Assembly: GCA_947089145.1 (NCBI GenBank)
Contig: CAMUJH010000010.1
Coordinates: 22,529 to 86,528, forward strand
Direction: 5' to 3'
Origin: an uncultured Hungatella sp.
GTDB taxonomy: Bacteria; Bacillota; Clostridia; Lachnospirales; Lachnospiraceae
DNA length: 64,000 bases
The position numbers and the translations under genes were made by a program. Each line of letters begins with the position of its first letter. Position 1 is the stretch's first letter. Of the stretch, positions 1 to 64,000 are shown piece after piece. Below the pieces are notes generated by a model. That model was not told the DNA's origin. It made no database searches and worked only from the letters and a program-made list of their open reading frames with translations.

Positions 1-116
1 AAAACATTTTACCATAACTTGGAATTTATGTATAGTTAGTTTATAAAAAGTTAAAAATTTCTTCCGCATCTGCCGGCGCTGGAGTCCTGCGGCGAAAAAT
101 CCCCGGAAGGGACATC

Positions 117-1430
117 CTACTGCCTGCGGCAGACAGGTTTGCTTTGGTTTTTCAGGGTGCAGATCCCCGCGTCACACAGTTTCTGCAGGGACATAAGAAT
201 GCCAAGCTTGGCATGATACCAGGTCAGCCCTCCCTGGAAATACACGGCATAAGGCGGTTTCATGGGGCCGTCTGCACTTAGCTCAATGGAAGACCCCTGG
301 ACAAATGCCCCTGCCGCCATAATAACCGGAGCGTCGTATCCCGGCATATCCCAGGGCTCCGGGGTTACAAAGCTGTCCACCGGCGCCGCTGCCTGGATTC
401 CCTGGCAGAATGCAATGACTGCCTTTGGATTTTTAAATTCAATGGACTGAATGATGTCGTGGCGCTCCTCCCCACTGCCTGGAATCACGTCGAATCCCAG
501 CTTTTCGTAGATGCCTGCAGCAAAAACGGCGCCCTTTAAGGCTCCCGCCACAACCACAGGCGACAGAAACAGGCCCTGATAGAAAGACTGGTTCAGTCCA
601 AGGCTTGCCCCCACTTCTTTTCCCAGGCCGGGAGCGCTTAACCGGAAAGCCGCCCGGTCAATGCAGTCTTTCCGCCCTACAATGTACCCTCCTGTAGGGG
701 CCAGGCCGCCGCCGGGGTTTTTAATAAGGGAGCCTACAGCCATGTCGGCTCCCGCCTGAGTAGGCTCCGTCTCTTCCACAAACTCGCCGTAGCAGTTATC
801 TACCATGCAGATAATATCCGGCTTGATCTTTTTTGCAAAAGCGATCACTTCCCCAATCTGCTTTACGGAAAACGTAGGTCTTGAGGCATAGCCCTTGGAC
901 CGCTGAATGGTCATAAGTTTTGTCTTCTCATTAATGGCTTTTGCAATTGCTGCAAAGTCAAAGCTTCCGTCAGGAAGCAGGTCAGCCTGGCGGTAAGTAA
1001 CCCCGTACTCTTTTAAGGAACCTGGCGACTGGCGGATTCCGATAACCTCCTCCAGCGTGTCGTATGGTTTTCCGTTGGGGGACAGCAGCTCATCCCCAGG
1101 GCGGAGGTTGCCGGACAGGGCAATGTGAAGGGCATGGGTTCCGCTCATAAGCTGAGGGCGCACCAGGGCGCTTTCCGCCTCAAATACGCTGGCATATACC
1201 TGTTCCAGCGTATCTCTTCCCAGATCATTGTACCCATATCCCGTGGTGGCGGCAAAATGGATGTCGCTGACCCGGTTTTTCTGCATGGCTTTTATGACCT
1301 TTAACTGATTGTACTCTGCCCTTAAGTCAATGGCCTGAAACCTGTCTTTTAACGACTCTTCGATCTCTTCCCCAAACTTCAGCACCTGTGGGCTGATTCC
1401 AAGTGACGTGTACATTGCATTTAATTCCAT
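117..1430 (-). CDS. Methionine gamma-lyase family PLP enzyme
   Basis: The 437-residue protein belongs to the fold-type I PLP enzyme group once labelled 'aluminium resistance protein' and now usually called the methionine gamma-lyase family. The likely cofactor lysine lies in GSLIKNPGGG, preceded by the MVDNCYGEF segment that would hold the PLP-binding aspartate. It is a cytosolic enzyme presumably acting on sulfur amino acids; the real substrate is not established. Its ATG overlaps the end of miaA by ten bases, and AGGAG lies upstream. It is therefore the last gene of the miaB-mutS-mutL-miaA run, a frequent arrangement in Firmicutes. Family assignment is firm, biochemical role is not. Confidence 0.85.
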   Translation of the reverse strand: MELNAMYTSLGISPQVLKFGEEIEESLKDRFQAIDLRAEYNQLKVIKAMQKNRVSDIHFAATTGYGYNDLGRDTLEQVYASVFEAESALVRPQLMSGTHALHIALSGNLRPGDELLSPNGKPYDTLEEVIGIRQSPGSLKEYGVTYRQADLLPDGSFDFAAIAKAINEKTKLMTIQRSKGYASRPTFSVKQIGEVIAFAKKIKPDIICMVDNCYGEFVEETEPTQAGADMAVGSLIKNPGGGLAPTGGYIVGRKDCIDRAAFRLSAPGLGKEVGASLGLNQSFYQGLFLSPVVVAGALKGAVFAAGIYEKLGFDVIPGSGEERHDIIQSIEFKNPKAVIAFCQGIQAAAPVDSFVTPEPWDMPGYDAPVIMAAGAFVQGSSIELSADGPMKPPYAVYFQGGLTWYHAKLGILMSLQKLCDAGICTLKNQSKPVCRRQ

Positions 1431-2425
1431 GATTCTGTTTCTCCTGTTATCTGTTGTGATTTGCTATGGCAGGCACTTTGGCCGCCCTGCCTGGAATGCT
1501 TTGTTTCCTCTAAAATATGCCCCAGTATTTTCCCGCTGTCATTTCCAAAATCCGGCAGATTCAGCCACCGCACATTTCTCTCCCGCTTAAACCAGGTCAG
1601 CTGCCTTTTTGCAAAATGCCTCGTATCACGTTTCAGAATATAGACGGCTTCCTCAAGGCTGCACCTGCCCTCCAGATAGTCAAGGATCTCCTTGTATCCC
1701 AGCCCCTGCATGGATACCATATCCCTGGTGCAGCCCATGTCTGCCAGTTTCCTCACCTCGTCCACAAGGCCCAGCTTCAGCATCTTATCCACCCGCCGCT
1801 CAATTCTCTCATAAAGCACCGCCCTGTCCGTATTCAGCACATAGTAAAAAAAGTCATACGGAGATTCTTTTTTCCTCTCCTTCTCATTGTGGTCAGAAAT
1901 CCTGGTTCCCGTCTTTCTATAAAACTCGATGGCCCGGATGACCCGTTTCACATTGTTGGCGTGGATCTGCCGGGCCGCCGCCGGATCGGCCTTTTTCAGC
2001 ATTTCGTGAAGATACCCGGCTCCTTTCGTGGCGGCAATCTGCTCCAGCTTAAAGCGGAGCCCAGGGTCCCCGTCATTCTCTGTAAAATCCACGTCATACA
2101 AAAGGGCCTGTATGTAAAATCCGGTCCCCCCTGCCACAATGGGAATGTGGCCCTGCCCGTAAATCTGCGAAAGCGCCTCTTTTGCCATTTTCTGGAAAAT
2201 GACCACGTTAAATTCCTCCGTAGGCTCCAGCACGTCAATCAGATGGTGTCTTACCCCATCCATCTCTTCCCTGGTCACTTTGGCAGACCCGATATCCATA
2301 TGGCGGTATACCTGCATGGAATCCGCACTGATGATCTCCCCGCCTGCGGCCTTTGCCAGGCGGACAGAAAGCTCTGTTTTTCCCACAGCCGTGGGACCTG
2401 TAAGAACAATAAGAGGCAAAGCCAT
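1421..2425 (-). CDS. miaA: tRNA dimethylallyltransferase MiaA
   Basis: MiaA transfers a dimethylallyl group to N6 of A37 in tRNAs that read codons starting with U; MiaB, encoded upstream here, then methylthiolates the product. The P-loop GPTAVGKTELS sits at the N-terminus, followed by the ISADSMQVYRHMDIGSAK segment that contacts tRNA and substrate, and by GGTGFYIQALLY. I chose the ATG at 2425 rather than an upstream in-frame codon at 2470. GGGAGG lies eight bases before it, and the protein then begins MALPLIVLTGPTA as in the family, giving 334 residues. It follows mutL by about 40 bases and is probably cotranscribed. Confidence 0.95.
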   Translation of the reverse strand: MALPLIVLTGPTAVGKTELSVRLAKAAGGEIISADSMQVYRHMDIGSAKVTREEMDGVRHHLIDVLEPTEEFNVVIFQKMAKEALSQIYGQGHIPIVAGGTGFYIQALLYDVDFTENDGDPGLRFKLEQIAATKGAGYLHEMLKKADPAAARQIHANNVKRVIRAIEFYRKTGTRISDHNEKERKKESPYDFFYYVLNTDRAVLYERIERRVDKMLKLGLVDEVRKLADMGCTRDMVSMQGLGYKEILDYLEGRCSLEEAVYILKRDTRHFAKRQLTWFKRERNVRWLNLPDFGNDSGKILGHILEETKHSRQGGQSACHSKSQQITGETESWN

Positions 2426-2466
2426 TGTTAAGAACCTCCCATAAACGTGTGAGGGATGCGATTTTG

Positions 2467-4542
2467 TCACACAATCCTTTTAAATTTTCGTTCCAGTTCA
2501 TATTTGCTCATGGAAATAATCGTAGGCCTTCCGTGGGGGCATGCATAGGGATTTTCCAGTTCCAGAAGCCGGTCAATCAGCTTGTCCGCCTCCATGGGCG
2601 ACATGGGGTGATTGCCCTTTACGGCCGCCTTGCAGGACATGGATGCAACCCTTTCATAGATAATATCCGGATTGCCCTTAAAAATATCGTCAGACAGGCT
2701 GTCAAGCATGTCCATGAGAAGTTCCTTCCTGGCGATGGAAAACAGGTTGTCCGGAACTGCCCGCACGGCGTACTCCTTGCCTCCAAAATGCTCAATCTCA
2801 AAACCCATTTCCGAAAAATATGCCATATATTTCTCAAGAAGCACCTGCTCCTCGCTTCCAAGGCTGAGAATAATCGGAGGATTTACCATCTGGGACGTGT
2901 ATTCCCGGCTTTTTAAGGTTGCCATGGTTTTCTCGTACAAAACCTTTTCATGGGCAGCGTGCTGGTCGATAATATAAAGCTGATCATGGAACTCCACCAG
3001 CCAGTAAGTGTCGAACAGCTGGCCAATGAGCTTGTGGCGGAGGCGGTTTTCAGGATTCAAAAGCTTTTCCTCAAAAAAATCCAGCTGCCCGTCTGAATGT
3101 CCGGCAGTTTCATCTTTGGGCAGTTTATTCCCACCTGTATATATTTTTTCTCTGTTTTCTGGTATAATATCCCCATCAGCATGGATAATTTCCTTATCTG
3201 ATGATGATTTTTCCCCACTTCCCCCGATGTTTTTTCTGTCCCCTGCCGCCTTTCCAGGCTGATTTTCCGCAACAATCTGATACGCCGGCTTAATCTGATA
3301 ATCCGGCTTTTCACAGACAGGCCCTGGGCCGGATGCGTATTCCCGCTGCTGCGGCATTGTGTCCTTTTGTCCTTCCCCGGGTTGCCGCCCGGTTCCCTGA
3401 AGCTCCCATTTTGCGCCGCCCTGCCCCTCTCTGCCATTCCTGCGGTCATAATCGCCTTGCCGCTTTATCTCAAATGGCTCCGGACAGCTTTTCTCCTGCT
3501 GCCGCTTCCTGGCCTCCTGCTTGTCTTTGCCCAGGCTTACCTGGGGGATCAGTTCCTTCCTGGCCAAAGCCTGGCTTACGGACTGGCTTATGATTTCGTA
3601 GATCTGTTTTTCGTCGCGAAACCGCAGCTCCATTTTGGTGGGGTGCACATTGACATCCAGATATTCCGGCTCAATGGTCAGGTGCAGCAGGACAAAGGGA
3701 TATTTATGCTGCATCATAAACGGCCTGTAGGCTTCCTCAATGGCCTTTGCCACCAGGCTGCTTCTTATATACCTGCCGTTAATGTAGTAATTCTCAAAGT
3801 TCCGGTTGCTTCTGGCAATAACCGGTTTCCCGGCAAACCCCTTAACCTGCAGAATCTCCCCGCTCATCTCCACCGGCAGCAGGTTTGCCGCAATCTCCCG
3901 CCCGAACACCGTGTAGATAATATCCTTTAAATTGTGGTTTCCTGAGGTGTGAAGCCGGTTCTGGTTGTTCTGGATAAACCGTATGGAAATATCCGGGCGG
4001 GACATGGCAAGTTTCTCCACCAGGGCAGCCACATGGGCCCCTTCTGTATGGGCTGTCTTTAAAAATTTCTGCCTGGCAGGCGTATTGAAAAACAGGTTCC
4101 GCACAAGAAAGGTGGTTCCGTCAGGAGCGCCTATTTCCTGTACGGACCGCTCTTTTCCTCCCTCGATCTGATACCTGATTCCTGAAAGCTGCTCCGGGGT
4201 CTTGGTAATCAGCTCCACCTGGGCCACGGCGGCGATGCTGGAGAGGGCCTCTCCCCGAAACCCCAGGGAAGCCACTGTAAACAAGTCCTCCGCAGACTTG
4301 ATCTTACTGGTGGAGTGGCGCAGAAATGCCAGGGGAACCTGGTCTTTGGCAATGCCGCATCCATTGTCCGTTACCCGGATAAGGGATATGCCGCCGTCCC
4401 GGATCTCCACGGTTACCGCCGTGGCTCCGGCGTCAATTGCGTTTTCCAGAAGCTCTTTTGCCACGGAGGAAGGCCGCTCGATTACCTCCCCGGCTGCGAT
4501 CTTGTCAATGGTATTCTGGTCAAGTACCATAATCTCTGCCAT
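2467..4542 (-). CDS. mutL: DNA mismatch repair protein MutL
   Basis: The 691-residue protein has the GHKL ATPase domain at residues 1-330, with the motifs ENAIDAGA, DNGCGI and GFRGEALSSI. A low-complexity charged linker follows at about 340-480, then the C-terminal dimerisation and endonuclease domain. The metal-binding endonuclease motif DQHA(x)2E(x)4E is present as DQHAAHEKVLYE, together with SCKAAVKG and CPHGRPT. This is therefore a nicking MutL of the Gram-positive type, not the E. coli type that depends on MutH. Its GGAGG site overlaps the stop codon of mutS, so the two are likely translationally coupled. Confidence 0.96.
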   Translation of the reverse strand: MAEIMVLDQNTIDKIAAGEVIERPSSVAKELLENAIDAGATAVTVEIRDGGISLIRVTDNGCGIAKDQVPLAFLRHSTSKIKSAEDLFTVASLGFRGEALSSIAAVAQVELITKTPEQLSGIRYQIEGGKERSVQEIGAPDGTTFLVRNLFFNTPARQKFLKTAHTEGAHVAALVEKLAMSRPDISIRFIQNNQNRLHTSGNHNLKDIIYTVFGREIAANLLPVEMSGEILQVKGFAGKPVIARSNRNFENYYINGRYIRSSLVAKAIEEAYRPFMMQHKYPFVLLHLTIEPEYLDVNVHPTKMELRFRDEKQIYEIISQSVSQALARKELIPQVSLGKDKQEARKRQQEKSCPEPFEIKRQGDYDRRNGREGQGGAKWELQGTGRQPGEGQKDTMPQQREYASGPGPVCEKPDYQIKPAYQIVAENQPGKAAGDRKNIGGSGEKSSSDKEIIHADGDIIPENREKIYTGGNKLPKDETAGHSDGQLDFFEEKLLNPENRLRHKLIGQLFDTYWLVEFHDQLYIIDQHAAHEKVLYEKTMATLKSREYTSQMVNPPIILSLGSEEQVLLEKYMAYFSEMGFEIEHFGGKEYAVRAVPDNLFSIARKELLMDMLDSLSDDIFKGNPDIIYERVASMSCKAAVKGNHPMSPMEADKLIDRLLELENPYACPHGRPTIISMSKYELERKFKRIV

Positions 4543-4554
4543 GTATGATCCCTC

Positions 4555-7212
4555 CTACCACCGGTTCTTTAATTTGCCCTGCATCCTGCTTAAAATGTTC
4601 AGCGCCTCAACCGGCGTGATCTCATTAATGTGCAGTTCCTCGATCTCTCTCACAATGTCCTCGCTTTTCACCGTGTCAAACAGGGTCATCTGGTTTAAGT
4701 CCACCTCGTCCGGCTTGGTAACCGCCTTGCGCTGTCCGGGGGACACATTGGCGCTTTCCAGGGCAATCTCCCTGGCCTTCGTGGCAATGTCAGCGCTGCT
4801 TAACTCCTCCACCAGTTCCTTTGCCCGGGCAATCACCTGCTCCGGCACGCCTGCCAGCTTGGCGACCTGGATGCCGTAGCTTTTGTCCGCCCCGCCTTTG
4901 ATGATCTTGCGCAGGAACACGATGTCATCCCCCTGCTCCTTTACGGCAATACAGTAATTATTAACCCCGCTCATGGTGCCCTCCAGCTCCGTCAGCTCAT
5001 GATAATGGGTGGCAAACAAGGTCTTGGCCCCTAAAATCTTCACGTTGCTGATATGTTCCACCACTGCCCAGGCAATGCTTAACCCGTCGAAGGTGCTTGT
5101 CCCCCGCCCGATCTCGTCCAGGATAATCAGACTGCTTCTGGTTGCATTGCGCAGAATGTTGGCGACCTCCGTCATCTCCACCATAAACGTGCTCTGGCCT
5201 GAAGCCAGGTCGTCGGAAGCCCCGACCCTTGTAAAGATCCGGTCGCAGATCCCGATGTCCGCCTCCGAGGCAGGGACAAAGCTGCCCATCTGCGCCATAA
5301 GGACGATGAGAGCTGTCTGGCGCATATAGGTGGATTTGCCTGCCATGTTGGGCCCGGTAATCACGGATATCCTGTTTTTGTGGTTGTCCAGCATGGTGTC
5401 ATTGGACACAAACAGATCGTCCTTTAGCATCAGTTCCACCACAGGATGGCGGCCGTTCTTAATATGTATGGAACCCTTTTCATTGATCTTAGGCTTCACA
5501 TAATTATTTCTGGTGGCTACCAAAGACAGGGAGCAGAATGCGTCGATACCTGCCAGGGCCTTGGCAGTTTTCTGAATCCGGCCCACCTCTGCCCCGATGG
5601 TGTCGCGGACATGGCAGAAAAGCTCATACTCCAGGGAAAACAGCTTGTCCTCAGCCCCCAGAATCACATCCTCCAGCTCCTTAAGCTTGTCCGTGGTATA
5701 CCGCTCCGCATTGGCCAGGGTCTGCTTCCTGATAAAATATTCCGGAACCAGATTTTTAAAGGAATTGGTTACCTCAAAGTAATACCCGAATACCTTGTTA
5801 AATTTAATCTTCAGATTTTTAATGCCTGTCTTTTCCCGCTCCCTGGCCTCCAGCTCTGCCAGCCAGGTTTTCCCCTCCGTCTTGGCATGGCGCAGGCGGT
5901 CCGCCTCCTCATTGTATCCGTCCTTAATGATCCCGCCTTCCTTTACGGCAATAGGCGCCTCTTCCACAATGGAGCTTTTTATGAGTTCAAATAGATCCTC
6001 CAGGGGATCTAAATCGCCGCAGATGCGTTTCAGCAAAGGAGAATTCATGTCACTTAACAGCGCTTTCATATGGGGAAGCATTTCCAGGGAATTGCCAAAC
6101 GCCAGCAGATCCCTTGGGTTGGCGGATTTGTAGCTGATGCGGCCCATAAGCCGCTCCAGGTCATAGATGGAATTTAGATACTCCCTGATTTCCTCCCTGG
6201 TGATATAGCTCATGTTCAGCTCTTCAATGGCGTTCTGCCGATCCAGGATTGCCGCCCTCTGTACCAGGGGCTGCTCAATCAGAGTCCTCATGAGCCTTGC
6301 GCCCATGGCTGTCCTGGTCTTGTCAAGAACCCACAGAAGGGAACCCTTCCGCTGCTTTTCCCGCAGCGTTTCCAGAAGCTCCAGGTTTCTTGTGGTGGAA
6401 GTGTCCAGAACCATAAATTCCCCTGTGGTGTAAGTCCTGATGGCCGTAATGTGGCTTAAGGTATTTTTCTGAGTTTCATACAGATACTCCATCACCGCGC
6501 CGGAAGCAATGATCCCCGCATCGTAGTCACCCAGCCCCAGCCCGTCCAGACTTCCTACGCGGAAGTGTTCCTTTAACAGCTTTCTGCAGGATTCCTCAGA
6601 AAAATAACGGCTTTCCAGGGAAGAGACAGCCACATGATATCTGTTTCTCAAATCCTCAAAATCAATCCCGCACATATAGAATGCCTCGTTGCAGATTATC
6701 TCTGACGGGGCAAATTTGTGGATCTCATCCAGAAGGTTCCTCTCCCCCTCCACCTCGGTTACCAGGTAATCCCCTGTGGTAATGTCGCAGGCACAGATGC
6801 CGTATGCGTCTCCCACATACACGATCCCCATAAGGAAATTGTTTTTCGTTTCGTCCAGAGCCTGGCTGCTGGTAATGGTTCCAGGGGTTACCACCCGGAT
6901 CACTTCCCGCTTTACCAGGCCTTTCGTCTGCTTCGGGTCCTCCATCTGCTCCGCAATGGCAACCTTGTAACCTTTCTGCACTAATTTGTACAGGTATGCG
7001 TCAACTGCATGGTAAGGGATGCCGCACATGGGGGCGCGCTCTTCAAGGCCGCACTCTTTGCCGGTGAGAGTAATCTCCAGTTCCCTGGATGCGGTTATGG
7101 CATCATCAAAGAACATTTCATAGAAATCCCCAAGCCTGTAAAAAAGCAGGCAGTCGCCGTACTGCTCCTTAGTCTCCATGTATTGTGCCATCATTGGTGA
7201 TAATCCGGCCAT
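4555..7212 (-). CDS. mutS: DNA mismatch repair protein MutS
   Basis: This 885-residue protein recognises mismatches and works with MutL. The mismatch-binding GDFYEMF (phenylalanine and glutamate of the FxE motif) is near the N-terminus. The Walker A GPNMAGKST and Walker B LIILDEIGRGTSTFDG of the ABC-type ATPase lie in the last third, with a helix-turn-helix dimer contact after that. Length and motif order are normal for MutS1. The ATG at 7212 has AGAGAGG upstream. It follows miaB by about 90 bases and may have its own promoter as well. Confidence 0.97.
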   Translation of the reverse strand: MAGLSPMMAQYMETKEQYGDCLLFYRLGDFYEMFFDDAITASRELEITLTGKECGLEERAPMCGIPYHAVDAYLYKLVQKGYKVAIAEQMEDPKQTKGLVKREVIRVVTPGTITSSQALDETKNNFLMGIVYVGDAYGICACDITTGDYLVTEVEGERNLLDEIHKFAPSEIICNEAFYMCGIDFEDLRNRYHVAVSSLESRYFSEESCRKLLKEHFRVGSLDGLGLGDYDAGIIASGAVMEYLYETQKNTLSHITAIRTYTTGEFMVLDTSTTRNLELLETLREKQRKGSLLWVLDKTRTAMGARLMRTLIEQPLVQRAAILDRQNAIEELNMSYITREEIREYLNSIYDLERLMGRISYKSANPRDLLAFGNSLEMLPHMKALLSDMNSPLLKRICGDLDPLEDLFELIKSSIVEEAPIAVKEGGIIKDGYNEEADRLRHAKTEGKTWLAELEAREREKTGIKNLKIKFNKVFGYYFEVTNSFKNLVPEYFIRKQTLANAERYTTDKLKELEDVILGAEDKLFSLEYELFCHVRDTIGAEVGRIQKTAKALAGIDAFCSLSLVATRNNYVKPKINEKGSIHIKNGRHPVVELMLKDDLFVSNDTMLDNHKNRISVITGPNMAGKSTYMRQTALIVLMAQMGSFVPASEADIGICDRIFTRVGASDDLASGQSTFMVEMTEVANILRNATRSSLIILDEIGRGTSTFDGLSIAWAVVEHISNVKILGAKTLFATHYHELTELEGTMSGVNNYCIAVKEQGDDIVFLRKIIKGGADKSYGIQVAKLAGVPEQVIARAKELVEELSSADIATKAREIALESANVSPGQRKAVTKPDEVDLNQMTLFDTVKSEDIVREIEELHINEITPVEALNILSRMQGKLKNRW

Positions 7213-7299
7213 CTTAAGTAACCTCTCTTCTATATAATAAACACAGCATGCATGCTGGCCGCCTGCGTTAAAACAGCATAGCCGCCAGCACTTTTGAAA

Positions 7300-8778
7300 T
7301 CACTCCGCCCTTTTTCCCATATAGTAGAACCCCTTGGATTCCTCCAGATACACTGGTACCACCGATCCTACAAGGGACGGCTCCCCCGGAAAATGGACAA
7401 GGGTATTATTGGAAAGGCGCCCGGTTACATAGCCCTCTATGTGGCTGTCCGTTTCTTCCACCAGCACGTCCATGGTCTTATGCAGATCCCGTGCGCAGAC
7501 CTGGGCGGAAATAGCCTGAACTTCTGCAAGAAGCCTGTCAAACCGATCCTTCACCACATCCTCCGCCACCTGGTTGTCCATGGATGCTGCAGGGGTCTTG
7601 CTCCTCTTTGAATAGATAAACGTAAACGCGCTGTCAAACCTTACGGTTCTCACCACATCCAGAGTCTCCTGAAAGTCTTCCTCCGTCTCCCCCGGAAATC
7701 CCACGATAATATCCGTGGTCAGTGAAATATCAGGAACCGCGGCCCGTATCTTGTCTACCAGTAAAAGATACTGCTCCTTGGTATATCTGCGGTTCATGGC
7801 TTTCAGGATACGGCTGCTGCCTGACTGGACAGGAAGGTGCAGATGGCTGCATATTTTTTTGGAATCTCTCATGACCTCAATCAGTTCATCTGACAGATCC
7901 TTTGGGTGCGAAGTCATAAACCGGATTCTCTTAAGCCCTTTTACGGCCTCCACCTGTTTTAAAAGGTCGGCAAAGGTAACCGGCACGTCCAGATTTTTTC
8001 CGTAGGAGTTTACGTTCTGTCCCAAAAGCATTACTTCCGCCACCCCGGATTCCACCAGCTTCTCAATCTCTCCAATAATCTCCTGCGGCTTTCTGCTTCT
8101 CTCCCTTCCCCGAACATAGGGAACAATGCAGTAGCTGCAGAAATTGTTGCACCCGAACATAATGTTGACGCCGGATTTAAAGGGATATTTTCTCTCGGCC
8201 GGCAGATTCTCAACAATCAGGCTTGTGTCCTCCCACAGATCCACGGCCATCTTCTGCTGCTTAAGGCGCTGCCATAGAAGTTCTGCCAATTTAAAAATAT
8301 TGTGGGTTCCGAATATAATGTCCACAAAACGGTAGCTTTTCTTTATTTTCTCCACCACTTCCGGCTCCTGCATCATACAGCCGCAAAGGGCAATAAGCAT
8401 CCGGGGATTTTTCTTTTTCAGGGCGTTTAAATATCCCAGACGTCCGTAAACCCGCTGGTTGGCATTTTCCCGCACGGTGCAGGTATTGTAAAGGACGAAT
8501 TCCGCATGCTCATCCTCTGCCTTGCAAAAGCCGATTGTCTCTAAAATGCCTGTAAGCTTCTCAGAGTCCCGGGCATTCATCTGACAGCCAAACGTCTGAA
8601 TAAACGCGGCGGGGCGGCGCCCGTTCTTCTGTTCAAACTCCCATACCCACTCCCGGCATTTTGTCATATAGTAATATTGCCTGGCAGGTTCTTCTATGGG
8701 AGGCTCTACATTAATGTCTATTTTATCTAAATCAAATTCGTTATACATTTCTCTTGACTTTCTTCCCTTTCTATCCAT
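7300..8778 (-). CDS. miaB: tRNA-2-methylthio-N6-dimethylallyladenosine synthase MiaB
   Basis: This 492-residue radical-SAM methylthiotransferase acts on the product of MiaA at A37. The N-terminal UPF0004 domain carries the auxiliary-cluster cysteines (QTFGCQMN, YNTCTVREN, ALCGCMMQ). The radical-SAM CxxxCxxC is CNNFCSYC, and a TRAM RNA-binding domain closes the protein. An N-terminal extension of about 60 residues precedes the first cysteine, as is usual in Clostridia. The first ATG (8778) has no obvious ribosome binding site; the ATG at 8748 (MYNEFDLDK) is an equally possible start. Confidence 0.95.
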   Translation of the reverse strand: MDRKGRKSREMYNEFDLDKIDINVEPPIEEPARQYYYMTKCREWVWEFEQKNGRRPAAFIQTFGCQMNARDSEKLTGILETIGFCKAEDEHAEFVLYNTCTVRENANQRVYGRLGYLNALKKKNPRMLIALCGCMMQEPEVVEKIKKSYRFVDIIFGTHNIFKLAELLWQRLKQQKMAVDLWEDTSLIVENLPAERKYPFKSGVNIMFGCNNFCSYCIVPYVRGRERSRKPQEIIGEIEKLVESGVAEVMLLGQNVNSYGKNLDVPVTFADLLKQVEAVKGLKRIRFMTSHPKDLSDELIEVMRDSKKICSHLHLPVQSGSSRILKAMNRRYTKEQYLLLVDKIRAAVPDISLTTDIIVGFPGETEEDFQETLDVVRTVRFDSAFTFIYSKRSKTPAASMDNQVAEDVVKDRFDRLLAEVQAISAQVCARDLHKTMDVLVEETDSHIEGYVTGRLSNNTLVHFPGEPSLVGSVVPVYLEESKGFYYMGKRAE

Positions 8779-9002
8779 CCCATGTCTTATAGTAAGCTAC
8801 ACACGAAACAATTATAACGCAAAATTTCTCCATCGTCATCAAAAATCAGAAGGGCAAATCGGAAATCATATGGATACTTTCCAAATCCTTTCGCCCGCTG
8901 CCGCCGTTGACAGCCCCTATGGAGCAGGCCGGAAAACAATCCCGGATATTATAGCATAAGCCGCCTGAATCCACAATAAGCAAAAGCATCATGCCGGCGG
9001 CC

Positions 9003-9920
9003 CTATAACACCAAAGCCACCATCCCCACAATGCAGAAAATGCTGATTAAAATGGATACGGAATTAAGCGCGCTTGACAGCCCGATATCCTCCTTTAGAT
9101 CCGCCGTAAATGCCGGAGCAGACGACGCAATAGGGGCAAATACCAGGATTGCCAGGGTCTGACGGTACTCTAAAGGCATAGGCAGCAGGAAATAGAATGC
9201 CGCCGACAAAGCGGCTGCCGCTGCGTACCTTACTGCCAGAAGCCTTGCCATGGTCCGAAACTGGGTTCTGTCTCCTGACAGTTCAAAGCCTACCCCGATC
9301 ATCAGCATGGCCATAAACGCATTGCCGTCGGCAATAATTCCCGCAAATGATATGGCCTGGGCAGGCAGGCGGATGCCCAAAAGGCATAAGCAAGTCATGA
9401 TCAAATAGGCGTCAAACGGCGCTGATCTCAGCAGCGTCTTTGCGATCTGCATTGCCGGAATTCCCTTTCCTTCTCCCTTGGCCATAGAGGCGGCGCTGTA
9501 AGCGCCTCCAAGGCAGACTACCGCATTGCCGGTATCGAAAAGGCTTGTCACCACCACCCCTGTGGGGCCCAGAAAGCTTTGTACAAACGGCAGCGTAAAA
9601 TTTCCGATATTGTACCCTGACAGATTTAAAATTTCAAAAGCCCTCTTCCCTTTGGCTGATCTTGTGTTCATAGCGAAACCCGCCGCCATATAGATCAGTC
9701 CCCCAATAAGCCCCAGAAGGCTTAGACTCAGCATGGACGCATCAATCTCTTTGTCCGCAAAGCTGTATACAATTGCCGCCGGAAGCGTGATCTTCAGCAC
9801 AATCTTTGACAGCACATGAAAATCTTCCTTTTTAAAAAACCCTGTCCGTCTCAGTCCGTATCCCAGAAAAATGATCCCGATAAAACACGCTGCCCTGGAC
9901 AGCACTGCCCCCATCTCCAT
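9003..9920 (-). CDS. AEC family transporter
   Basis: This is an integral membrane protein of the auxin-efflux-carrier (AEC) family, with about ten hydrophobic segments. Two five-helix halves are suggested by the repeated polar breaks. Bacterial members export or import small carboxylates or amino acids, and the substrate cannot be inferred here. The open frame runs upstream to 10037. I prefer the ATG at 9920 (MEMGAVLSRAACFIG), which has AGGGG in front and gives the usual 305 residues starting directly in the first helix. The flanking genes do not suggest a pathway. Confidence 0.8.
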   Translation of the reverse strand: MEMGAVLSRAACFIGIIFLGYGLRRTGFFKKEDFHVLSKIVLKITLPAAIVYSFADKEIDASMLSLSLLGLIGGLIYMAAGFAMNTRSAKGKRAFEILNLSGYNIGNFTLPFVQSFLGPTGVVVTSLFDTGNAVVCLGGAYSAASMAKGEGKGIPAMQIAKTLLRSAPFDAYLIMTCLCLLGIRLPAQAISFAGIIADGNAFMAMLMIGVGFELSGDRTQFRTMARLLAVRYAAAAALSAAFYFLLPMPLEYRQTLAILVFAPIASSAPAFTADLKEDIGLSSALNSVSILISIFCIVGMVALVL

Positions 9921-10028
9921 AAAGCCCCTCTTCCCTGCACATCTTGCCATGTACCGTAATTTTTCTTTCATGGTAAATTCCATGCGCCTTTTAGTATACA
10001 GGATTCCTGGGAAAAACACAAACAATTC

Positions 10029-10057
10029 TTCCATCAATGCCAGATTAATGGTATAAT
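10029..10057 (+). promoter_or_regulatory. Probable sigma-A promoter for the monooxygenase/GGDEF pair
   Basis: A TATAAT at 10052-10057 is preceded after 17 bases by TTCCAT (10029-10034). The -10 box is perfect and the -35 box is poor. It sits about 85 bases upstream of the ATG at 10143. Confidence 0.4.
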
Positions 10058-10142
10058 AAAAAAAATCCCTGCTGCTTTCTCAGCGCCTGGAAGCAGCATA
10101 AATTCAGAATTCCCACATATCAAATTTCAGGAGGGTAACCAT

Positions 10143-10475
10143 ATGAGTGTTACAGTGAACATTTTTTATTCAGGAACAAATGGAAACGCACGGAAATTTG
10201 CAGAAGAAATGGAGAGCACAAAAACAGCAGATGCCATCCGCAGGGAAGAAGGGAATCTTTGCTATGAATATTTCTTTCCCATGAATGATCCGGAAACCGT
10301 TCTGCTGATAGACAGCTGGACAGACCAGAAGGCCATTGATGTACATCACGCTTCGCCTATGATGGAAACCATCACACGGCTCCGGGAAAAATACGATCTT
10401 CACATGAAAGTCAGGCGTTATAGATCAGATGAAGGAGGAATACCTGCATCCGATAACCGGTTTATAAAAGAATAA
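10143..10475 (+). CDS. Antibiotic biosynthesis monooxygenase (ABM) domain protein
   Basis: This 110-residue protein looks like the ABM/YgiN dimeric ferredoxin-fold family. It has an N-terminal beta strand (VTVNIFYSG), a helix, then the hallmark EEGNLCYEYFFPMNDPET and LIDSWTDQKAIDVHHASPMM. Family members include quinol monooxygenases and heme-degrading enzymes. The conserved tryptophan and histidine (DSW, HH) are present, but no reaction can be assigned. A strong AGGAGGG site lies nine bases before the ATG. It precedes a diguanylate cyclase gene by 44 bases in the same direction, so the pair may share a transcript. Confidence 0.7.
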   Translation: MSVTVNIFYSGTNGNARKFAEEMESTKTADAIRREEGNLCYEYFFPMNDPETVLLIDSWTDQKAIDVHHASPMMETITRLREKYDLHMKVRRYRSDEGGIPASDNRFIKE

Positions 10476-10519
10476 ATGCGTCATCATTTTGGGGTCTATG
10501 AAAAGCCAGAGGGGAAAAC

Positions 10520-11923
10520 ATGAAAAGCGAGAATCAAAACACAGGCAAAAATCAGCAGAATGAAGTAAAGGGTATCCGTATTAGCAGAATGAACTTTGTA
10601 ATGTGCATAATAGCATGCGTCATGTTTCTGCTTTTGACCGCTACTGTAATCCACGTTACCAAGACCTTTAGGAATACCTATGCGGCTATCAGGGATTACG
10701 TTTCCTGCATGCAGTATGGACGGGATTTTCTGGACAGTTCCGATTATCTCACGGATCGGGTGCGGCTTTACTCCGCAACCGGAGATCCCAAATATTTGGA
10801 ACAGTATTTTTCGGAATTAGACAGAGCCCGCAGGGAAAACGCAATAAAGGATGTGGAAGCGTACCATATGGAGGCGGAGGCCTATGATTCCATATACTCT
10901 GCCCTGCGGCATTCTGACCAGCTGAAACAGCAGGAAATCTATGCCATGAGCCTGCTTGCCAATGCCTGGGACTGCGACCCCTCCCTTATCCCTCAAACAG
11001 TGGCTGATACAGCCCTCTCCCCAGATGACCTCCGCCTTTCGCCTGAGGAAATGATCGAAGCAGCCAGGGATCTTGTTTTCGGAAATGATTACCAGAGGCA
11101 GAAGCAGCAGATCATTGATGAAACCCAAAGGTTCCAGGACATCATTGATGCCGCCACAAAACAGCGGATGGAGCATGATTACAGCCAGCTCTACAGGGCC
11201 ATGGTGGTTCACCAGGCATTGATTGTCATTCACTTTGCGTCAATGATTTTAGGTTTTATATTTAGTTATGTGCTGGTGGTGCGGCCAATGGCCGGCTATG
11301 TAAAGCACATTAAAGCCCGTGAAAAGCTTCAGGTCGTAGGCGCCTATGAGTGTCAATGCCTGGCTTGGACCTGCAACACCATGTTTGCCCGCAATGCCGC
11401 CCAGGAGCACACCCTCCGTCATCAGGCGGAGCATGACGCCCTTACAGGGCTTTTAAACCGAGGCGCCTTTGACAATCTTCGGCAGACGCTTCACAGCCAG
11501 GGCGAGCCCATGGGGCTTCTGATTATTGATGTGGATAAATTCAAGCAGGTTAATGACAGCTTTGGCCACGAGATGGGCGACCGGGTGCTGAAACAGGTGG
11601 CCAGCCTGCTGGCAGGCAATTTCCGCTCTATGGATCACCCGGCCAGAATCGGCGGGGATGAATTCTCAGTCATACTGACCAACACAGATTCGGATCAGCA
11701 GAAAGCAATTCTGGAAAAAATAGCAGCCATCAACCATGTGCTGACCCATCCCGCAGATGATCTTCCTGCCGTATCCTTAAGCGTGGGAGGCGCATTTTCC
11801 ACGGAAGGATTTACCGACGATCTCTACAGGCGGGCGGATCTCGCCCTCTATGCGGTAAAGGATCATGGCCGCTGCGGCTGCAGGTTTTATGATGATTCCC
11901 TAGAAAAGGCATCCCCCGGCTGA
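10520..11923 (+). CDS. Membrane-bound diguanylate cyclase (GGDEF)
   Basis: This 467-residue protein makes cyclic di-GMP from GTP. A transmembrane helix at about residues 27-50 is followed by an extracytoplasmic helical region rich in E, D and Q (about 55-235), which resembles a four-helix-bundle sensor. A second membrane helix is at about 237-258, then a HAMP-like linker and the GGDEF domain. The active-site GGDEF is intact (RIGGDEFSV). The allosteric inhibitory site RxxD is present as RSMD, five residues before GGDEF, so product inhibition is likely. No EAL or HD-GYP domain is attached, and the ligand is unknown. Confidence 0.9.
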   Translation: MKSENQNTGKNQQNEVKGIRISRMNFVMCIIACVMFLLLTATVIHVTKTFRNTYAAIRDYVSCMQYGRDFLDSSDYLTDRVRLYSATGDPKYLEQYFSELDRARRENAIKDVEAYHMEAEAYDSIYSALRHSDQLKQQEIYAMSLLANAWDCDPSLIPQTVADTALSPDDLRLSPEEMIEAARDLVFGNDYQRQKQQIIDETQRFQDIIDAATKQRMEHDYSQLYRAMVVHQALIVIHFASMILGFIFSYVLVVRPMAGYVKHIKAREKLQVVGAYECQCLAWTCNTMFARNAAQEHTLRHQAEHDALTGLLNRGAFDNLRQTLHSQGEPMGLLIIDVDKFKQVNDSFGHEMGDRVLKQVASLLAGNFRSMDHPARIGGDEFSVILTNTDSDQQKAILEKIAAINHVLTHPADDLPAVSLSVGGAFSTEGFTDDLYRRADLALYAVKDHGRCGCRFYDDSLEKASPG

Positions 11924-11956
11924 TTCTGTACTGCCCTGGGCAGTCTCTGCCTAACA

Positions 11957-11997
11957 CTGCCTTGCGGATAACCTTAACCGTTATTTTTGCAAGGCAG
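11957..11997. terminator. Stem-loop between convergent genes
   Basis: Nine-base arms CTGCCTTGC and GCAAGGCAG enclose an inner stem (ATAAC/GTTAT). It lies between the convergent ends of the diguanylate cyclase gene and the degenerate flavoprotein gene. No clear U tract follows on either strand, so terminator activity is inferred from position. Confidence 0.45.
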
Positions 11998-12011
11998 CAC
12001 TGATGTTTTTA

Positions 12012-13604
12012 TCAGGCAGAATGCAGGGAGTTTAAATAATTTTCCAGAGCCTGGGCAATCAGCCTTTCCATCCGAAGCAGTTTCCCTTTGTTCTTTTTCA
12101 TGAGTACAATTCTGGACTTTGCCATGTCCATAATGCGCGCTGCCTCGTCCCCTGCACACATCCCTGCCGTCCCGCTCCTCCTCAGCGTTTTTTCCGCCTC
12201 CGACAGCCTTATGGGAACCGGGGCAATCCCGCCAAAGGCCATTCTTAGATCCATTATTGTTCCATTTTTCCCCAAAAAGGCATATGCCAGGGCAATCTCT
12301 TTGTCACACACGCACCCGCTTACGAAATCGCCGCTTTTGGGGATCACCAGGCATATGGCCTCCTCCCCTGGCTCCCATTTCTTCCATGGGCTTATCTCTG
12401 CAAAGTAATCCTGGGCCCGAATCACCCTCCTGCTGGTATGGATCTCTGTTTCCAACATAAACAGCGCAGTTTCCGTCCGGCTTTCACAGACGCCAAAGCA
12501 GCCGCAGTTTACGCACCGCGCCGCCTCCCGGATCACCGTGTTCTGCGGTGTATCTTCTGAAGGCTTTGCCCACTGTGCCGGGGGAATCTCCACGCCTTCA
12601 AACCGGAAGCTTCCCAGGGGGCCCATTGGCTCCAGATAAGATTTCAGTCCGAAGTCCAGGTTAATCCGGCCGGCGGTCCTTACCCCAAGACAGATTTCTT
12701 CCAGCACGTTTTGAAGTTCTGCTGTCCCCTGCGCCGCTTTTTCGCCTGCTTTCCATGAAAGCTGCCGATCAAACAAACGGCCAGGCTCCTTTTCGCCAAT
12801 GGCACCGTCTTCAAACACAACTCCCATAAAAGAAAGATGAGCCATATAAGCTGCCAGCGGTTCCTCCATGGCCTCAGCCAGGCTATGGCCAAGGCAGGAC
12901 AGAACTTCCCTGGCCTCTTTCTTTTTAAAGATAACCACATGGTTTCCCATCCTCCGCAGATAATAGGCGGCTGTCAGCCCTGCAACCGTAACCTCCTCTA
13001 TGGCGATCCATTTGCCGCTGTCTCCGGAAGGCGGTATAAAAAAGATCTCCGGGTGCCTTCCTATGTCCGCCCCAAGCCAGTGCAGGATTTTTTCTGCCGC
13101 AACGCTTTGATTCTGCTGGTTTCGGACGCAGCGGGCGCTGCACTTTTTGCACAGGAGGCAGACCATTTCCGTCAGAGGATGGTATTTCATCAGGGTGCGC
13201 TGAGCCTCCAGCTTTTTATCATTTCTCATGTGTTCCAGCACTGCAGGTATATCGACTCCCACCGGGCATGCCTGGCTGCAGGCGGAAATCCCGACTTTTT
13301 TATTTCCCATTACTGAATTCATCTGGTTTTCCCCTGCCGCTGCGTAGCAGGCTGTCCCTCCGTCCTTCAGACAGGGCGCCGCTTTTGCGTTTCGGCTGGC
13401 ACAGAATATGTCCTGAAAAAGAATCTGTTTCAGCGGCATGTTTTCCCTGGCTATGCCCCGCTCCAGGTCCAGGCGTATGCCTGCTGCCGCTGCCGCCGCT
13501 TCCCGCCTTATGCAGTCTGAACGCAGCAGCTGCCCCAAAGTCACATCCGCACCTGCTGTAATCACATCTTCCTGCTCAGTAATCCGCCTTCTCTCATCCT
13601 CCAT
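12012..13604 (-). CDS. Degenerate paralogue of the CoxM-GltD fusion flavoprotein
   Basis: This 530-residue protein has no recognised function. It follows the plan of its 783-residue upstream neighbour but is shortened and has lost binding motifs. The CoxM-like start (GADVTLGQLLRS) lacks the IAGGTDL and ATIGGNL FAD loops. The GltD-like iron-sulfur segment is kept (CSQACPVGVDIP, then VCLLCKKCSARC). The dinucleotide loop GGGPAGLTAAYYLRK has become EEVTVAGLTAAYYLRR, and the second GGGN Rossmann loop is gone. The C-terminal CoxM half is recognisable (RCVNCGCFGV, MAFGGIAPVPIRLSEAEK). The frame is open throughout. The start is uncertain: an ATG at 13604 or a GTG at 13613, both with weak ribosome binding sites. 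It may be a pseudoenzyme, an electron-transfer or assembly subunit, or a gene beginning to decay. Confidence 0.65.
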   Translation of the reverse strand: MEDERRRITEQEDVITAGADVTLGQLLRSDCIRREAAAAAAGIRLDLERGIARENMPLKQILFQDIFCASRNAKAAPCLKDGGTACYAAAGENQMNSVMGNKKVGISACSQACPVGVDIPAVLEHMRNDKKLEAQRTLMKYHPLTEMVCLLCKKCSARCVRNQQNQSVAAEKILHWLGADIGRHPEIFFIPPSGDSGKWIAIEEVTVAGLTAAYYLRRMGNHVVIFKKKEAREVLSCLGHSLAEAMEEPLAAYMAHLSFMGVVFEDGAIGEKEPGRLFDRQLSWKAGEKAAQGTAELQNVLEEICLGVRTAGRINLDFGLKSYLEPMGPLGSFRFEGVEIPPAQWAKPSEDTPQNTVIREAARCVNCGCFGVCESRTETALFMLETEIHTSRRVIRAQDYFAEISPWKKWEPGEEAICLVIPKSGDFVSGCVCDKEIALAYAFLGKNGTIMDLRMAFGGIAPVPIRLSEAEKTLRRSGTAGMCAGDEAARIMDMAKSRIVLMKKNKGKLLRMERLIAQALENYLNSLHSA

Positions 13605-13836
13605 GTTTCCCACTCTTTCTCAAATTATAAATTCCCCTGCACTGTTTATGGGTTTGCTTGCCGTCTTGCCATCGCTTATTTCCGGGGCTGATTTTCTTTC
13701 AGGCGGGCGATCCCTTTTGGGGTGCGCCCGGCCCTTGGGCATTTTCCGAAATCCGGGGCAAAAAGACTTAGAAAGCATCTTTCGCAGTGCAGGGGATCTT
13801 ATGTATAGCGGTTTTCAATCAGTTTTTAATCACTTT

Positions 13837-16188
13837 TTACAGTTCCAGAGAGCGTACCAGCTGAGTCTTCAGTTCCTGAAGCTTATAGCTGTTTTCCCTC
13901 ATGGGGACTGCATCTTTCATGGCCTGTGCAAATGCTGCCTCCGCCAGTTCTTTTGATTTCTCTTTTCCGATCATCATCTTTTCCGCCTCTGTAAGACGAA
14001 CCGGTATGGGGGCAATTCCGCCTGCCACCAGGCGGGCATCAGTTATAACGCCGTTTTCTTCTTTATAAGCGTATGCCAGAGCAGTCACTGCAAAGTCGAT
14101 GGCCTCCCGCAGGCGCATTTTCAGATACCCTGTGCGGTATCCGGCAAATTTGGGGATGGCAATCGCTGTTACCAGTTCACCAGGCTCCAAGATGCCGGCT
14201 GCGTCCATGTTTCCAAAGAATTCTTCCGCCCTGAATTCATGGGCCGTTGTCTTCACCACTGCATCCAAAGCCACCATCACATTGGCCATATCCGACGCAT
14301 TGACCGAATAGCAGCCGCAGTTCATGCAGCGTCCTGCCTCTTCCTTTGCCTCTTGGGCTGTCAGGCTGTCAGAATCTTCCCGTTCCAGGCTTCTGAGCCC
14401 TGCCGGAGTGTCCTTTTCAGTGCAGGCGGCAGTAATGCCTACTTTTTCTGGATCAAATTTTAAGAACCCTTTCTTTCTGGTTCTCTCTTCCAGAGGGAAT
14501 CCCATATATCTGCTCATGCTTCTGGCTGCTATGCCGCCGTCCCGGATAGCCTTAATGGCAACGGACGGCCCTGATGCCGCATCTCCGCCTGCATAGATGC
14601 CTGGCGCCCTGGTATCCTTATGCTCTCCCACCTGAATCAGGCCTTTTGCATTTTTCAGTTCCTCTTTATACTTGTCGCCTAAAAAGTCTGTATCCACCTT
14701 CTGTCCTGTGGCCAATATAATGCAGTCGGAATCAAACACCTGGGTTTCGTCGGAATAAACCGGGTTAAAATGCCCGTCTTTGTCAATGACGGATACGCAC
14801 TTTACGCTCTTTAAGCCTGTTACCTTGCCGTCACCGTCGGTGAGAACCTGTTTTAAGCCCCAGCCGTTGAAGATCTCAACGCCCTCCTCCTGGGCTCTGG
14901 CAATCTCCTCCGCAGACGCGGGCATGTCCTCACGCTGCTCCAGGCAAACCAGCTTTACCTTCTGGGCGCCCAGGCGCACTGCTGTCAGCGCCACGTCCAT
15001 GGCCACGTTTCCGCCGCCGCAGACCAGGACTTCCCTGCCGATCTGCCTGCTCATAAATTGCTTCACTTCCACCAGGAAATTCAGCCCGAACTGTGTCAGG
15101 TTCTCCCCGTCAAAACCGAGAATAGGCTGCTTCCATGCGCCGGTATCCAGAAATACTGTGTCATTGGCCTCCTTCACCTGTTCCAGGGACAGATCCTTCC
15201 CAATCTCTGTACTGGTCTTAAATAAAATTCCCATGCCGGCCAGGGCTTTCACCAGATCGCGCACATAGTGCTTAGGCAGCCTGTACTCCGGAATTCCGTA
15301 CATAAGAACGCCGCCTGCTTCTTCCATCTTTTCATAGACCGTCACCTGGTGCCCGGCCTTTCTTAAGTAGTATGCAGCCGTAAGTCCTGCCGGGCCGCCG
15401 CCGACGATTGCCGCCTTTTTTCCCGTTGTCTCTGACGGGGCCTGGTAGAATTGCTGTGCATGGTCCAGAATGTAGTCTCCAAGCGCGCGCTCTACGGAAT
15501 GGATGCTTACAGAATCGCCGTAAGCGCACTGGTTGCAGGCGCTTTGGCAGGTGTGGGGACAGACTCTGGAGGTCAGCATAGGCATGGGGTTTGCTTCCAT
15601 GATAATTTCCGCCGCACCGTCCCAGTCATTTTCACGGATTTTCTCCATGTATGCCGGAATGTCGGTTCCTGCCGGGCATTCCAGGGTGCAGGGGGTCTTT
15701 CCGGCTTTCATGCCGCCCATAATGGAGTGGTACTGGTTCCGCCCCTGGACGGCATAGCACTGATCCCCGCCTTTTCTTGCGCACACAAGGCGTCCGCCTA
15801 CAGAGTCCGGATAACGGTAATACCAGCAGCGCACATCCTGGCAGAGATTGCCTCCTATGGTTGCCGCATTGCGGACAATGGGCGTGGCAACGCTGTGGGC
15901 CGCCTCTGCCACTGCCTTCAATTCTCCCTTAAATGCGTCGGCCTCTTCCACATCCCTTAATTTTGTCAAAGCGCCGACAGTGATTTCATCACCTTCGTCA
16001 TGAATATAGGCGGCGCCGGGAATGGTCTTTAAGTTGATCACCGCTTCCGGGTAATCCGGAAGAATCTTCTCCTTCAGCGCGCCTACCAGATCCGTTCCTC
16101 CTGCAATTGGCCGGGCATTCTTATAGGAAGTCAGCCCCCTTGTTGCTGCCTCAAAGCTTTCTGCATTGATATGTTCAAAATTTTTCAT
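13837..16188 (-). CDS. FAD subunit of molybdenum hydroxylase with inserted GltD-like reductase
   Basis: This 783-residue protein is probably the FAD subunit of the molybdenum hydroxylase encoded just upstream. Residues 1-157 are the N-terminal part of a CoxM/XdhB-type FAD domain, with IAGGTDL at 28-34 and ATIGGNL at 109-115. From about 165 to 620 comes a complete GltD-like unit. It holds iron-sulfur cysteines (CTLECP at 167, RVCPHTCQSACNQC at 208-221), a first dinucleotide loop GGGPAG at 263, a second GGGNVAMD at 391, and AGGDAASG at 533. The CoxM fold then resumes (CMNCGCYSVNASDMANVMVALDA, residue 621 onward) to the end. Electrons could thus move from FAD to a second flavin and NAD(P). It lies 12 bases after the molybdopterin subunit gene. 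Confidence 0.88.
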   Translation of the reverse strand: MKNFEHINAESFEAATRGLTSYKNARPIAGGTDLVGALKEKILPDYPEAVINLKTIPGAAYIHDEGDEITVGALTKLRDVEEADAFKGELKAVAEAAHSVATPIVRNAATIGGNLCQDVRCWYYRYPDSVGGRLVCARKGGDQCYAVQGRNQYHSIMGGMKAGKTPCTLECPAGTDIPAYMEKIRENDWDGAAEIIMEANPMPMLTSRVCPHTCQSACNQCAYGDSVSIHSVERALGDYILDHAQQFYQAPSETTGKKAAIVGGGPAGLTAAYYLRKAGHQVTVYEKMEEAGGVLMYGIPEYRLPKHYVRDLVKALAGMGILFKTSTEIGKDLSLEQVKEANDTVFLDTGAWKQPILGFDGENLTQFGLNFLVEVKQFMSRQIGREVLVCGGGNVAMDVALTAVRLGAQKVKLVCLEQREDMPASAEEIARAQEEGVEIFNGWGLKQVLTDGDGKVTGLKSVKCVSVIDKDGHFNPVYSDETQVFDSDCIILATGQKVDTDFLGDKYKEELKNAKGLIQVGEHKDTRAPGIYAGGDAASGPSVAIKAIRDGGIAARSMSRYMGFPLEERTRKKGFLKFDPEKVGITAACTEKDTPAGLRSLEREDSDSLTAQEAKEEAGRCMNCGCYSVNASDMANVMVALDAVVKTTAHEFRAEEFFGNMDAAGILEPGELVTAIAIPKFAGYRTGYLKMRLREAIDFAVTALAYAYKEENGVITDARLVAGGIAPIPVRLTEAEKMMIGKEKSKELAEAAFAQAMKDAVPMRENSYKLQELKTQLVRSLEL

Positions 16189-16200
16189 TCCACTGACCTC

Positions 16201-18492
16201 CTATGCTTTTCCAAGTGCTTTCAGAATCTTGTCCGGAGTTGCAGGATATTCATTGATCTCAGCGCCGCCAATGGCATTCTCAATGGCCATCAGAACCGCT
16301 GCCGGGCCGGCTGCCCCGGTGATCTCGCCGATGCCAATGGCGCCAAAGGGGTTGGCCGTGGGGAAGCGTGACTCCAGAACCGAGGTTTCAAAATTGGGGA
16401 GCTCGTTAAAAGGCCTCCACTTGTAATCAATAAGATTGTGGGTCACCACACGGCCAATGTTGGTGTCCAGTATAAACTCCTCCAGCTGGCCGGTGTCCAT
16501 GCCTGCAGAACCCAGGCCGCCTTCAAACTGCATTTTCAGCTCGATGGGGCTGATGATCTGGCCCACGTCGGAACCGCTGAGGGCATTTACGATCTTGGCC
16601 AGCCCCGTCTCCAGATCCACTTCCACCTCCACAAAGTTCATCACGCAGTTGTTGTGGTTAAAGTCGCCTTCTACCATGCCCTGTCCCGTAATGGAGTAAT
16701 ACATGGGGCAGATTGCCATCCACGGAAGGCTCACCGACGGATCATCCTTCTTAAACACCACCAGATCCTTCGTGTCCAGTTCTTCGGCTTTGCAGCCTAA
16801 TTTGACGGCCGCCTCTTCCAGCAGTTTCTCTCTTGCCGCCATGGCCGCCCGCCCTACCGCGCCGCCTGCAGTAATGGTTTCGCGGGAACCTGCCGCCCCG
16901 AAATCCGCAGGATCGGTTCTGGTATCCGACTCATTCAGAGTAACGTTTTCCAGAGGCACATTTAAAATCTCGGCCGCCGTCTTGGCCAGGGCCAGCCTTT
17001 GGCCGTTTCCGAACTGGGAAACAACGCAGTGTACCATTACCTGATCGTTTTCCAGCCTTACATAGGCAAATGTCTCGTCGCTTTGAGGATCTCCGCTGCT
17101 GTGAATGCTGAAGCCTACGCCGTACGCCTTGCTTCCCTCCACGCGGGTGGGCACGCCCCAGCCCTTCCATTTCTCATGCCAGCCGAATTTTTCAGCTGCC
17201 ACGTCAAAACACTTGTCATAATTGATCACCGGGTTGCTGTACTTGTGGCCAGTCCTCCAATAGTACTGATCCCCTGCCTGGCAGAAGTTCTTCTTAAAGA
17301 AAGTAACCGGGTCCATATCAATCTGTTTTAATGCCCGGTTCAGCAGATGAAGCGCACAGGCTTTCAGTTCCTGGCCTCCAAATCCCCTGGCGATTCCCAC
17401 TGGAATCATGTTGGAAACCACCACCTTTGCCGTGATGTCCCAGTTAGGGGTCTTATTTAACGCCAGGTGCAGTTCGCCAAGGCCCTCGGCAACCTGGCCC
17501 TGAGTCAGCTCAGAGCCTGCGCCGGTGCCTACCAGCCAGTCGCCCTGAAGGGCACGCATCATGCCGTCTTTGGTGATGCCGATTTTCCCCATAAACTTAT
17601 TGTTAAGGCGCCGTTCATAAACCAGCAGGTGTTCTTCCTTGGTCATGGCATATTTTACGGTGCATCCCGCCGTTTTTGCCAGCGCCACAATCAGCATGGC
17701 CGTATATCCCAAAGCGTCCTTATTGCCGTAGCTTCCTCCCACATTGGGAGTGGTAACATTAATATGGGCGCCAATGGTCGCCGCCAGGGGCCTTGCTACC
17801 ATGTTCGGCCCCTGGGAAGAAGCCCACACGCTTACATGAGTGTCATCATCCCATCCGGCCGCTATAAAAGGAGATTCCGGCGCTCCTGGGAATGTCCAGG
17901 TGTAGGAAACCTTTCCTTCCACCACCACGTCGCTTTCCGCAAATCCCTTTGCCACGTCGCCTTCCTGGATCTTGTAAAACGGCGGGTCGTTGCCTTCAAA
18001 CCAGCTTCCCGGGGGAAGGCAGTTGTTCTCATAGTGGAAACCTTTTGATTCGATGTTGTCTTCTTTCCGATACACTTCCGGCGCTCCCGGCTTAATGGCA
18101 TCCTCCACGTCAAAAACCGGAGTCAGAACCTTATACTCCACCTTGATCAGTTCCAGGGCTTCCTCTGCAATCTGCGCGGAAACCGCTGCCACCGCTGCCA
18201 CCGGATCGCCCGTAAACCGCAGGTGCTGATCCATGACCGGCCTGTGGGCGGGAACGCCTGTTTTCCAGGCAGGGGCGTTTTTGTAGGTCATCACGCCCTT
18301 TACTCCAGGCAGGGCCTCTGCGGCAGAAGTATCAATGGAAACGATCTCCGCATGAGGATAAGGGCTGTGAAGGATCTTGGCAACACAGGCATTTTTAAAT
18401 TTAATGTCATCACAGTAAATGGCTTTTCCTGTTACAATTGCCCGGCCGTCCTGGCGGCGGCGCACTTTTCCGATATGGCGATATTCTGTCAT
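16201..18492 (-). CDS. Molybdopterin-binding subunit of xanthine dehydrogenase-type hydroxylase
   Basis: This 763-residue catalytic subunit belongs to the xanthine dehydrogenase/aldehyde oxidoreductase family, which hydroxylates substrates at a molybdenum-cytosine-dinucleotide centre. It has the N-terminal a/b hammerhead domain (about 15-125) followed by the two cofactor domains. PNVGGSYGNKD and the substrate-pocket segment ARGFGGQE (xanthine dehydrogenase has FRGFGG) are visible. The catalytic glutamate is E723 in GIGEITGAAG. The arginine of ARGFGG fits purine- or aldehyde-type members and not CO dehydrogenase, but the substrate is unknown. The ATG overlaps the upstream stop as ATGA, behind GGAGGG. 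Confidence 0.92.
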   Translation of the reverse strand: MTEYRHIGKVRRRQDGRAIVTGKAIYCDDIKFKNACVAKILHSPYPHAEIVSIDTSAAEALPGVKGVMTYKNAPAWKTGVPAHRPVMDQHLRFTGDPVAAVAAVSAQIAEEALELIKVEYKVLTPVFDVEDAIKPGAPEVYRKEDNIESKGFHYENNCLPPGSWFEGNDPPFYKIQEGDVAKGFAESDVVVEGKVSYTWTFPGAPESPFIAAGWDDDTHVSVWASSQGPNMVARPLAATIGAHINVTTPNVGGSYGNKDALGYTAMLIVALAKTAGCTVKYAMTKEEHLLVYERRLNNKFMGKIGITKDGMMRALQGDWLVGTGAGSELTQGQVAEGLGELHLALNKTPNWDITAKVVVSNMIPVGIARGFGGQELKACALHLLNRALKQIDMDPVTFFKKNFCQAGDQYYWRTGHKYSNPVINYDKCFDVAAEKFGWHEKWKGWGVPTRVEGSKAYGVGFSIHSSGDPQSDETFAYVRLENDQVMVHCVVSQFGNGQRLALAKTAAEILNVPLENVTLNESDTRTDPADFGAAGSRETITAGGAVGRAAMAAREKLLEEAAVKLGCKAEELDTKDLVVFKKDDPSVSLPWMAICPMYYSITGQGMVEGDFNHNNCVMNFVEVEVDLETGLAKIVNALSGSDVGQIISPIELKMQFEGGLGSAGMDTGQLEEFILDTNIGRVVTHNLIDYKWRPFNELPNFETSVLESRFPTANPFGAIGIGEITGAAGPAAVLMAIENAIGGAEINEYPATPDKILKALGKA

Positions 18493-18989
18493 GCTGTTTT
18501 CCCTCCCTCTAAGACGGATTTTACCGCTTCGATCACCTGATAATGGCTGATGCAGCGGCAGTAGTTTCCTGACAATGCCTCTTTGATCTCATCCTCCGAT
18601 GGATTTGGATTGCCATTCAGCAGTGACTTTACGGCAATGATAATCCCCGGAGTGCAGAATCCGCACTGAAATGCATTGTGCTCCAGAAACGCCTCCTGAA
18701 TGGGATCAAGTTCCCCTGTAACCGGATCGCCCAGACCCTCAATGGTGATGATCTCTTTCCCCTCGCACTCTGCTGTCAGAGTAATGCAGGATGCCACTGC
18801 CTTTCCGTCCATAAGCACTGCGCAGCAGCCGCAGGCCCCCTGCCCGCAGGACATCTTGCTTCCGGTAAGCCCTATCCTCTCCCTGAGGGTTTCCAAAAGC
18901 GTTTCTGATTCCGGAATCTGTCCCAGCTTCCGTCCAATGGTAAACTCGTAGGTTTCTCCATTGATATTTAATGTCAAATCCCTGCTCAT
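18489..18989 (-). CDS. [2Fe-2S] subunit of molybdenum hydroxylase
   Basis: This 166-residue electron-transfer subunit (CoxS/XdhC type) carries both expected clusters. The plant-ferredoxin-like N-terminal domain has CGQGACGCCAVLMDGKAVASC (residues about 43-63). The four-helix C-terminal domain has CGFCTPG and NYCRC. It should pass electrons from molybdenum to the FAD subunit. It is the first gene of the hydroxylase operon, with AGGAG six bases before its ATG. The operon is divergent from a Crp/Fnr-type regulator gene. Confidence 0.94.
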   Translation of the reverse strand: MSRDLTLNINGETYEFTIGRKLGQIPESETLLETLRERIGLTGSKMSCGQGACGCCAVLMDGKAVASCITLTAECEGKEIITIEGLGDPVTGELDPIQEAFLEHNAFQCGFCTPGIIIAVKSLLNGNPNPSEDEIKEALSGNYCRCISHYQVIEAVKSVLEGGKTA

Positions 18990-19006
18990 ATGATGCTCCT
19001 CTCTCT

Positions 19007-19081
19007 ATTGGTGAGCCAATGGTTAATGGTATAATAAGTTTACCAGATTCCTTATGGTTCTTCTATCTACCAGTCGACAGG
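19007..19081. promoter_or_regulatory. Divergent control region with palindromes
   Basis: Between the hydroxylase operon and the Crp/Fnr-type gene there is a palindrome ATTGGTGAGCCAAT (19007-19020), with five-base arms around TGAG. A TATAAT at 19030-19035 reads well on the plus strand, and an imperfect palindrome CCAGTCGACAGG lies at 19070-19081. The first palindrome covers the -35 position for that -10 box. These are plausible operators for the adjacent regulator, inferred from position and symmetry only. Confidence 0.45.
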
Positions 19082-19225
19082 TTCCCGATTATTTTTGTAT
19101 ATGCATAGATAGTTTTTTTGTGAAAATCGTCTATGTATCCATTGCTTTTTCAGCTAATTTTTGTTAAAATATTGTCGATATTCGGGTTGCTAGTTTTCCT
19201 TTTTGTAGAATCTGGAGGAGCGGTT

Positions 19226-19885
19226 ATGGGTGATATTCAATTTGTGTTTGAGGGGAATTTTTTGAAATACAGAACATTGTTCCTGGAAATGTGCCCTCCT
19301 CCCATGACTATCCGAAGAGGTTCTGTCTTATGCGCCCAGTGCCATACCAGCGGCTGGATGTATTATATGCTGGATGGGATTTCCAAGGTTTACATTACCA
19401 CAAATGACGGCAATGAACGGATCATTGACTTTATGAAAAAAGATACCCTTATCGGAATGGACTGCATTAACCCGAAGCACCGCTCCGTGGTGAGCATTTC
19501 CAGCATTACCGATATGCAGGTTCTCCCTTTTACACCGGAGATGCTTAAAAAAATGCTTCTTAAGAATCCTGAACTTGGCTTTGACCTGGCCGTCTACTAT
19601 GGCGAAGTTCTCCGGCAGGTGGCTTACACTGCAGGAAATATGGGGATCGCGGACCTTATGGGGCGCCTGGCCTCATTTCTGCTTCTCTTTCTGGATACGC
19701 CGGACTATAAAGAAACGCAGAAAATAGGCCTGACTCAGGAAGAGATCGCCTCCTTCATCAACGTTTCCAGGGCCCAGGTGGCCAAGATGTTCGGAAAGCT
19801 GCGGAAAGAGGGAATTATTGCAACAGGCAACCGCTATGTCACTGTCCTTGACCAGAAAAAACTAATGGAATACAGCGCTTTTTAA
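19226..19885 (+). CDS. Crp/Fnr family transcriptional regulator
   Basis: This 219-residue protein has an N-terminal cyclic-nucleotide-binding-like beta barrel (about 20-130), a long dimer helix, and a C-terminal winged helix. The recognition helix lies in TQEEIASFINVSRAQVAKMFGKL. I chose the ATG at 19226 because GGAGGAG precedes it; the frame is open back to 19133 with a hydrophobic leader that looks like chance. Two cysteines (CPPP and CAQC) are near the N-terminus, but the four-cysteine Fnr pattern is not evident. Because it is divergent from the hydroxylase operon, it probably regulates that operon. The signal is unknown. Confidence 0.85.
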   Translation: MGDIQFVFEGNFLKYRTLFLEMCPPPMTIRRGSVLCAQCHTSGWMYYMLDGISKVYITTNDGNERIIDFMKKDTLIGMDCINPKHRSVVSISSITDMQVLPFTPEMLKKMLLKNPELGFDLAVYYGEVLRQVAYTAGNMGIADLMGRLASFLLLFLDTPDYKETQKIGLTQEEIASFINVSRAQVAKMFGKLRKEGIIATGNRYVTVLDQKKLMEYSAF

Positions 19886-19890
19886 CGATT

Positions 19891-20220
19891 ACTATGAAAG
19901 TATCTAATCCTTGCTGTAGGTCTGCGCATATGCTGCGCTGACCGTATAGCGACAAAATGCCTGTTTTTGGCATTTTGTGTGCATCCCCCGGAGGGTTCAT
20001 AGTAAACCCCCCACTTTCATTTATGGTGGTGCCGGGAAAACGGCATGGGGGTTTACTATGAAAGTAACGAATCCTCACGGTAGGTCTGCGCATATGCTGC
20101 GCTGACCGTACGGCGCCAAAATGCCTGTTTTGGCATTTTGTGTGCATCCCCCCGACGGTTTATAGCAACCCCCTCTTTCATGGGTGGTGGTGCAGCCGCC
20201 CGCCGGGCCCATGCAGGTTT
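19891..20220. repeat. Two tandem ~165-bp palindromic repeat units
   Basis: Unit 1 is 19891-20054 and unit 2 is 20055-20220. Both begin ACTATGAAAGTA and share about 90 percent identity over the first 100 bases by eye, then diverge. Nested dyads include CAAAATGCC/GGCATTTTG at 19953-19977 (repeated at 20117-20140) and TTACTATGAA (19889)/TTCATAGTAA (19996). CATAGTAAACCCCC (from 19998) also pairs with GGGGGTTTACTATG (ending 20060). A remnant of the unit start (GTTTACTCGGAAGA) runs into the end of modC. The stretch fills the gap between the Crp/Fnr-type gene and modC and holds no gene. Confidence 0.85.
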
Positions 20221-21325
20221 ACTCGGAAGATACCAAGGGCATTATATGAGCCGGGTCTATAAAAACCCGGATAACTTCCCCCTCCTGTCTGGCGCAGGCC
20301 GCCCACTGCTCCTTGGACATTTCCAGGCGCAGCTGGCTGCCGTCCTGACCGGAAGCTCCGTTTAGGGGGCTTGCCATGACCACCATATGGAAAACGTCCT
20401 CTACAATCCGCAAGATCCGGCATTCTATCACGTTTTTCCTTTCGTCCCCTTCTCCCAAAGCCACATGGATGGCATGGCTTCTGACGCCGATATGGGTAAT
20501 ATTTTCCGGGACAGGGCGCTCACATTCAAGCTCCACTCCCCAGTCACAGGCCAAAACCCATGCGCCGCCTTCCCTGCCCGGCCCAAAAGCCGGCCTTGCT
20601 GCCGAATAGTTTTTACAGCCGGACAGCTGGCAGGCTGCCATGGTTTTCGGCTCTTCAAACATGGCTTTTACAGAAACCGCCGGCGCAGACCTGCCGTTTT
20701 CCATAACGCAGACTCTGGAGCAAAGGCGGTAGATCTCGTCTCTGCTGTGGGACACGAACAGGGTGGTAGAGTCAAACTCCTTCAAAATGTCCATCAGCTC
20801 CAGCTCCAGCTTCCACTTAAGATACCCGTCCAAGGCTGAGAAAGGCTCATCCAGCATTAAAAGCCGGGGCCTGGCCAGCAGGATTCTAGCCAGGGCCACC
20901 CTCTGCTGCTGTCCGCCTGAAAGTTCAGACGGCCGGTGCTTTTCCAGTCCTGTCAGATAAAACCTTTCCACAAATTCCCTCACCTGATCCCTGGCCTTTT
21001 TTCTGTCTTTTTCCCATGGCCTGACTCCGGCCATAAGGTTCTTTTGAACGGTCATGTTGGGAAACAATGCGTAATTCTGGAACAGCAGCCCCACATGGCG
21101 CTTCTGCGGCACAAGATTAATGCCTTTCTCCGAATCAAACAGGGTAACGCCGTTAAGTGCGATCCTTCCCTTGTCAGGCTTTATGGTCCCCGCTATGCAT
21201 TTTAGAGTCATGCTCTTGCCGCATCCTGACGCTCCCAGAATTCCCATAACCTCCTGTTCCGCCTCAAATTTCGCGCGCAGGCAAAAGCCGCTGAACTTTT
21301 TTTCTATATCCACATATAATGACAT
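20219..21325 (-). CDS. modC: Molybdate ABC transporter ATP-binding protein ModC
   Basis: This 368-residue ATPase energises molybdate import with ModB. It has Walker A GASGCGKS, the signature LSGGQQQR, Walker B LLMLDEP, and the H-loop FVSHSRDE. The C-terminal 120 residues form a Mop/TOBE-like oxyanion domain, which in ModC proteins can sense molybdate. The last codons run into the palindromic repeat. It follows modB by seven bases. Substrate assignment rests on the ModA and ModB neighbours and the cofactor genes beside it; tungstate is an alternative. Confidence 0.9.
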   Translation of the reverse strand: MSLYVDIEKKFSGFCLRAKFEAEQEVMGILGASGCGKSMTLKCIAGTIKPDKGRIALNGVTLFDSEKGINLVPQKRHVGLLFQNYALFPNMTVQKNLMAGVRPWEKDRKKARDQVREFVERFYLTGLEKHRPSELSGGQQQRVALARILLARPRLLMLDEPFSALDGYLKWKLELELMDILKEFDSTTLFVSHSRDEIYRLCSRVCVMENGRSAPAVSVKAMFEEPKTMAACQLSGCKNYSAARPAFGPGREGGAWVLACDWGVELECERPVPENITHIGVRSHAIHVALGEGDERKNVIECRILRIVEDVFHMVVMASPLNGASGQDGSQLRLEMSKEQWAACARQEGEVIRVFIDPAHIMPLVSSE

Positions 21326-21332
21326 GGCACAA

Positions 21333-21995
21333 TCACTTCCTTTTACTTTTCCGCTCCAGCATATTGACCGTCAGAAGCACTGCCGCCGAAATGGCCAAGT
21401 TCACCATGACCCATTGGAAGGCCAGAGTATCGTTGTCCGTCCGCCACAGCTGGTAGACAGTGGTAGAAATGGTAGCCGTCTTGCCAGGGGTATATCCTGC
21501 CAGCATGCTGGTAGCTCCGTACTCCCCCAGAGCCCTGGCAAAAGCCAGAACCGCTCCTGCCAGAATCCCCTGGCGGCACACGGGCATGCGGATATGCCAG
21601 AAAATATAAGTGTTGGACAGCCCCAGGGTCTGGCCTGAATAGGCCAGGGTTTCATCAAAGCTTTCAAAGGCCCCCCTTGCCGTCCTGTACATCAGGGGAA
21701 ACGCTACCACGGAGGCGGCAAAGATTCCGGAATACCAGGTCATTACCAGCTTTATTCCGAAATTTTCCATAAACCAGATGCCAAGGGGACGCTTTGTCCC
21801 AAGAAGCAGCAGGAGAAAATACCCTGCCACTGTAGGGGGAAGCACCATGGGAAGGGTCAGCACCACGTCCAGGATTCCTTTCACCACCCGGTTCAGCCTG
21901 GCAATATAGTAAGCGGCAAAAATGCCCGCAAAAAACACGATGACGCTGGAAATCAAGGCGATCCGCAGCGAGTTGTAGAGAGGATACCAGTCCAT
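21333..21995 (-). CDS. modB: Molybdate ABC transporter permease ModB
   Basis: This 220-residue membrane protein has five to six predicted helices. The inner-membrane permease motif that contacts the ATPase is present as EYGATSMLAGYTPGKT, in the EAA-loop region. It is cotranscribed with modA and modC, and AGGAG lies upstream of the ATG at 21995. ModA feeds molybdate to it from outside. Length and motif are typical for ModB. Confidence 0.93.
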   Translation of the reverse strand: MDWYPLYNSLRIALISSVIVFFAGIFAAYYIARLNRVVKGILDVVLTLPMVLPPTVAGYFLLLLLGTKRPLGIWFMENFGIKLVMTWYSGIFAASVVAFPLMYRTARGAFESFDETLAYSGQTLGLSNTYIFWHIRMPVCRQGILAGAVLAFARALGEYGATSMLAGYTPGKTATISTTVYQLWRTDNDTLAFQWVMVNLAISAAVLLTVNMLERKSKRK

Positions 21996-22094
21996 ATGAA
22001 TTCTCCTGTTATGTTTCCTGCCGATTCTGTGAAATGGCCGTCCGCCCGCCTGACTTCCATGGGGGCGGCGCCTCCCCAGCCGGGCGCATGGAGG

Positions 22095-23009
22095 TTACTG
22101 CGCCATAGTAAATCCTACGGCCTCAAAAACCGCCCTGCACTCATCTCCAGTCAGATAATCCAAAAATTCTTTGGCCTCCTCCTTGTTCTTTGAGCCCTTT
22201 AACACGGCGGCAGGATAAATAACCTGCTTGCACTGATCCTTATCCGCCTCGTCCACCACGGTCAAGCCTGCAGAAAAAGCGTCTGTGGCATAAATAATCC
22301 CGCAGTCCACCGAAGCTTCCTTCACCTGGGTGGTCACCTCTTTTACATTGGAGCCATATGTGATCTTTGAGCCCGATTCCAGCTGTTGTAAAATGCCAAG
22401 GCTGGTCAGAATTTCGATGGAATACGCTCCCACAGGCACGTCTTCATTGCCAAGACAAAGCAGGTTCAGCTTATCTGTCCCCAGATCCTCATATGTCTCA
22501 ATGCCTGCCGGATTGCCGTCCGGGACTGCCAAAACCACCTTGTTTTCCACCAGGTTAAACCTGGTTCCTTCCTGGACAAGGTCCAGCCCATCCGTATTCA
22601 CCGAAGAATCTGCGGTAATATCCAGCTGGTTCATCTGCTTTTGTGCAGCGGAAATAAAGATATCACAGTCAGCTCCCTCCTCAATCTGGGTTTTCAAGGT
22701 GCCAGACGAGTCAAACGTATAGACAATCTCCACACCAGGCTTTATCTCTTTATACATTTCGGCAATTTCTGTCATGGTTTCCGTCATGGACGCCGCCGCA
22801 AAAATCAGCAGTTCCACCTTATCCTCCTCTGTTTCGCCTGCAGCTGCCTTTGTCTCTTCCGCCCTTTTTTCCTGCGTCGTCTCAGCGCTTAGGGCGCTTC
22901 CACTTTCGGCGGCAGTCGTCCCGCCTGCGGCGTTGTCATTTCCGCCGCACCCTGCCAGAAAGTTCATTGCCAATACCCCCGCCAGTACTGATGCATACAG
23001 TTTCTTCAC
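22095..23009 (-). CDS. modA: Molybdate-binding lipoprotein ModA
   Basis: This extracellular lipoprotein captures molybdate for ModBC. I chose the GTG at 23009. GAGGAG lies seven bases before it, and the product then starts with a normal lipoprotein signal ((M)KKLYASVLAGVLAMNFLAGC). Upstream ATGs at 23027 and 23054 lack a good site. After the lipobox cysteine comes a spacer rich in A, E, T and K, then the solute-binding domain beginning LLIFAAASMTETM. That segment holds the serine typical of oxyanion contact; a second is in YTFDSSGTLKTQI. About 304 residues. It heads a modABC operon with its own promoter region. Confidence 0.92.
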   Translation of the reverse strand: MKKLYASVLAGVLAMNFLAGCGGNDNAAGGTTAAESGSALSAETTQEKRAEETKAAAGETEEDKVELLIFAAASMTETMTEIAEMYKEIKPGVEIVYTFDSSGTLKTQIEEGADCDIFISAAQKQMNQLDITADSSVNTDGLDLVQEGTRFNLVENKVVLAVPDGNPAGIETYEDLGTDKLNLLCLGNEDVPVGAYSIEILTSLGILQQLESGSKITYGSNVKEVTTQVKEASVDCGIIYATDAFSAGLTVVDEADKDQCKQVIYPAAVLKGSKNKEEAKEFLDYLTGDECRAVFEAVGFTMAQ

Positions 23010-23052
23010 AATTTTCTCCTCTCGCATTGTTCTTCTATTTAATCCTATCCGC

Positions 23053-23113
23053 AAACGAACGTTATTTAAAAATCGAACGCTTTTATTATTGACTTCTAAT
23101 CATTTTTCGGCAA
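23053..23113 (-). promoter_or_regulatory. modABC promoter and candidate operator
   Basis: On the minus strand TTGCCG (23108-23113) and AATAAT (23085-23090) are 17 bases apart and fit a sigma-A promoter. Just downstream, CGAACG occurs at 23056-23061 and 23074-23079, 18 bases apart, around a quasi-palindrome CGTTATTTAAAAATCG (23060-23075). This resembles the half-site spacing logic of ModE boxes but is not the E. coli consensus. A closely similar 29-bp sequence is inside the mocA-modE gene (28553-28581). Confidence 0.5.
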
Positions 23114-23142
23114 AGAGGGCAAAGTCAGCTCCCATGCCCTCT
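23114..23142 (-). terminator. Stem-loop after the molybdenum cofactor operon
   Basis: Eight-base arms AGAGGGCA (23114-23121) and TGCCCTCT (23135-23142) lie just past the stop codon of the MOSC-MogA gene. Only a short T run follows on the minus strand, so termination is likely but not certain. The -35 box for modA lies immediately beyond. Confidence 0.45.
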
Positions 23143-23152
23143 CTGTCTGCCT

Positions 23153-24094
23153 TTATTTGCGTCCGCATTCTGATGCGGTTCCCCGCAGGATCTCCAGCCC
23201 ATGAGCCAGTGAGTCCATAATAAATCCCATGCTTTCCTTTACCGCCTTAGGGCTGCCCGGCAGATTGACGATGAGAGTCCTGCCCCGGATCACAGACGCT
23301 CCCCTGCTTAACATGGCCCGGCTTGTAAGCTCCATGGAACGGTATCGGATATACTCTGCGATTCCCGGCGCATTGCGGTCAGCCACTGCCATGGTTGCCT
23401 CCGGCGTCTGATCCCGCATGGAAAACCCTGTTCCGCCGCTTGTCACCACCAGATCCACCTGCCGTCCGTCTGCCAGGCGCTTTAACTGGGTTTTAAGGGC
23501 GGCCGGATCGTCGGCGACAATCACCGTCTCCACCACTTCATACCCGGCTTTTTCCAGAATTTCTGCTGCCGCCGGGCCGCTTTCATCCGCCCTCTCCCCT
23601 CTTGCCCCCTTGTCGCTGACCGTGATCACCGCCGCCGTAAAAGGCCTGTCAGGCTCTGGAAATATTACTGTCAGCTGATCTCCCGGAGAAATGTCACCCT
23701 CCTTTTCCACCTGGGCGAACACCCCCTCATGGGGCATGATGCACTCCCCCATACGCTTAAAAATGGCGCAGTGGCTGTGGCACTCCTTCCCAATCTGGGT
23801 CATCTTAAGCTCTGCCGTCCCTACCAGAAAACGGCTTCCCACAGGAAGGCTCCTGAAGTCAATGCCTTCCACCACCAGGTTCTCGCCAAAAGCTCCGTGA
23901 TCCACATTGGCGCCTTTTTCATTAAACGCCTTCACCTTGTCATAAGAAAGCAGGCTGATCTGCCGATGCCACTTTCCTGCGTGGGCATCCCCGTCAATGC
24001 CATGGTCAGGCCGCACGTGAATCCTGTCCGTCTCATGCTTTTCTGTCCCTTTTTTCTCACTGATGCAAACGGCCTTTACGATTCCTGTAATCAT
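23153..24094 (-). CDS. MOSC-MogA fusion, molybdopterin adenylyltransferase
   Basis: This 313-residue protein joins two molybdenum-cofactor modules. Residues 1-145 form a MOSC domain, with DHGIDGDAHAGKWHRQ, ENLVVEGID and the conserved cysteine in IGKECHSHC. Residues 150-313 form a MogA/MoaB domain, with VITVSDKGARGERADESG, VVTSGGTGFSMRDQTPEAT and VNLPGSPKAVKES. MogA adenylates molybdopterin before metal insertion. MOSC domains bind or transfer sulfur, or carry molybdopterin. It is the last gene of the cofactor operon, about 80 bases after moaC, and has its own AGAGGA site. Confidence 0.9.
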   Translation of the reverse strand: MITGIVKAVCISEKKGTEKHETDRIHVRPDHGIDGDAHAGKWHRQISLLSYDKVKAFNEKGANVDHGAFGENLVVEGIDFRSLPVGSRFLVGTAELKMTQIGKECHSHCAIFKRMGECIMPHEGVFAQVEKEGDISPGDQLTVIFPEPDRPFTAAVITVSDKGARGERADESGPAAAEILEKAGYEVVETVIVADDPAALKTQLKRLADGRQVDLVVTSGGTGFSMRDQTPEATMAVADRNAPGIAEYIRYRSMELTSRAMLSRGASVIRGRTLIVNLPGSPKAVKESMGFIMDSLAHGLEILRGTASECGRK

Positions 24095-24173
24095 GATATT
24101 TCATTCCTCTCAAAATTTATAGCCTCTGCAGGCGATTGCTGAATTTAAAACTTTGGTTTCCCAGCCTTTTTGT

Positions 24174-24665
24174 CTACAGTCTTTTTGGCGATCTCTCGTT
24201 TAAAAATTCTCCGCTTTTTCCGCCGCTTTTCTGCTCCAGATAGATCTCCCCCATCTCCATTCCCCTGTCCACTGCCTTGCACATGTCATATATGGTTAAA
24301 AGGGCCACTGTAACCCCTGTCAGCGCCTCCATCTCCACTCCTGTCTTTCCGGTTGTCCGGGCCGTACACCGTGCCTGAATCTCATGCCGCTCCTCATTCA
24401 TATTAAAATCCACAGACAGCTTTGTCAGATTCAGCCCATGGCACAAAGGAATCAGCTCCCAGGTCCTTTTAGCCCCCATGATCCCCGCTATCCGGGCCAC
24501 TGCCAGCACGTCGCCTTTCTTTACGTCACCCTGCCGCACCATGGAGAAGCACTGGGGGCTCATAAAAATGCTGCCTCGGGCCACCGCTTCCCGTCTGGTA
24601 TCCTCCTTTTCTCCCACGTCTACCATCCATGCGTTGCCCTGCCCGTCAAAATGCGTAAATTCCAT
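24174..24665 (-). CDS. moaC: Cyclic pyranopterin monophosphate synthase MoaC
   Basis: This 163-residue enzyme completes the conversion of GTP to cyclic pyranopterin monophosphate after MoaA. Recognisable family segments are WMVDVGEKEDTRREAVARG, the LIPLCHGLNLTK loop and the VEMEALTGVTVALLTIYDMCK signature, whose lysine and aspartate are catalytic. The ATG lies two bases beyond the moaA stop and is preceded by GGAGGG, so the two genes are coupled. Confidence 0.96.
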   Translation of the reverse strand: MEFTHFDGQGNAWMVDVGEKEDTRREAVARGSIFMSPQCFSMVRQGDVKKGDVLAVARIAGIMGAKRTWELIPLCHGLNLTKLSVDFNMNEERHEIQARCTARTTGKTGVEMEALTGVTVALLTIYDMCKAVDRGMEMGEIYLEQKSGGKSGEFLNERSPKRL

Positions 24666-24666
24666 C

Positions 24667-25689
24667 TTACCCTCCGATTTTCATCATATCCTTATTTTCC
24701 GTCATCTGCTCCGGATGCTCAAAGCAGTGGGCCATGGGCTTTGCCCATATGGCCTGCTTCATGGCTTCCAAAAGTTTTCTGTCCGTTTCCTCCTTGGTCC
24801 CGCCTTCCCGGAGAACCGCCCGCAGGTCTTTGCCGTCCTCATAGCAAAGGCAGCTTTTTAGGTATCCCTGGGAGGTAAGCCGAATCCGGTTGCACCCGCC
24901 GCAGAATTTTCCATGGATTGCGCTGATAAAGCCGATGCTGCCCTTAAATCCGGGAATGCGGTAATAGATCGCCGGGCCGTTGCCGTGGCTTCTGCCATCC
25001 TTTTCCAGGCCCGGGTACTGCTCCTGCAGCTTGGCAAGCACTTCCTTATGGCTTAAAGACCGGTACTGCTTTCCATACCCAATGGGCATCATTTCAATAA
25101 ACCGCACATCTACGGGATAATCCCTGGCAAGCTTTAAAAGCTCCGGCCATCCGGGGCCGTCATAGCCGCATCCCAGCCCTTCTGCCACTGCCTTCAATTC
25201 CAGGGATACCGCGTTGATCTTAACCGGAATGGGCTTCCCCTGGAAAAGCTGCAGCGCCTGCTCCAGCCCTTTGAGGACCGCCAAAAGGCTTCCTCCCCCT
25301 GTCAGAGCCTGGTACAGGCCGGGATCTAAAGTGTCCAGGCTGATATTAATGCCGTCAATTCCCGCCGCGGCTAGCTGTCCCAGGTACTGCTCCAGAAGAA
25401 TGCCGTTGGTGGTAATGGTTACCTTCTCGATCCCTCTGGTTTCTTTCAGCATGCGGACAAGATCGCAGCATCCCAGCCGCACCAAGGGCTCCCCTCCCGT
25501 AACCTTGATCTTGCGTATCCCAAGAAGCGCACCGCAGGTGGCAATGCGGGCATATTCCTCCAGGGTCAGAATCTGGGACATGGGCACGCATTTTACGCCG
25601 TCGGGCATGCAGTAGCGGCAGCGCAGATTGCATCGGTCCGTGATGGATATTCTCATATAATCAATTTCCCGTCCAAAACCATCCTTCAA
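24667..25689 (-). CDS. moaA: GTP 3',8-cyclase MoaA
   Basis: This 340-residue radical-SAM enzyme catalyses the first step of molybdopterin synthesis. The SAM cluster is CNLRCRYC. The C-terminal cluster that binds GTP is in FCGGCNRIRLTSQGYLKSCL. It starts at a TTG codon with AAGGAAG upstream. Alignment supports this start, because MoaA proteins begin with a DGFGREIDYMRIS-like segment just before the first cluster. The extreme C-terminus lacks the usual terminal GG and ends MMKIGG within the moaC site. Confidence 0.95.
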   Translation of the reverse strand: MKDGFGREIDYMRISITDRCNLRCRYCMPDGVKCVPMSQILTLEEYARIATCGALLGIRKIKVTGGEPLVRLGCCDLVRMLKETRGIEKVTITTNGILLEQYLGQLAAAGIDGINISLDTLDPGLYQALTGGGSLLAVLKGLEQALQLFQGKPIPVKINAVSLELKAVAEGLGCGYDGPGWPELLKLARDYPVDVRFIEMMPIGYGKQYRSLSHKEVLAKLQEQYPGLEKDGRSHGNGPAIYYRIPGFKGSIGFISAIHGKFCGGCNRIRLTSQGYLKSCLCYEDGKDLRAVLREGGTKEETDRKLLEAMKQAIWAKPMAHCFEHPEQMTENKDMMKIGG

Positions 25690-25691
25690 GG

Positions 25692-26750
25692 CTATCTTCC
25701 TTTCCCGAATCCGCAGTTAGGAAATGTACATGCAGGACAGTTCAGGCACAGCCCGCCTTGTCCCAAAGCCGCCAGTTCGCCGGCAGACACCGGATCATCG
25801 GCCATGACTCTCGGCAGCACCAGATCAAAAATCGTCCGTTTTGCATACATGACACAGCCTGGCAGCCCCATAATTGCCACGGTTTTTTCCTGCCCCTGCT
25901 CCTCGCTTTTATAATAGGCCAGCAAAAACATGGCGCCCGGCAGCACCGGCGCCCCGTAAGAGACGATCTGGGCTCCGGTATTCTTAATGGCCAGTGGCGT
26001 CTTGTCATCAGGGTCCACGCTCATGCCTCCTGTGCAGATTACCACGTCCGCCCCTTTTCCTATCATGTCCAGGATGGAGCCGGTTACCTTTTTATCGTCG
26101 TCATTCCAGGTTACATGATCAATAACCTCCGCGTCAAACTCCTCCAGCTTCTGGCGGATCACGGGTGTGAAGGTATCCTGAATTCTTCCGTAAAAGACTT
26201 CGTTTCCCGTAGTTATAATACCTACCTTTTTATGTACGAAAGGTTTCAGCTCCAAAATAGGTTTATTGCCGGTAACCTCCATGGCCGCCTGACGGGCCCT
26301 TTCCATCTTCTCCTCCCGGATAACCAGAGGGATGATTCTTGTTCCTGCCAGCTTGTCGCCCTTTTTCACGGCAAAGTCACCGTGGCGGGAGGCGATCATC
26401 ATTTCTCCCAGGCCGTTAACCGCCTTCAGCCCCCTGTCGTTAACCTTCAATAGCCCGTCGCATTCTGCGGTGATCTCGATCTTCCCTTCTTTTACCTGTG
26501 ACCGTCCCATATGCTCTCCCCGGCACATGCCGCAGAGGATCTCGGCAGCGTCATTTTCATGAAGGACCCCCTCCTCCTGCTCCCACACATACAGCTGATC
26601 CTTGCCTACGCTTAGAAGTACTGGAATATCTTCTTTTGTAACAATATGTCCTTTGCGAAACACCGCATCTTTGGTAACTCCTTTTATGATCTGGGTAATG
26701 TCATGGCACAGCACCGCGCCCTCCGCATCCACTGTAGGGATCAATCTCAT
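25692..26750 (-). CDS. MoeA-like molybdopterin-binding protein with cysteine tail
   Basis: This 352-residue protein contains a MoCF-biosynthesis domain (KVGIITTGNEVFYGRI at about 170, ICTGGMSVDPDDKTP at about 240, GLPGCVMYAKRTIFD at about 300). It probably inserts molybdate into, or carries, adenylated molybdopterin. It is shorter than classical MoeA (about 400) and lacks the usual C-terminal domain IV. It ends instead in a cysteine-rich tail, CLNCPACTFPNCGFG. The start overlaps the end of the upstream gene as ATGA. RefSeq-style names for such proteins are simply 'molybdopterin-binding protein'; the exact step is inferred. Confidence 0.85.
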   Translation of the reverse strand: MRLIPTVDAEGAVLCHDITQIIKGVTKDAVFRKGHIVTKEDIPVLLSVGKDQLYVWEQEEGVLHENDAAEILCGMCRGEHMGRSQVKEGKIEITAECDGLLKVNDRGLKAVNGLGEMMIASRHGDFAVKKGDKLAGTRIIPLVIREEKMERARQAAMEVTGNKPILELKPFVHKKVGIITTGNEVFYGRIQDTFTPVIRQKLEEFDAEVIDHVTWNDDDKKVTGSILDMIGKGADVVICTGGMSVDPDDKTPLAIKNTGAQIVSYGAPVLPGAMFLLAYYKSEEQGQEKTVAIMGLPGCVMYAKRTIFDLVLPRVMADDPVSAGELAALGQGGLCLNCPACTFPNCGFGKGR

Positions 26751-27835
26751 CTGTCTTGTCCTCCGTCTATATGCATTTGTATGATTTTTTCTATTTTCTT
26801 TGCCTGTCTGTACCGTCTCTCATGGGCCGCCAGAGCCGCCTGCTGGTTTTCAGACGCTTCACACCGCTTCCGGCTGTCTGCAAACCGCTTATCAAGCGGC
26901 ACCGCCGTCTCCTCCTCCACCTGCTTGTCCGCCAGGTACACCACAGCCGACTCCAGCCATAAGGGTTCTCCCGGCTTTTCCGGGCATTCCAGGTCATGGT
27001 GGCGCCGTATTACCTCCGCCACTGCCGGGTATCCCTCCCGCCGCAGTATATAGGCGCCCTTTTCCCCGTGTTCTTTTTCTCCCCGCACCACGTCATGCAG
27101 CAGCGCCCCGCTGCGGATAATCCGGCGATCCGCTTTCTGCCCGGAAGCTTCCAGCCTTTCTGCAAGCCTCTCTGCCTGCCTGCACACTGCCTGGCAGTGT
27201 CTGCGGATTTGCTGCGGCGTCCCGTAATGGTTCCAGATATGAAGGCAGTCCTGATCATCCGGCGCAGGCTTCGGCATAATGCCCAGTTCTTTTACTTCCA
27301 TGCGGCCCTGATCATCCACCTGGATGCGGCTGAAGCAGCCATAAGGCTGAGGCAGCCCCCGTGACACGCTGAGGGAAATCCCCTGAAGCCGTGCCAGGAA
27401 GCAGCTGTTGATCCCTGCGTGGGCCACGCAGATCACGTCTCCCTCCGTCTTGTCCAGAATGCCCTCAATGGCCTCTTTTATCCGCATGCAGCCCTGTTCC
27501 CTGCTTTCCCCTGACTCAGGCCAGGATTCCAAAGTTTTCTTCAGCTGGCTCATGGGGACATTTTCCCATTCCCCCATGTCCAGTTCCCTTAGTCCCTCTT
27601 CTATGTAAACAGAAGCGTGATTCTCTGCCAATAACTCCGCGGTTTCCAGCGCCCTTGCAAGAGGGCTGGAAAATACCGGCACTCGGCTGTCTGTCATCTG
27701 GCGAAAAAAGGCGCCCAGCTCCCTTGCCTGCTTTTGCCCCCTGGAATCAAGAGGAAGATCCGTTCTGCCGATGCACCGGGGCACATTGTCCGGAAACGCC
27801 ACCTGGCCATGGCGGATCAGATAGAGATTTCTCAT
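26747..27835 (-). CDS. Histidine phosphatase-HD domain fusion in cofactor operon
   Basis: This 362-residue protein has an N-terminal histidine-phosphatase (phosphoglycerate mutase-like) domain. It has the catalytic LIRHGQ at residues 6-11, a conserved glutamate region RELDMGEWE, and the second histidine in CVAHAGIN. Residues about 210-330 form an HD-type metal-dependent phosphohydrolase module (LLHDVVRGEKEHGEKGA, then VIRRHHDLE). It is joined to both neighbours by four-base ATGA overlaps, so it should serve the molybdenum cofactor pathway. No such step is established. A phosphatase acting on pterin phosphates or on nucleotide by-products is one possibility. Confidence 0.82.
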   Translation of the reverse strand: MRNLYLIRHGQVAFPDNVPRCIGRTDLPLDSRGQKQARELGAFFRQMTDSRVPVFSSPLARALETAELLAENHASVYIEEGLRELDMGEWENVPMSQLKKTLESWPESGESREQGCMRIKEAIEGILDKTEGDVICVAHAGINSCFLARLQGISLSVSRGLPQPYGCFSRIQVDDQGRMEVKELGIMPKPAPDDQDCLHIWNHYGTPQQIRRHCQAVCRQAERLAERLEASGQKADRRIIRSGALLHDVVRGEKEHGEKGAYILRREGYPAVAEVIRRHHDLECPEKPGEPLWLESAVVYLADKQVEEETAVPLDKRFADSRKRCEASENQQAALAAHERRYRQAKKIEKIIQMHIDGGQDR

Positions 27836-28776
27836 TCTTCAAATCCTTTCCCCATATATTTCTGGTATGCCTGATCCGTAAAATCCTGGACAGATGCCAC
27901 CATCTTCTCATAGGCATCCATCAAATTCCTGCCTTTCTTTGTCAGCACCGATCCGCCGCCGCCGCTGCCGCCGGTCCACCGCTGCACCACCGGAAATCCC
28001 AGCTGCTGTTCCAGCTGCTTTACCATCTTCCTGCCTTTGCTGTACGAAATGTCCATGTGAAGGCACGCTTCCTGGAGAGATCCGGTCTGCCCGATCCAGT
28101 TTAAAAGCTGCTGTACCCCCGGGCCATAGAAAGGCTGGATAGCTGTCAGGCGCACCTGTATCTGGGGCCGTATCGGGTATCCCTGGCCTCTCTGATAGTT
28201 CCAGTCCAAAAGCTCCTGGTACTGCTGCCTGGTATCCAGATCCCGGTAAATCCCTTCATCCTCCACCTCCAGGTTCGTAATGGCGATTCCAGAATTCTCA
28301 ATGGCTCCCCTAAGGCCTCCCTCCCCCTTATATCCGCACAGGCTCTCTGCCACATGGCTCCACAGCATGATGGGATGACCCGGTTCCCCGTGGCATACGG
28401 TTCGGATAATCGGGGCGTCAATCATCATCTGCTGCCGTATAGTGTCCGGCATAATGGCCGGAAGATCCACAGGCAAAATCATCAGCCTCTCGCAGTCTTT
28501 GCTGATGGCCTGTATGCCCATAGTGACGGAATCAAACATCTGGGTTTCTCTAAATCGTTCGTTTTTTACAAATCGAACGCCTGCGCAGGAAAGATGCCGC
28601 TGCAGCTCGTCGCCTCTGTACCCGGTCACTACCACAACCGGCTCGATCCCCATATCTTTCAGCATGGTAACAATGTGCAGCGAGATCGTGGAACTGCCAA
28701 AAGGAAGCATGGGCTTAAATGCCTCCATGCGGGACGATAATCCAGCCGCCACCAGCACTGCGCCTGTTGTCTTCAT
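27832..28776 (-). CDS. MocA-type nucleotidyltransferase fused to ModE-type DNA-binding domain
   Basis: This 314-residue protein begins with a MobA/MocA-like nucleotidyltransferase (VLVAAGLSSRMEAFKPMLPFG, residues about 8-28; LPVDLPAIMP at about 100; GEPGHPIM at about 150). This type transfers CMP or GMP to molybdopterin; MocA makes the cytosine form used by xanthine-dehydrogenase-like enzymes. From about 205 a LysR-like winged helix of the ModE N-terminal type follows (GSLQEACLHMDISYSKGRKM, then a glycine-rich wing GGSGGGGS). No Mop/TOBE molybdate-sensing domain is present. It is the first gene of the cofactor operon, behind AAAGGAG. It may couple cofactor status to transcription. Confidence 0.88.
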   Translation of the reverse strand: MKTTGAVLVAAGLSSRMEAFKPMLPFGSSTISLHIVTMLKDMGIEPVVVVTGYRGDELQRHLSCAGVRFVKNERFRETQMFDSVTMGIQAISKDCERLMILPVDLPAIMPDTIRQQMMIDAPIIRTVCHGEPGHPIMLWSHVAESLCGYKGEGGLRGAIENSGIAITNLEVEDEGIYRDLDTRQQYQELLDWNYQRGQGYPIRPQIQVRLTAIQPFYGPGVQQLLNWIGQTGSLQEACLHMDISYSKGRKMVKQLEQQLGFPVVQRWTGGSGGGGSVLTKKGRNLMDAYEKMVASVQDFTDQAYQKYMGKGFEE

Positions 28777-28832
28777 TTTATGCTCCTTTCCTTATCGTTG
28801 TCCTGTTTTTTAGGACATGCAGATATGCTCTT

Positions 28833-28892
28833 GGGGATTTCCCCCTACTTTCTGTTATGTTTTATTGTACAGGAACTGTGGATATAAAACAA
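28833..28892 (-). promoter_or_regulatory. Promoter and leader of the molybdenum cofactor operon
   Basis: On the minus strand TTGTTT (28887-28892) and TACAAT (28864-28869) are 17 bases apart, a fair sigma-A promoter. The leader of about 80 bases contains a small palindrome GGGGATTTCCCC (28833-28844) and, nearer the gene, a hairpin GTCCT/AGGAC (28800-28816). I could not match this leader to the Moco riboswitch, and it looks too short for that. Confidence 0.5.
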
Positions 28893-28978
28893 GTAGTGCC
28901 AGATACATTTTGAGAAAATTTTTCAAAATAATTCATTCTAAAGCGGGCTTATGACGCACTATGGGTATTCTCCATATT

Positions 28979-30342
28979 TTATTCTTTTATAAATTTTTCA
29001 ATTACGCACTCATGAATCTTTTTCTTCTTGTCATAGCTAATGGCAACTAAAAGGATGTCTCCGTACAGGTAAGAGAATTTTCGTCATTGTATTTTATTAC
29101 AGAGGCAGTTTCATTATGGATCGCAGATATTCCTCTTGCCACCCCTTCGCCATTCATATTCCATGTGTCCAGAAGGATCTTTTCTGATTGGTTCAGGGCC
29201 TGCACATGGCCGTCCCAGCCCCCGGTTTTTATGGCCCGTATAAACTCCTGTGCGATCTCTTGATTAGGAATCGAAACCATACTTTCTTTTTTGTCAAAGG
29301 TCAGATATCCAAGGTGAACTAAAAGGGTAAGAACATCATCTTTTAACTTAAACGTTGTCATATCATTCTGAAATGTAGACGGATCAATCTTACAGCTGGC
29401 ACTTCCCAGCATCGCAGTAACCGATTCCTTAAGACCATCGAAATTCCGGTCAATGTATATTTTCAGCGCTTCATAAGTCTCAGTTCCCGTCCAATAGCTC
29501 TGAAAATCGCCGCTATCCATCAGCTCCGCAATGGCCTGGGGATTATATATGTGGAGGCTCCCCAGCCGATATCCGTCATACCATCTCTGCGCCTGCCTGT
29601 AATCAATGCCATGCTGTTCACAAAGGCTTTTCGCTTCCTGTTCAGTAAAGCCGAAACACTGTCCAATCCGCCCCGGATTCAGCATGGAAAACTCTTTGAA
29701 TATATTGATCGCAGAGTGTTCCCCATATTTTTTAATCGGAAGTATCCCTGTCATATACGCCAGTTCCACATAATTGGAACTTTTAAAAAGCCCGCGCAAA
29801 AAATCCAGATAATCTTTCTGTATCTCCTTCCGATCTTTGGCAACCCGGAACACACAGTCCCACTCGTCAATTACAAAAACAAATCCCTGTCCCGTCTGCA
29901 CAAAAATATTATCCAGGGTAAATTTAAGCCTGCCGCCAGACTCCAAATCCTTACACTCTGGAAATGTTTCCATCAGTTCCCTGACAACAGTCCTTTCAAT
30001 CTCAGAAATAAACGTATCCAAATCCCGCTGGGATTCAAGAAATTTCTGAATGTCCAGTCGGATCACATTATGTTGGTTTAAATGTTTTTTAAATAGCTTA
30101 CCCTCTTCCGCTTTTCGGCCAGTGAATAGTTCAAGAGAGTCGCATCCCCTGCTGTAGTAAGCAACAAGCATATCTGCCGCCATAGATTTTCCAAAACGGC
30201 GGGGGCGGCTGACACATACAAAACAATTAGCCTTATCTATTCTGCTGTTGGTGTATTCTATTAGATCGGTTTTGTCAATATAGATATCGCCGTTTAAAGC
30301 TTTCCGAAACGCCGTGTTCCCTGGATTTACATAAATTCCCAT
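28979..30342 (-). pseudogene. AAA-ATPase-like/DUF1703 protein, internally deleted and out of frame
   Basis: The intact part has the AAA-ATPase-like start (MGIYVNPGNTAFRKAL, then SRPRRFGKSM as Walker A and FVFVIDEWDCVF as Walker B). It continues through the middle region to YNDENSLTC, where the C-terminal PD-(D/E)XK nuclease domain should begin. The open frame ends a few codons later at 29047. In another frame, 29065 down to 28979 encodes YGDILLVAISYDKKKK followed by IHECVIEKFIKE, the normal extreme end of this family. About 75 residues holding the nuclease core are thus missing and the two pieces are out of frame. I start at the ATG at 30342; a GTG lies at 30354. Such genes are multi-copy in Lachnospiraceae and of unknown role. 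Confidence 0.8.
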
Positions 30343-30460
30343 ATTCAGTCCCACTTCCTTTTGAAATTTATTTTAACATCACCAAAGGAAAATGACAATG
30401 CCTGGTTAACTTATAAAAGCCTTTCCTGACGGCGTTTCGTTACAGTTCACGGCGGATTTC

Positions 30461-30489
30461 TTGATTTCTCCCTTTATTTGAGATATAAT
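30461..30489 (+). promoter_or_regulatory. Sigma-A promoter of the TylF-type gene
   Basis: TTGATT (30461-30466) and TATAAT (30484-30489) are 17 bases apart. They lie about 40 bases before the ATG at 30527, which has AAAGGAG upstream. Confidence 0.65.
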
Positions 30490-30526
30490 CGCCCTAAATA
30501 ATGCAAAAACCGGAAAAGGAGCTGCC

Positions 30527-31381
30527 ATGAAAACCATTATCATTCTGGGCGCAGGCCAGTTCGGCCATGCCTGCGCCAGCCTTATTAACACTTCCTTCAC
30601 AAGGCTTCTTGCCTTTGGAGACAATAATGTTTCTTTACATGGCTCCGCCCTGGGGGATGTACCTGTCATGTCCGTCAAGGACGCCGTAGCCCTGCAGCCG
30701 GACTTCGCCCTCATAGGCGTTACTGACCAAGACAGGACAAACCAGCTTAGAGAGCAGGCAAGGGAAAACGGATTTCAGGGGGAGTTTCTGCTTTTGGGAG
30801 AATTGTACCGCTGGTTTGACATTCGAAGCGCCACCCTCCACCGCATGGCTGACCGCCTGAACTATCTGGGCGTCCCTGGAGACGCTGCCGAACTGGGCGT
30901 GTACAAAGGCGATCTGGCCTGGCAGATCAACGGCCTGTTTCCTGACCGGACTCTTCATCTTTTCGACACCTTCCAGGGGTTTGACGCCCGTGACATAGAG
31001 GAAGAATCGCAACATGGTTTCTCCCGGGCCCGCAAGGGAGAATTTTCCGACACCAGCATTTCCTTTGTCCGCAGCCGTCTTCCTTATCCGGATCAGGCTG
31101 TGTTCCACAAAGGCTTCTTCCCGGAAACCGCCGCCGGACTAAAGCGCTGCCAATACGCCTTTGTCAGCCTGGACGCTGACCTCTATTCTCCCATCCTGGC
31201 CGGCCTGGAGTATTTCTATCCCCGCTTAAGCCCGGGAGGCATGATCCTGCTTCATGATTATAACAACCGCCGGTTTCAGGGAGCTGCCCAGGCAGTGGCT
31301 GACTATGAAAAGGCTCATGGAAGGCTTCCCCTGGTGCCTCTCTGCGACCTTCACGGGACTTCGGTAATTCTCTCAGTCTGA
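30527..31381 (+). CDS. TylF/MycF-type methyltransferase with N-terminal Rossmann-like domain
   Basis: This 284-residue protein has two parts. Residues 1-95 begin MKTIIILGAGQFGHACASLI, a GxGxxG nucleotide-binding start like the N-terminal domains of PglD-type or nucleotide-sugar-handling proteins. Residues about 110-284 form a TylF/MycF/NovP-like class I methyltransferase. The SAM motif is AELGVYKGDLAWQIN, followed by LHLFDTFQGFD and the metal-binding-type FVSLDADLYSP and LLHDYNN. TylF relatives O-methylate sugars. The substrate is unknown, and no glycan genes are nearby. A decayed second copy lies 400 bases downstream. Confidence 0.82.
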   Translation: MKTIIILGAGQFGHACASLINTSFTRLLAFGDNNVSLHGSALGDVPVMSVKDAVALQPDFALIGVTDQDRTNQLREQARENGFQGEFLLLGELYRWFDIRSATLHRMADRLNYLGVPGDAAELGVYKGDLAWQINGLFPDRTLHLFDTFQGFDARDIEEESQHGFSRARKGEFSDTSISFVRSRLPYPDQAVFHKGFFPETAAGLKRCQYAFVSLDADLYSPILAGLEYFYPRLSPGGMILLHDYNNRRFQGAAQAVADYEKAHGRLPLVPLCDLHGTSVILSV

Positions 31382-31784
31382 TGCTTGTGAAACACATCCG
31401 TCCTGCTCATATGCCGCCTCCACAATATGCTCATTGGAGTGGGCCTCCTCCCAGCCGTCCCCTGCCTTCATGGCCTGGATGGCTATCTCCCCAAGCCAAA
31501 ATGCGGCCAGGACGTACAGATTTCCTTCGTTTATCCGCACGTCACTGGCCGCACTACCCACTGCCGGAAAGTCCCGGCAGACCTTGTATTCTATTTGACA
31601 ATATCATATCAAATAATCTCTTCCATTAAAAGTGTTCCACGCTTCATTGGTTGTCTGCGCTGCATCTGTTATCTGGCTTCATATGTAATCCCCGCTACTT
31701 GTAATCATGACTATTCTGTATGATAATATCCTTAACTTTTAGCCTTTCATGCCATCTATATTTAAGAAGGTGTATCTCTAATCT
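31382..31784. other. Intergenic stretch without a clear gene
   Basis: About 400 bases separate the methyltransferase gene from its decayed copy. A minus-strand frame (31373 to about 31609, GTG at 31561) encodes a protein-like segment, DVRINEGNLYVLAAFWLGEI and onward to QASD. It has no start with a ribosome binding site and overlaps the end of the methyltransferase gene. I do not recognise it. It could be a gene remnant in this decaying patch. Nothing else was found. Confidence 0.3.
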
Positions 31785-32206
31785 ATGAAAACCGTGATCA
31801 TCCTGGAAGCAGATCACCTGGCTATTCCCGTATCCGAGCTTTTAAATCCAAAGGAAATGAAGCTTATTGGCATCGGCAACTCTTGCCCCGATACGTGGAA
31901 CGTGTTTGAAAATCCGGAAACCGGAGAGTTAAAAGACGCCATCCAGGGGCTTCCCGTCATGCCTGTCGATCTGGCGGCATCCCTCCAGCCGGACATTATG
32001 GTCATCGCCGCCGCTGACCCGGATGGCCATGCTCTTCAATACATGGCCATCCGGACCGGAAGCTTTATCTTTTTGACACCTTGGAGGGCTTTGATGCCCG
32101 GGATGTGGCAAAAGAGCAGGCCCTTGGCTGTTCCAAGGCGTCTGTCGGCCAGTTTGGAGATGTACTCTCCCATGAAAATCCGTTATCCGATGACATTGAA
32201 TTTTTT
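31785..32206 (+). pseudogene. Decayed paralogue of the TylF-type methyltransferase
   Basis: The first 85 codons (MKTVIILEADHLAIPVSELL, then GLPVMPVDLAASLQPDIMVI) match the N-terminal domain of the gene at 30527. The GxGxxG loop has been lost to EADHLA. From 32060 the frame changes: KLYLFDTLEGFDARD and VGQFGDVLSHENPLSDDIEF match the methyltransferase part LHLFDTFQGFDARD. About 60 residues, including the SAM motif, are deleted between the two, and the last 110 or so are gone. The remnant runs into the convergent MATE gene. It cannot encode a working enzyme. Confidence 0.82.
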
Positions 32207-33577
32207 CCAGGTCCCTCTGGCAAACCGAATCCAGAAGATCACCGCCCTGACCGCCCAGTCCAGGCACATGGCAAAGGCTACGCCGATAACGCCCATGTTC
32301 ATCCAAATGGCAAAGACCACGGAGAACAGCACCCGCCCGGCTATGGTTGACAGCAGGCTCACATACATGGTGAACTTTACGTCTCCCGCTGCCCTGAGGC
32401 CGTTGGACAGGGCTCCTGACAAGGGAAAGCATACGGCGTTAAACAGATTGTGAATCCCGATGAGTGTCACTACCAGCCCAGCCGCTTCCGCCGACAGGGC
32501 ATATCCTTTCAGCACCAGAGGCGATATTGCCATGATCAGCCCGTTCCACAAAACAGAAGTGACAAATGTCAGTCTCAGCAGCTTTCTCATGTAATACTCC
32601 GCCGCCTCTTTATCCCCGGCCCCCATGCACTGCCCCACCACGGTCACAAAGGCCAGCCCCATGGCCGTCCCCATGAGGGCCGCCATAGACCAGAAGCTCT
32701 GGGCCACGCCGTTGGCCGCGATCTGCACGGTGCCGAACAGCGCCGTAATACTGCTTAAGGCTACTTTGGCAAGCTGGAACAGGCCGTTTTCCACGCCGTT
32801 GGGGACGGCGATCCCAAGGATTCTGCGCACCATGGGTCTGTCCCAGCGGAAAATATGTTTTCTTTCCAGCCAGATCACGTTCTTCTTATTGAAGCACAGC
32901 CATGTGATGACCACGGCAGAAAAGACCCTGGCTATGAGAGACGGGTAAGCCACTCCCGCAACCCCCGCCTGAAGGACAAACACGCCGATGGCGTTTCCCA
33001 CTACGTTGATCCCATTGGAAGCCACGGAAAGGTACATGGTCACATTGGTCTTCCCCATGCTGCGGTGCATGGCGGCTCCTGCGTTGTATACCGCCAGGGC
33101 CGGATAGGAATAGGCGGATATCCGCAGATATGTGACGCAGGCTTCCATGACGTCAGGCTCCACCTCCCCGAACAAAAGCCTTAGAAGCTGCCGGTTTAAG
33201 ATCAGCACAAAGGCTGTGATAAGCAGGGAAAACACGGCTGACGCCATCATCAGCTGGCCTGAGGACAGGTTTCCGTTTTCTCTGTCCCTGCTTCCGATAT
33301 ACTGGCTTACCACAATGGCCCCGCCGGCTGCCAGGGCGGAAAACAGGAAAATAAATATGGTATTGAACATATTCACCAGGGACACGCCGGAGACTGCAGC
33401 CTCGCCTGCGTAACTGACCATGAAGGTATCCGCCACCCCCACCAGCACCGTCAAAAGCTGTTCCATAAAAAGAGGCACGATCAATTCCTTCAGATCCAGG
33501 TTGGAAAACAGTTTCCGTTCTTTTGGTATCCCCTGTCTTGGCTCAATCAGCTTCCCTATCATTTCTTTCATCTTCAT
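32183..33577 (-). CDS. MATE family efflux transporter
   Basis: This 464-residue integral membrane protein has about twelve helices in two homologous halves and belongs to the MATE multidrug/toxin extrusion family. The first helix region reads LIVPLFMEQLLTVLVGVADT, and the internal SQYIGSRDRENG matches the family's loop after helix 3. Members export cationic drugs or metabolites using ion gradients; the substrate is unknown. Its 3' end overlaps the remnant of the decayed methyltransferase gene by about 24 bases. Confidence 0.92.
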   Translation of the reverse strand: MKMKEMIGKLIEPRQGIPKERKLFSNLDLKELIVPLFMEQLLTVLVGVADTFMVSYAGEAAVSGVSLVNMFNTIFIFLFSALAAGGAIVVSQYIGSRDRENGNLSSGQLMMASAVFSLLITAFVLILNRQLLRLLFGEVEPDVMEACVTYLRISAYSYPALAVYNAGAAMHRSMGKTNVTMYLSVASNGINVVGNAIGVFVLQAGVAGVAYPSLIARVFSAVVITWLCFNKKNVIWLERKHIFRWDRPMVRRILGIAVPNGVENGLFQLAKVALSSITALFGTVQIAANGVAQSFWSMAALMGTAMGLAFVTVVGQCMGAGDKEAAEYYMRKLLRLTFVTSVLWNGLIMAISPLVLKGYALSAEAAGLVVTLIGIHNLFNAVCFPLSGALSNGLRAAGDVKFTMYVSLLSTIAGRVLFSVVFAIWMNMGVIGVAFAMCLDWAVRAVIFWIRFARGTWKKFNVIG

Positions 33578-33613
33578 TCCCCTCTCAATTCCTGATAGTT
33601 ATTGTCTGCCTGT

Positions 33614-33642
33614 ATTATAATTCAGACGCCTTCACATGTCCA
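33614..33642 (-). promoter_or_regulatory. Sigma-A promoter of the MATE gene
   Basis: On the minus strand TGGACA (33637-33642) and TATAAT (33614-33619) are 17 bases apart. It lies about 40 bases before the ATG at 33577. The rest of the 360-base gap up to 33938 shows only the plus-strand promoter at 33847 and no gene. Confidence 0.65.
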
Positions 33643-33846
33643 ATACCTGATTTATATCGCTGATCCATGCTTAAAAAGCATAGTTATCCACAGGGCAAGG
33701 AAGGTTTTAATGTGCTGTATCTCAATAACTGGCGGGACTATTGTAAACGAACTGCGGGACAAATGCATAAGTCCTGATGACAAATGTATCATACGATGCA
33801 CTATTTACAAAAAAGGAATCTAAAGACTGTCAATTGATATGCAAAT

Positions 33847-33856
33847 GTGCTATAAT
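33847..33856 (+). promoter_or_regulatory. Extended -10 promoter of the chemoreceptor gene
   Basis: TGCTATAAT fits the extended -10 form (TGn TATAAT, 33848-33856). No good -35 box is seen at the right distance. It lies about 80 bases upstream of the ATG at 33938. Confidence 0.5.
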
Positions 33857-33937
33857 AAGAACAGTATTATATATAAAAATAGAAGCAGCGGTAAATGCAT
33901 GCCCTGCTTCTTCCAAACCGGGGAGGGAGAAAAAGTT

Positions 33938-36076
33938 ATGTTTAAAAAAATGAAACTGGCTCCGAAATTAGCGCTGACCATCGGCACCGTCCTGACGCTG
34001 ATTTTCGCAGTCCTTATTGCCAGCACGGTTTTTATGTCCAGAAAAGCCATCTCGTCATCTACCTATGAGCAGCTGGAGGCCATCTCCAAAGCCAACGCCC
34101 TCCAGATCCAGACCATATTTGACGAGGCCGAGACGGTTGCCCTGAATATGGAGTCCTATTTGGAGCAGGCTTACAAGATAGCAGCCGACAAGCCCTCATG
34201 GCTTGAGGTTCCTACGGAGCCGGCAGCCATGGAGCTGTGCGAAAGCTCCATTTATGACAAGGTGCTGACTCCTACCAACTATGACATTGAGGTTTACCTG
34301 CGGGAAACCGCCCGCAGCAGCGCTACCAACAACGAAGATCTGGCCGGCGTAGGCGTCATGTTCGAGCCCAATCAGTTTCAGCCGGATATCCGCGACTATG
34401 CGTTTTATGTAAGCGAAGAGAACGCTTCGGGGGACGTTCTACCCTTTGGGCCTTACGAAACATACTCCAGCGAGGTTTACTATCAAATGGCGGCGTCAGC
34501 CAAAAAGGCTGTTGTCACTGACCCTTATGAGTATAACGGCATCACCATGGTATCCTATGCCAGCCCGGTTCTCTATAATAATGAGCTGAAGGCCGTTGTC
34601 ATGGGAGATATCAAGGTGGACAATTTTGACAAGGTAAACACTACCAGCCAGACATTTCCAAGCATGTACTGCACCATCTACAACCAGTCAGGAATCATTA
34701 TCTATGACAGCGAGTCCAAAGACGATATCGGCAGGAAATTGTCTGATTTCACGCCTGACCAGTCTCAGCTGGCAGCCATTCAGAACAATATGGCACTGGG
34801 AAATGCCTTCCACCTGGAAACGACCCGGGAGGACGGGAGGAAGGTCACCCGGTATTTTACCCCCATCAAGGCCGCTGACCAGATCTGGTGGTCCCTGACA
34901 GCCATCAGCAACAAGGACATTGACGCCATTATTCAGGGCACGGTCTTCTGGATGCTTCTCCTTTCGGCTCTGGCCCTGGCGGTTATCATCGTAACCATCG
35001 TGCTGGTTCTGCGGAAGGTTCTCAGCCCTGTCCAGGACGTGGTAGCGGCGGCCCAGAGCATTGCCCAGGGCAATCTTGACGTAACATTTCAGGTTGACAG
35101 CCAGGACGAAATCGGTATCCTGTCTGCAACTTTTGCTGACATGACCGCAAATCTGAACCATATCGTAACCGATCTCAAGTATGTGCTGGAAGAGATGGCG
35201 GAAGGTGATTTCACCGTAAGGTCAAAAGCTGAGGACAGCTATGTCGGCGCATTTGAAAGCGTGCTCCTTTCTCTCCGCAAAATGACGTCGCGGTTAAGCT
35301 CCGCTTTAAACCAGATCGAGCTTTCCGCGGATCAGGTGTCCTCCGGAAGCGATCAGATGGCCTCCGGCGCCCAGGCCCTGTCCCAGGGGGCTGTTGAGCA
35401 GGCTTCCTCCGTGGAAGAGCTTGCCTCCAACATTGAGGGGATTTTAGGCCAGGTGCAGGACACTGCCCGCAATGCCCAAAAGGCCCGCAGCTACTCCGCC
35501 GAGTCAGGTGAAGAAACTGCCACCTGCAATCAGCAGATGCAGGAAATGATGGAATCCATGGACGAAATCGGCAAAAAGTCGGCTGAAATCGGCAAAATCA
35601 TCAAAACCATCGAGGATATCGCATTTCAGACCAATATTCTGGCGCTGAACGCTGCCGTGGAGGCGGCCAGGGCCGGGACGGCGGGAAAAGGTTTCGCAGT
35701 AGTTGCCGACGAGGTCCGCAACCTTGCCAGCAAGTCAGCGGATGCGTCCAACAACACCTCCGAACTCATCGAAGGGGCTGTCAGGGCTGTTGAAAAGGGA
35801 AGAACCATTGCAAATGAAACTGCCCAATCCCTTATGAAAGTGGTGAAAACCTCGGAAACGGTTTCCGGCATTGTGGACAAGATCGCGGAGGCCGCCGCAG
35901 AGCAGTCCGCTTCTCTTGCCCAGGTTACGGAAGGCATGAACCAGATCTCCTCCGTGGTGCAAACCAACTCCGCCACGGCGGAAGAAAGCGCTGCCACCAG
36001 CCAGGAGCTTTCCAGCCAGGCCCAGACGCTGCGCGGACTGGTGGGACAGTTCACCCTGCATCAAGGTAATTCCTGA
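33938..36076 (+). CDS. Methyl-accepting chemotaxis protein
   Basis: This 712-residue transmembrane chemoreceptor feeds CheA. A membrane helix at about 10-32 precedes a large extracellular Cache-type sensor (about 40-330; [15 protein letters not shown]-like core and [17 protein letters not shown] are dCache hallmarks). A second helix is at about 335-358, then a HAMP domain, and a signalling domain with hairpin tip [22 protein letters not shown]. No C-terminal NWETF-like CheR-docking pentapeptide is present. I start at the ATG at 33938, behind GGGAGGGAG. The longer frame from 33839 adds an unlikely polar leader. The ligand is unknown. Confidence 0.92.
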
Positions 36077-36092
36077 CGACAAAACATGGCCG

Positions 36093-36133
36093 AAAAAACC
36101 CCTTCTCTCATATCAGGCATATGGGAGAAGGGG
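36093..36133 (-). terminator. Rho-independent terminator of prfC
   Basis: A 15-base stem (36099-36113 with 36119-36133, one mismatch) has a five-base loop. On the minus strand it is followed by TTTTTT. It lies 13 bases past the prfC stop, and its stem may also stop transcription from the convergent chemoreceptor gene. Confidence 0.88.
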
Positions 36134-36145
36134 GTCTTGGCAGCG

Positions 36146-37738
36146 CTAATTGCGCCCGAATTCCGCCATCACCAGTTTCGGGTTTCTATCCTGCACCATC
36201 CCGATGCTCCAGCTGTTGACAAATAATAGCAGAGGGTTATCCTTCAGATCCTTGATCCTCTTCATGTCCGAGGTTCCCTGAATCTTTGCCACATCCACCT
36301 GGTCTTTATTTTCCACCCACCGGATATACTCATATGGCAGCTTTTCCAGCTTCACTTCCACGTTATATTCATTCTCCAGCCTGTAGGTCAGCACCTCAAA
36401 CTGCAGCTCTCCTACCACGCCCACGATAATCTCTTCCATGCCCGTGTTAAACTCCTGGAAAATCTGTATGGCGCCTTCCTGGGCAATCTGGTTCACGCCC
36501 TTAATAAACTGCTTCCTTTTCATGGTGTCCACCTGCCGCACCCTGGCAAAATGCTCCGGGGCAAAGGTGGGAATGCCCTCATACTGGAATTTCTCATTGG
36601 AGCTGCACAAAGTGTCCCCAATGGAAAAGATTCCCGGATCAAACACGCCGATAATATCACCGGCGTAAGCCTCCTCCACAATCTTTCTGTCCTGGGCCAT
36701 CAGCTGCTGAGGCTGGGACAGGCGCAGCTTCTTTCCGCCCTGAACATGGTTCACCTCCATGCCCGCCTCAAATTTCCCTGATACGATTCTCATAAAAGCG
36801 ATCCTGTCTCTGTGGGCCTTGTTCATATTGGCCTGGATCTTAAACACGAAAGCGGAAAACTTCTCCTTAAACGGGTCCACTTCCCCGGTAATGGTCTTTC
36901 TCGGAAGGGGGGACGTGGTCATCTGTAAAAAATGCTGCAGAAATGTCTCCACGCCGAAATTCGTCAGGGCCGATCCGAAAAACACCGGTGACAAGTCCCC
37001 TCTCTGCACCCGCTCTAAGTCAAACTCGTCTGCAGCCCCGTCTAAAAGCTCGATTTCCTCCAGAAGCTGCTCATGGTAATCCCGTCCGATAACGGCCTCC
37101 ACATCCGTCCCCTCCGCCTCAAACGTCCGGGACGCCACTTCCTTCTGCCCTCCCATAGCCGCTGTAAAGGTGGTAATCTGCTTTTTATCTCTGTCATAAA
37201 CACCCTTAAAATTCTTCCCGCAGCCAATGGGCCAGTTTATGGGGCATGTACGGATTCCCAAAACATTCTCAATATCGTCCATCAGCTCAAACGGATCTCT
37301 GGCTTCCCGATCCATCTTGTTAATAAACGTAAAAATGGGAATCCCTCTCATGACGCAGACCTTAAACAGCTTAATGGTCTGCGCCTCCACGCCCTTGGAG
37401 CCGTCAATGACCATAACCGCGCTGTCTGCCGCCATAAGCGTCCTGTAAGTATCCTCCGAGAAATCCTGATGGCCCGGCGTGTCCAGAATGTTAATACAGT
37501 AATTGTCATACTCAAACTGCATCACTGACGAGGTCACAGAAATTCCTCTCTCCTTCTCAATCTCCATCCAGTCCGACACTGCGTGCTTCGTGGCTTTTCT
37601 CCCTTTTACCGTTCCCGCCAGGTTAATGGCTCCGCCGTAGAGAAGAAACTTCTCTGTCAGCGTGGTTTTTCCCGCATCCGGGTGGGATATGATGGCAAAA
37701 GTTCTCCGTTTTTTTATTTCCTCTGCTATTGTTGACAA
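36146..37738 (-). CDS. prfC: Peptide chain release factor 3
   Basis: This 530-residue GTPase recycles RF1 and RF2 from the ribosome. It has G1 SHPDAGKTT, the RGISVTSSVMQF switch region, G3 DTPGHQDFSEDTYRTL and G4 NKMDREA, followed by EF-G-like domains II and III. It starts at a TTG codon with GGAGG seven bases upstream; the family start (MSTIAEEIKKRRTFAIISHPD) supports this. The gene stands alone, with its own terminator. Confidence 0.95.
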   Translation of the reverse strand: MSTIAEEIKKRRTFAIISHPDAGKTTLTEKFLLYGGAINLAGTVKGRKATKHAVSDWMEIEKERGISVTSSVMQFEYDNYCINILDTPGHQDFSEDTYRTLMAADSAVMVIDGSKGVEAQTIKLFKVCVMRGIPIFTFINKMDREARDPFELMDDIENVLGIRTCPINWPIGCGKNFKGVYDRDKKQITTFTAAMGGQKEVASRTFEAEGTDVEAVIGRDYHEQLLEEIELLDGAADEFDLERVQRGDLSPVFFGSALTNFGVETFLQHFLQMTTSPLPRKTITGEVDPFKEKFSAFVFKIQANMNKAHRDRIAFMRIVSGKFEAGMEVNHVQGGKKLRLSQPQQLMAQDRKIVEEAYAGDIIGVFDPGIFSIGDTLCSSNEKFQYEGIPTFAPEHFARVRQVDTMKRKQFIKGVNQIAQEGAIQIFQEFNTGMEEIIVGVVGELQFEVLTYRLENEYNVEVKLEKLPYEYIRWVENKDQVDVAKIQGTSDMKRIKDLKDNPLLLFVNSWSIGMVQDRNPKLVMAEFGRN

Positions 37739-37871
37739 GCCAATTCCTCCGATTCGTTAAAATGCTTAATCATTGTAGTATTAATCTGCCTCTGCGTCAA
37801 GGTTTTCCCGCCGTTTTTCTTTTCGTCTTCCCTTTGCCCACAGCCGTTTAGTTCCTGGCCGCCGCTCTTTC

Positions 37872-39083
37872 TTACGAACGCTGTCTTAAGTCAACCTGAG
37901 GATAAAATATCTTTGTCAAAATCCTGTCCGCTGTCTCTTCTTTGCTTAATTTCCCCAGTTCAATCTCTTCGTCCTTTGTAATCAGCGTCACCACGTTTGT
38001 GTCGGTGCCAAACCCGGCTCCCTCTGTTTTCAGGCTGTTGGCCGCCACCATGTCCAGATTCTTTTTCACTAGCTTGGCTCTGGAATTTTCCACCAGGTTC
38101 TCTGTCTCCATGGAGAACCCGCAAAGAAACTGCCCCTCCCGCTTGTGCTGCCCCAGATATGCCAGAATATCATCCGTCCTCTCCAGCGGCAGGCTCCATT
38201 CCCCCCTGCCTTTCTTTATTTTCTCCTGGGATATGAAAGCCGGACGGTAATCCGCCACGGCGGCGGCCTTAATCACCGCATCCTGCTGCCAGCTTACGGA
38301 AGTCACTGCCTGAAACATATCCCTTGCGCTTTCCGCTTCTATGACCTTAACAAACCTCGGCCTTTCAATCTTTGCAGGCCCTGTCACCAAAGTCACCTCC
38401 GCTCCCCGGCACGAGGCCACCTTGGCGATGGCATACCCCATTTTCCCCGTAGAGTGGTTGGTCAGATACCTTACCGGGTCAATGGCTTCCCTGGTAGGCC
38501 CTGCAGTTACCAGTACTTTTTTCCCTGTCAGATCCTTGGCATACCCGATCTCATGGATAATATAATCCAGAAGCACTGACGGCTCCGGCATCTTTCCCGC
38601 CCCCCTGTCCCCGCAGGCAAGATATCCCACCGCCGGGTCAATCACATGCATCCCGTAAGAAGCGCACGCCTTCAGGTTATCCTGGGTAACGGGATTTTCG
38701 TACATCTGGGTATTCATGGCCGGGGAAATGTATTTGGGACATTTGCAGGCCAAAAACGTAGTGGTCAGCATGTCATCCGCCAGCCCGTGGGCTACCTTCG
38801 CAATCACGTTGGCCGTGGCCGGGGCCAGCATAAAGACATCCGCCTTTTTCGCAAGGGCCACATGTTCCACGCTGAACTCAAAATTCCGGTCAAAGGTATC
38901 CACCAGGCACTTGTTTCCCGTCAGGCTCTCAAATGTAACCGGAGTAATAAACTCCGTGGCATTTCTGGTCATAATCACCTGCACGTCCGCATGAAGCTTT
39001 TTAAGGCCGCTGGCCAGATACGCAATTTTATAAGCAGCAATGCTGCCGCTGATTCCAAGAACCACTGTCTTCCCACTTAACAT
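37872..39083 (-). CDS. coaBC: Bifunctional phosphopantothenoylcysteine decarboxylase/synthetase CoaBC
   Basis: This 403-residue protein carries out two steps of coenzyme A synthesis. The N-terminal CoaC flavoprotein half begins KTVVLGISGSIAAYKIAYL, has the active-site AMNTQMYENP, and ends with the cysteine of GYLACGDRGAGKMPEP. The C-terminal CoaB half has VTAGPTREAIDPVRYLTN and HSTGKMGYA, with CTP-binding and acyl-cytidylate elements. I chose the ATG at 39083, which has GGGAGG at good distance, over the longer frame from 39125. It is divergent from coaX, another gene of the same pathway. Confidence 0.95.
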   Translation of the reverse strand: MLSGKTVVLGISGSIAAYKIAYLASGLKKLHADVQVIMTRNATEFITPVTFESLTGNKCLVDTFDRNFEFSVEHVALAKKADVFMLAPATANVIAKVAHGLADDMLTTTFLACKCPKYISPAMNTQMYENPVTQDNLKACASYGMHVIDPAVGYLACGDRGAGKMPEPSVLLDYIIHEIGYAKDLTGKKVLVTAGPTREAIDPVRYLTNHSTGKMGYAIAKVASCRGAEVTLVTGPAKIERPRFVKVIEAESARDMFQAVTSVSWQQDAVIKAAAVADYRPAFISQEKIKKGRGEWSLPLERTDDILAYLGQHKREGQFLCGFSMETENLVENSRAKLVKKNLDMVAANSLKTEGAGFGTDTNVVTLITKDEEIELGKLSKEETADRILTKIFYPQVDLRQRS

Positions 39084-39212
39084 ATACCGTCCTCCCACTG
39101 TCATAATCTTTTTGCCGTTTCCCATTCTTGATATTTATATCAAAATATGCTACTCTTTTCCTGCAGTAACGTAAGTATACCATACAACCTTTTTCATGGA
39201 AAGGAGTCTCTT

Positions 39213-39977
39213 ATGATTTTAGCCATAGATATGGGAAACAGCAACATTGTCATCGGCGCCATTGACGACGAAAAGACATACTTTGTGGAACGGGTAACCA
39301 CAAACCACGGGAAGACGGATCTGGAATACGCCATAAACATTAAAAGCATTCTTGAGATTCACAATATTCCTCTTTCCAAGATCACCGGAGGAATCATCTC
39401 CTCTGTTGTGCCGCCCTTAAATTCCACTCTAAAGTCCGCCGTGAAAAAAATTTTCGGATTTGAGCCTTTCTTAGTCGGGTCCGGCATGAAAACCGGCATG
39501 AACATTATTATGGACAACCCTAAAGCCGTAGGAGCTGACATGATCGTGGATGCTGTCGCCGCTAAAAAAAATTACCCTTGTCCCATTATCATCATTGATA
39601 TGGGCACGGCCACCACCATGAGCGTGGTAGACATTTCCGGCAATTACATCGGCGGCGTCATTCTTCCGGGCCTTAAGGTATCCCTGGATTCCCTAAGCGG
39701 AAAGACGGCGCAGCTTCCCTACATCAGCCTTGACATCCCAGGCAAGGTTATCGGAAAGAACACCATCGACTGCATGCGCTCCGGCATTATGTACGGCAAT
39801 GCCTCCATGATAGACGGCATTATTGACCGCATGGAGGCAGAGCTTGGCATGTCCGCATCCCTGGTGGCCACGGGAGGCCTTGCCAGGTTCATTACGCCTT
39901 TATGCAGGCATAAGATCTCCTATGAAGATGACCTGCTGTTAAAGGGCCTGCTGATACTTTATAACAAAAATTTATAA
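39213..39977 (+). CDS. coaX: Type III pantothenate kinase CoaX
   Basis: This 254-residue kinase phosphorylates pantothenate at the start of coenzyme A synthesis. The type III form belongs to the acetate/sugar kinase fold. Motifs are ILAIDMGNSNIVIG (phosphate 1), GADMIVDAVAAKKNYP, and IIIDMGTATTMSVVD (phosphate 2). The ATG at 39213 has AAAGGAG upstream. The open frame back to 39147 lacks support. It is divergent from coaBC with about 130 bases between the starts, so the two pathway genes could share control. Confidence 0.95.
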   Translation: MILAIDMGNSNIVIGAIDDEKTYFVERVTTNHGKTDLEYAINIKSILEIHNIPLSKITGGIISSVVPPLNSTLKSAVKKIFGFEPFLVGSGMKTGMNIIMDNPKAVGADMIVDAVAAKKNYPCPIIIIDMGTATTMSVVDISGNYIGGVILPGLKVSLDSLSGKTAQLPYISLDIPGKVIGKNTIDCMRSGIMYGNASMIDGIIDRMEAELGMSASLVATGGLARFITPLCRHKISYEDDLLLKGLLILYNKNL

Positions 39978-40065
39978 GCCTGAAGGCTTTTGTCAAGGCA
40001 GTTTTCCAAATTTAAGCAGGAAATTATTTTCAATCTTCCTGCCGCATAAATCCATAAAATCCGTA

Positions 40066-40108
40066 CATCATTCTTTTATAGCTTATGAATTTCAGAATGA
40101 TGCGGAGG
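40066..40108 (+). promoter_or_regulatory. Leader hairpin directly upstream of sigG
   Basis: Nine-base perfect arms CATCATTCT (40066-40074) and AGAATGATG (40094-40102) close a 19-base loop. They end one base before the CGGAGG ribosome binding site. A structure so close could lower ribosome access. A leader hairpin that limits sigG translation has been reported in Bacillus subtilis; the parallel here is inference. Confidence 0.55.
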
Positions 40109-40116
40109 TAATGGAC

Positions 40117-40893
40117 ATGTCACTATACAAGGTTGAAATCTGCGGGGTCAATACAGCAAAGCTTCCGTTACTTAATAACGAGGAAAAAGAGGAACTGTTC
40201 AGGCGTATCAAGCAGGGTGACAAAGAGGCCAGGGAACAGTACATCAAAGGAAACTTAAGGCTGGTATTAAGCGTCATCCAGCGGTTTTCCGGCAGCAATG
40301 AAAATGTAGACGACCTGTTTCAGATCGGCTGCATCGGCCTTATTAAAGCCATCGACAATTTCGACACATCTCAGAATGTGAAATTTTCCACCTACGCCGT
40401 TCCGATGATCCTGGGTGAGGTGAGAAGGTATCTGCGGGACAATAATTCCATCCGGGTCAGCCGTTCCCTGCGGGATACTGCCTACAAGGCCATCTACGCC
40501 AGAGAAGGCCTGACCCGCAAAAACTCCAAAGAACCCACCATTATGGAAATCGCCCAGGAAATCGGCATCAGCAAGGAAGAGATCACCTATGCCCTGGATG
40601 CCATCCAGACGCCCGTAAGCCTGTACGAGCCAGTGTACACTGACGGCGGGGACCCTCTGTACGTTATGGACCAGATCAGCGACAAAAAGAACCTGGAAGA
40701 AAACTGGGTGGAGGACATTTCCCTAAGCGAGGCCATGAAGCGTCTCCCCGAGCGGGAACGTCACATTATTGACATGCGTTTTTTTGAGGGCAAGACTCAG
40801 ACCGAGGTGGCCGAGGAGATCCATATCAGCCAGGCCCAGGTATCGCGCCTGGAAAAAAACGCATTAAAAGCCATGAAAAATTATCTCAGCTGA
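40117..40893 (+). CDS. sigG: RNA polymerase sporulation sigma factor SigG
   Basis: This 258-residue sigma-70 factor drives late forespore genes. The N-terminal KVEICGVNTAKLPLL box is typical of SigG. Region 2 (DDLFQIGCIGLIKAIDNFD, then KFSTYAVPMILGEVRRYLRDNN) and region 4 (LPERERHIIDMRFF, then TQTEVAEEIHISQAQVSRLE) are complete. Two ATGs lie six bases apart. The second, at 40117, is eight bases from CGGAGG and is preferred. It is not next to sigE and spoIIGA in this window, unlike the arrangement in many Clostridia. Confidence 0.93.
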   Translation: MSLYKVEICGVNTAKLPLLNNEEKEELFRRIKQGDKEAREQYIKGNLRLVLSVIQRFSGSNENVDDLFQIGCIGLIKAIDNFDTSQNVKFSTYAVPMILGEVRRYLRDNNSIRVSRSLRDTAYKAIYAREGLTRKNSKEPTIMEIAQEIGISKEEITYALDAIQTPVSLYEPVYTDGGDPLYVMDQISDKKNLEENWVEDISLSEAMKRLPERERHIIDMRFFEGKTQTEVAEEIHISQAQVSRLEKNALKAMKNYLS

Positions 40894-41065
40894 CACACAG
40901 CATCCTGCCGCTTCCATCAGTCAAAAAACATCCGCCGCACATTGACAAATATTTGAAATTTCTTTCCTTTTTCTTTCATTATCTGTAGATTTTATACAAG
41001 AAACATAGTATAATAAGTATATATCCATCCAGATAATGTACAAATATCAGAAAGGGGAACCGGCA

Positions 41066-41797
41066 ATGGATGACAAAATTACCCTACTACGCAAAATGCT
41101 CAGCGGCAGCCGCTATACGGTGGCCCTGTGCGGCTCCGGCATGATGGAAGAAGGCGGCTTCATCGGCGTAAAAAAGCAGGAAAAAGCATATGCCATTGAA
41201 GAAAAGTACGGCTACTGTTCCGACGAACTGTACACCAGCGCATTTTATAATACCCGCCCGGAGCTGTTCTTCACTTTCTACCGAAATGAGATGTTAAATT
41301 TCCCCCCTGAGCTGACTGCCTCCGGCCCGGCTATGGCTGCCCTTGAAAAAAACGGGCACCTGCACTGCGTCATTACCAGCAATATCTATGATATTCCCCG
41401 CAGAGGCGGCTGCCAGAATGTGATCAACCTTCACGGCACCATTTACGAAAATCAATGCCCCCGCTGCAAGAGGCAGTATCCCATGGAATACATCATGAAT
41501 TCCAAACGGACCGTTCCACTGTGCGAGAAATGCAACATCCCCGTGCGGCCCCTGGTTTCCCTGTTTGGGGAGATGGTGGACAGCCAGCGGATGACAAAGA
41601 CCACTTTGGAGATCTCCAAAGCAGACACGCTTCTTCTTCTGGGAACCGCTTTAGACTCTGAGGTGTTCAGCCATTACATCAAATACTTTACAGGGCGGTG
41701 GCTGGTGATCATCCACAGCAAAGCGCACTATATGGATGTCTCCGCCAGTTTAGTGATACTGGACCATCCAAAAAACGTGCTGCCGCTGCTAACGTAA
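41066..41797 (+). CDS. Atypical SIR2-family protein
   Basis: This 243-residue protein has the fold signature of NAD-dependent protein deacylases but altered catalytic motifs. The first NAD loop, normally GAGxSxxSGIP, reads CGSGMMEEGGFIG. The TQNID motif reads TSNIYDIPRRGG. The catalytic histidine is kept in NLHGT. The zinc ribbon is intact (CPRCKRQYP, then CEKCNIPVRPLVSLFGE), and GTAL near the end matches the NAD-binding GTSL. I start at the ATG at 41066, behind AAAGGGG. It follows sigG by about 170 bases with its own TATAAT (41009-41014). Deacylase activity should not be assumed. Confidence 0.75.
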   Translation: MDDKITLLRKMLSGSRYTVALCGSGMMEEGGFIGVKKQEKAYAIEEKYGYCSDELYTSAFYNTRPELFFTFYRNEMLNFPPELTASGPAMAALEKNGHLHCVITSNIYDIPRRGGCQNVINLHGTIYENQCPRCKRQYPMEYIMNSKRTVPLCEKCNIPVRPLVSLFGEMVDSQRMTKTTLEISKADTLLLLGTALDSEVFSHYIKYFTGRWLVIIHSKAHYMDVSASLVILDHPKNVLPLLT

Positions 41798-41811
41798 GTC
41801 ATGCAGTACAC

Positions 41812-41856
41812 AAAAAACTGCCGGGCGATACCTTTATCTGTATCACCCGGCAGTTT
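41812..41856 (-). terminator. Terminator serving tRNA-Leu, also facing the sirtuin gene
   Basis: Arms 41815-41831 and 41840-41856 form a 17-base stem with one mismatch (AAACTGCCGGG pairing with CCCGGCAGTTT at its base). On the minus strand it is followed by TTTTTT. It lies between the convergent sirtuin and tRNA genes. Confidence 0.8.
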
Positions 41857-41962
41857 CATAATATAGAACCCCGGCTCTTTCGTCTGATTAGCCGGCAAAA
41901 AAGAAAAACCGCCAAATCTCCGGCTATGCGGAAACTTCAGCGATTTCGCCCCTGCCAAGGAG

Positions 41963-42045
41963 TGCCGGCCGCGGGACTTGAACCCGCACGGTATCGCTAC
42001 CAATGGATTTTGAGTCCACCTCGTCTGCCATTCCGACAGGCCGGC
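41963..42045 (-). tRNA. tRNA-Leu (anticodon CAA)
   Basis: The 83-base gene has a seven-pair acceptor stem (GCCGGCC with GGCCGGC) and discriminator A. The anticodon loop is CTCAAAA on a GGA/TCC-type stem. A leucine-type long variable arm and the T arm GCGGGTTCAAGTCCCGC are present. CCA is not encoded. It should read UUG codons. Confidence 0.93.
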
Positions 42046-42241
42046 TTTCTTCCTGCAACAGAGATTATTCTATCACAATCAGCAGCGTTTGGCAAGCATA
42101 ATTTTCAAAACATGAGAGATTTTTCATGTCTTGTATAAACAGAGCATGCCGGTTTACAAAAAGAGAAGCGCCGGATGTCCCTTTCCCATTCGCTTCCCTT
42201 CTCTCTTTTGCCGCATGTTTGTGAAGCCGCAGATTTTTCTT

Positions 42242-42463
42242 TTACGGGTTTGTCCCGTTAAGCGCCTCCTGTTTCATCTGGCGTTTCCTTTTGGTCATAA
42301 GGCCGCCAATGCGGCCGCTTTCCTTTGCTGTCAGGCTCCGCCATCCGTTTTCCATGACTTTATCGCTGAGGCCCAGTTCTGTGGCAATCTCAAATTTCAG
42401 CAGATCTTCCGGCGTCTTAAGGCTTGCCGGGTCAAACGGCTTTTCACTTTTCTTCTTGGACAT
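42242..42463 (-). CDS. Divergent alpha/beta-type small acid-soluble spore protein
   Basis: This 73-residue basic protein resembles alpha/beta-type SASPs, which coat spore DNA. LLKFEIATELGLSDKV matches the first helix with the germination-protease cleavage region (normally KxEIAxELG). The second helix region TAKESGRIGGLMTKRKR matches the GxxGGxMTKRL signature. It differs in a long polar N-terminus and a lysine-rich end. A stem-loop covers its ribosome binding region. With sigG nearby, a spore role is likely. Confidence 0.75.
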   Translation of the reverse strand: MSKKKSEKPFDPASLKTPEDLLKFEIATELGLSDKVMENGWRSLTAKESGRIGGLMTKRKRQMKQEALNGTNP

Positions 42464-42465
42464 AT

Positions 42466-42509
42466 AACGGGTACACTCCTTTCCTCATTCCTTTAAGAGT
42501 ATACCCGTT
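42466..42509 (-). promoter_or_regulatory. Stem-loop over the SASP ribosome binding region
   Basis: Arms 42466-42478 and 42497-42509 form 13 pairs, one of them G-U, around an 18-base loop on the transcript. The GAG of the likely GGAG site lies in the stem. It may delay translation or protect the RNA, or be a chance dyad. Confidence 0.45.
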
Positions 42510-42557
42510 TCCAAAGACCCTATTCGGTTTTTCCCGTATTATTGCAGCCTATGTCTG

Positions 42558-42749
42558 TCAAAACTCATCCGAGGGGATTATGATGGCTGCCACAAAGTAA
42601 GCCAGAATCCCCGTTCCCGTGCAGGCGAAGATTGCCCACCCAAGCCTTATGAGAGTAGGGTCAATATTGAAATACTCTCCCAGGCCTCCACACACGCCGC
42701 ACAGCATGCGGCTGCTTGCCGACTTATACAGTTTCTTTCCAAAATCCAT
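42558..42749 (-). CDS. PspC domain membrane protein
   Basis: This 63-residue protein is a single PspC domain. KKLYKSASSRMLCGVCGGLGEYF is the family signature (first part near residues 5-15, then the GVCGGLGEYF core), followed by one hydrophobic segment (LIRLGWAIFACTGTGILAYF) and IIPSDE. PspC proteins sense or respond to membrane stress. It lies just downstream of the PadR/HAAS/DUF4097 group in the same direction and probably belongs to that envelope-related set. AAAGGAG precedes the ATG. Confidence 0.9.
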   Translation of the reverse strand: MDFGKKLYKSASSRMLCGVCGGLGEYFNIDPTLIRLGWAIFACTGTGILAYFVAAIIIPSDEF

Positions 42750-42818
42750 ATTAACGCTCCTTTCCCGGCAGCCTCAGCCACTCTTCCTCGGCTGCCATAC
42801 CATGCTCTTTAGCCGTCT

Positions 42819-43835
42819 CTACTGGAACTCCACGTCAATGGCGCCTGCTTTGCACTCCAGCTTTGCCCTTTTTACCGCCCCGGGATTATGAATGACATTC
42901 TCCCGGTTCAGCACGCCTTCCTCCGTGCCGTCAATGGCGATGGAGCCAGCTGCACACTCCAGCTCATATGTGAAATCCTCCCGGGCTCCGTCTATCAGGT
43001 ATTGAATGCTTCCTGTTGCACACTCTGCCTCCATCTCCTGACCAACCTGGCCTTTGTAGATCAGCTCTCCCAACTTGCACTCTCCGTCCAGTTCCTGAAC
43101 GCTGCCTGCCGATACCTCCGCCGTGCCGGCCTCCACATCCAGGCTCAGTTTCCCGGCAGCTACCTGATCCATATGCAGCACTCCGCCTTTTACCTCCAGA
43201 TCCACCTCCTGAAAACCGGCTCCTGACGGAATCAGAATTCGGGCAGCCAGGTCTTCCTCATCTTCAAAGTCACCGTCATCCCTGCCATTCAGCCAGTTCT
43301 GCCATAATCCGGTATTCAGGCTCACGCGGATCTCCAGCTTATCCTCATCCAGCTCCTGGCGGCACACATAATCTTCATTACTGCTGATTACCACAATCTG
43401 GTCAACAGAGTCATCCGTTGTGATCTCCACCCAGCCGCCCATTACCTGGATCTCCAGTTCCCTGACAGCAGTTCCGCCCGATCTTGCCTCGCCGGCAGAA
43501 CTGCCTGGCACCCCTGCGCTCCCTTCTGTTTTCGCCTCTCTGCCGGAACTGCTTGGCACTCCCGGGAGAGCCCCGTTTCCTGAGCTTACGCCCCCGCCCC
43601 CGCTTATCCCCGTCCCGTAATCCTGGCCTATAGGGCCTTCTTCATGGACCTGAAATTCTTCCGGCTTCCCGCCTTCCGTATCACGGGCTTCTGCCAGTTG
43701 TTCCACCCAGCCGTAGCTTCTGTGCCGGTAATGGGAAAATCTCCCTCCCATGGCCCATGCGCACACGCACACCATGCTTCCCACGCCTACGCAGGCAGCT
43801 GCACCAATAAGCATTCCTTTTACCCACCTCTTCAT
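42819..43835 (-). CDS. DUF4097 beta-strand repeat protein
   Basis: This 338-residue protein has an N-terminal membrane anchor (MLIGAAACVGVGSMVCVCAWA). A low-complexity linker rich in G, S and E follows (about 40-110), then a C-terminal DUF4097/DUF2807-like right-handed beta repeat (about 115-338). The repeats alternate short strands such as VLHMDQVAAGKLSLDVEAG, and ELDGECKLGELIYKG. The domain is thought to lie outside the membrane; function is unknown. I start at the ATG at 43835, which overlaps the upstream stop as ATGA behind AAAGAGG. The frame upstream is a shadow of the neighbouring gene. Confidence 0.85.
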   Translation of the reverse strand: MKRWVKGMLIGAAACVGVGSMVCVCAWAMGGRFSHYRHRSYGWVEQLAEARDTEGGKPEEFQVHEEGPIGQDYGTGISGGGGVSSGNGALPGVPSSSGREAKTEGSAGVPGSSAGEARSGGTAVRELEIQVMGGWVEITTDDSVDQIVVISSNEDYVCRQELDEDKLEIRVSLNTGLWQNWLNGRDDGDFEDEEDLAARILIPSGAGFQEVDLEVKGGVLHMDQVAAGKLSLDVEAGTAEVSAGSVQELDGECKLGELIYKGQVGQEMEAECATGSIQYLIDGAREDFTYELECAAGSIAIDGTEEGVLNRENVIHNPGAVKRAKLECKAGAIDVEFQ

Positions 43836-44587
43836 TTCCTCTTTCTCCTTCCATGAATCAATCCGCTGATCCCATTTACAATGGATCGTACCAGCCACGG
43901 TATCAGTTTTCCATAAAACAAGATAGACAAAAGCAGGCTTAAAATCCCCAGGCCTACAACCACCACGCCGGCCCCGAACACCAAAAGCCCGCTGGCAAAC
44001 CATCTGACCATGGCCAGAATCCCCACTACGCACAGCCCGGCCCCAGCCAGCAGAAGCGCCACGGTCAGCACTCCCAATAATACAATGAGTCCGAATAAAA
44101 GCCCAAACCCTCCTGCAAGTATTCCTGTCAGCAGCCCTCCTGCCCCCAGCCATATGGGCGCAGACACAAAAATCAGCACAATCCACAGGATTATCTTTAA
44201 AGGGCGGCTGGTGCGAACCGGCCGTTTCGTCTCTCCCCCGTCATGGGGAGCCTGCTGCCACGTGCCTTCCCTCTTCTCTTCCCCGCCGCCTTCCCTTCCT
44301 TCCGGCAGGTCCAGCCGCTTTGCAACCTGATAGTTAGGTTCCCGGAATCTCTCGTCCTCATACCCACGCTCTGTAAACTCTCCGCCCTCCTTCAAATTTC
44401 CGGACAGCTCCGAACGGATGATGGAAGCAATCCGCTCCGGACTCCCAAAGTCTTCCATAGCCTTTTCGGCATTCTCCCCTGCCTCCTCCAGGTAATCCCT
44501 GTAGTAAGCAATGGCATCCGCCTTCTCCTCCTGCGGAATATCCGATAAAAGATACTCCAGCCTTTCCATAAACTCATTTCTGTTCAT
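43832..44587 (-). CDS. HAAS/DUF1700 membrane protein
   Basis: This 251-residue protein begins with a HAAS-type helical domain (MNRNEFMERLEYLLSDIP, then EEKADAIAYYRDYLEEAGENAE), known from proteins paired with PadR regulators. A charged linker follows, then three to four glycine-rich membrane segments (IILWIVLIFVSAPIWLG and onward). It overlaps the PadR gene by 14 bases and the DUF4097 gene by four, so the three are one translational unit. The HAAS domain probably takes part in sensing with the PadR protein, which is inference. Confidence 0.85.
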   Translation of the reverse strand: MNRNEFMERLEYLLSDIPQEEKADAIAYYRDYLEEAGENAEKAMEDFGSPERIASIIRSELSGNLKEGGEFTERGYEDERFREPNYQVAKRLDLPEGREGGGEEKREGTWQQAPHDGGETKRPVRTSRPLKIILWIVLIFVSAPIWLGAGGLLTGILAGGFGLLFGLIVLLGVLTVALLLAGAGLCVVGILAMVRWFASGLLVFGAGVVVVGLGILSLLLSILFYGKLIPWLVRSIVNGISGLIHGRRKRK

Positions 44588-44903
44588 CAGTCAGATCCTC
44601 CAAAATATGTGAGATTTTCCCAGAATAAATGGCCCACTCGCTTCTGTACAGATTCAGCTGCGTCCTCCCCTTCTCTGTAATCCGATAATACCTTCGGTTC
44701 CTGCCGTCTATGGCAAGGTCATATACCTCCAGGCAGTCCTCCTTTAAAAGCCTGCGCAAAACCGGATAAAGTGTTGACTCCGAGATCTCTATGGCCCCCC
44801 TGACATCCTGGGTGATCTTGTAGCCATAAGTTCCTTTTACCGTCCTTGATACCACCGCAAGGACGATAGCATCCAGAAGGGCAGCGCCTGTATTAAATAT
44901 CAT
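44574..44903 (-). CDS. PadR family transcriptional regulator
   Basis: This 109-residue winged-helix repressor has the PadR pattern: LDAIVLAVVSRTVKGTYGYK, then ESTLYPVLRRLLKEDCLEV and GRNRRYYRITEKGR. It is the first gene of the HAAS/DUF4097 operon, with GGAGAGGAG before its ATG. The consensus promoter upstream contains a palindrome over the -10 box, which suggests self-repression. Confidence 0.93.
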   Translation of the reverse strand: MIFNTGAALLDAIVLAVVSRTVKGTYGYKITQDVRGAIEISESTLYPVLRRLLKEDCLEVYDLAIDGRNRRYYRITEKGRTQLNLYRSEWAIYSGKISHILEDLTDEQK

Positions 44904-44966
44904 GACTCCTCTCCTTGTCTTTAGGCTTGTTAATGAGTGAAATTATAATATTATTTATTTTTCTAT

Positions 44967-44995
44967 ATTATATGCTATATAATATTATTTGTCAA
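44967..44995 (-). promoter_or_regulatory. Consensus sigma-A promoter with palindrome, PadR operon
   Basis: On the minus strand TTGACA (44990-44995) and TATAAT (44967-44972) are exactly 17 bases apart, a perfect consensus. The palindrome ATTATATGCTATATAAT (44967-44983) covers the -10 box and is the likely PadR operator. Confidence 0.75.
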
Positions 44996-45108
44996 GTGTT
45001 CCATACACAAAATTCCAACAAAAATACCGGCTCGGAAATCTCTTATCCTCCAACCGGCATTCTTATCTTAAAGTATGTCTGAAACATGCAAATAGAATCG
45101 TTTTAAAA

Positions 45109-45516
45109 TCACTCTCCCTGATACACCACGTCCCGTTCCAGCAGCCCTTTCTTCACTGCCTGGCGGTATTTGTTAATCATCTCTCCAATCTGCGCCCTTG
45201 TATATGGCTTTATGAGGAAGCCAAAAGCCCGTATCTTCCACGCCTCCAGGGAAAATCCCGGGATTCCCGACAAAAGCACTACCTCCGGATGGTTCTGCCG
45301 CTGGTAAATCATGGAAGCCAGGGTGATACCGCTGATTTCCGGCATTACCACGTCGGAGAATACCAAATCAACAGGGTTCTCTTCCACATACTGCATGGCA
45401 GCCACGGCGTCGTCAAAGCTTTTTAGAAACTTCACACCCTCCATGGCAGACAGTATGGACGTCAGCCGCTCTTTCAGCTCCGGCGCATTATCCACTACAA
45501 TGACCTTAATCTCCAT
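45109..45516 (-). CDS. Single-domain response regulator
   Basis: This 135-residue CheY-like receiver domain has no output domain. The acidic pocket is DN (VVDNAPE), the phosphoacceptor aspartate is in LVFSDVVMPEISG, the switch serine is in VVLLSGIPG, and the conserved lysine is in FLIKPYT. A basic C-terminal helix of about 20 residues follows. No histidine kinase is adjacent, so its partner and target are unknown. Confidence 0.88.
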   Translation of the reverse strand: MEIKVIVVDNAPELKERLTSILSAMEGVKFLKSFDDAVAAMQYVEENPVDLVFSDVVMPEISGITLASMIYQRQNHPEVVLLSGIPGFSLEAWKIRAFGFLIKPYTRAQIGEMINKYRQAVKKGLLERDVVYQGE

Positions 45517-45669
45517 AAGCCCTCTCTCCGTCTGCTTCTCAATCTATCATATCCTTATGGCCCCAAATATGTCCCTGCCGCGTTTTCCCGATCCGGCAGA
45601 TGAGGCTTTTCCCCTGCCGGGGCGGGCCGCTTTTGCGGCATGTCTCCTTTTTGCTCCGTCTACATACAT

Positions 45670-45701
45670 AAAAAGACCGCCGGGCCCTATGGCCGGCGGT
45701 C
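45670..45701 (-). terminator. Terminator of the cmk-ispH-rpsA operon
   Basis: Arms GACCGCCGG (45675-45683) and CCGGCGGTC (45693-45701) are followed on the minus strand by TTTTT. It lies about 20 bases past the rpsA stop. Confidence 0.85.
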
Positions 45702-45723
45702 AGATCCTTACCCTTTTTCTCTG

Positions 45724-46845
45724 TTATTCAGCATCCTCAGCTGCCATGGCTTCCACATCCACATCCGCAACGTCTTCCTGTACCGGCTGCATCTGCAGAG
45801 CCTTCATGCTCAAGCTGATCTTTCTGTCCGCCTCGTTAAAGTCAACAATCTTGGCCTCAATCTCCTGGCCGATTGACAGAACGTCTGCAGGCTTCTCCAC
45901 ATGTTCCCTGGAAATCTGGGACACGTGCAGAAGGGCGTCAACCCCCGGCTCCAGCTCAACAAATGCGCCGAAGTCTGTCATACGGGCCACTCTGCCTGCC
46001 ACCACGTTGCCTGCCGCATATTTGGATGCCGCGTCAGCCCACGGATTAGCCTCCGGGAACTTAAGGCTTAGGGCAATCTTCTCGCCGTTAATATCCTTGA
46101 TCATGGTTTCGATCTTCTCGCCGGCCTTAAAGACCTTCTTCGGATTCTCCACCCGTCCCCAGGACATCTCGGAAATGTGAAGCAGCCCGTCTGCGCCGCC
46201 AAGGTCGATAAACGCTCCGAAGTCCGTAACATTCTTTACAACGCCTTCCACCCGGTCGCCAACCTGAATCCGCTCAAACAGCGCCTTCTGCATCTGGGCC
46301 TTTCTGGCCACCATCAGCTGCTTGCGGTCGCCGATGATTCTTCTTCTTCTGGGATTGAATTCCGTGATCACGAACTCAATCTCCTGACCCGCATACTTGG
46401 ATAAATCTCTCTCATAGGAATCAGATACCAGGCTTGCAGGAATGAAGACCCTTGTCTCCTCAACCACAACGCTAAGGCCTCCGTCCAGAACCTGGGCAAC
46501 CTTGGCAGTCAGCACCTCCTGGCTGTTAAACGCCTCCTCCAGTCTCTTGTTCCCTCTGTCAGCTGCCAGTCTCTTGTAGGACAGGGCAACCTGGCCTTCG
46601 CCGTCATTTACCTTGATGACTTTGGCCTCCATCTCGTCTCCCACCTTTACGACAGTGGTCAGATCGACACCGGATTCATTGGTATATTCATTTCTGGGAA
46701 TAATGCCGTCGGACTTATATCCAATGTTCAAGACAATTTCATCTTCTTTCACATCGATGACCTTACCAGTGACAATCTCTCCTGTACGTATTGTTTTCAA
46801 CGATTCTTCCAACATTTGTTCAAACTCATTTAATACCTCTGACAT
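45724..46845 (-). CDS. rpsA: S1 RNA-binding domain protein, ribosomal protein S1 homologue
   Basis: This 373-residue protein has four S1 RNA-binding repeats (roughly 22-90, 105-170, 190-260 and 275-345), recognisable from GEIVTGKVIDV, FGAFIDLGGADGLLHISEM and FGAFVELEPGVDALLHVSQI. E. coli S1 has six, and four is normal for Firmicutes. It probably helps mRNA bind the ribosome. I start at the ATG at 46845, nine bases after GAGGAGG. It overlaps the end of ispH by 20 bases. A terminator follows the gene. Confidence 0.92.
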   Translation of the reverse strand: MSEVLNEFEQMLEESLKTIRTGEIVTGKVIDVKEDEIVLNIGYKSDGIIPRNEYTNESGVDLTTVVKVGDEMEAKVIKVNDGEGQVALSYKRLAADRGNKRLEEAFNSQEVLTAKVAQVLDGGLSVVVEETRVFIPASLVSDSYERDLSKYAGQEIEFVITEFNPRRRRIIGDRKQLMVARKAQMQKALFERIQVGDRVEGVVKNVTDFGAFIDLGGADGLLHISEMSWGRVENPKKVFKAGEKIETMIKDINGEKIALSLKFPEANPWADAASKYAAGNVVAGRVARMTDFGAFVELEPGVDALLHVSQISREHVEKPADVLSIGQEIEAKIVDFNEADRKISLSMKALQMQPVQEDVADVDVEAMAAEDAE

Positions 46846-47677
46846 TCGTATGAACCTCCTCAATAATATTCTTAGGGGTTGAAGCCCCCGCTGTAATACC
46901 TACGCTGCGCACAGAACTTACACTTTCAGGATCAAAATCGCCCAGAGTTTGAATGTAATAGGTGTTTTTACACTCCTTTCGGCATATCTCGTACAGTTTG
47001 CGGGTATTGGAACTGCTCTTTCCGCCTACAACAATCATGGCATCTACCTGCGAAGCTATACGTCCAGCTTCTATTTGTCTTTCCTGTGTTGCATTGCAAA
47101 TCGTATTTAAAACAAGTATATCATAACCCTTTTCCGAAAATTTTTCAACTAAATCTTGAAATTTATTGTAATTAAATGTCGTCTGGGATACAATACACAG
47201 TTTTTCGCCTGAAAGATCCGGCAAACGGCCTATCTCTTCCTGGTCTTTTACTACCAGGGTCTTGTCGTCCCCCCATCCCCGGATGCCTTCCACCTCCGGA
47301 TGGTTTTTGTCCCCAATAATAATCACCCGCCGTCCCAGGCCGTTCTGCTCCCTGACAATCCTGTGTATCTTCTTTACAAAGGGACAGGTGGCGTCCACCA
47401 GATGAAGGCCCAGCCCATGGATTTTGTCATACACCGCCTCGCCCACGCCGTGAGAACGTATAATCACAGTACCTTCTTTCATGCTTTCCAGGCCAGACTC
47501 ATCCTCTAAAACCCTTACGCCCTTCTGCTCCAGGTCTTTTACCACTTCCTCATTGTGAATAATGGGGCCAAGGGTGCAGACAGGCCCTTCTCCCTGCCTT
47601 ATCTGCTCATACACCTTCTCCATGGCCCGTTCCACGCCGAAGCAGAAGCCCGCCGTCTTCGCCACGATTACCTCCAT
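46826..47677 (-). CDS. ispH: 4-hydroxy-3-methylbut-2-enyl diphosphate reductase IspH
   Basis: This 283-residue iron-sulfur enzyme makes IPP and DMAPP in the last step of the MEP isoprenoid pathway. The three cluster cysteines are visible in TAGFCFGVERA (C12), DATCPFVKK and NTICNATQERQ. The catalytic glutamate region TFNYNKF and a GITAGASTP motif are also present. DMAPP is the donor used by MiaA, encoded elsewhere in this window. It abuts cmk directly and overlaps rpsA, as in other Clostridia, where ispH and rpsA are sometimes fused. Confidence 0.95.
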   Translation of the reverse strand: MEVIVAKTAGFCFGVERAMEKVYEQIRQGEGPVCTLGPIIHNEEVVKDLEQKGVRVLEDESGLESMKEGTVIIRSHGVGEAVYDKIHGLGLHLVDATCPFVKKIHRIVREQNGLGRRVIIIGDKNHPEVEGIRGWGDDKTLVVKDQEEIGRLPDLSGEKLCIVSQTTFNYNKFQDLVEKFSEKGYDILVLNTICNATQERQIEAGRIASQVDAMIVVGGKSSSNTRKLYEICRKECKNTYYIQTLGDFDPESVSSVRSVGITAGASTPKNIIEEVHTNVRGIK

Positions 47678-48367
47678 CTAAGCCTTCCCCTCCAGCTCCA
47701 GCCCCCGCTGCCTGACGGCTTCCAGAATCGCTTCCACCACCTGGTCAATGGTCATTTGGGAGGAATCAATAACCAAAGCGTCCGCGGCCTGTTTCAAGGG
47801 CGCAATATCCCGATGCATATCCCGGTAATCCCTCTCTATTATATCTTGCTCAATTTCTTCCAAATTACACATCTGGCCCTTTTCTTCCAGCTCTTTAAAT
47901 CTTCTCAGGGCACGTACATGGCTGCTGGCCGTCAGATAGATTTTGGTCTGGGCGTCAGGAAGGACGCAGGTGCCGATGTCCCTGCCGTCCATGATCACAT
48001 TGCTGGTTCTGGCAAGCTCCCTCTGAAGTTCCAGAAGCTTCTGCCGCACCGGTCCATAGACAGATATGGAAGAAGTCATGGAACTTACTTCCTCTGTCCT
48101 GATAAGCCCTGACACATCCTCCCCGTTTAGCAGAACCTGCTGCACATTGTCACAGTACTGCAGGGAAATCTCCATCTCTGGACAGGCAGATTCTATGGCC
48201 CTTTCATCATTTCTGTCAATGCCTTTTCTCAAAAAATATAAAGCCATGGCCCGGTACATGGCCCCGGTGTCCACATAGATAAACCCCAGCCTTTTTGCCG
48301 CTTTCCTGGCAATGGTGCTTTTGCCCGCTCCCGCAGGCCCGTCGATGGCGATATTATAAGTTGTCAT
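47678..48367 (-). CDS. cmk: Cytidylate kinase
   Basis: This 229-residue kinase phosphorylates CMP and dCMP. P-loop DGPAGAGKSTIA, the CMP-binding VDTGAMYRA, MDGRDIGTCVLPDA and KIYLTAS are all present. I start at the ATG at 48367 (MTTYNIAIDGPAG), with AAAGGAG 11 bases upstream. The longer frame to 48505 covers intergenic sequence. It is the first gene of the cmk-ispH-rpsA set. Confidence 0.95.
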   Translation of the reverse strand: MTTYNIAIDGPAGAGKSTIARKAAKRLGFIYVDTGAMYRAMALYFLRKGIDRNDERAIESACPEMEISLQYCDNVQQVLLNGEDVSGLIRTEEVSSMTSSISVYGPVRQKLLELQRELARTSNVIMDGRDIGTCVLPDAQTKIYLTASSHVRALRRFKELEEKGQMCNLEEIEQDIIERDYRDMHRDIAPLKQAADALVIDSSQMTIDQVVEAILEAVRQRGLELEGKA

Positions 48368-48474
48368 ACGTGAATTTGCTCCTTTTATTTTATATACTCC
48401 CCGCAGTCTCTCCATACCCAATTTTGTGGTGTGGGACGGCATCCTTGTGAGACGGCATCCGCCCAAAAATCCTT

Positions 48475-49797
48475 CTATGCAGGAATATGGCTCCCTGCCG
48501 CCCACCCGGTGGACCAGGCAATCTGCAGGTTAAATCCTCCGGTAACCCCGTCCAGATCCAGCACCTCTCCGGCAAAATACAGATTTTTAACCAGTTTAGA
48601 CTCCATGGTTCCCGGACAGACTTCCCTCACTGACACGCCTCCCTGCGTAATAATGGCCTCCTTAAAGTCACAAAGCCCTGTAAGGGTCAGTCTGAAAGCT
48701 TTCGTCTCCTCCACAATCCGCCGTCTTTGGGCTCTGGTAATCTCATGGACCTTTGTCTCAGGAGAAATTCCGCTTCGCCCGATCATCACCGGAATCAGCT
48801 TTGCAGGATAGAGGTTTCCCAAGGCATTCTTAAACTGTTTGTTGGAAAACTCCTCAAAATCCCTTACAATTCTTGCATCCAGCTGTTCGGTGTCAAGGGC
48901 AGGCTTCAAGTCAATGGACAGTGTCAGAGGCTTTTTTTTCAGGGTTTTGGCTGCAAAGCTGCTGGCGCTTAAGATCACCGGCCCGCTGACTCCGAAATGG
49001 GTAAACAAAAGCTCGCCGAATTCCCGGTAAATTTCTCTTCTGCCGTCCCATACAGCGGCCTCAATATTCCTCAGAGACAGCCCCTGCAGGTCTTTTACCA
49101 CTGGCTCCTTCACCTGAAAGGGAACCAGCGCAGGCAGCGGTTCTGTTATCTTGTGCCCGTTTTCCCCGGCAAAACGGTAGCCGTCCCCTGTGGAGCCTGT
49201 AGCCCCGTAGGAAAGGCCGCCTGTGGCCACAATCACTGCGTCTCCCCGCACCGGGCAGGACGCCTCTTTCCAGGTCCGCCCGTCTCTGGTTTCAGGATCT
49301 CCTGTTGTGCCCCGGCCTCCCGCCTCCCGGCTTTTCTCTGCCCCGCTTCCCTGCAAAACCCGGATGCCCCGGCACTCCCCGTCCTCCACCAGCAGTTCCT
49401 TTACCTGTCCATAAAGGTGGACCCTGACCCCAAGCTCCTTCATCTGCCTGGACAGGGCCCTGATAACGTCGGAAGATTTGTCAGAAACAGGAAAGACCCT
49501 GTTTCCCCGCTCCACTTTCAGAGGACATCCGTTTTTCTCCAGAAGCCGCATCATGTCCTCGTTGGTAAAACCGTAAAAACTGCTGTACAGAAACCGTGGA
49601 TTGCTGACCACATGGCTTAACATCTCCTCCATGCCGCAGGCATTGGTCACATTGCACCTGCCCTTGCCTGTAATATACAGCTTTTTCCCCAGTTTCTCAT
49701 TCTTCTCATACAGATGGACTTCATGTCCACAGCCTGCGGCGGCGATGGCCGCTGCCATGCCGGCAGCGCCACCGCCGATTATCAGCACTTTGCCCAT
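48475..49797 (-). CDS. BaiN/HI0933-type NAD(P)/FAD oxidoreductase
   Basis: This 440-residue flavoprotein has an N-terminal dinucleotide fold (VLIIGGGAAGMAAAIAAAGCG), LGKKLYITGKGRCNVTNAC after it, and the closing GEVLDLDGVTGGFNLQIAWSTG segment of the HI0933/BaiN family. Some members reduce bile-acid or other ring systems, but most are uncharacterised, so the substrate is open. The ATG lies just past the stop of the VOC gene, with little ribosome binding site, which suggests coupling. Residues about 150-185 carry an extra charged loop. Confidence 0.88.
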   Translation of the reverse strand: MGKVLIIGGGAAGMAAAIAAAGCGHEVHLYEKNEKLGKKLYITGKGRCNVTNACGMEEMLSHVVSNPRFLYSSFYGFTNEDMMRLLEKNGCPLKVERGNRVFPVSDKSSDVIRALSRQMKELGVRVHLYGQVKELLVEDGECRGIRVLQGSGAEKSREAGGRGTTGDPETRDGRTWKEASCPVRGDAVIVATGGLSYGATGSTGDGYRFAGENGHKITEPLPALVPFQVKEPVVKDLQGLSLRNIEAAVWDGRREIYREFGELLFTHFGVSGPVILSASSFAAKTLKKKPLTLSIDLKPALDTEQLDARIVRDFEEFSNKQFKNALGNLYPAKLIPVMIGRSGISPETKVHEITRAQRRRIVEETKAFRLTLTGLCDFKEAIITQGGVSVREVCPGTMESKLVKNLYFAGEVLDLDGVTGGFNLQIAWSTGWAAGSHIPA

Positions 49798-49798
49798 G

Positions 49799-50164
49799 TT
49801 ATGCCTGATTCAGGTGAATTGCAAATCCTGCAATTTCCTCTTCAAAATAGATAAATACGGTTCTCCCGTTCTCCACCTTTCTGGTTTCCTCCGCAGGGGT
49901 CATGCCGCGGCTTTTAAAATACTCAATGGCCTTGTCGCAGTCATTGACTTTTATGGCAATATGCCCCACTGTGCCTCTGCCGTTTCCCTTCATGATCTCC
50001 ACCAGATCTCCGGCCCACACGGACTTCTCCCCCTCCTTTGTGGGAAGTCCCAAAAGCCTTAAAAAGTCCGCCGCCCACGCTGCTGCCTGCTCCTGGCTGT
50101 CGCCGTTGATTCCCACATGGCCGATTTTCATGTCAAACATTCTGATAGCATCCTGCTGGCTCAT
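49799..50164 (-). CDS. VOC (glyoxalase-fold) family protein
   Basis: This 121-residue protein has one vicinal-oxygen-chelate domain of two beta-alpha-beta-beta-beta units. Likely metal-ligand positions are HVGINGDS near the start, HIAIKVND in the middle, and the end FIYFEEEIAGFAIHLNQ. It may be a lyase, an isomerase or a binding protein. The gene precedes the BaiN-like gene with one base between stop and start. No substrate can be named. Confidence 0.8.
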   Translation of the reverse strand: MSQQDAIRMFDMKIGHVGINGDSQEQAAAWAADFLRLLGLPTKEGEKSVWAGDLVEIMKGNGRGTVGHIAIKVNDCDKAIEYFKSRGMTPAEETRKVENGRTVFIYFEEEIAGFAIHLNQA

Positions 50165-50285
50165 AATTTTTTAAATCCTCCTGAATTCTTAATGCATGCC
50201 CAAAGGGCATCCCCTGTCTTACTTCCTCCAAAGCGGGGCACTTCCTCGTGCCAAAAGGCATGCCGATCCGCCGCTTTCCAGGCGG

Positions 50286-51788
50286 TCAGCTTTTCTTCTT
50301 TACTTCCTTAATCTTCTTTTCCAAAGCATCCACCACGGTCTTAAGAACCTTGACCCTTGCGTAGTATTTGGAGTTTCCTTCCACTACGATCCAGGGCGCA
50401 TAGGTGGTGGATGTCCTTACTAACATCTCGTCAACAGCCTGCTCATACTGATCCCATTTTTCCCTGTTCCGCCAGTCCTCGTCTGTGATCTTCCACTGTT
50501 TGGCCGGGTTCTCCATCCGCTCTTTAAACCGCCGCTCTTGCTCATCTTTATCAATGTGAAGCCAGAATTTAAGCACCACTGCCCCGAAGTTAGCCATATG
50601 GGATTCCATCTCATTGATCTCCTGGTAAGCCCTTTTCCACTCAGCCTCCGTGCAGAATCCCTCAATCCGCTCCACCATGACGCGGCCGTACCAGGTTCTG
50701 TCAAAAATAGCGATATGGCCTGCCTTTGGCATATTGTTCCAGAACCGCCACAGATAATGGTGCACCTTTTCAATATCATTGGGCGACGCCGTAGGATTTA
50801 CCTGATACCCTCTCGGGTCCAGATGGCTTGTAAGCCGCTTAATGGCCCCGCCCTTTCCTCCTGCATCCCAGCCCTCAAAGCCCAGAACCACGGGAATCCT
50901 TAACCGGTACAGTTCATTGTGAAGGGCCTCCAGACGCTTCTGCAGGGAAGCCAGCTCCTTCTTATACTGTTCCTTTGTAAGGCTTTTGGACAGATCGATT
51001 CCTGACAGAACCCCGTTCTGGAACCGCTCATCCGGTTTCTTTTTCTGCCTGCTTTTCGACTCCTTTGCAGTCTCTTCCTTTTTCTCCAAGGCATAGGCCA
51101 GGCGGTCTGCCACCGTAGTAAGGATCTTCATGGCCGCATAGTCTTTGTCAGTAGACTCAATAATGGTCCACGGCGCATACTCCGTGTCCGTCCGCTCCAG
51201 CATCTCCTCGTTAATCTTTAAGTAGCTGTCATATTCTTTATTCCGTTTCCAGTCCTGTTTATTTACCCTCCAGGATGTGCCCTTAGAATCATCCAGCTTT
51301 TTAAACCGCTTCTTCTGCTCCTCCTTGGAAATATGCAGGAACAGCTTAATAATCACGGTGCCATCGTCTGTCAGCTGTTTTTCAAAGGATAAAATGTCCT
51401 GAAACGCCCCCTCCAGATCCAGTTCTTTGTCCGGGTAGTCAAATCTGTCTCTCTGGACAATGCTGTACCAGCTTCTGTCAAATACGGCAATACGCCCTTT
51501 AGCAGGAATCTTGGTCCAGAAGCGCCACAGAAACGGCCGCATCTGCTCCTCCTCATTAGATGAATTGGTGGCATGTACTGAAAATCCCCTGGGGTCCAGA
51601 GCCTGGATCAGACGGTTGATCTGCACGCCCTTCCCAGCTGCTCCCATGCCCTCAAAGACGATCATCACCGGAATCCCGGCTGCTTTGCATTGCCTTTGAA
51701 GTTCGGCCAAATGCGCCCCCTCGGTTTCCACCACCTGCTTAAATGTGTTTTTGTCCACCTTTTTCGAAAGATCAATCTTCTCCAGCAT
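50286..51788 (-). CDS. Two-domain polyphosphate kinase 2 (polyphosphate:AMP phosphotransferase type)
   Basis: This 500-residue protein consists of two PPK2 domains, each with its own P-loop: FEGMGAAGKG near residue 45 and FEGWDAGGKG near 300. Each also has a lid motif (FDRSWYS in the first, FDRTWYG in the second). The two-domain form is typical of polyphosphate:AMP phosphotransferases, which make ADP from AMP. In known members only the C-terminal half is active, but both halves look intact here. I start at the ATG at 51788, eight bases after GGAGG. Confidence 0.9.
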   Translation of the reverse strand: MLEKIDLSKKVDKNTFKQVVETEGAHLAELQRQCKAAGIPVMIVFEGMGAAGKGVQINRLIQALDPRGFSVHATNSSNEEEQMRPFLWRFWTKIPAKGRIAVFDRSWYSIVQRDRFDYPDKELDLEGAFQDILSFEKQLTDDGTVIIKLFLHISKEEQKKRFKKLDDSKGTSWRVNKQDWKRNKEYDSYLKINEEMLERTDTEYAPWTIIESTDKDYAAMKILTTVADRLAYALEKKEETAKESKSRQKKKPDERFQNGVLSGIDLSKSLTKEQYKKELASLQKRLEALHNELYRLRIPVVLGFEGWDAGGKGGAIKRLTSHLDPRGYQVNPTASPNDIEKVHHYLWRFWNNMPKAGHIAIFDRTWYGRVMVERIEGFCTEAEWKRAYQEINEMESHMANFGAVVLKFWLHIDKDEQERRFKERMENPAKQWKITDEDWRNREKWDQYEQAVDEMLVRTSTTYAPWIVVEGNSKYYARVKVLKTVVDALEKKIKEVKKKS

Positions 51789-51901
51789 AAAAATGCCCTC
51801 CTTCATTTATTTCCGAACCTGTTTGTACCTGTTAGTATATCACATTTTTAACGAAAATAAAACGGCAGACGGTTAATTTTTTGACAAATTTTCCTTCTTT
51901 T

Positions 51902-53527
51902 TCACTGAGCCATGCCTGGCACTGTCAGCTCATTGTAATCCTTGGAACAATCCCCCAGCATGGCCCGAAGCTCCTCTGCCCGCTTGCTCTGGGGCCAGCA
52001 GTTCTCCCACTGTTTATATTCTCTGGATCTCATGGCCTCCCGCTCATCAATCATGTTCCCGGCACAGTAGTCCGCATATGCGTCTGCATAGATCTTTGCC
52101 ATTTCGCCGGACGTTTTTTCACGGACTTGTTTTGCATCCGCCTTAATCTGAGTCCCTACAAGCTGCCGGATATACTCGGTTTTATATTGGGAAAAGTTAA
52201 GCAGGTTTTCATCTTCCTCCCCGTGAGCCAAAGCCCAGGCGCCTACATCTGTCTCACAGGTTTTGTAGCGCAGGTCCCTGTTCTCCTGCCAGGACAGAAT
52301 TCCGTACTGGCAGGGAGGGATGCTTATGGCGTCGCTGACGATTTCATAAATCCCATATCCCTTATCCCCTGGCCCCTTTTTGTGCTGGTTAGTCCGCTGA
52401 AGGTGGAGATGGCCGCTGATATACAAAGGGACTTGGTATCTTTCCAAAAGAGCCGTTACATCGTTTCCGTTTTCCAGAATGCACATGGTGGTAAACATCC
52501 GGCTCTCCGAAAGCAGATTGTGATGTCCCAGAACAATCACCTGAATCCCCTGATCTTTGGCGGCCTGCAGATTGGCATCCATCCAGGCCATGGTTTCCTG
52601 CCTTACCCTCCCGTCAACTAAGTTTACCGGTTCATATTGGGCCGTATCCAGCATCATCAGCCACACGTCCTCCCTCAAAGCATAGATGTAGCTGAAAGAA
52701 GCTGCGTCCCGGCTGACTGCCTGATTCCAGCCAAAGTCCTTATATATTTCCCCATACTCCTCAGGCGTCACTGCCTGGGTTTTCTCAGCCTTGTCGCCGA
52801 AATACACGGCGGCATCCAGGTTGTTAATGTCATGGTTTCCCGGAATCACCAGAACCTGGACGCCGGATTCCTGAAGACGGGATAATTTTTCCGCCAGTTT
52901 CTCGTGATTGATTTTTTCCCCGTTCATGGTAATATCGCCGGTGAGAATCAAAGCGTCCGGCTTTCTGCTGGATGCCTCCTCGATAAGGGCGTCAAGAACC
53001 TGGGGAAGATATCTTGCCACCTTCCCGTCGCTTTTAGCCTGAAACGCTTCAAAAGCTTTCCCGTAATCTGTAGCCGCCTCCGATATATAATGCAGATCCG
53101 ACACGAGATACACTACCGGAGGCCCTAGCTCTTCTTCCTGAAGCTGCTGCTCCGGCGACGGGGTTTCCTTTTCTTTGCTTTGTTCTGGCTGGGGCGGGAT
53201 TCTTTTTGGCAAGGACAAAATTCTTTCTGCCAGCCCCACACTGCCTCTTAAAATTCCGGCAACTCCCTGCCGCAGAGACTGAAGGCTTTCTCTTAAGATT
53301 TCCTCTTGTGCAGAATCATCATTTTCCTTATCAGCTTCCTTCTCCCTGCCTTCTTTCGCATCTGATTCCCCCGGATTTTCTCCAATTTCCTCCACCCATA
53401 CCCCGCTGCCTGTCTCTTGTCTTTCTTCCTGTAAAAACCGCCTTGCATTGCTTCCAAGCTCCGCCGCTCCTATTAACAGACAGGACAGGGCTGCCATAAT
53501 GCACAGCCACTTTATCTGATCTTTCAC
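51902..53527 (-). CDS. Secreted or membrane-anchored metallophosphoesterase
   Basis: This 541-residue protein starts at a GTG and has an N-terminal hydrophobic segment (WLCIMAALSCLLIGAAELG) that may be a signal or an anchor. A charged, repetitive spacer rich in E, K and P follows (about 30-140). The calcineurin-like phosphoesterase domain has all five motifs: YLVSDLHY, LTGDITMNG, VIPGNHDINN, VLGHHNLL and ISGHLHLQR. A C-terminal helical region covers the last 130 residues. It probably acts on the cell surface; the substrate is unknown. Confidence 0.88.
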   Translation of the reverse strand: MKDQIKWLCIMAALSCLLIGAAELGSNARRFLQEERQETGSGVWVEEIGENPGESDAKEGREKEADKENDDSAQEEILRESLQSLRQGVAGILRGSVGLAERILSLPKRIPPQPEQSKEKETPSPEQQLQEEELGPPVVYLVSDLHYISEAATDYGKAFEAFQAKSDGKVARYLPQVLDALIEEASSRKPDALILTGDITMNGEKINHEKLAEKLSRLQESGVQVLVIPGNHDINNLDAAVYFGDKAEKTQAVTPEEYGEIYKDFGWNQAVSRDAASFSYIYALREDVWLMMLDTAQYEPVNLVDGRVRQETMAWMDANLQAAKDQGIQVIVLGHHNLLSESRMFTTMCILENGNDVTALLERYQVPLYISGHLHLQRTNQHKKGPGDKGYGIYEIVSDAISIPPCQYGILSWQENRDLRYKTCETDVGAWALAHGEEDENLLNFSQYKTEYIRQLVGTQIKADAKQVREKTSGEMAKIYADAYADYCAGNMIDEREAMRSREYKQWENCWPQSKRAEELRAMLGDCSKDYNELTVPGMAQ

Positions 53528-53982
53528 GTATCATTATCTCTTTTCTCTCATTTTACAGTTATGATATTCACCAGTCCTCTGAATCAAAACCGCATTTATC
53601 GACATTATACGAGGAAACAATCCATTGGTCAAATTAAAAATGCTTTAAATTATGTTTTCTCCTGAGACAAGCCAGCGATAACCTAAGTCAAATTACACAC
53701 TGCCCTAACCGCAATTGCTTGATTTAACCTATAATCGCAAAACAGCATCTTTTAACCTTTTGGCAGAGCGTTGGAAACCTATGCTATTATCTGATTTTTT
53801 ATTGTATTTATGTTTATTTTTCTGTCTATTATTCTTTTTTAAGGTTATATTTTCTTGGCATGTGGATAACTTGTGCCTTTGTAACCTGTTTTTATATGTT
53901 GTTTTATGTATTTTCTTCCCCCTAACAGCAATTCCTCATGTTGAAATCTAATAAAAAAAGCCTGTTATGTTATGGCATGGCA
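53528..53982. other. AT-rich intergenic stretch
   Basis: About 450 bases, much richer in A and T than the surroundings, lie between the phosphoesterase gene start and a long hairpin. A plus-strand frame (53715-53951) codes for hydrophobic residues but lacks a ribosome binding site and looks like an effect of composition. I see no gene. Confidence 0.6.
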
Positions 53983-54040
53983 TAGGCATACGAATACAAG
54001 CCGGAAGCAATTATGCTTCCGGCTTGTATTCGTATGCCTA
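53983..54040. repeat. Perfect 27-bp hairpin
   Basis: Arms 53983-54009 and 54014-54040 are exact inverse complements with a four-base ATTA loop. It sits 28 bases past the aldo/keto reductase stop. On the minus strand there is no T run directly after the stem; one comes about 25 bases later (near 53953). It may act as a terminator or RNA stabiliser, or be a small repeat element. Confidence 0.85.
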
Positions 54041-54068
54041 ATAAATTTAGATTTTATGATTATTTCTT

Positions 54069-55202
54069 TCAGCAAAATTCTCTTCTATCCAAATCCGCCT
54101 GAACTTTCTCAAGATCATTGCGGATGGACAGCTTCTGAGGACATGCCTCCTCGCATTTTCCGCACTTTACGCAGTTCTTAGGCTGATGTTTCTCCCCTAT
54201 GGTGTTCTCCCACTCCTGCCTTACCAGATTATAATTCTGATAAATGTGATACTGATTCCACGCGCTAAAGCATCCCGGGATGTCAACGCCTGCCGGACAA
54301 GGCATACAGTATTTGCATCCTGTGCATCCGTTCTGAATCCGCTCTCTCATGGTCCTTACTACATCCTGAATGACTTCGTTTTCCTCTTCTGTCAAAGGTT
54401 TAAAGTTACGGAAAGTTTTCAGATTATCCTCCACCTGCTCCATGGAAGACATTCCGCTTAAAATCACCTTTACATTTGGAAAGCTTCCCACCCACCGCAG
54501 GGCAAAGGATGCCAGTGATGCGCTTTCATCCAGTTTCTGAAATTTTTCTGCGATATCCCCTGAAAACGCCGCCAGCCTGCCGCCTTTAACCGGCTCCATA
54601 ATCACCAAAGGCACGCCCTTTTTCTCTGCCAGCTTATAGCCCTTCAGCCCCGCCTGTTCTTCTGTATCTATGTAGTTAAACTGAATCTGACAAAAATCCC
54701 AGTCCCTGTAATTTAAGACTTCTTCAAACACTTCATAGCTGTCATGGAAAGAGAACCCCAGATACTTTATCTTCCCCTCCTCTTTCAGCTTCTCCAGAAT
54801 CGGGATGCATCCCAACTCTTTCATCTTATCCCACCGTTCTTTGTTCACTGCATGCATGAGGTAAAAGTCAATGTAATTTGTCTGCAGCTTGGCCAGCTGT
54901 TCCTCAAAAATCCGACGGACGTCCTCCTGCCCCTCCACCTTCCACAGCGGCAGCTTGGTTGCAAGATAAAAAGAATCTCTGGGATATTTCTTCAGAACCT
55001 TTCCCACCACGATCTCACTGCTGCCCTGATGGTAAGGATATGCTGTGTCTATGTAATTGACCCCCTCCCCTATGGCTCTGTCCAGCATCCGCTCCGCCTC
55101 AGGTTCATCAATATCCCCCTCCGGCGTAGTGGGGAAACGCATACAGCCAAAACCAAGAAGGGAAGTTTCGATCCCCAGGTTTTCCAGCTTTCTTTTTTCC
55201 AT
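54069..55202 (-). CDS. Aldo/keto reductase with C-terminal iron-sulfur domain
   Basis: This 377-residue protein has an aldo/keto reductase barrel at 1-285. The active-site aspartate and tyrosine are in DTAYPYHQGSSE, the lysine in YLATKLPLW, and the histidine in YLMHAVNKE. A ferredoxin-like tail carries two cysteine groups (CTGCKYCMPCP, then CVKCGKCEEACP), consistent with [4Fe-4S] clusters. Such fused enzymes are common in anaerobes, and the natural substrate is usually unknown. The long hairpin at 53983 follows it. Confidence 0.92.
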   Translation of the reverse strand: MEKRKLENLGIETSLLGFGCMRFPTTPEGDIDEPEAERMLDRAIGEGVNYIDTAYPYHQGSSEIVVGKVLKKYPRDSFYLATKLPLWKVEGQEDVRRIFEEQLAKLQTNYIDFYLMHAVNKERWDKMKELGCIPILEKLKEEGKIKYLGFSFHDSYEVFEEVLNYRDWDFCQIQFNYIDTEEQAGLKGYKLAEKKGVPLVIMEPVKGGRLAAFSGDIAEKFQKLDESASLASFALRWVGSFPNVKVILSGMSSMEQVEDNLKTFRNFKPLTEEENEVIQDVVRTMRERIQNGCTGCKYCMPCPAGVDIPGCFSAWNQYHIYQNYNLVRQEWENTIGEKHQPKNCVKCGKCEEACPQKLSIRNDLEKVQADLDRREFC

Positions 55203-55220
55203 CTTTTATCATTCTCCTCT

Positions 55221-55871
55221 CTAAAAAATTTTCGATTCAATGTCTTCCGCAAAATATGCCTCCGACACCGAGCCATGCTCGATTTCTAAGACTGCCGGGA
55301 TCTCCTTAACTCCTAATTGATCTAATACCTCCTCCAGTTTTGCAAAATCGCTGTCCCTATCCTCAGCAACATTATATGACAGCATGCTTATGCGGTTTTT
55401 ATATAGGTAAAGCTCTAATTTTGAAAAAATTTCTTTGCAGTCATGGCAGTCCTCGCTCCCTATATATACAACAGCGTTTTTTTCTCTCGCAATAATATCA
55501 TTTAAATCATCTAAGTGAATTTGGTTAAATCCGGTCTGGCGGAATCTGTTTTCTTGAATAATATCTTTTGCCAGCAATATGCTCTTCCCTATTGTCATGG
55601 ATGAAATAAGCAAAACGGGAATAAATACAGCCATAGCAGCGGTTTTAATAATGTTGTTTCTGCAAAAGAATTTGGAAACCATAAAAATGCCGTCAAAAAA
55701 TATAAGCAGAAGTAAATTCCGGCTTAATCCCCATCTGTCAATGGAAAGATTGTATTCATCTCTTATGTTGCCGTCTGCATACAGCAATATGCAGACGGCG
55801 CAGGTCAGTAAAATGCATAGAATGTATACAGTAAATTCCAGTTTCTCATTTAAATTTCGTGTCTTCTTCAA
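55221..55871 (-). CDS. Membrane protein with thioredoxin-like domain
   Basis: This 216-residue protein has three hydrophobic segments in its first 105 residues (VYILCILLTCAVCILLYA, then LLLLIFFDGIFMVS and AMAVFIPVLLISSMTIG). The rest is a thioredoxin-like domain with VVYIGSEDCHDCKEIFSKLE as the CxxC (CHDC) helix, and a cis-proline in KEIPAVLEI. It resembles bacteriocin-transport accessory or membrane-tethered thioredoxin proteins. It starts at TTG behind GAGG, and the TTGA overlaps the TatD stop. It may reduce or oxidise disulfides outside the membrane; function is unproven. Confidence 0.72.
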   Translation of the reverse strand: MKKTRNLNEKLEFTVYILCILLTCAVCILLYADGNIRDEYNLSIDRWGLSRNLLLLIFFDGIFMVSKFFCRNNIIKTAAMAVFIPVLLISSMTIGKSILLAKDIIQENRFRQTGFNQIHLDDLNDIIAREKNAVVYIGSEDCHDCKEIFSKLELYLYKNRISMLSYNVAEDRDSDFAKLEEVLDQLGVKEIPAVLEIEHGSVSEAYFAEDIESKIF

Positions 55872-56692
55872 AATTCTTCCTCTTTCTGCAAAATGATATC
55901 CGTTTCTTGCCCAGGCCTGATCCCAAAAATTCTCTCTGTATTCTTTCTGGCGTTTTCTATCAGCTCTTCCCTCTCAACTCCCATATATCGGGCCAGATCA
56001 TCTGCCACATACCGGATATTCTGCGGAACATTCGTCCTGGCCAGCCCCGGCACATTCTTCGGCGTAAGGTAGGGAGCATCCGTCTCCATAAGCACTCTGT
56101 CAAGCGGAATGGCTTTCACCGCCCTGCGCAGTTCCCCTGCCCTTCTGTCATCGCAGATCCAGCCGGTAATCCCGATGGAAAATCCCATGGAAAGATATTT
56201 CTCCAGCACGTCCCTGCTGCCTGTAAAGCAATGGACCACTGATTTTTGGCAGATATCCGGATGCCTTTTAAATCTCTTCACAAATTCGTCTGCTGCGTTC
56301 CGCTCATGAAGAAACAAAGGCTTTCCCAGTTTCTCAGCCAAAATAATGTGCTTTTCCAGGCATCGTATCTGGTTCTCTTTAGAGGAAAACATTCTGTCAA
56401 AGTCCAGCCCGCACTCTCCCACTGCCACAATCCTTCCATTTGACCGCACAATCTTTTCCATAGCGTCAAAGTCTTCCTGTCTGGCCGAATCCGCATTGTG
56501 AGGATGAATCCCGGCCGTGCCATAGGCCTGGTAAGTCCTGGTAAATGCGTCAATCCTTTTATTTTCCTTCATATCCGTGCCAGTAAGGATGCATTCCACT
56601 CCTGCCTCCCTGGCTTCCCGGATGATTTTCTTTGGCTCCGGGAACTGTTTTCCAAACAGGTTTACGCCGATATCATAGTAAATAACCGTCAT
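55868..56692 (-). CDS. TatD family metal-dependent hydrolase
   Basis: This 274-residue barrel hydrolase begins YYDIGVNLFGKQF, as in TatD itself, not DxHxH as in the YcfH type. Metal-ligand motifs are GIHPHNA, GECGLDFDR, LFLHERNA, VVHCFTGS and LMETDAPYLTPKN. TatD proteins have 3'-5' DNase activity; a role in repair or DNA turnover is possible. I start at the ATG at 56692, behind AAAGGAA. The longer frame (to 56767) is not supported. Confidence 0.92.
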   Translation of the reverse strand: MTVIYYDIGVNLFGKQFPEPKKIIREAREAGVECILTGTDMKENKRIDAFTRTYQAYGTAGIHPHNADSARQEDFDAMEKIVRSNGRIVAVGECGLDFDRMFSSKENQIRCLEKHIILAEKLGKPLFLHERNAADEFVKRFKRHPDICQKSVVHCFTGSRDVLEKYLSMGFSIGITGWICDDRRAGELRRAVKAIPLDRVLMETDAPYLTPKNVPGLARTNVPQNIRYVADDLARYMGVEREELIENARKNTERIFGIRPGQETDIILQKEEEF

Positions 56693-56813
56693 AGGCTTTT
56701 GTTCCTTTCTGTATCCTTTCCCTTCTTCCTCTGTGCATTTTGCAGGCAAATGCAAACAAGAGGACATTACTCAATACACCTTCCAGTATATCTCATAATG
56801 TCCCCTCTGGCAA

Positions 56814-56830
56814 AATCAGCCCTGCTGATT
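56814..56830. terminator. Short terminator-like hairpin downstream of rpoD
   Basis: AATCAGC (56814-56820) and GCTGATT (56824-56830) are separated by three bases. On the minus strand it is followed by TTG, a weak tail; on the plus strand by AAAAATTT. It lies between rpoD and tatD. Confidence 0.5.
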
Positions 56831-56899
56831 AAAAATTTATAAGATAACCTGCAGAGATCATGACAGCAGCCTCCCTCAGCTTTTTTAGTCTGCCGCCGG

Positions 56900-58027
56900 C
56901 TACAGAAAGTCACGAATCCTTTTGCTCCGCACCGGATTACGCAGCTTCCTCAAAGCCTTGGCCTCAATCTGCCGTATCCTCTCCCTGGTTACGTTAAAGG
57001 CCTTCCCTACCTCCTCCAGCGTTCTGGGATGTCCGTCCTCCAGGCCGAACCGAAGGACGATCACCTGCCGTTCCCTCTCCTTCAGATCCCCCAGCAAGGC
57101 GTCAATGTGTTCTTTCAGCATCACGGATTCCACATTGCCCTCAGGGGTCACCACGTTGCTGTCCGCCACAAAATCTCCCAGGTTGGAATCGTCCTCCTCG
57201 CCAATGGGCGTCTCCAGAGAAGCCGGCTCCCTGGCGATCTGCATGATCTCCATCACCTTCTCCTCGGACATCTCCAAAGCCTCCGCCAGTTCCGCCACGG
57301 AAGGCTCATATCCCAATTCCAGGGTCAGCTTCCTCTGCATCTTTGACATCTTGTTAATCGTCTCTACCATATGCACCGGCACCCGGATGGTCCTGGCCTG
57401 ATCTGCCAGAGCCCTGGTTACTGACTGGCGAATCCACCAGGTAGCATATGTACTTAGCTTATATCCCTTTGTATAGTCGAACTTCTCCACGCCCTTGATC
57501 AGGCCCAGATTCCCCTCCTGAACCAGATCCAAAAAGCTCATTCCTCTTCCCGTATACCGTTTGGCAATGCTGACAACCAGCCGCAGGTTGGCTTCAATAA
57601 GCCTGTCCTTGGCTCTCTCGTCCCCATCCGCCTTCCTCTTGGCCAGCTCCAGTTCCTCATCCGCACTTAAAAGCGGCACCGTCCCGATCTCCTTCAAATA
57701 CATACGAACCGGATCTTCAGTGCCGATGCCCTCCAGCAGATCGATGGCTTCCAGATCAATGTCCTCTTCCTCGGAGTCTTTCATAAAGCTGTCATCAATG
57801 TCATCGTCAAGAATCAGCGTATCATCAGCCAGCATGCTCTCGTCGATCACCGGAATGACATCAATCCCTCTCTTCTCCAAATAGGAATAAATCTGCTCCA
57901 TCTGTTCCGTGGAAAGCTCGTCCCCGGTAAAGAAGTTGTTAATCTCTGTTACGTCCAGCGCATTGTGTTTTCCCTTTGCAACCTCTACAAGTTTGCCCAG
58001 TTTTTCCAAAAAAATATTTTTTTCCAC
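56900..58027 (-). CDS. rpoD: RNA polymerase primary sigma factor SigA/RpoD
   Basis: This 375-residue housekeeping sigma factor has region 1.1 (1-75), an acidic linker ([20 protein letters not shown]), region 1.2 (VRMYLKEIG), and region 2 ([14 protein letters not shown] with the -10-reading [13 protein letters not shown]). Region 3 and region 4.2 follow ([20 protein letters not shown]). It starts at GTG with AAGGG upstream. dnaG is not adjacent in this window on the 5' side, although the dnaG-rpoD pair is common in Firmicutes. Confidence 0.97.
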
Positions 58028-58175
58028 CGAACAACGCCCTTTCGCTTATGGTTTCTAAATGATAATATATAACTAATTTATTATATACTACAACTCCTAA
58101 TTTTTCAACCTTTTTTTCTGTTTTGCACCAAAAATTTACATCAAAAAGTTACTGTTCACGGGGCGCATCTTCTTG

Positions 58176-59072
58176 TCAGGCGTCGCCGGGAATTATGATC
58201 CGTATCTTTTGGGCCAGGTTTTCTATCTCCACATCGGTTCTGGAACCTCCGAATTCCCCGTCCAGCACCCAGTCCACCGGTTCCCTGGACGCAATCCGAA
58301 GGCGGGAGGTTTTAAAGCGGTATACATATTCGCTCTGCTCCTCCTTTAAAATCATGGAGGACAGAATGTTTTTAAGCTCCAGAGGCGTCTTTGGCATCCG
58401 TATCATCAAAACCTCAAACAGTCCGTCATTTAGGGATACATCCCTTTTTACCAGCCCCTTAAAGCCGCCTACGCTTATGGTATTGGTTACCATACCAAAG
58501 ACAAAATCCCCTTCCAGGCTCATCTCTTCTGATTCCAGCGTCATGGCGTAAGCTTTAATATTGGTCAGGCTTTTCATTCCCTCCAGCATATAAGCCTGAT
58601 GGCCCAAAAGGTTTTTCTTCTCCTGAGGAGTCATGTAGGATACCTCAGTAAACAGGCCGAATGCTGCCACATACACAAAGTTCCGCTCCTGGCAGAAATG
58701 GCCGATGTCCACAGCATAGGGCTTTCCCGTTACCACGTTTTCCGCCGCCTTTGCCATGTTGGACGGGATCTGAAGGCTGGAGGCAAAATCATTGGTAGAG
58801 CCTGCGGGGATGTATCCCAGGACAGGGGGCCTGTCAAGCTTGGCCATGCCGGAAATCGTCTCGCTCAGAGTGCCGTCTCCGCCGCTGCACACTACCATGT
58901 CCGCAGCTTCCCCTCTCTCCCTGGCCGTCCTCACCGCATCCAGCGGTTCCTGGGTGGTGTGAACCTCCACCTGCCAGCCAGCTTTGACAAAAATGTCCAC
59001 AATGTCCAGAAAATGAGATCTGATCTGGGCTTTCCCTGCTCTGGGGTTAACGATAAAAAGCATTCTGCCCAT
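58176..59072 (-). CDS. YegS/BmrU-type lipid kinase
   Basis: This 298-residue protein is a diacylglycerol-kinase-type catalytic domain. It starts MGRMLFIVNPRAGKAQIRS; the nucleotide-binding VVCSGGDGTLSETISGM and the GYIPAGSTNDFA motif follow. It probably phosphorylates diacylglycerol or a related lipid at the membrane. I start at the ATG at 59072, seven bases from GGAGG. It follows mutY by 17 bases. Confidence 0.92.
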   Translation of the reverse strand: MGRMLFIVNPRAGKAQIRSHFLDIVDIFVKAGWQVEVHTTQEPLDAVRTARERGEAADMVVCSGGDGTLSETISGMAKLDRPPVLGYIPAGSTNDFASSLQIPSNMAKAAENVVTGKPYAVDIGHFCQERNFVYVAAFGLFTEVSYMTPQEKKNLLGHQAYMLEGMKSLTNIKAYAMTLESEEMSLEGDFVFGMVTNTISVGGFKGLVKRDVSLNDGLFEVLMIRMPKTPLELKNILSSMILKEEQSEYVYRFKTSRLRIASREPVDWVLDGEFGGSRTDVEIENLAQKIRIIIPGDA

Positions 59073-59089
59073 GGCATTACCTCCTTCTC

Positions 59090-60238
59090 TCATGATTCTC
59101 CATTTATCAATTTTATATACACTGAAAATGCGTTGGGAACGGGATATTTTTCCTTAAGCTCCTGTCTTTGTACAAAAAGGTACTGTCCGGCCGGAAAGTC
59201 TTTAAGCCAAACCCGGTATCCTGTCATGTGCCACTCCACATGGCTGAAAACATGCCTGGCCTTCCCTGCCGGCTGGATATGCTCCGCCTGGGCTCCTTTC
59301 AGCGCCAATGTCTTTCTCACGTCGTCTTCTGACAGGATGCCCTCCACGTTGGGAAACTGGTAGAGAGAGGCCAGAAGCCCTTTATCCGGCCTTTTTTCCA
59401 GGGCAATCCTGTCTCCTTTTTCCAGAAGCAGCACAGTCCTTTCTTCCACCTTTCTGGGCTTTTTCGGCGCTTTGTGGGGAATCGTGTCCAAAAGTCCCTG
59501 TCTTCTGCCAAGGCACACGGACGCCAAAGGGCATTCCCCGCATTTAGGTTCCCCGTTGGGCACACACACCATGGCGCCTGTCTCAATCAGCCCCTGGTTA
59601 AACGCGCTTGCCCGGTCTTTTGGCATGGCCTCCTTTAAGTATGCCTCCATCCGCCTTTTTACCGACTGCTTCAATATATCTTCCCGGCTGGCCAGAACCC
59701 TGGAAATCACCCGCAGCACGTTGCCGTCTACTGCAGGCACCGGAATATTGTAGGCAATGGAAGCAATGGCCCCTGCCGTATAGCTGCCGATTCCCGGAAG
59801 CTTTTTAAGTTCCTCAAAGGAATCAGGCAGGCATCCCCCATACGTTTCGGTCATTATCTGAGCCGCTTTCTTCAGGTTTCTGGCCCGGTTGTAATATCCA
59901 AGGCCCTCCCACAGCTTTAGCAGCCGCTCCTCCTCCACCTGCGCCAAGGCCCCTACGTCCGGCAGTTCTTCCATAAAGCGGTTAAAATACGGCTTCACCG
60001 CCTCTACCCTGGTCTGCTGAAGCATGATCTCCGAGATCCATACCCTGTAAGGCTCAGGCTGTTCCCGCCAGGGCAGAATACGGGCATGGCTCTCATACCA
60101 GGAAAGAAGGGGCGGCGTCATGGCCCGGATTCTCTCTGCCGGGGAAAAGGGCCTGTCCTTAGGCTCCAGCACCTGCAGCTTTTCATAGGGATTTGCGGGC
60201 CTGGCATAATCCTCTTGCTCTCCTCTGTCGATTCCCAT
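59090..60238 (-). CDS. mutY: A/G-specific adenine glycosylase MutY
   Basis: This 382-residue enzyme removes adenine paired with 8-oxoguanine. The helix-hairpin-helix LPGIGSYTAGAIASIA is followed by the catalytic aspartate in PAVDGNVLRV. The base-recognition IMLQQTRVE precedes them. A four-cysteine cluster reads CVPNGEPKCGECPLASVC. A NUDIX-like C-terminal domain (about 240-380) checks the oxidised guanine. I prefer the ATG at 60238, behind GAGGAT. It lies before birA's end with a gap of about 95 bases. Confidence 0.94.
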   Translation of the reverse strand: MGIDRGEQEDYARPANPYEKLQVLEPKDRPFSPAERIRAMTPPLLSWYESHARILPWREQPEPYRVWISEIMLQQTRVEAVKPYFNRFMEELPDVGALAQVEEERLLKLWEGLGYYNRARNLKKAAQIMTETYGGCLPDSFEELKKLPGIGSYTAGAIASIAYNIPVPAVDGNVLRVISRVLASREDILKQSVKRRMEAYLKEAMPKDRASAFNQGLIETGAMVCVPNGEPKCGECPLASVCLGRRQGLLDTIPHKAPKKPRKVEERTVLLLEKGDRIALEKRPDKGLLASLYQFPNVEGILSEDDVRKTLALKGAQAEHIQPAGKARHVFSHVEWHMTGYRVWLKDFPAGQYLFVQRQELKEKYPVPNAFSVYIKLINGES

Positions 60239-60332
60239 AAGATTTATCCTCATAGCAAAAACGCATCACCGATCTGTCTTTGGTGAAACCGGACCATATC
60301 GGCGGCGCGTCTCATAATTGGCATTTTCTCAT

Positions 60333-61313
60333 TTACACATATCCATAAATCCCTCGGACCGACACTTCCCCGGAAAGCACGCGGCAGAGCGTCTGATCTT
60401 CCCGCTCCACCAAAAGCTGTCCCTGGCTGTCGATCCCCCGGCAGATTCCCTCATAATTCCCGCCAGGCGCCAGTACCGTCACCGGGCGGTTCATGTTTGC
60501 CAGCCGTTTCTCATACTCCTCTTTCAGCAGGCTTAAATCTCTCGCTTCAAGAAATTTCCTGTAATACTCTTCAAGCTCTTGTGCCATGGCTCCGATCAGA
60601 GGCCCCCGCTTCCACTTCCGGCCCGATTCCAGATACAAAGACCATGCGGTCTTAGCTATTTCCTCCGGAAATTCCTCCATATTGACATTGGTTCCCATGC
60701 CCACCACCACGTACTGAATGGTGTCCAGCTCTGTTGTCATCTCCGTCAGGATTCCGCAGATCTTCTTTCCTGAAAGCACCAGATCATTTGGCCATTTGAT
60801 CGAGGGCATAATTCCTGTGACTCTGTAAATGCCCTGGGAAACTCCCAAAGCTGCAGCCAGCGTCAGCATGGACGCATGGGACGGCAGGATATCCGGCCGC
60901 AGCACCATGCTCATCCAGATGCCCGTGCCCGGCGGCGATGACCATCCTCTTCCCCTGCGTCCTTTCCCGGCATGCTGCTGCTCTGCAACCACCAGGGTCC
61001 CCTCTGGGGCCCCTTCCTCTGCCAGCGCCTTGGCTCTGGTGTTGGTGGAGTCCGTCTCATCATAATACACTACCCGGCTGCCTATGAGGCTGCCTTTGAT
61101 GCAGCTTGCTATCTCAGCCTCTGTCAGCACGTCTGTCATTTCCACCAGACGGTATCCTTTATTTCTCACCGCCTCAATCTCATACCCCTCAGACTGAAGC
61201 TGTTTTATGACTTTCCAGACAGCAGTCCTGGACACGCCGAACCCATCACACAGTTCCTGTCCTGACACATATCCGTCCCGCTCTTTCAGCATTTTTATGA
61301 TCTCCGCCTTCAT
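60333..61313 (-). CDS. birA: Bifunctional biotin ligase/biotin operon repressor BirA
   Basis: This 326-residue protein has an N-terminal winged helix (SGQELCDGFGVSRTAVWKVI), so it can act as a repressor. The biotin-protein ligase domain (DETDSTNTRAKALA, then GKGRRGRGWSSPPGTG) and a C-terminal SH3-like domain (about 275-326) follow. I start at the ATG at 61313, five bases after GGAGG; a TTG four codons earlier also opens the frame. The ATG overlaps the stop of the upstream membrane protein as ATGA. Confidence 0.95.
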   Translation of the reverse strand: MKAEIIKMLKERDGYVSGQELCDGFGVSRTAVWKVIKQLQSEGYEIEAVRNKGYRLVEMTDVLTEAEIASCIKGSLIGSRVVYYDETDSTNTRAKALAEEGAPEGTLVVAEQQHAGKGRRGRGWSSPPGTGIWMSMVLRPDILPSHASMLTLAAALGVSQGIYRVTGIMPSIKWPNDLVLSGKKICGILTEMTTELDTIQYVVVGMGTNVNMEEFPEEIAKTAWSLYLESGRKWKRGPLIGAMAQELEEYYRKFLEARDLSLLKEEYEKRLANMNRPVTVLAPGGNYEGICRGIDSQGQLLVEREDQTLCRVLSGEVSVRGIYGYV

Positions 61314-61624
61314 CCCCGCCTCCAAATGCTGACTGCGCTGACTGCCATAACTGCCAGAAGAAACACTGCAATCATTATAAGCCCCACAGCTGACGCCTTC
61401 CGCCTTTTGTCACGGCCGCTCTGCTGATATCGGTACACGCCGTTGACCATGTTCAGCACGGCTGCCAGAAAAAAAATCACGGGAAACAAAAACATATTTT
61501 TCTCCGGGCTGATAAACGCAGCCACTGCCATGATCACCACCAGCACGCCTATAACAATATGCACCCAGTCCAGAATCAGGGATGTGTTCCTTGGACTGTT
61601 CCTTCTTGCCTGCCTGTATCTCAT
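61310..61624 (-). CDS. Small membrane protein of unknown function
   Basis: This 104-residue protein has three hydrophobic segments (WVHIVIGVLVVIMAVAAFI, then LFPVIFFLAAVLNMVNGVY and LIMIAVFLLAVMAVSAVSI), separated by short basic loops (RRNSPRN, YRYQQSGRDKRRK). I do not recognise a family with certainty; similar proteins are found next to birA in Lachnospiraceae. Its stop overlaps the birA start by four bases, so the two are translationally coupled. The region upstream shows no obvious promoter. Confidence 0.7.
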   Translation of the reverse strand: MRYRQARRNSPRNTSLILDWVHIVIGVLVVIMAVAAFISPEKNMFLFPVIFFLAAVLNMVNGVYRYQQSGRDKRRKASAVGLIMIAVFLLAVMAVSAVSIWRRG

Positions 61625-61678
61625 TGATTACGCTCCTAACCCGGATAAACCGGAACTATTTCTCAAAAGCTGCCTTTC

Positions 61679-62668
61679 CTAGATCCCCAGAGTGGCTGCC
61701 ATCACGGCCTTAATGGTATGCATGCGGTTTTCCGCCTCGTCAAACACCTTGGAGCAGGAAGACTCAAATACTTCATCCGTAACTTCCATGTCTTCCAGAC
61801 AAAACCGCTCCCCCATTTCCTTTCCGATTTTCGTTTTCAGATCGTGGAACGCAGGCAGGCAGTGAAGGAATATGGCGTTTTCCCCCGCATTCTCCATAAC
61901 GGCCTTTGTCACCTTATAGGGGGTCAGTTCCCGGATTCTTTCCTCCCACACTGCGTCCGGCTCTCCCATGGATACCCACACGTCGGTGTAAATCACGTCT
62001 GCGCCCTTTGTGCCTTCCATTACATCTTCCGTTAAGAAAACCGAAGCCCCTGACGCGGCCCCGTAGGCTCTGCACTGTTCCACCAGCGCCTGATCCGGGA
62101 AGTATTTCTCAGGCGCACAGGCCACAAAATCCAGTCCCATTTTAGAGCAGGCAACCATAAGGGAATTGCCCATATTATACCGTGCATCCCCCATGTAGAC
62201 AAGCTTCACTCCCTTCAATCTTCCCAGGTGTTCCCTGATAGTCAGAAGATCCGCCAGCATCTGGGTGGGATGGAATTCATTGGTAAGGCCGTTCCACACG
62301 GGAACTCCTGCGTATTTAGCCAGTTCCTCCACGATCTCCTGGCCATATCCTCTGTATTCAATGCCGTCATACATACGTCCCAGGACTCTTGCCGTGTCGG
62401 CAATGCTCTCCTTCTTTCCGATCTGAGAACCTGACGGGTCCAGATAGGTGGTCCCCATCCCCAGGTCGTGGGCTGCCACCTCAAAGGAACACCGGGTTCT
62501 GGTGCTGGTCTTCTCAAAAATCAAGGCAACATTTTTCCCCCTGAACACGTCTGTCAGGACTCCCTTTTTCTTCTTCTCCTTCAATTCCGCTGCCAGATCC
62601 AGAAGATATGTGATCTCTTCCGGCGAGTAATCCTTTAATGTCAAAAAATTTCTTCCCTTTAAGTCCAT
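61679..62668 (-). CDS. argF: Ornithine carbamoyltransferase
   Basis: This 329-residue enzyme makes citrulline from ornithine and carbamoyl phosphate in arginine synthesis. The carbamoyl-phosphate site is [12 protein letters not shown], and the ornithine/citrulline motif is [22 protein letters not shown] and [15 protein letters not shown] are also typical. It stands apart from other arg genes in this window. GGGAGG lies before the ATG, and an arginine-regulator-like box is upstream. Catabolic ArcB is the close alternative, but nothing else of the arginine deiminase pathway is here. Confidence 0.93.
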
Positions 62669-62690
62669 GGCAATAACCTCCCTTGCTCCG

Positions 62691-62738
62691 CATGAATAGA
62701 ATATACAAAATAATAGTATATTATGGAAAATTATGCAA
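62691..62738 (-). promoter_or_regulatory. argF promoter with possible ArgR/AhrC box
   Basis: On the minus strand TTGCAT (62733-62738) and TATTAT (62710-62715) are 17 bases apart. Immediately downstream, 62691-62708 reads CATGAATAGAATATACAA on the plus strand. This resembles the Gram-positive arginine-repressor box (CATGAATAAAAATTCAAG) over its first eight bases in particular. Confidence 0.45.
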
Positions 62739-62749
62739 GCATTATTGAA

Positions 62750-62777
62750 AATTAATCTGATATTAATCAGATTAATT
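62750..62777 (-). terminator. AT-rich hairpin at the end of the patatin gene
   Basis: Twelve-base perfect arms AATTAATCTGAT (62750-62761) and ATCAGATTAATT (62766-62777) surround an ATTA loop and overlap the stop codon. On the minus strand TTTTC follows. It is likely a weak terminator just upstream of the argF promoter. Confidence 0.55.
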
Positions 62778-63903
62778 TTTTCCGGATCTCCGCCAGCAAT
62801 TCTCCAGGGGTGTACACGCGAAAACGTCCGATCCTTCTGCTGCGGGCCCCATTTTCCAGAATAGACAGATAAAGTTCCTTATAATCCCAGTCTTCTTTCA
62901 TTTTCCACAGCTTTGCCAGTTCGGGAAATATCCTCTCCGTATAAATACGGTATCCGCCTTCTCTCTCCTGCGGTTCATTCAGTCCCGCCAAAGCTTCCCA
63001 CGGGATCAGGCCTTTCAAAATATCCGTCTCCCCAATAAGCCGCTCAAAGTAATACGCCTCCGATTCCGGCGCATCCAGATAATACCATCTCCCCCTAAGG
63101 CCATATAAAAGCCGCAGGGCGTCATAATACCCCAGCCGCATATTTTTTCTGGCCTGCTTTTTATCAAATTGAAGAAGCCCTCCAAGGCTCTGCCGGGGGG
63201 CAATATGGCTGACATTCACATCCTCCGGGATCTCTGTTACCTTCTCCGAGTCAAAACCCAGGCCATAGATCCGAATAATGATAATGTCCTTATATCCTTC
63301 GTCCAAAAGCACGTTTACAGGCACATTGTTCCATCCGCCTCCGTCCAGGTATTTTTTTCCGCCCAGCTTCTCCCGCTTAAATACCGGGAGATAGGCGCTG
63401 GCCATAAGCATGTCGCCTATCTCCCCGTCCGGAATCTTCTTGGCGTCAATGGTAAGAAGCTCCCTGTCGCTGACCGAGTAAGTGGTAATATAAAACTCCT
63501 GCCTGGAACTGCGTATCTTTTCCTCGTCAATCACGTATTCAATCAGCTGCCTTAAGGGAGTAATGTCAAATCCTTTATCTTTTAAAACCTTTTTCGCCTC
63601 CTCGGCTAAGGCCGCCACATTGACAGACTTCCAATCCAGGCGCCGCACTGTCTCCATCACATGGTCATCAATGTCCATAACCCTGGAATAGCTGATATTT
63701 TCCCATATATACTCCGCCTTCTTCGGCTCGTCCATGCAGATCATGGCTCCGTTCAGCGCCCCTACGGAGGCCCCGGCAATCCCCTTTATGGAAATCCCTG
63801 CCTCCCGTAGCGCTTTCCATGCCCCGATCTGATAGGAACCCTTGGCTCCTCCGCCTTCCAAAACCAGGCCGTACTCTTTTGCAGGGTCCAATTGAAGTTT
63901 CAA
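62767..63903 (-). CDS. Patatin-like phospholipase
   Basis: This 378-residue protein has the patatin lipase core at 10-200. The oxyanion loop is [11 protein letters not shown], the nucleophile serine is in GASVGALNG, and the catalytic aspartate is in [11 protein letters not shown]. The last 150 residues form a helical region that is less conserved. It is cytosolic by sequence (no signal peptide) and probably hydrolyses acyl lipids. It starts at a TTG behind AGGAGG; an in-frame hairpin overlaps its stop. Similar proteins are common in Lachnospiraceae and uncharacterised. Confidence 0.9.
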
Positions 63904-64000
63904 AAAGGGTAGTTCCTCCTAGTTCTTAAAATGTACTCTCGGAGTCTCTCTGTGCCTGATTTTGTGAGATGATTTTTTGTCAGATGTGCATAAATTTATG

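Follow-up and report, generated by a model that had tools for sequence, protein, structure and literature searches.

Several described systems share parts with the locus reported here. 4-Hydroxybenzoyl-CoA reductase (HcrABC; 1rm6) likewise has three subunits, and its FAD subunit carries a four-cysteine [4Fe-4S] loop that, unlike the loop described below, holds no insert; its electron donor is ferredoxin (PMC12771579). PaoABC-type aldehyde oxidases (5g5g, 5y6q) give the best structural match to our host FAD domain and have the same four loop cysteines, but they are oxidative and lack a GltD insert. The urolithin C dehydroxylase (Ucdh) of Enterocloster bolteae is a reductive, NADH-run xanthine-oxidase-family enzyme of a gut Clostridial species; it is described with an FAD medium subunit, a two-cluster small subunit and a catalytic subunit, and the available part of that report mentions no GltD part (PMC12771579). 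Compared solely through its published description, Ucdh resembles the reading proposed here in NADH-driven reduction within the same enzyme family.

GltD-like modules (NfnB/NfnI-L, StnC, GltS beta, DPD), the best match of our insert in both sequence and fold, have an FAD, an NAD(P)H domain and two [4Fe-4S] clusters and pass reducing power to another domain (PMC8097209). The known ones are separate subunits or end-to-end domains, whereas here the module is nested, with Cys621 and Cys624 at its far end. In E. coli, YgfM, YgfK and XdhD comprise the same kinds of parts, including a GltD-like stretch in YgfK, but as separate proteins; YgfK has been reported as the next enzyme of its pathway, a yanthine reductase (PMC12507026). 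In a survey of about 5900 organisms, the text available lists a fusion with GltD in the DMSO reductase family but none in the xanthine oxidase family (PMC6147048), and a term search of the accessible text of the review PMC11574389 gave no match. No description of the nested form was found in the accessible literature searched. Although the parts and partners belong to familiar types, that literature describes neither the nesting nor the stripped copy.

The window, a stretch of 64,000 nucleotides from an uncultured Hungatella sp., encodes the following features:

12012..13613, minus strand: stripped paralogue of the nested subunit, 533 aa, just downstream of the nested gene (profile, alignment)
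13837..16188, minus strand: nested subunit, a single 783-aa chain
15715..16188, minus strand: CoxM/HcrB-type FAD domain, first part, residues 1-158 (profile, alignment, structure match)
14314..15714, minus strand: inserted GltD-like module, residues 159-625 (profile, alignment, structure match)
13840..14313, minus strand: CoxM/HcrB-type FAD domain, remainder, residues 626-783 (profile, structure match)
16201..18492, minus strand: Mo (MoCoBD) catalytic subunit, xanthine oxidase family (profiles, tree, structure match)
18489..18989, minus strand: two-cluster [2Fe-2S] subunit, overlapping the start of the Mo gene (profiles, cysteine pattern)
19133..19885, plus strand: CRP-like regulator, divergent from the operon (profile)
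20219..23054, minus strand: molybdate ABC transporter (profile), comprising the next three
20219-21325, minus strand: transporter ATPase, ModC-like, below cut-off (profile)
21333-21995, minus strand: ModB (profile)
22095-23054, minus strand: ModA (profile)
23153..28776, minus strand: Mo-cofactor gene block (profiles), comprising the next six
23153-24094, minus strand: MOSC/MogA-like (profile)
24174-24665, minus strand: MoaC (profile)
24667-25689, minus strand: MoaA (profile)
25692-26750, minus strand: MoCF_biosynth (profile)
26747-27835, minus strand: His-phosphatase/HD (profile)
27832-28776, minus strand: MobA-like NTP transferase (profile)

The operon is thus preceded upstream by a divergent CRP-like regulator, then by molybdate transport and Mo-cofactor genes. 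Homologues of the regulator (58-97% identity) occupy the same divergent place in six of the nine nearest loci. Among the Mo-cofactor genes, that at 26747-27835 (minus strand) combines histidine-phosphatase and HD domains in one protein, and C. citroniae has a similar gene on the downstream side of the operon (13188-14648 of locus L022). No substrate gene was recognised around the window or its clade among the annotated part of the neighbouring genes.

The Mo subunit matches the MoCoBD_1, MoCoBD_2 and hammerhead domains, all three above cut-off, and its partner is a CoxM-type FAD subunit interrupted by the insert, placing the enzyme in the xanthine oxidase family. The cysteine pattern of the [2Fe-2S] subunit is complete, and both clusters are predicted. 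The closest solved structure of the Mo subunit is 4-hydroxybenzoyl-CoA reductase (185 bits), and the subunit exceeds no curated family cut-off. Neither candidate family name was accepted: the 4-hydroxybenzoyl-CoA reductase equivalogs (alpha, beta and gamma) scored far below their cut-offs (307 versus 994.6, 130 versus 404.6 and 152 versus 257.8 bits), and the xanthine dehydrogenase models XdhA and XdhB also fell below theirs (337 versus 780 and 123 versus 310 bits).

The first host part of the nested chain contains the FAD motifs GGTD (30-33) and IGGN (111-114). The insert matches Fer4_20 and an FAD/NAD(P) reductase fold; it carries Cys167, 171, 210, 214 and 218 with Glu233, an FAD loop GGGPAG (263-268) and an NAD(P) loop GGGNVAM (391-397) with Glu417, making it a GltD-like module with ligands for two clusters. 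It ends with Cys621 and Cys624, and the second host part opens with Cys626. Neither any Pfam match nor any of the 25 NCBIfam matches listed out of 97 covers the whole chain; TIGR03315 (YgfK) matches residues 165-628. In the AlphaFold model (pLDDT 88), the host domain aligns end to end with the solved FAD subunit 5y6q_B (311 residues, 2.1 A) and the middle matches Nfn/GltD structures, although the cluster loop is a weaker region (pLDDT 59-75 for residues 111-150 and 52-66 for 31-50). An earlier note, made from the sequence alone, had placed the break in the host FAD fold near residues 157 and 621, with a whole GltD-like module between the halves, bearing its own Fe-S cysteines and two dinucleotide loops. 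Profiles and fold matches agree with this, with the boundaries at 158 and 626; the predicted chain forms one continuous CoxM fold with the module threaded in, rather than two domains side by side. A plain C-terminal GltD fusion, sought as counter-evidence, occurred neither among 80 loci nor among 73 matches. The same note had compared the chain with YgfM and YgfK. The kinds of parts are the same, but model scores and structure matches reject these proteins as the nearest kin: the host, which carries a [4Fe-4S] loop of its own, is of the HcrB/PaoB type, and among solved structures the insert comes closest to GltD modules of the StnC/NfnA type.

The position of the insert was then defined by the cluster ligands. 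Four [4Fe-4S] loop cysteines are aligned in 31 of 34 plain relatives, the remaining three having no loop. In the window these are Cys121, Cys136 and Cys144 before the insert and Cys626 after it. Since the third and fourth cysteines are separated by 476-505 residues in all 44 nested rows (window included), compared with 16-20 in the 31 plain ones, the insert breaks the cluster-binding loop itself. Sequence and model together show a GltD-like reductase that interrupts an HcrB-type FAD domain within its [4Fe-4S] loop.

Eleven cysteines are invariant in 53/53 rows of the nested family, an alignment that includes three stripped paralogues and one pair of identical rows; all 44 nested rows keep Glu233 and the glycines of the two dinucleotide loops. 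Glu233 aligns with Lys170 of StnC, a ligand of the FAD-proximal cluster whose counterpart in NfnB is a glutamate (PMC10482914), and Glu(Cys)3 ligation is given for Nfn and GltS in a review (PMC8097209). The eleven cysteines and Glu233 make twelve putative ligands, enough for three [4Fe-4S] clusters. They may be partitioned into a proximal cluster (Cys171/210/214 and Glu233), a distal cluster (Cys167/218/621/624) and the host cluster (Cys121/136/144/626). Within the GltD part, this assignment follows the ligands of dihydropyrimidine dehydrogenase.

As a general rule, the residue at the end of the strand after the second dinucleotide loop sets NADH or NADPH preference. At this position (417), Glu is found in 38 of the 44 nested rows and Arg in six (L041 and L056-L060). 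The window protein reads LEQ after the loop, compared with YRR in StnC, which uses NADPH (PMC10482914); the YRR motif, typical though not defining of NADPH-type GltD-like modules, is absent from the window protein. On these residues, most nested members should prefer NADH and six NADPH. In the GltD tree, L056-L060 form a clade and L041 lies nearby with its placement unresolved, both separate from the remaining 44 nested rows.

Relatives were collected by a pattern scan of one genome per species, which is not a census: 127 stretches yielded 96 confirmed relatives, and the best 80 of these comprised 50 nested and 30 plain loci, the junction sought in other genomes thereby recurring. Among the nested loci, 48 are full-length and two (L031, L038) are cut by contig ends. 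They belong mainly to Bacillota (Lachnospiraceae, Oscillospiraceae, Erysipelotrichaceae), with others in Klebsiella indica, strain NaphS2 and further records labelled Deltaproteobacteria and Dehalococcoidia. The form is rare, being present in 2/392 sampled genomes of the order and 6/299 of the family (one incomplete), the window's genome included in both. Of the relatives found, the nearest belongs to an uncultured Hungatella, with 97% over the junction region. The window's genome has a second nested operon (contig C21, 47% identity), followed by a NifU-like (NifU_N) gene (L011, 12439-12900), and also a plain operon (contig C73); ORFs of the NifU-like BLAST cluster also follow the nested gene in L042, L043, L047 and L049. 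The nested/plain label requires three changes on the FAD tree, as forced by the starred branches, and three on the GltD tree, where a single origin may still hold.

The partners of the nested subunit vary. In 47/50 nested loci the gene run also contains an ORF for a Mo subunit, either complete or truncated at a contig end. The other three (L048, L053, L054) have a fumarate-reductase-like flavoprotein and no Mo subunit was found in them. Locus L012, identical in sequence to L054, has the nested subunit adjoining such a flavoprotein at 10338-15370. In the [2Fe-2S] proteins of L012/L054 and L048, the first-cluster cysteines are kept and those of the second cluster largely lost. In the Mo-subunit tree, the nested L056, L059 and L060 fall inside the plain clade, for example with Syntrophorhabdus operons, and their Mo subunits are 77-83% identical to three from plain operons. 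Given the plain-clade Mo partners and the fumarate-reductase-like ones, the nested subunit seems to be an interchangeable module for electron entry.

Acyl-CoA ligase genes adjoin L026, L056 and L060, with none in the window's clade. The ligases of L056 and L060 give no pointer to an aromatic acid, because they exceed the cut-off of the long-chain-fatty-acid ligase model and not that of the aromatic one. L059 has an ORF in the same BLAST cluster, and the L029 member of that cluster resembles an amino-acid adenylation domain. In Clostridium asparagiforme DSM 15981, the nested operon is followed by a plain FAD-FeS-Mo operon (L044, 11704-15450), whose Mo subunit is a much nearer relative of 4-hydroxybenzoyl-CoA reductase (413 bits against the alpha model); this plain operon could encode Ucdh.

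We propose, with a probability of about 0.6, that the nested chain would be the NADH-fed entry subunit of a reductive xanthine-oxidase-family enzyme. The earlier note's functional suggestion, direct wiring of the hydroxylase to a pyridine-nucleotide site, would fit this reading. NADH would reduce the GltD FAD, from which electrons would pass through the proximal and distal GltD clusters to the HcrB-type cluster and the CoxM FAD, and then through the [2Fe-2S] subunit to Mo, the site of substrate reduction. Cys624 is followed two residues later by Cys626, which would put the insert's last cluster in direct connection with that of the host. 4-Hydroxybenzoyl-CoA reductase, which also has the extra cluster, takes its electrons from ferredoxin, so the insert would put a built-in NAD(P)H site in ferredoxin's place. 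The stripped paralogue would join the same complex as a flavin-free Fe-S subunit. Reductive use is favoured because a fumarate-reductase-like flavoprotein replaces the Mo subunit in 3/50 nested loci, with second-cluster losses in L012/L054 and L048, and NADH-driven reduction by Ucdh offers a precedent in the same family (PMC12771579). Against this, the [2Fe-2S] protein of L053 keeps its second-cluster cysteines though no Mo gene was seen there, and the aldehyde oxidoreductase PaoABC has the same FAD-subunit loop cysteines.

The direction of electron flow is not fixed by sequence, and the same wiring could run in reverse, the Mo site hydroxylating a substrate and the GltD module passing electrons to NAD+. 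We give this a real but minority chance. Oxidative enzymes make up most of the xanthine oxidase family (PMC12771579), FAD subunits of the PaoB type, which share the loop, are parts of oxidases, and the Mo subunit scores best with xanthine dehydrogenase models, though far below cut-off. The replacement by fumarate-reductase-like flavoproteins and the place of L056, L059 and L060 among Syntrophorhabdus-type Mo subunits argue in the other direction. Plain CoxM subunits, moreover, can reduce NAD+ and need no insert to do so.

A further reading, which we hold to be improbable, is a flavin-based electron-bifurcating or confurcating Mo enzyme, in which the Glu-ligated proximal cluster and the GltD FAD would act as in NfnB and the twelve-cysteine paralogue would add another wire, facing ferredoxin, with NADH and ferredoxin jointly supplying one Mo site. 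If true, the complex would have arisen in two steps, the nesting of a module followed by the stripping of a duplicate of the nested subunit.

Alternatively, the insert might be silent or merely structural, with ferredoxin the physiological donor at the [4Fe-4S] cluster as in 4-hydroxybenzoyl-CoA reductase. The host domain is indeed of the kind found in that ferredoxin-fed enzyme, but the invariance of the glycines of both GltD loops and of all cluster cysteines (44/44) argues against a silent insert. From its place in the cluster loop, the insert probably hides the surface at which ferredoxin used to dock, and we judge this explanation highly unlikely.

The NADH-fed reading includes the product of 12012-13613 as an additional subunit. 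This protein aligns with the nested family across most of its length (profile comparison, E 4e-75), but three regions are missing: the initial FAD segment, the GxGxxG loop and the NAD(P) domain. Leu occupies the Glu233 position. Such losses, and a dN/dS of 0.13-0.22, above the values of the nested gene (0.04-0.10) and the Mo gene (0.02-0.06), would suit a decaying pseudogene outside the system. However, the paralogue is an intact ORF on the same strand downstream of the nested gene in the window and in 9/9 nearest loci (L014-L022), and twelve cysteines are invariant in 10/10 rows despite identity down to 36%. Its dN/dS is well below 1 in all five pairs, which are not all independent, three sharing species. 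The paralogue is under purifying selection, looser than that on the nested gene, and decay has very little probability. Its conserved cysteines and missing motifs suggest a flavin-free Fe-S subunit of the same complex. No such paralogue was seen in the other 41 nested loci, several of which are incomplete, L038 having only a cut fragment.

Finally, an assembly artefact or a plain side-by-side fusion was rejected as having a negligible chance, given 48 full-length nested loci in other genomes, including a complete chromosome, and the single continuous FAD fold of the model.

If the NADH-fed reading is true, the nested subunit would provide a route for running reductive xanthine-oxidase-type enzymes from NADH in anaerobic bacteria; how such enzymes are run in this way is a question raised by the NADH-driven urolithin dehydroxylase. 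It would also present a redox module inside the cluster-binding loop of another domain, with two neighbouring cysteines joining two cluster chains. In the stripped copy, which would be flavin-free, the evolution of a subunit into a pure wire can be put to the test. Found with molybdenum enzymes as well as fumarate-reductase-like ones, the nested entry module may serve as a marker for finding new reductases.
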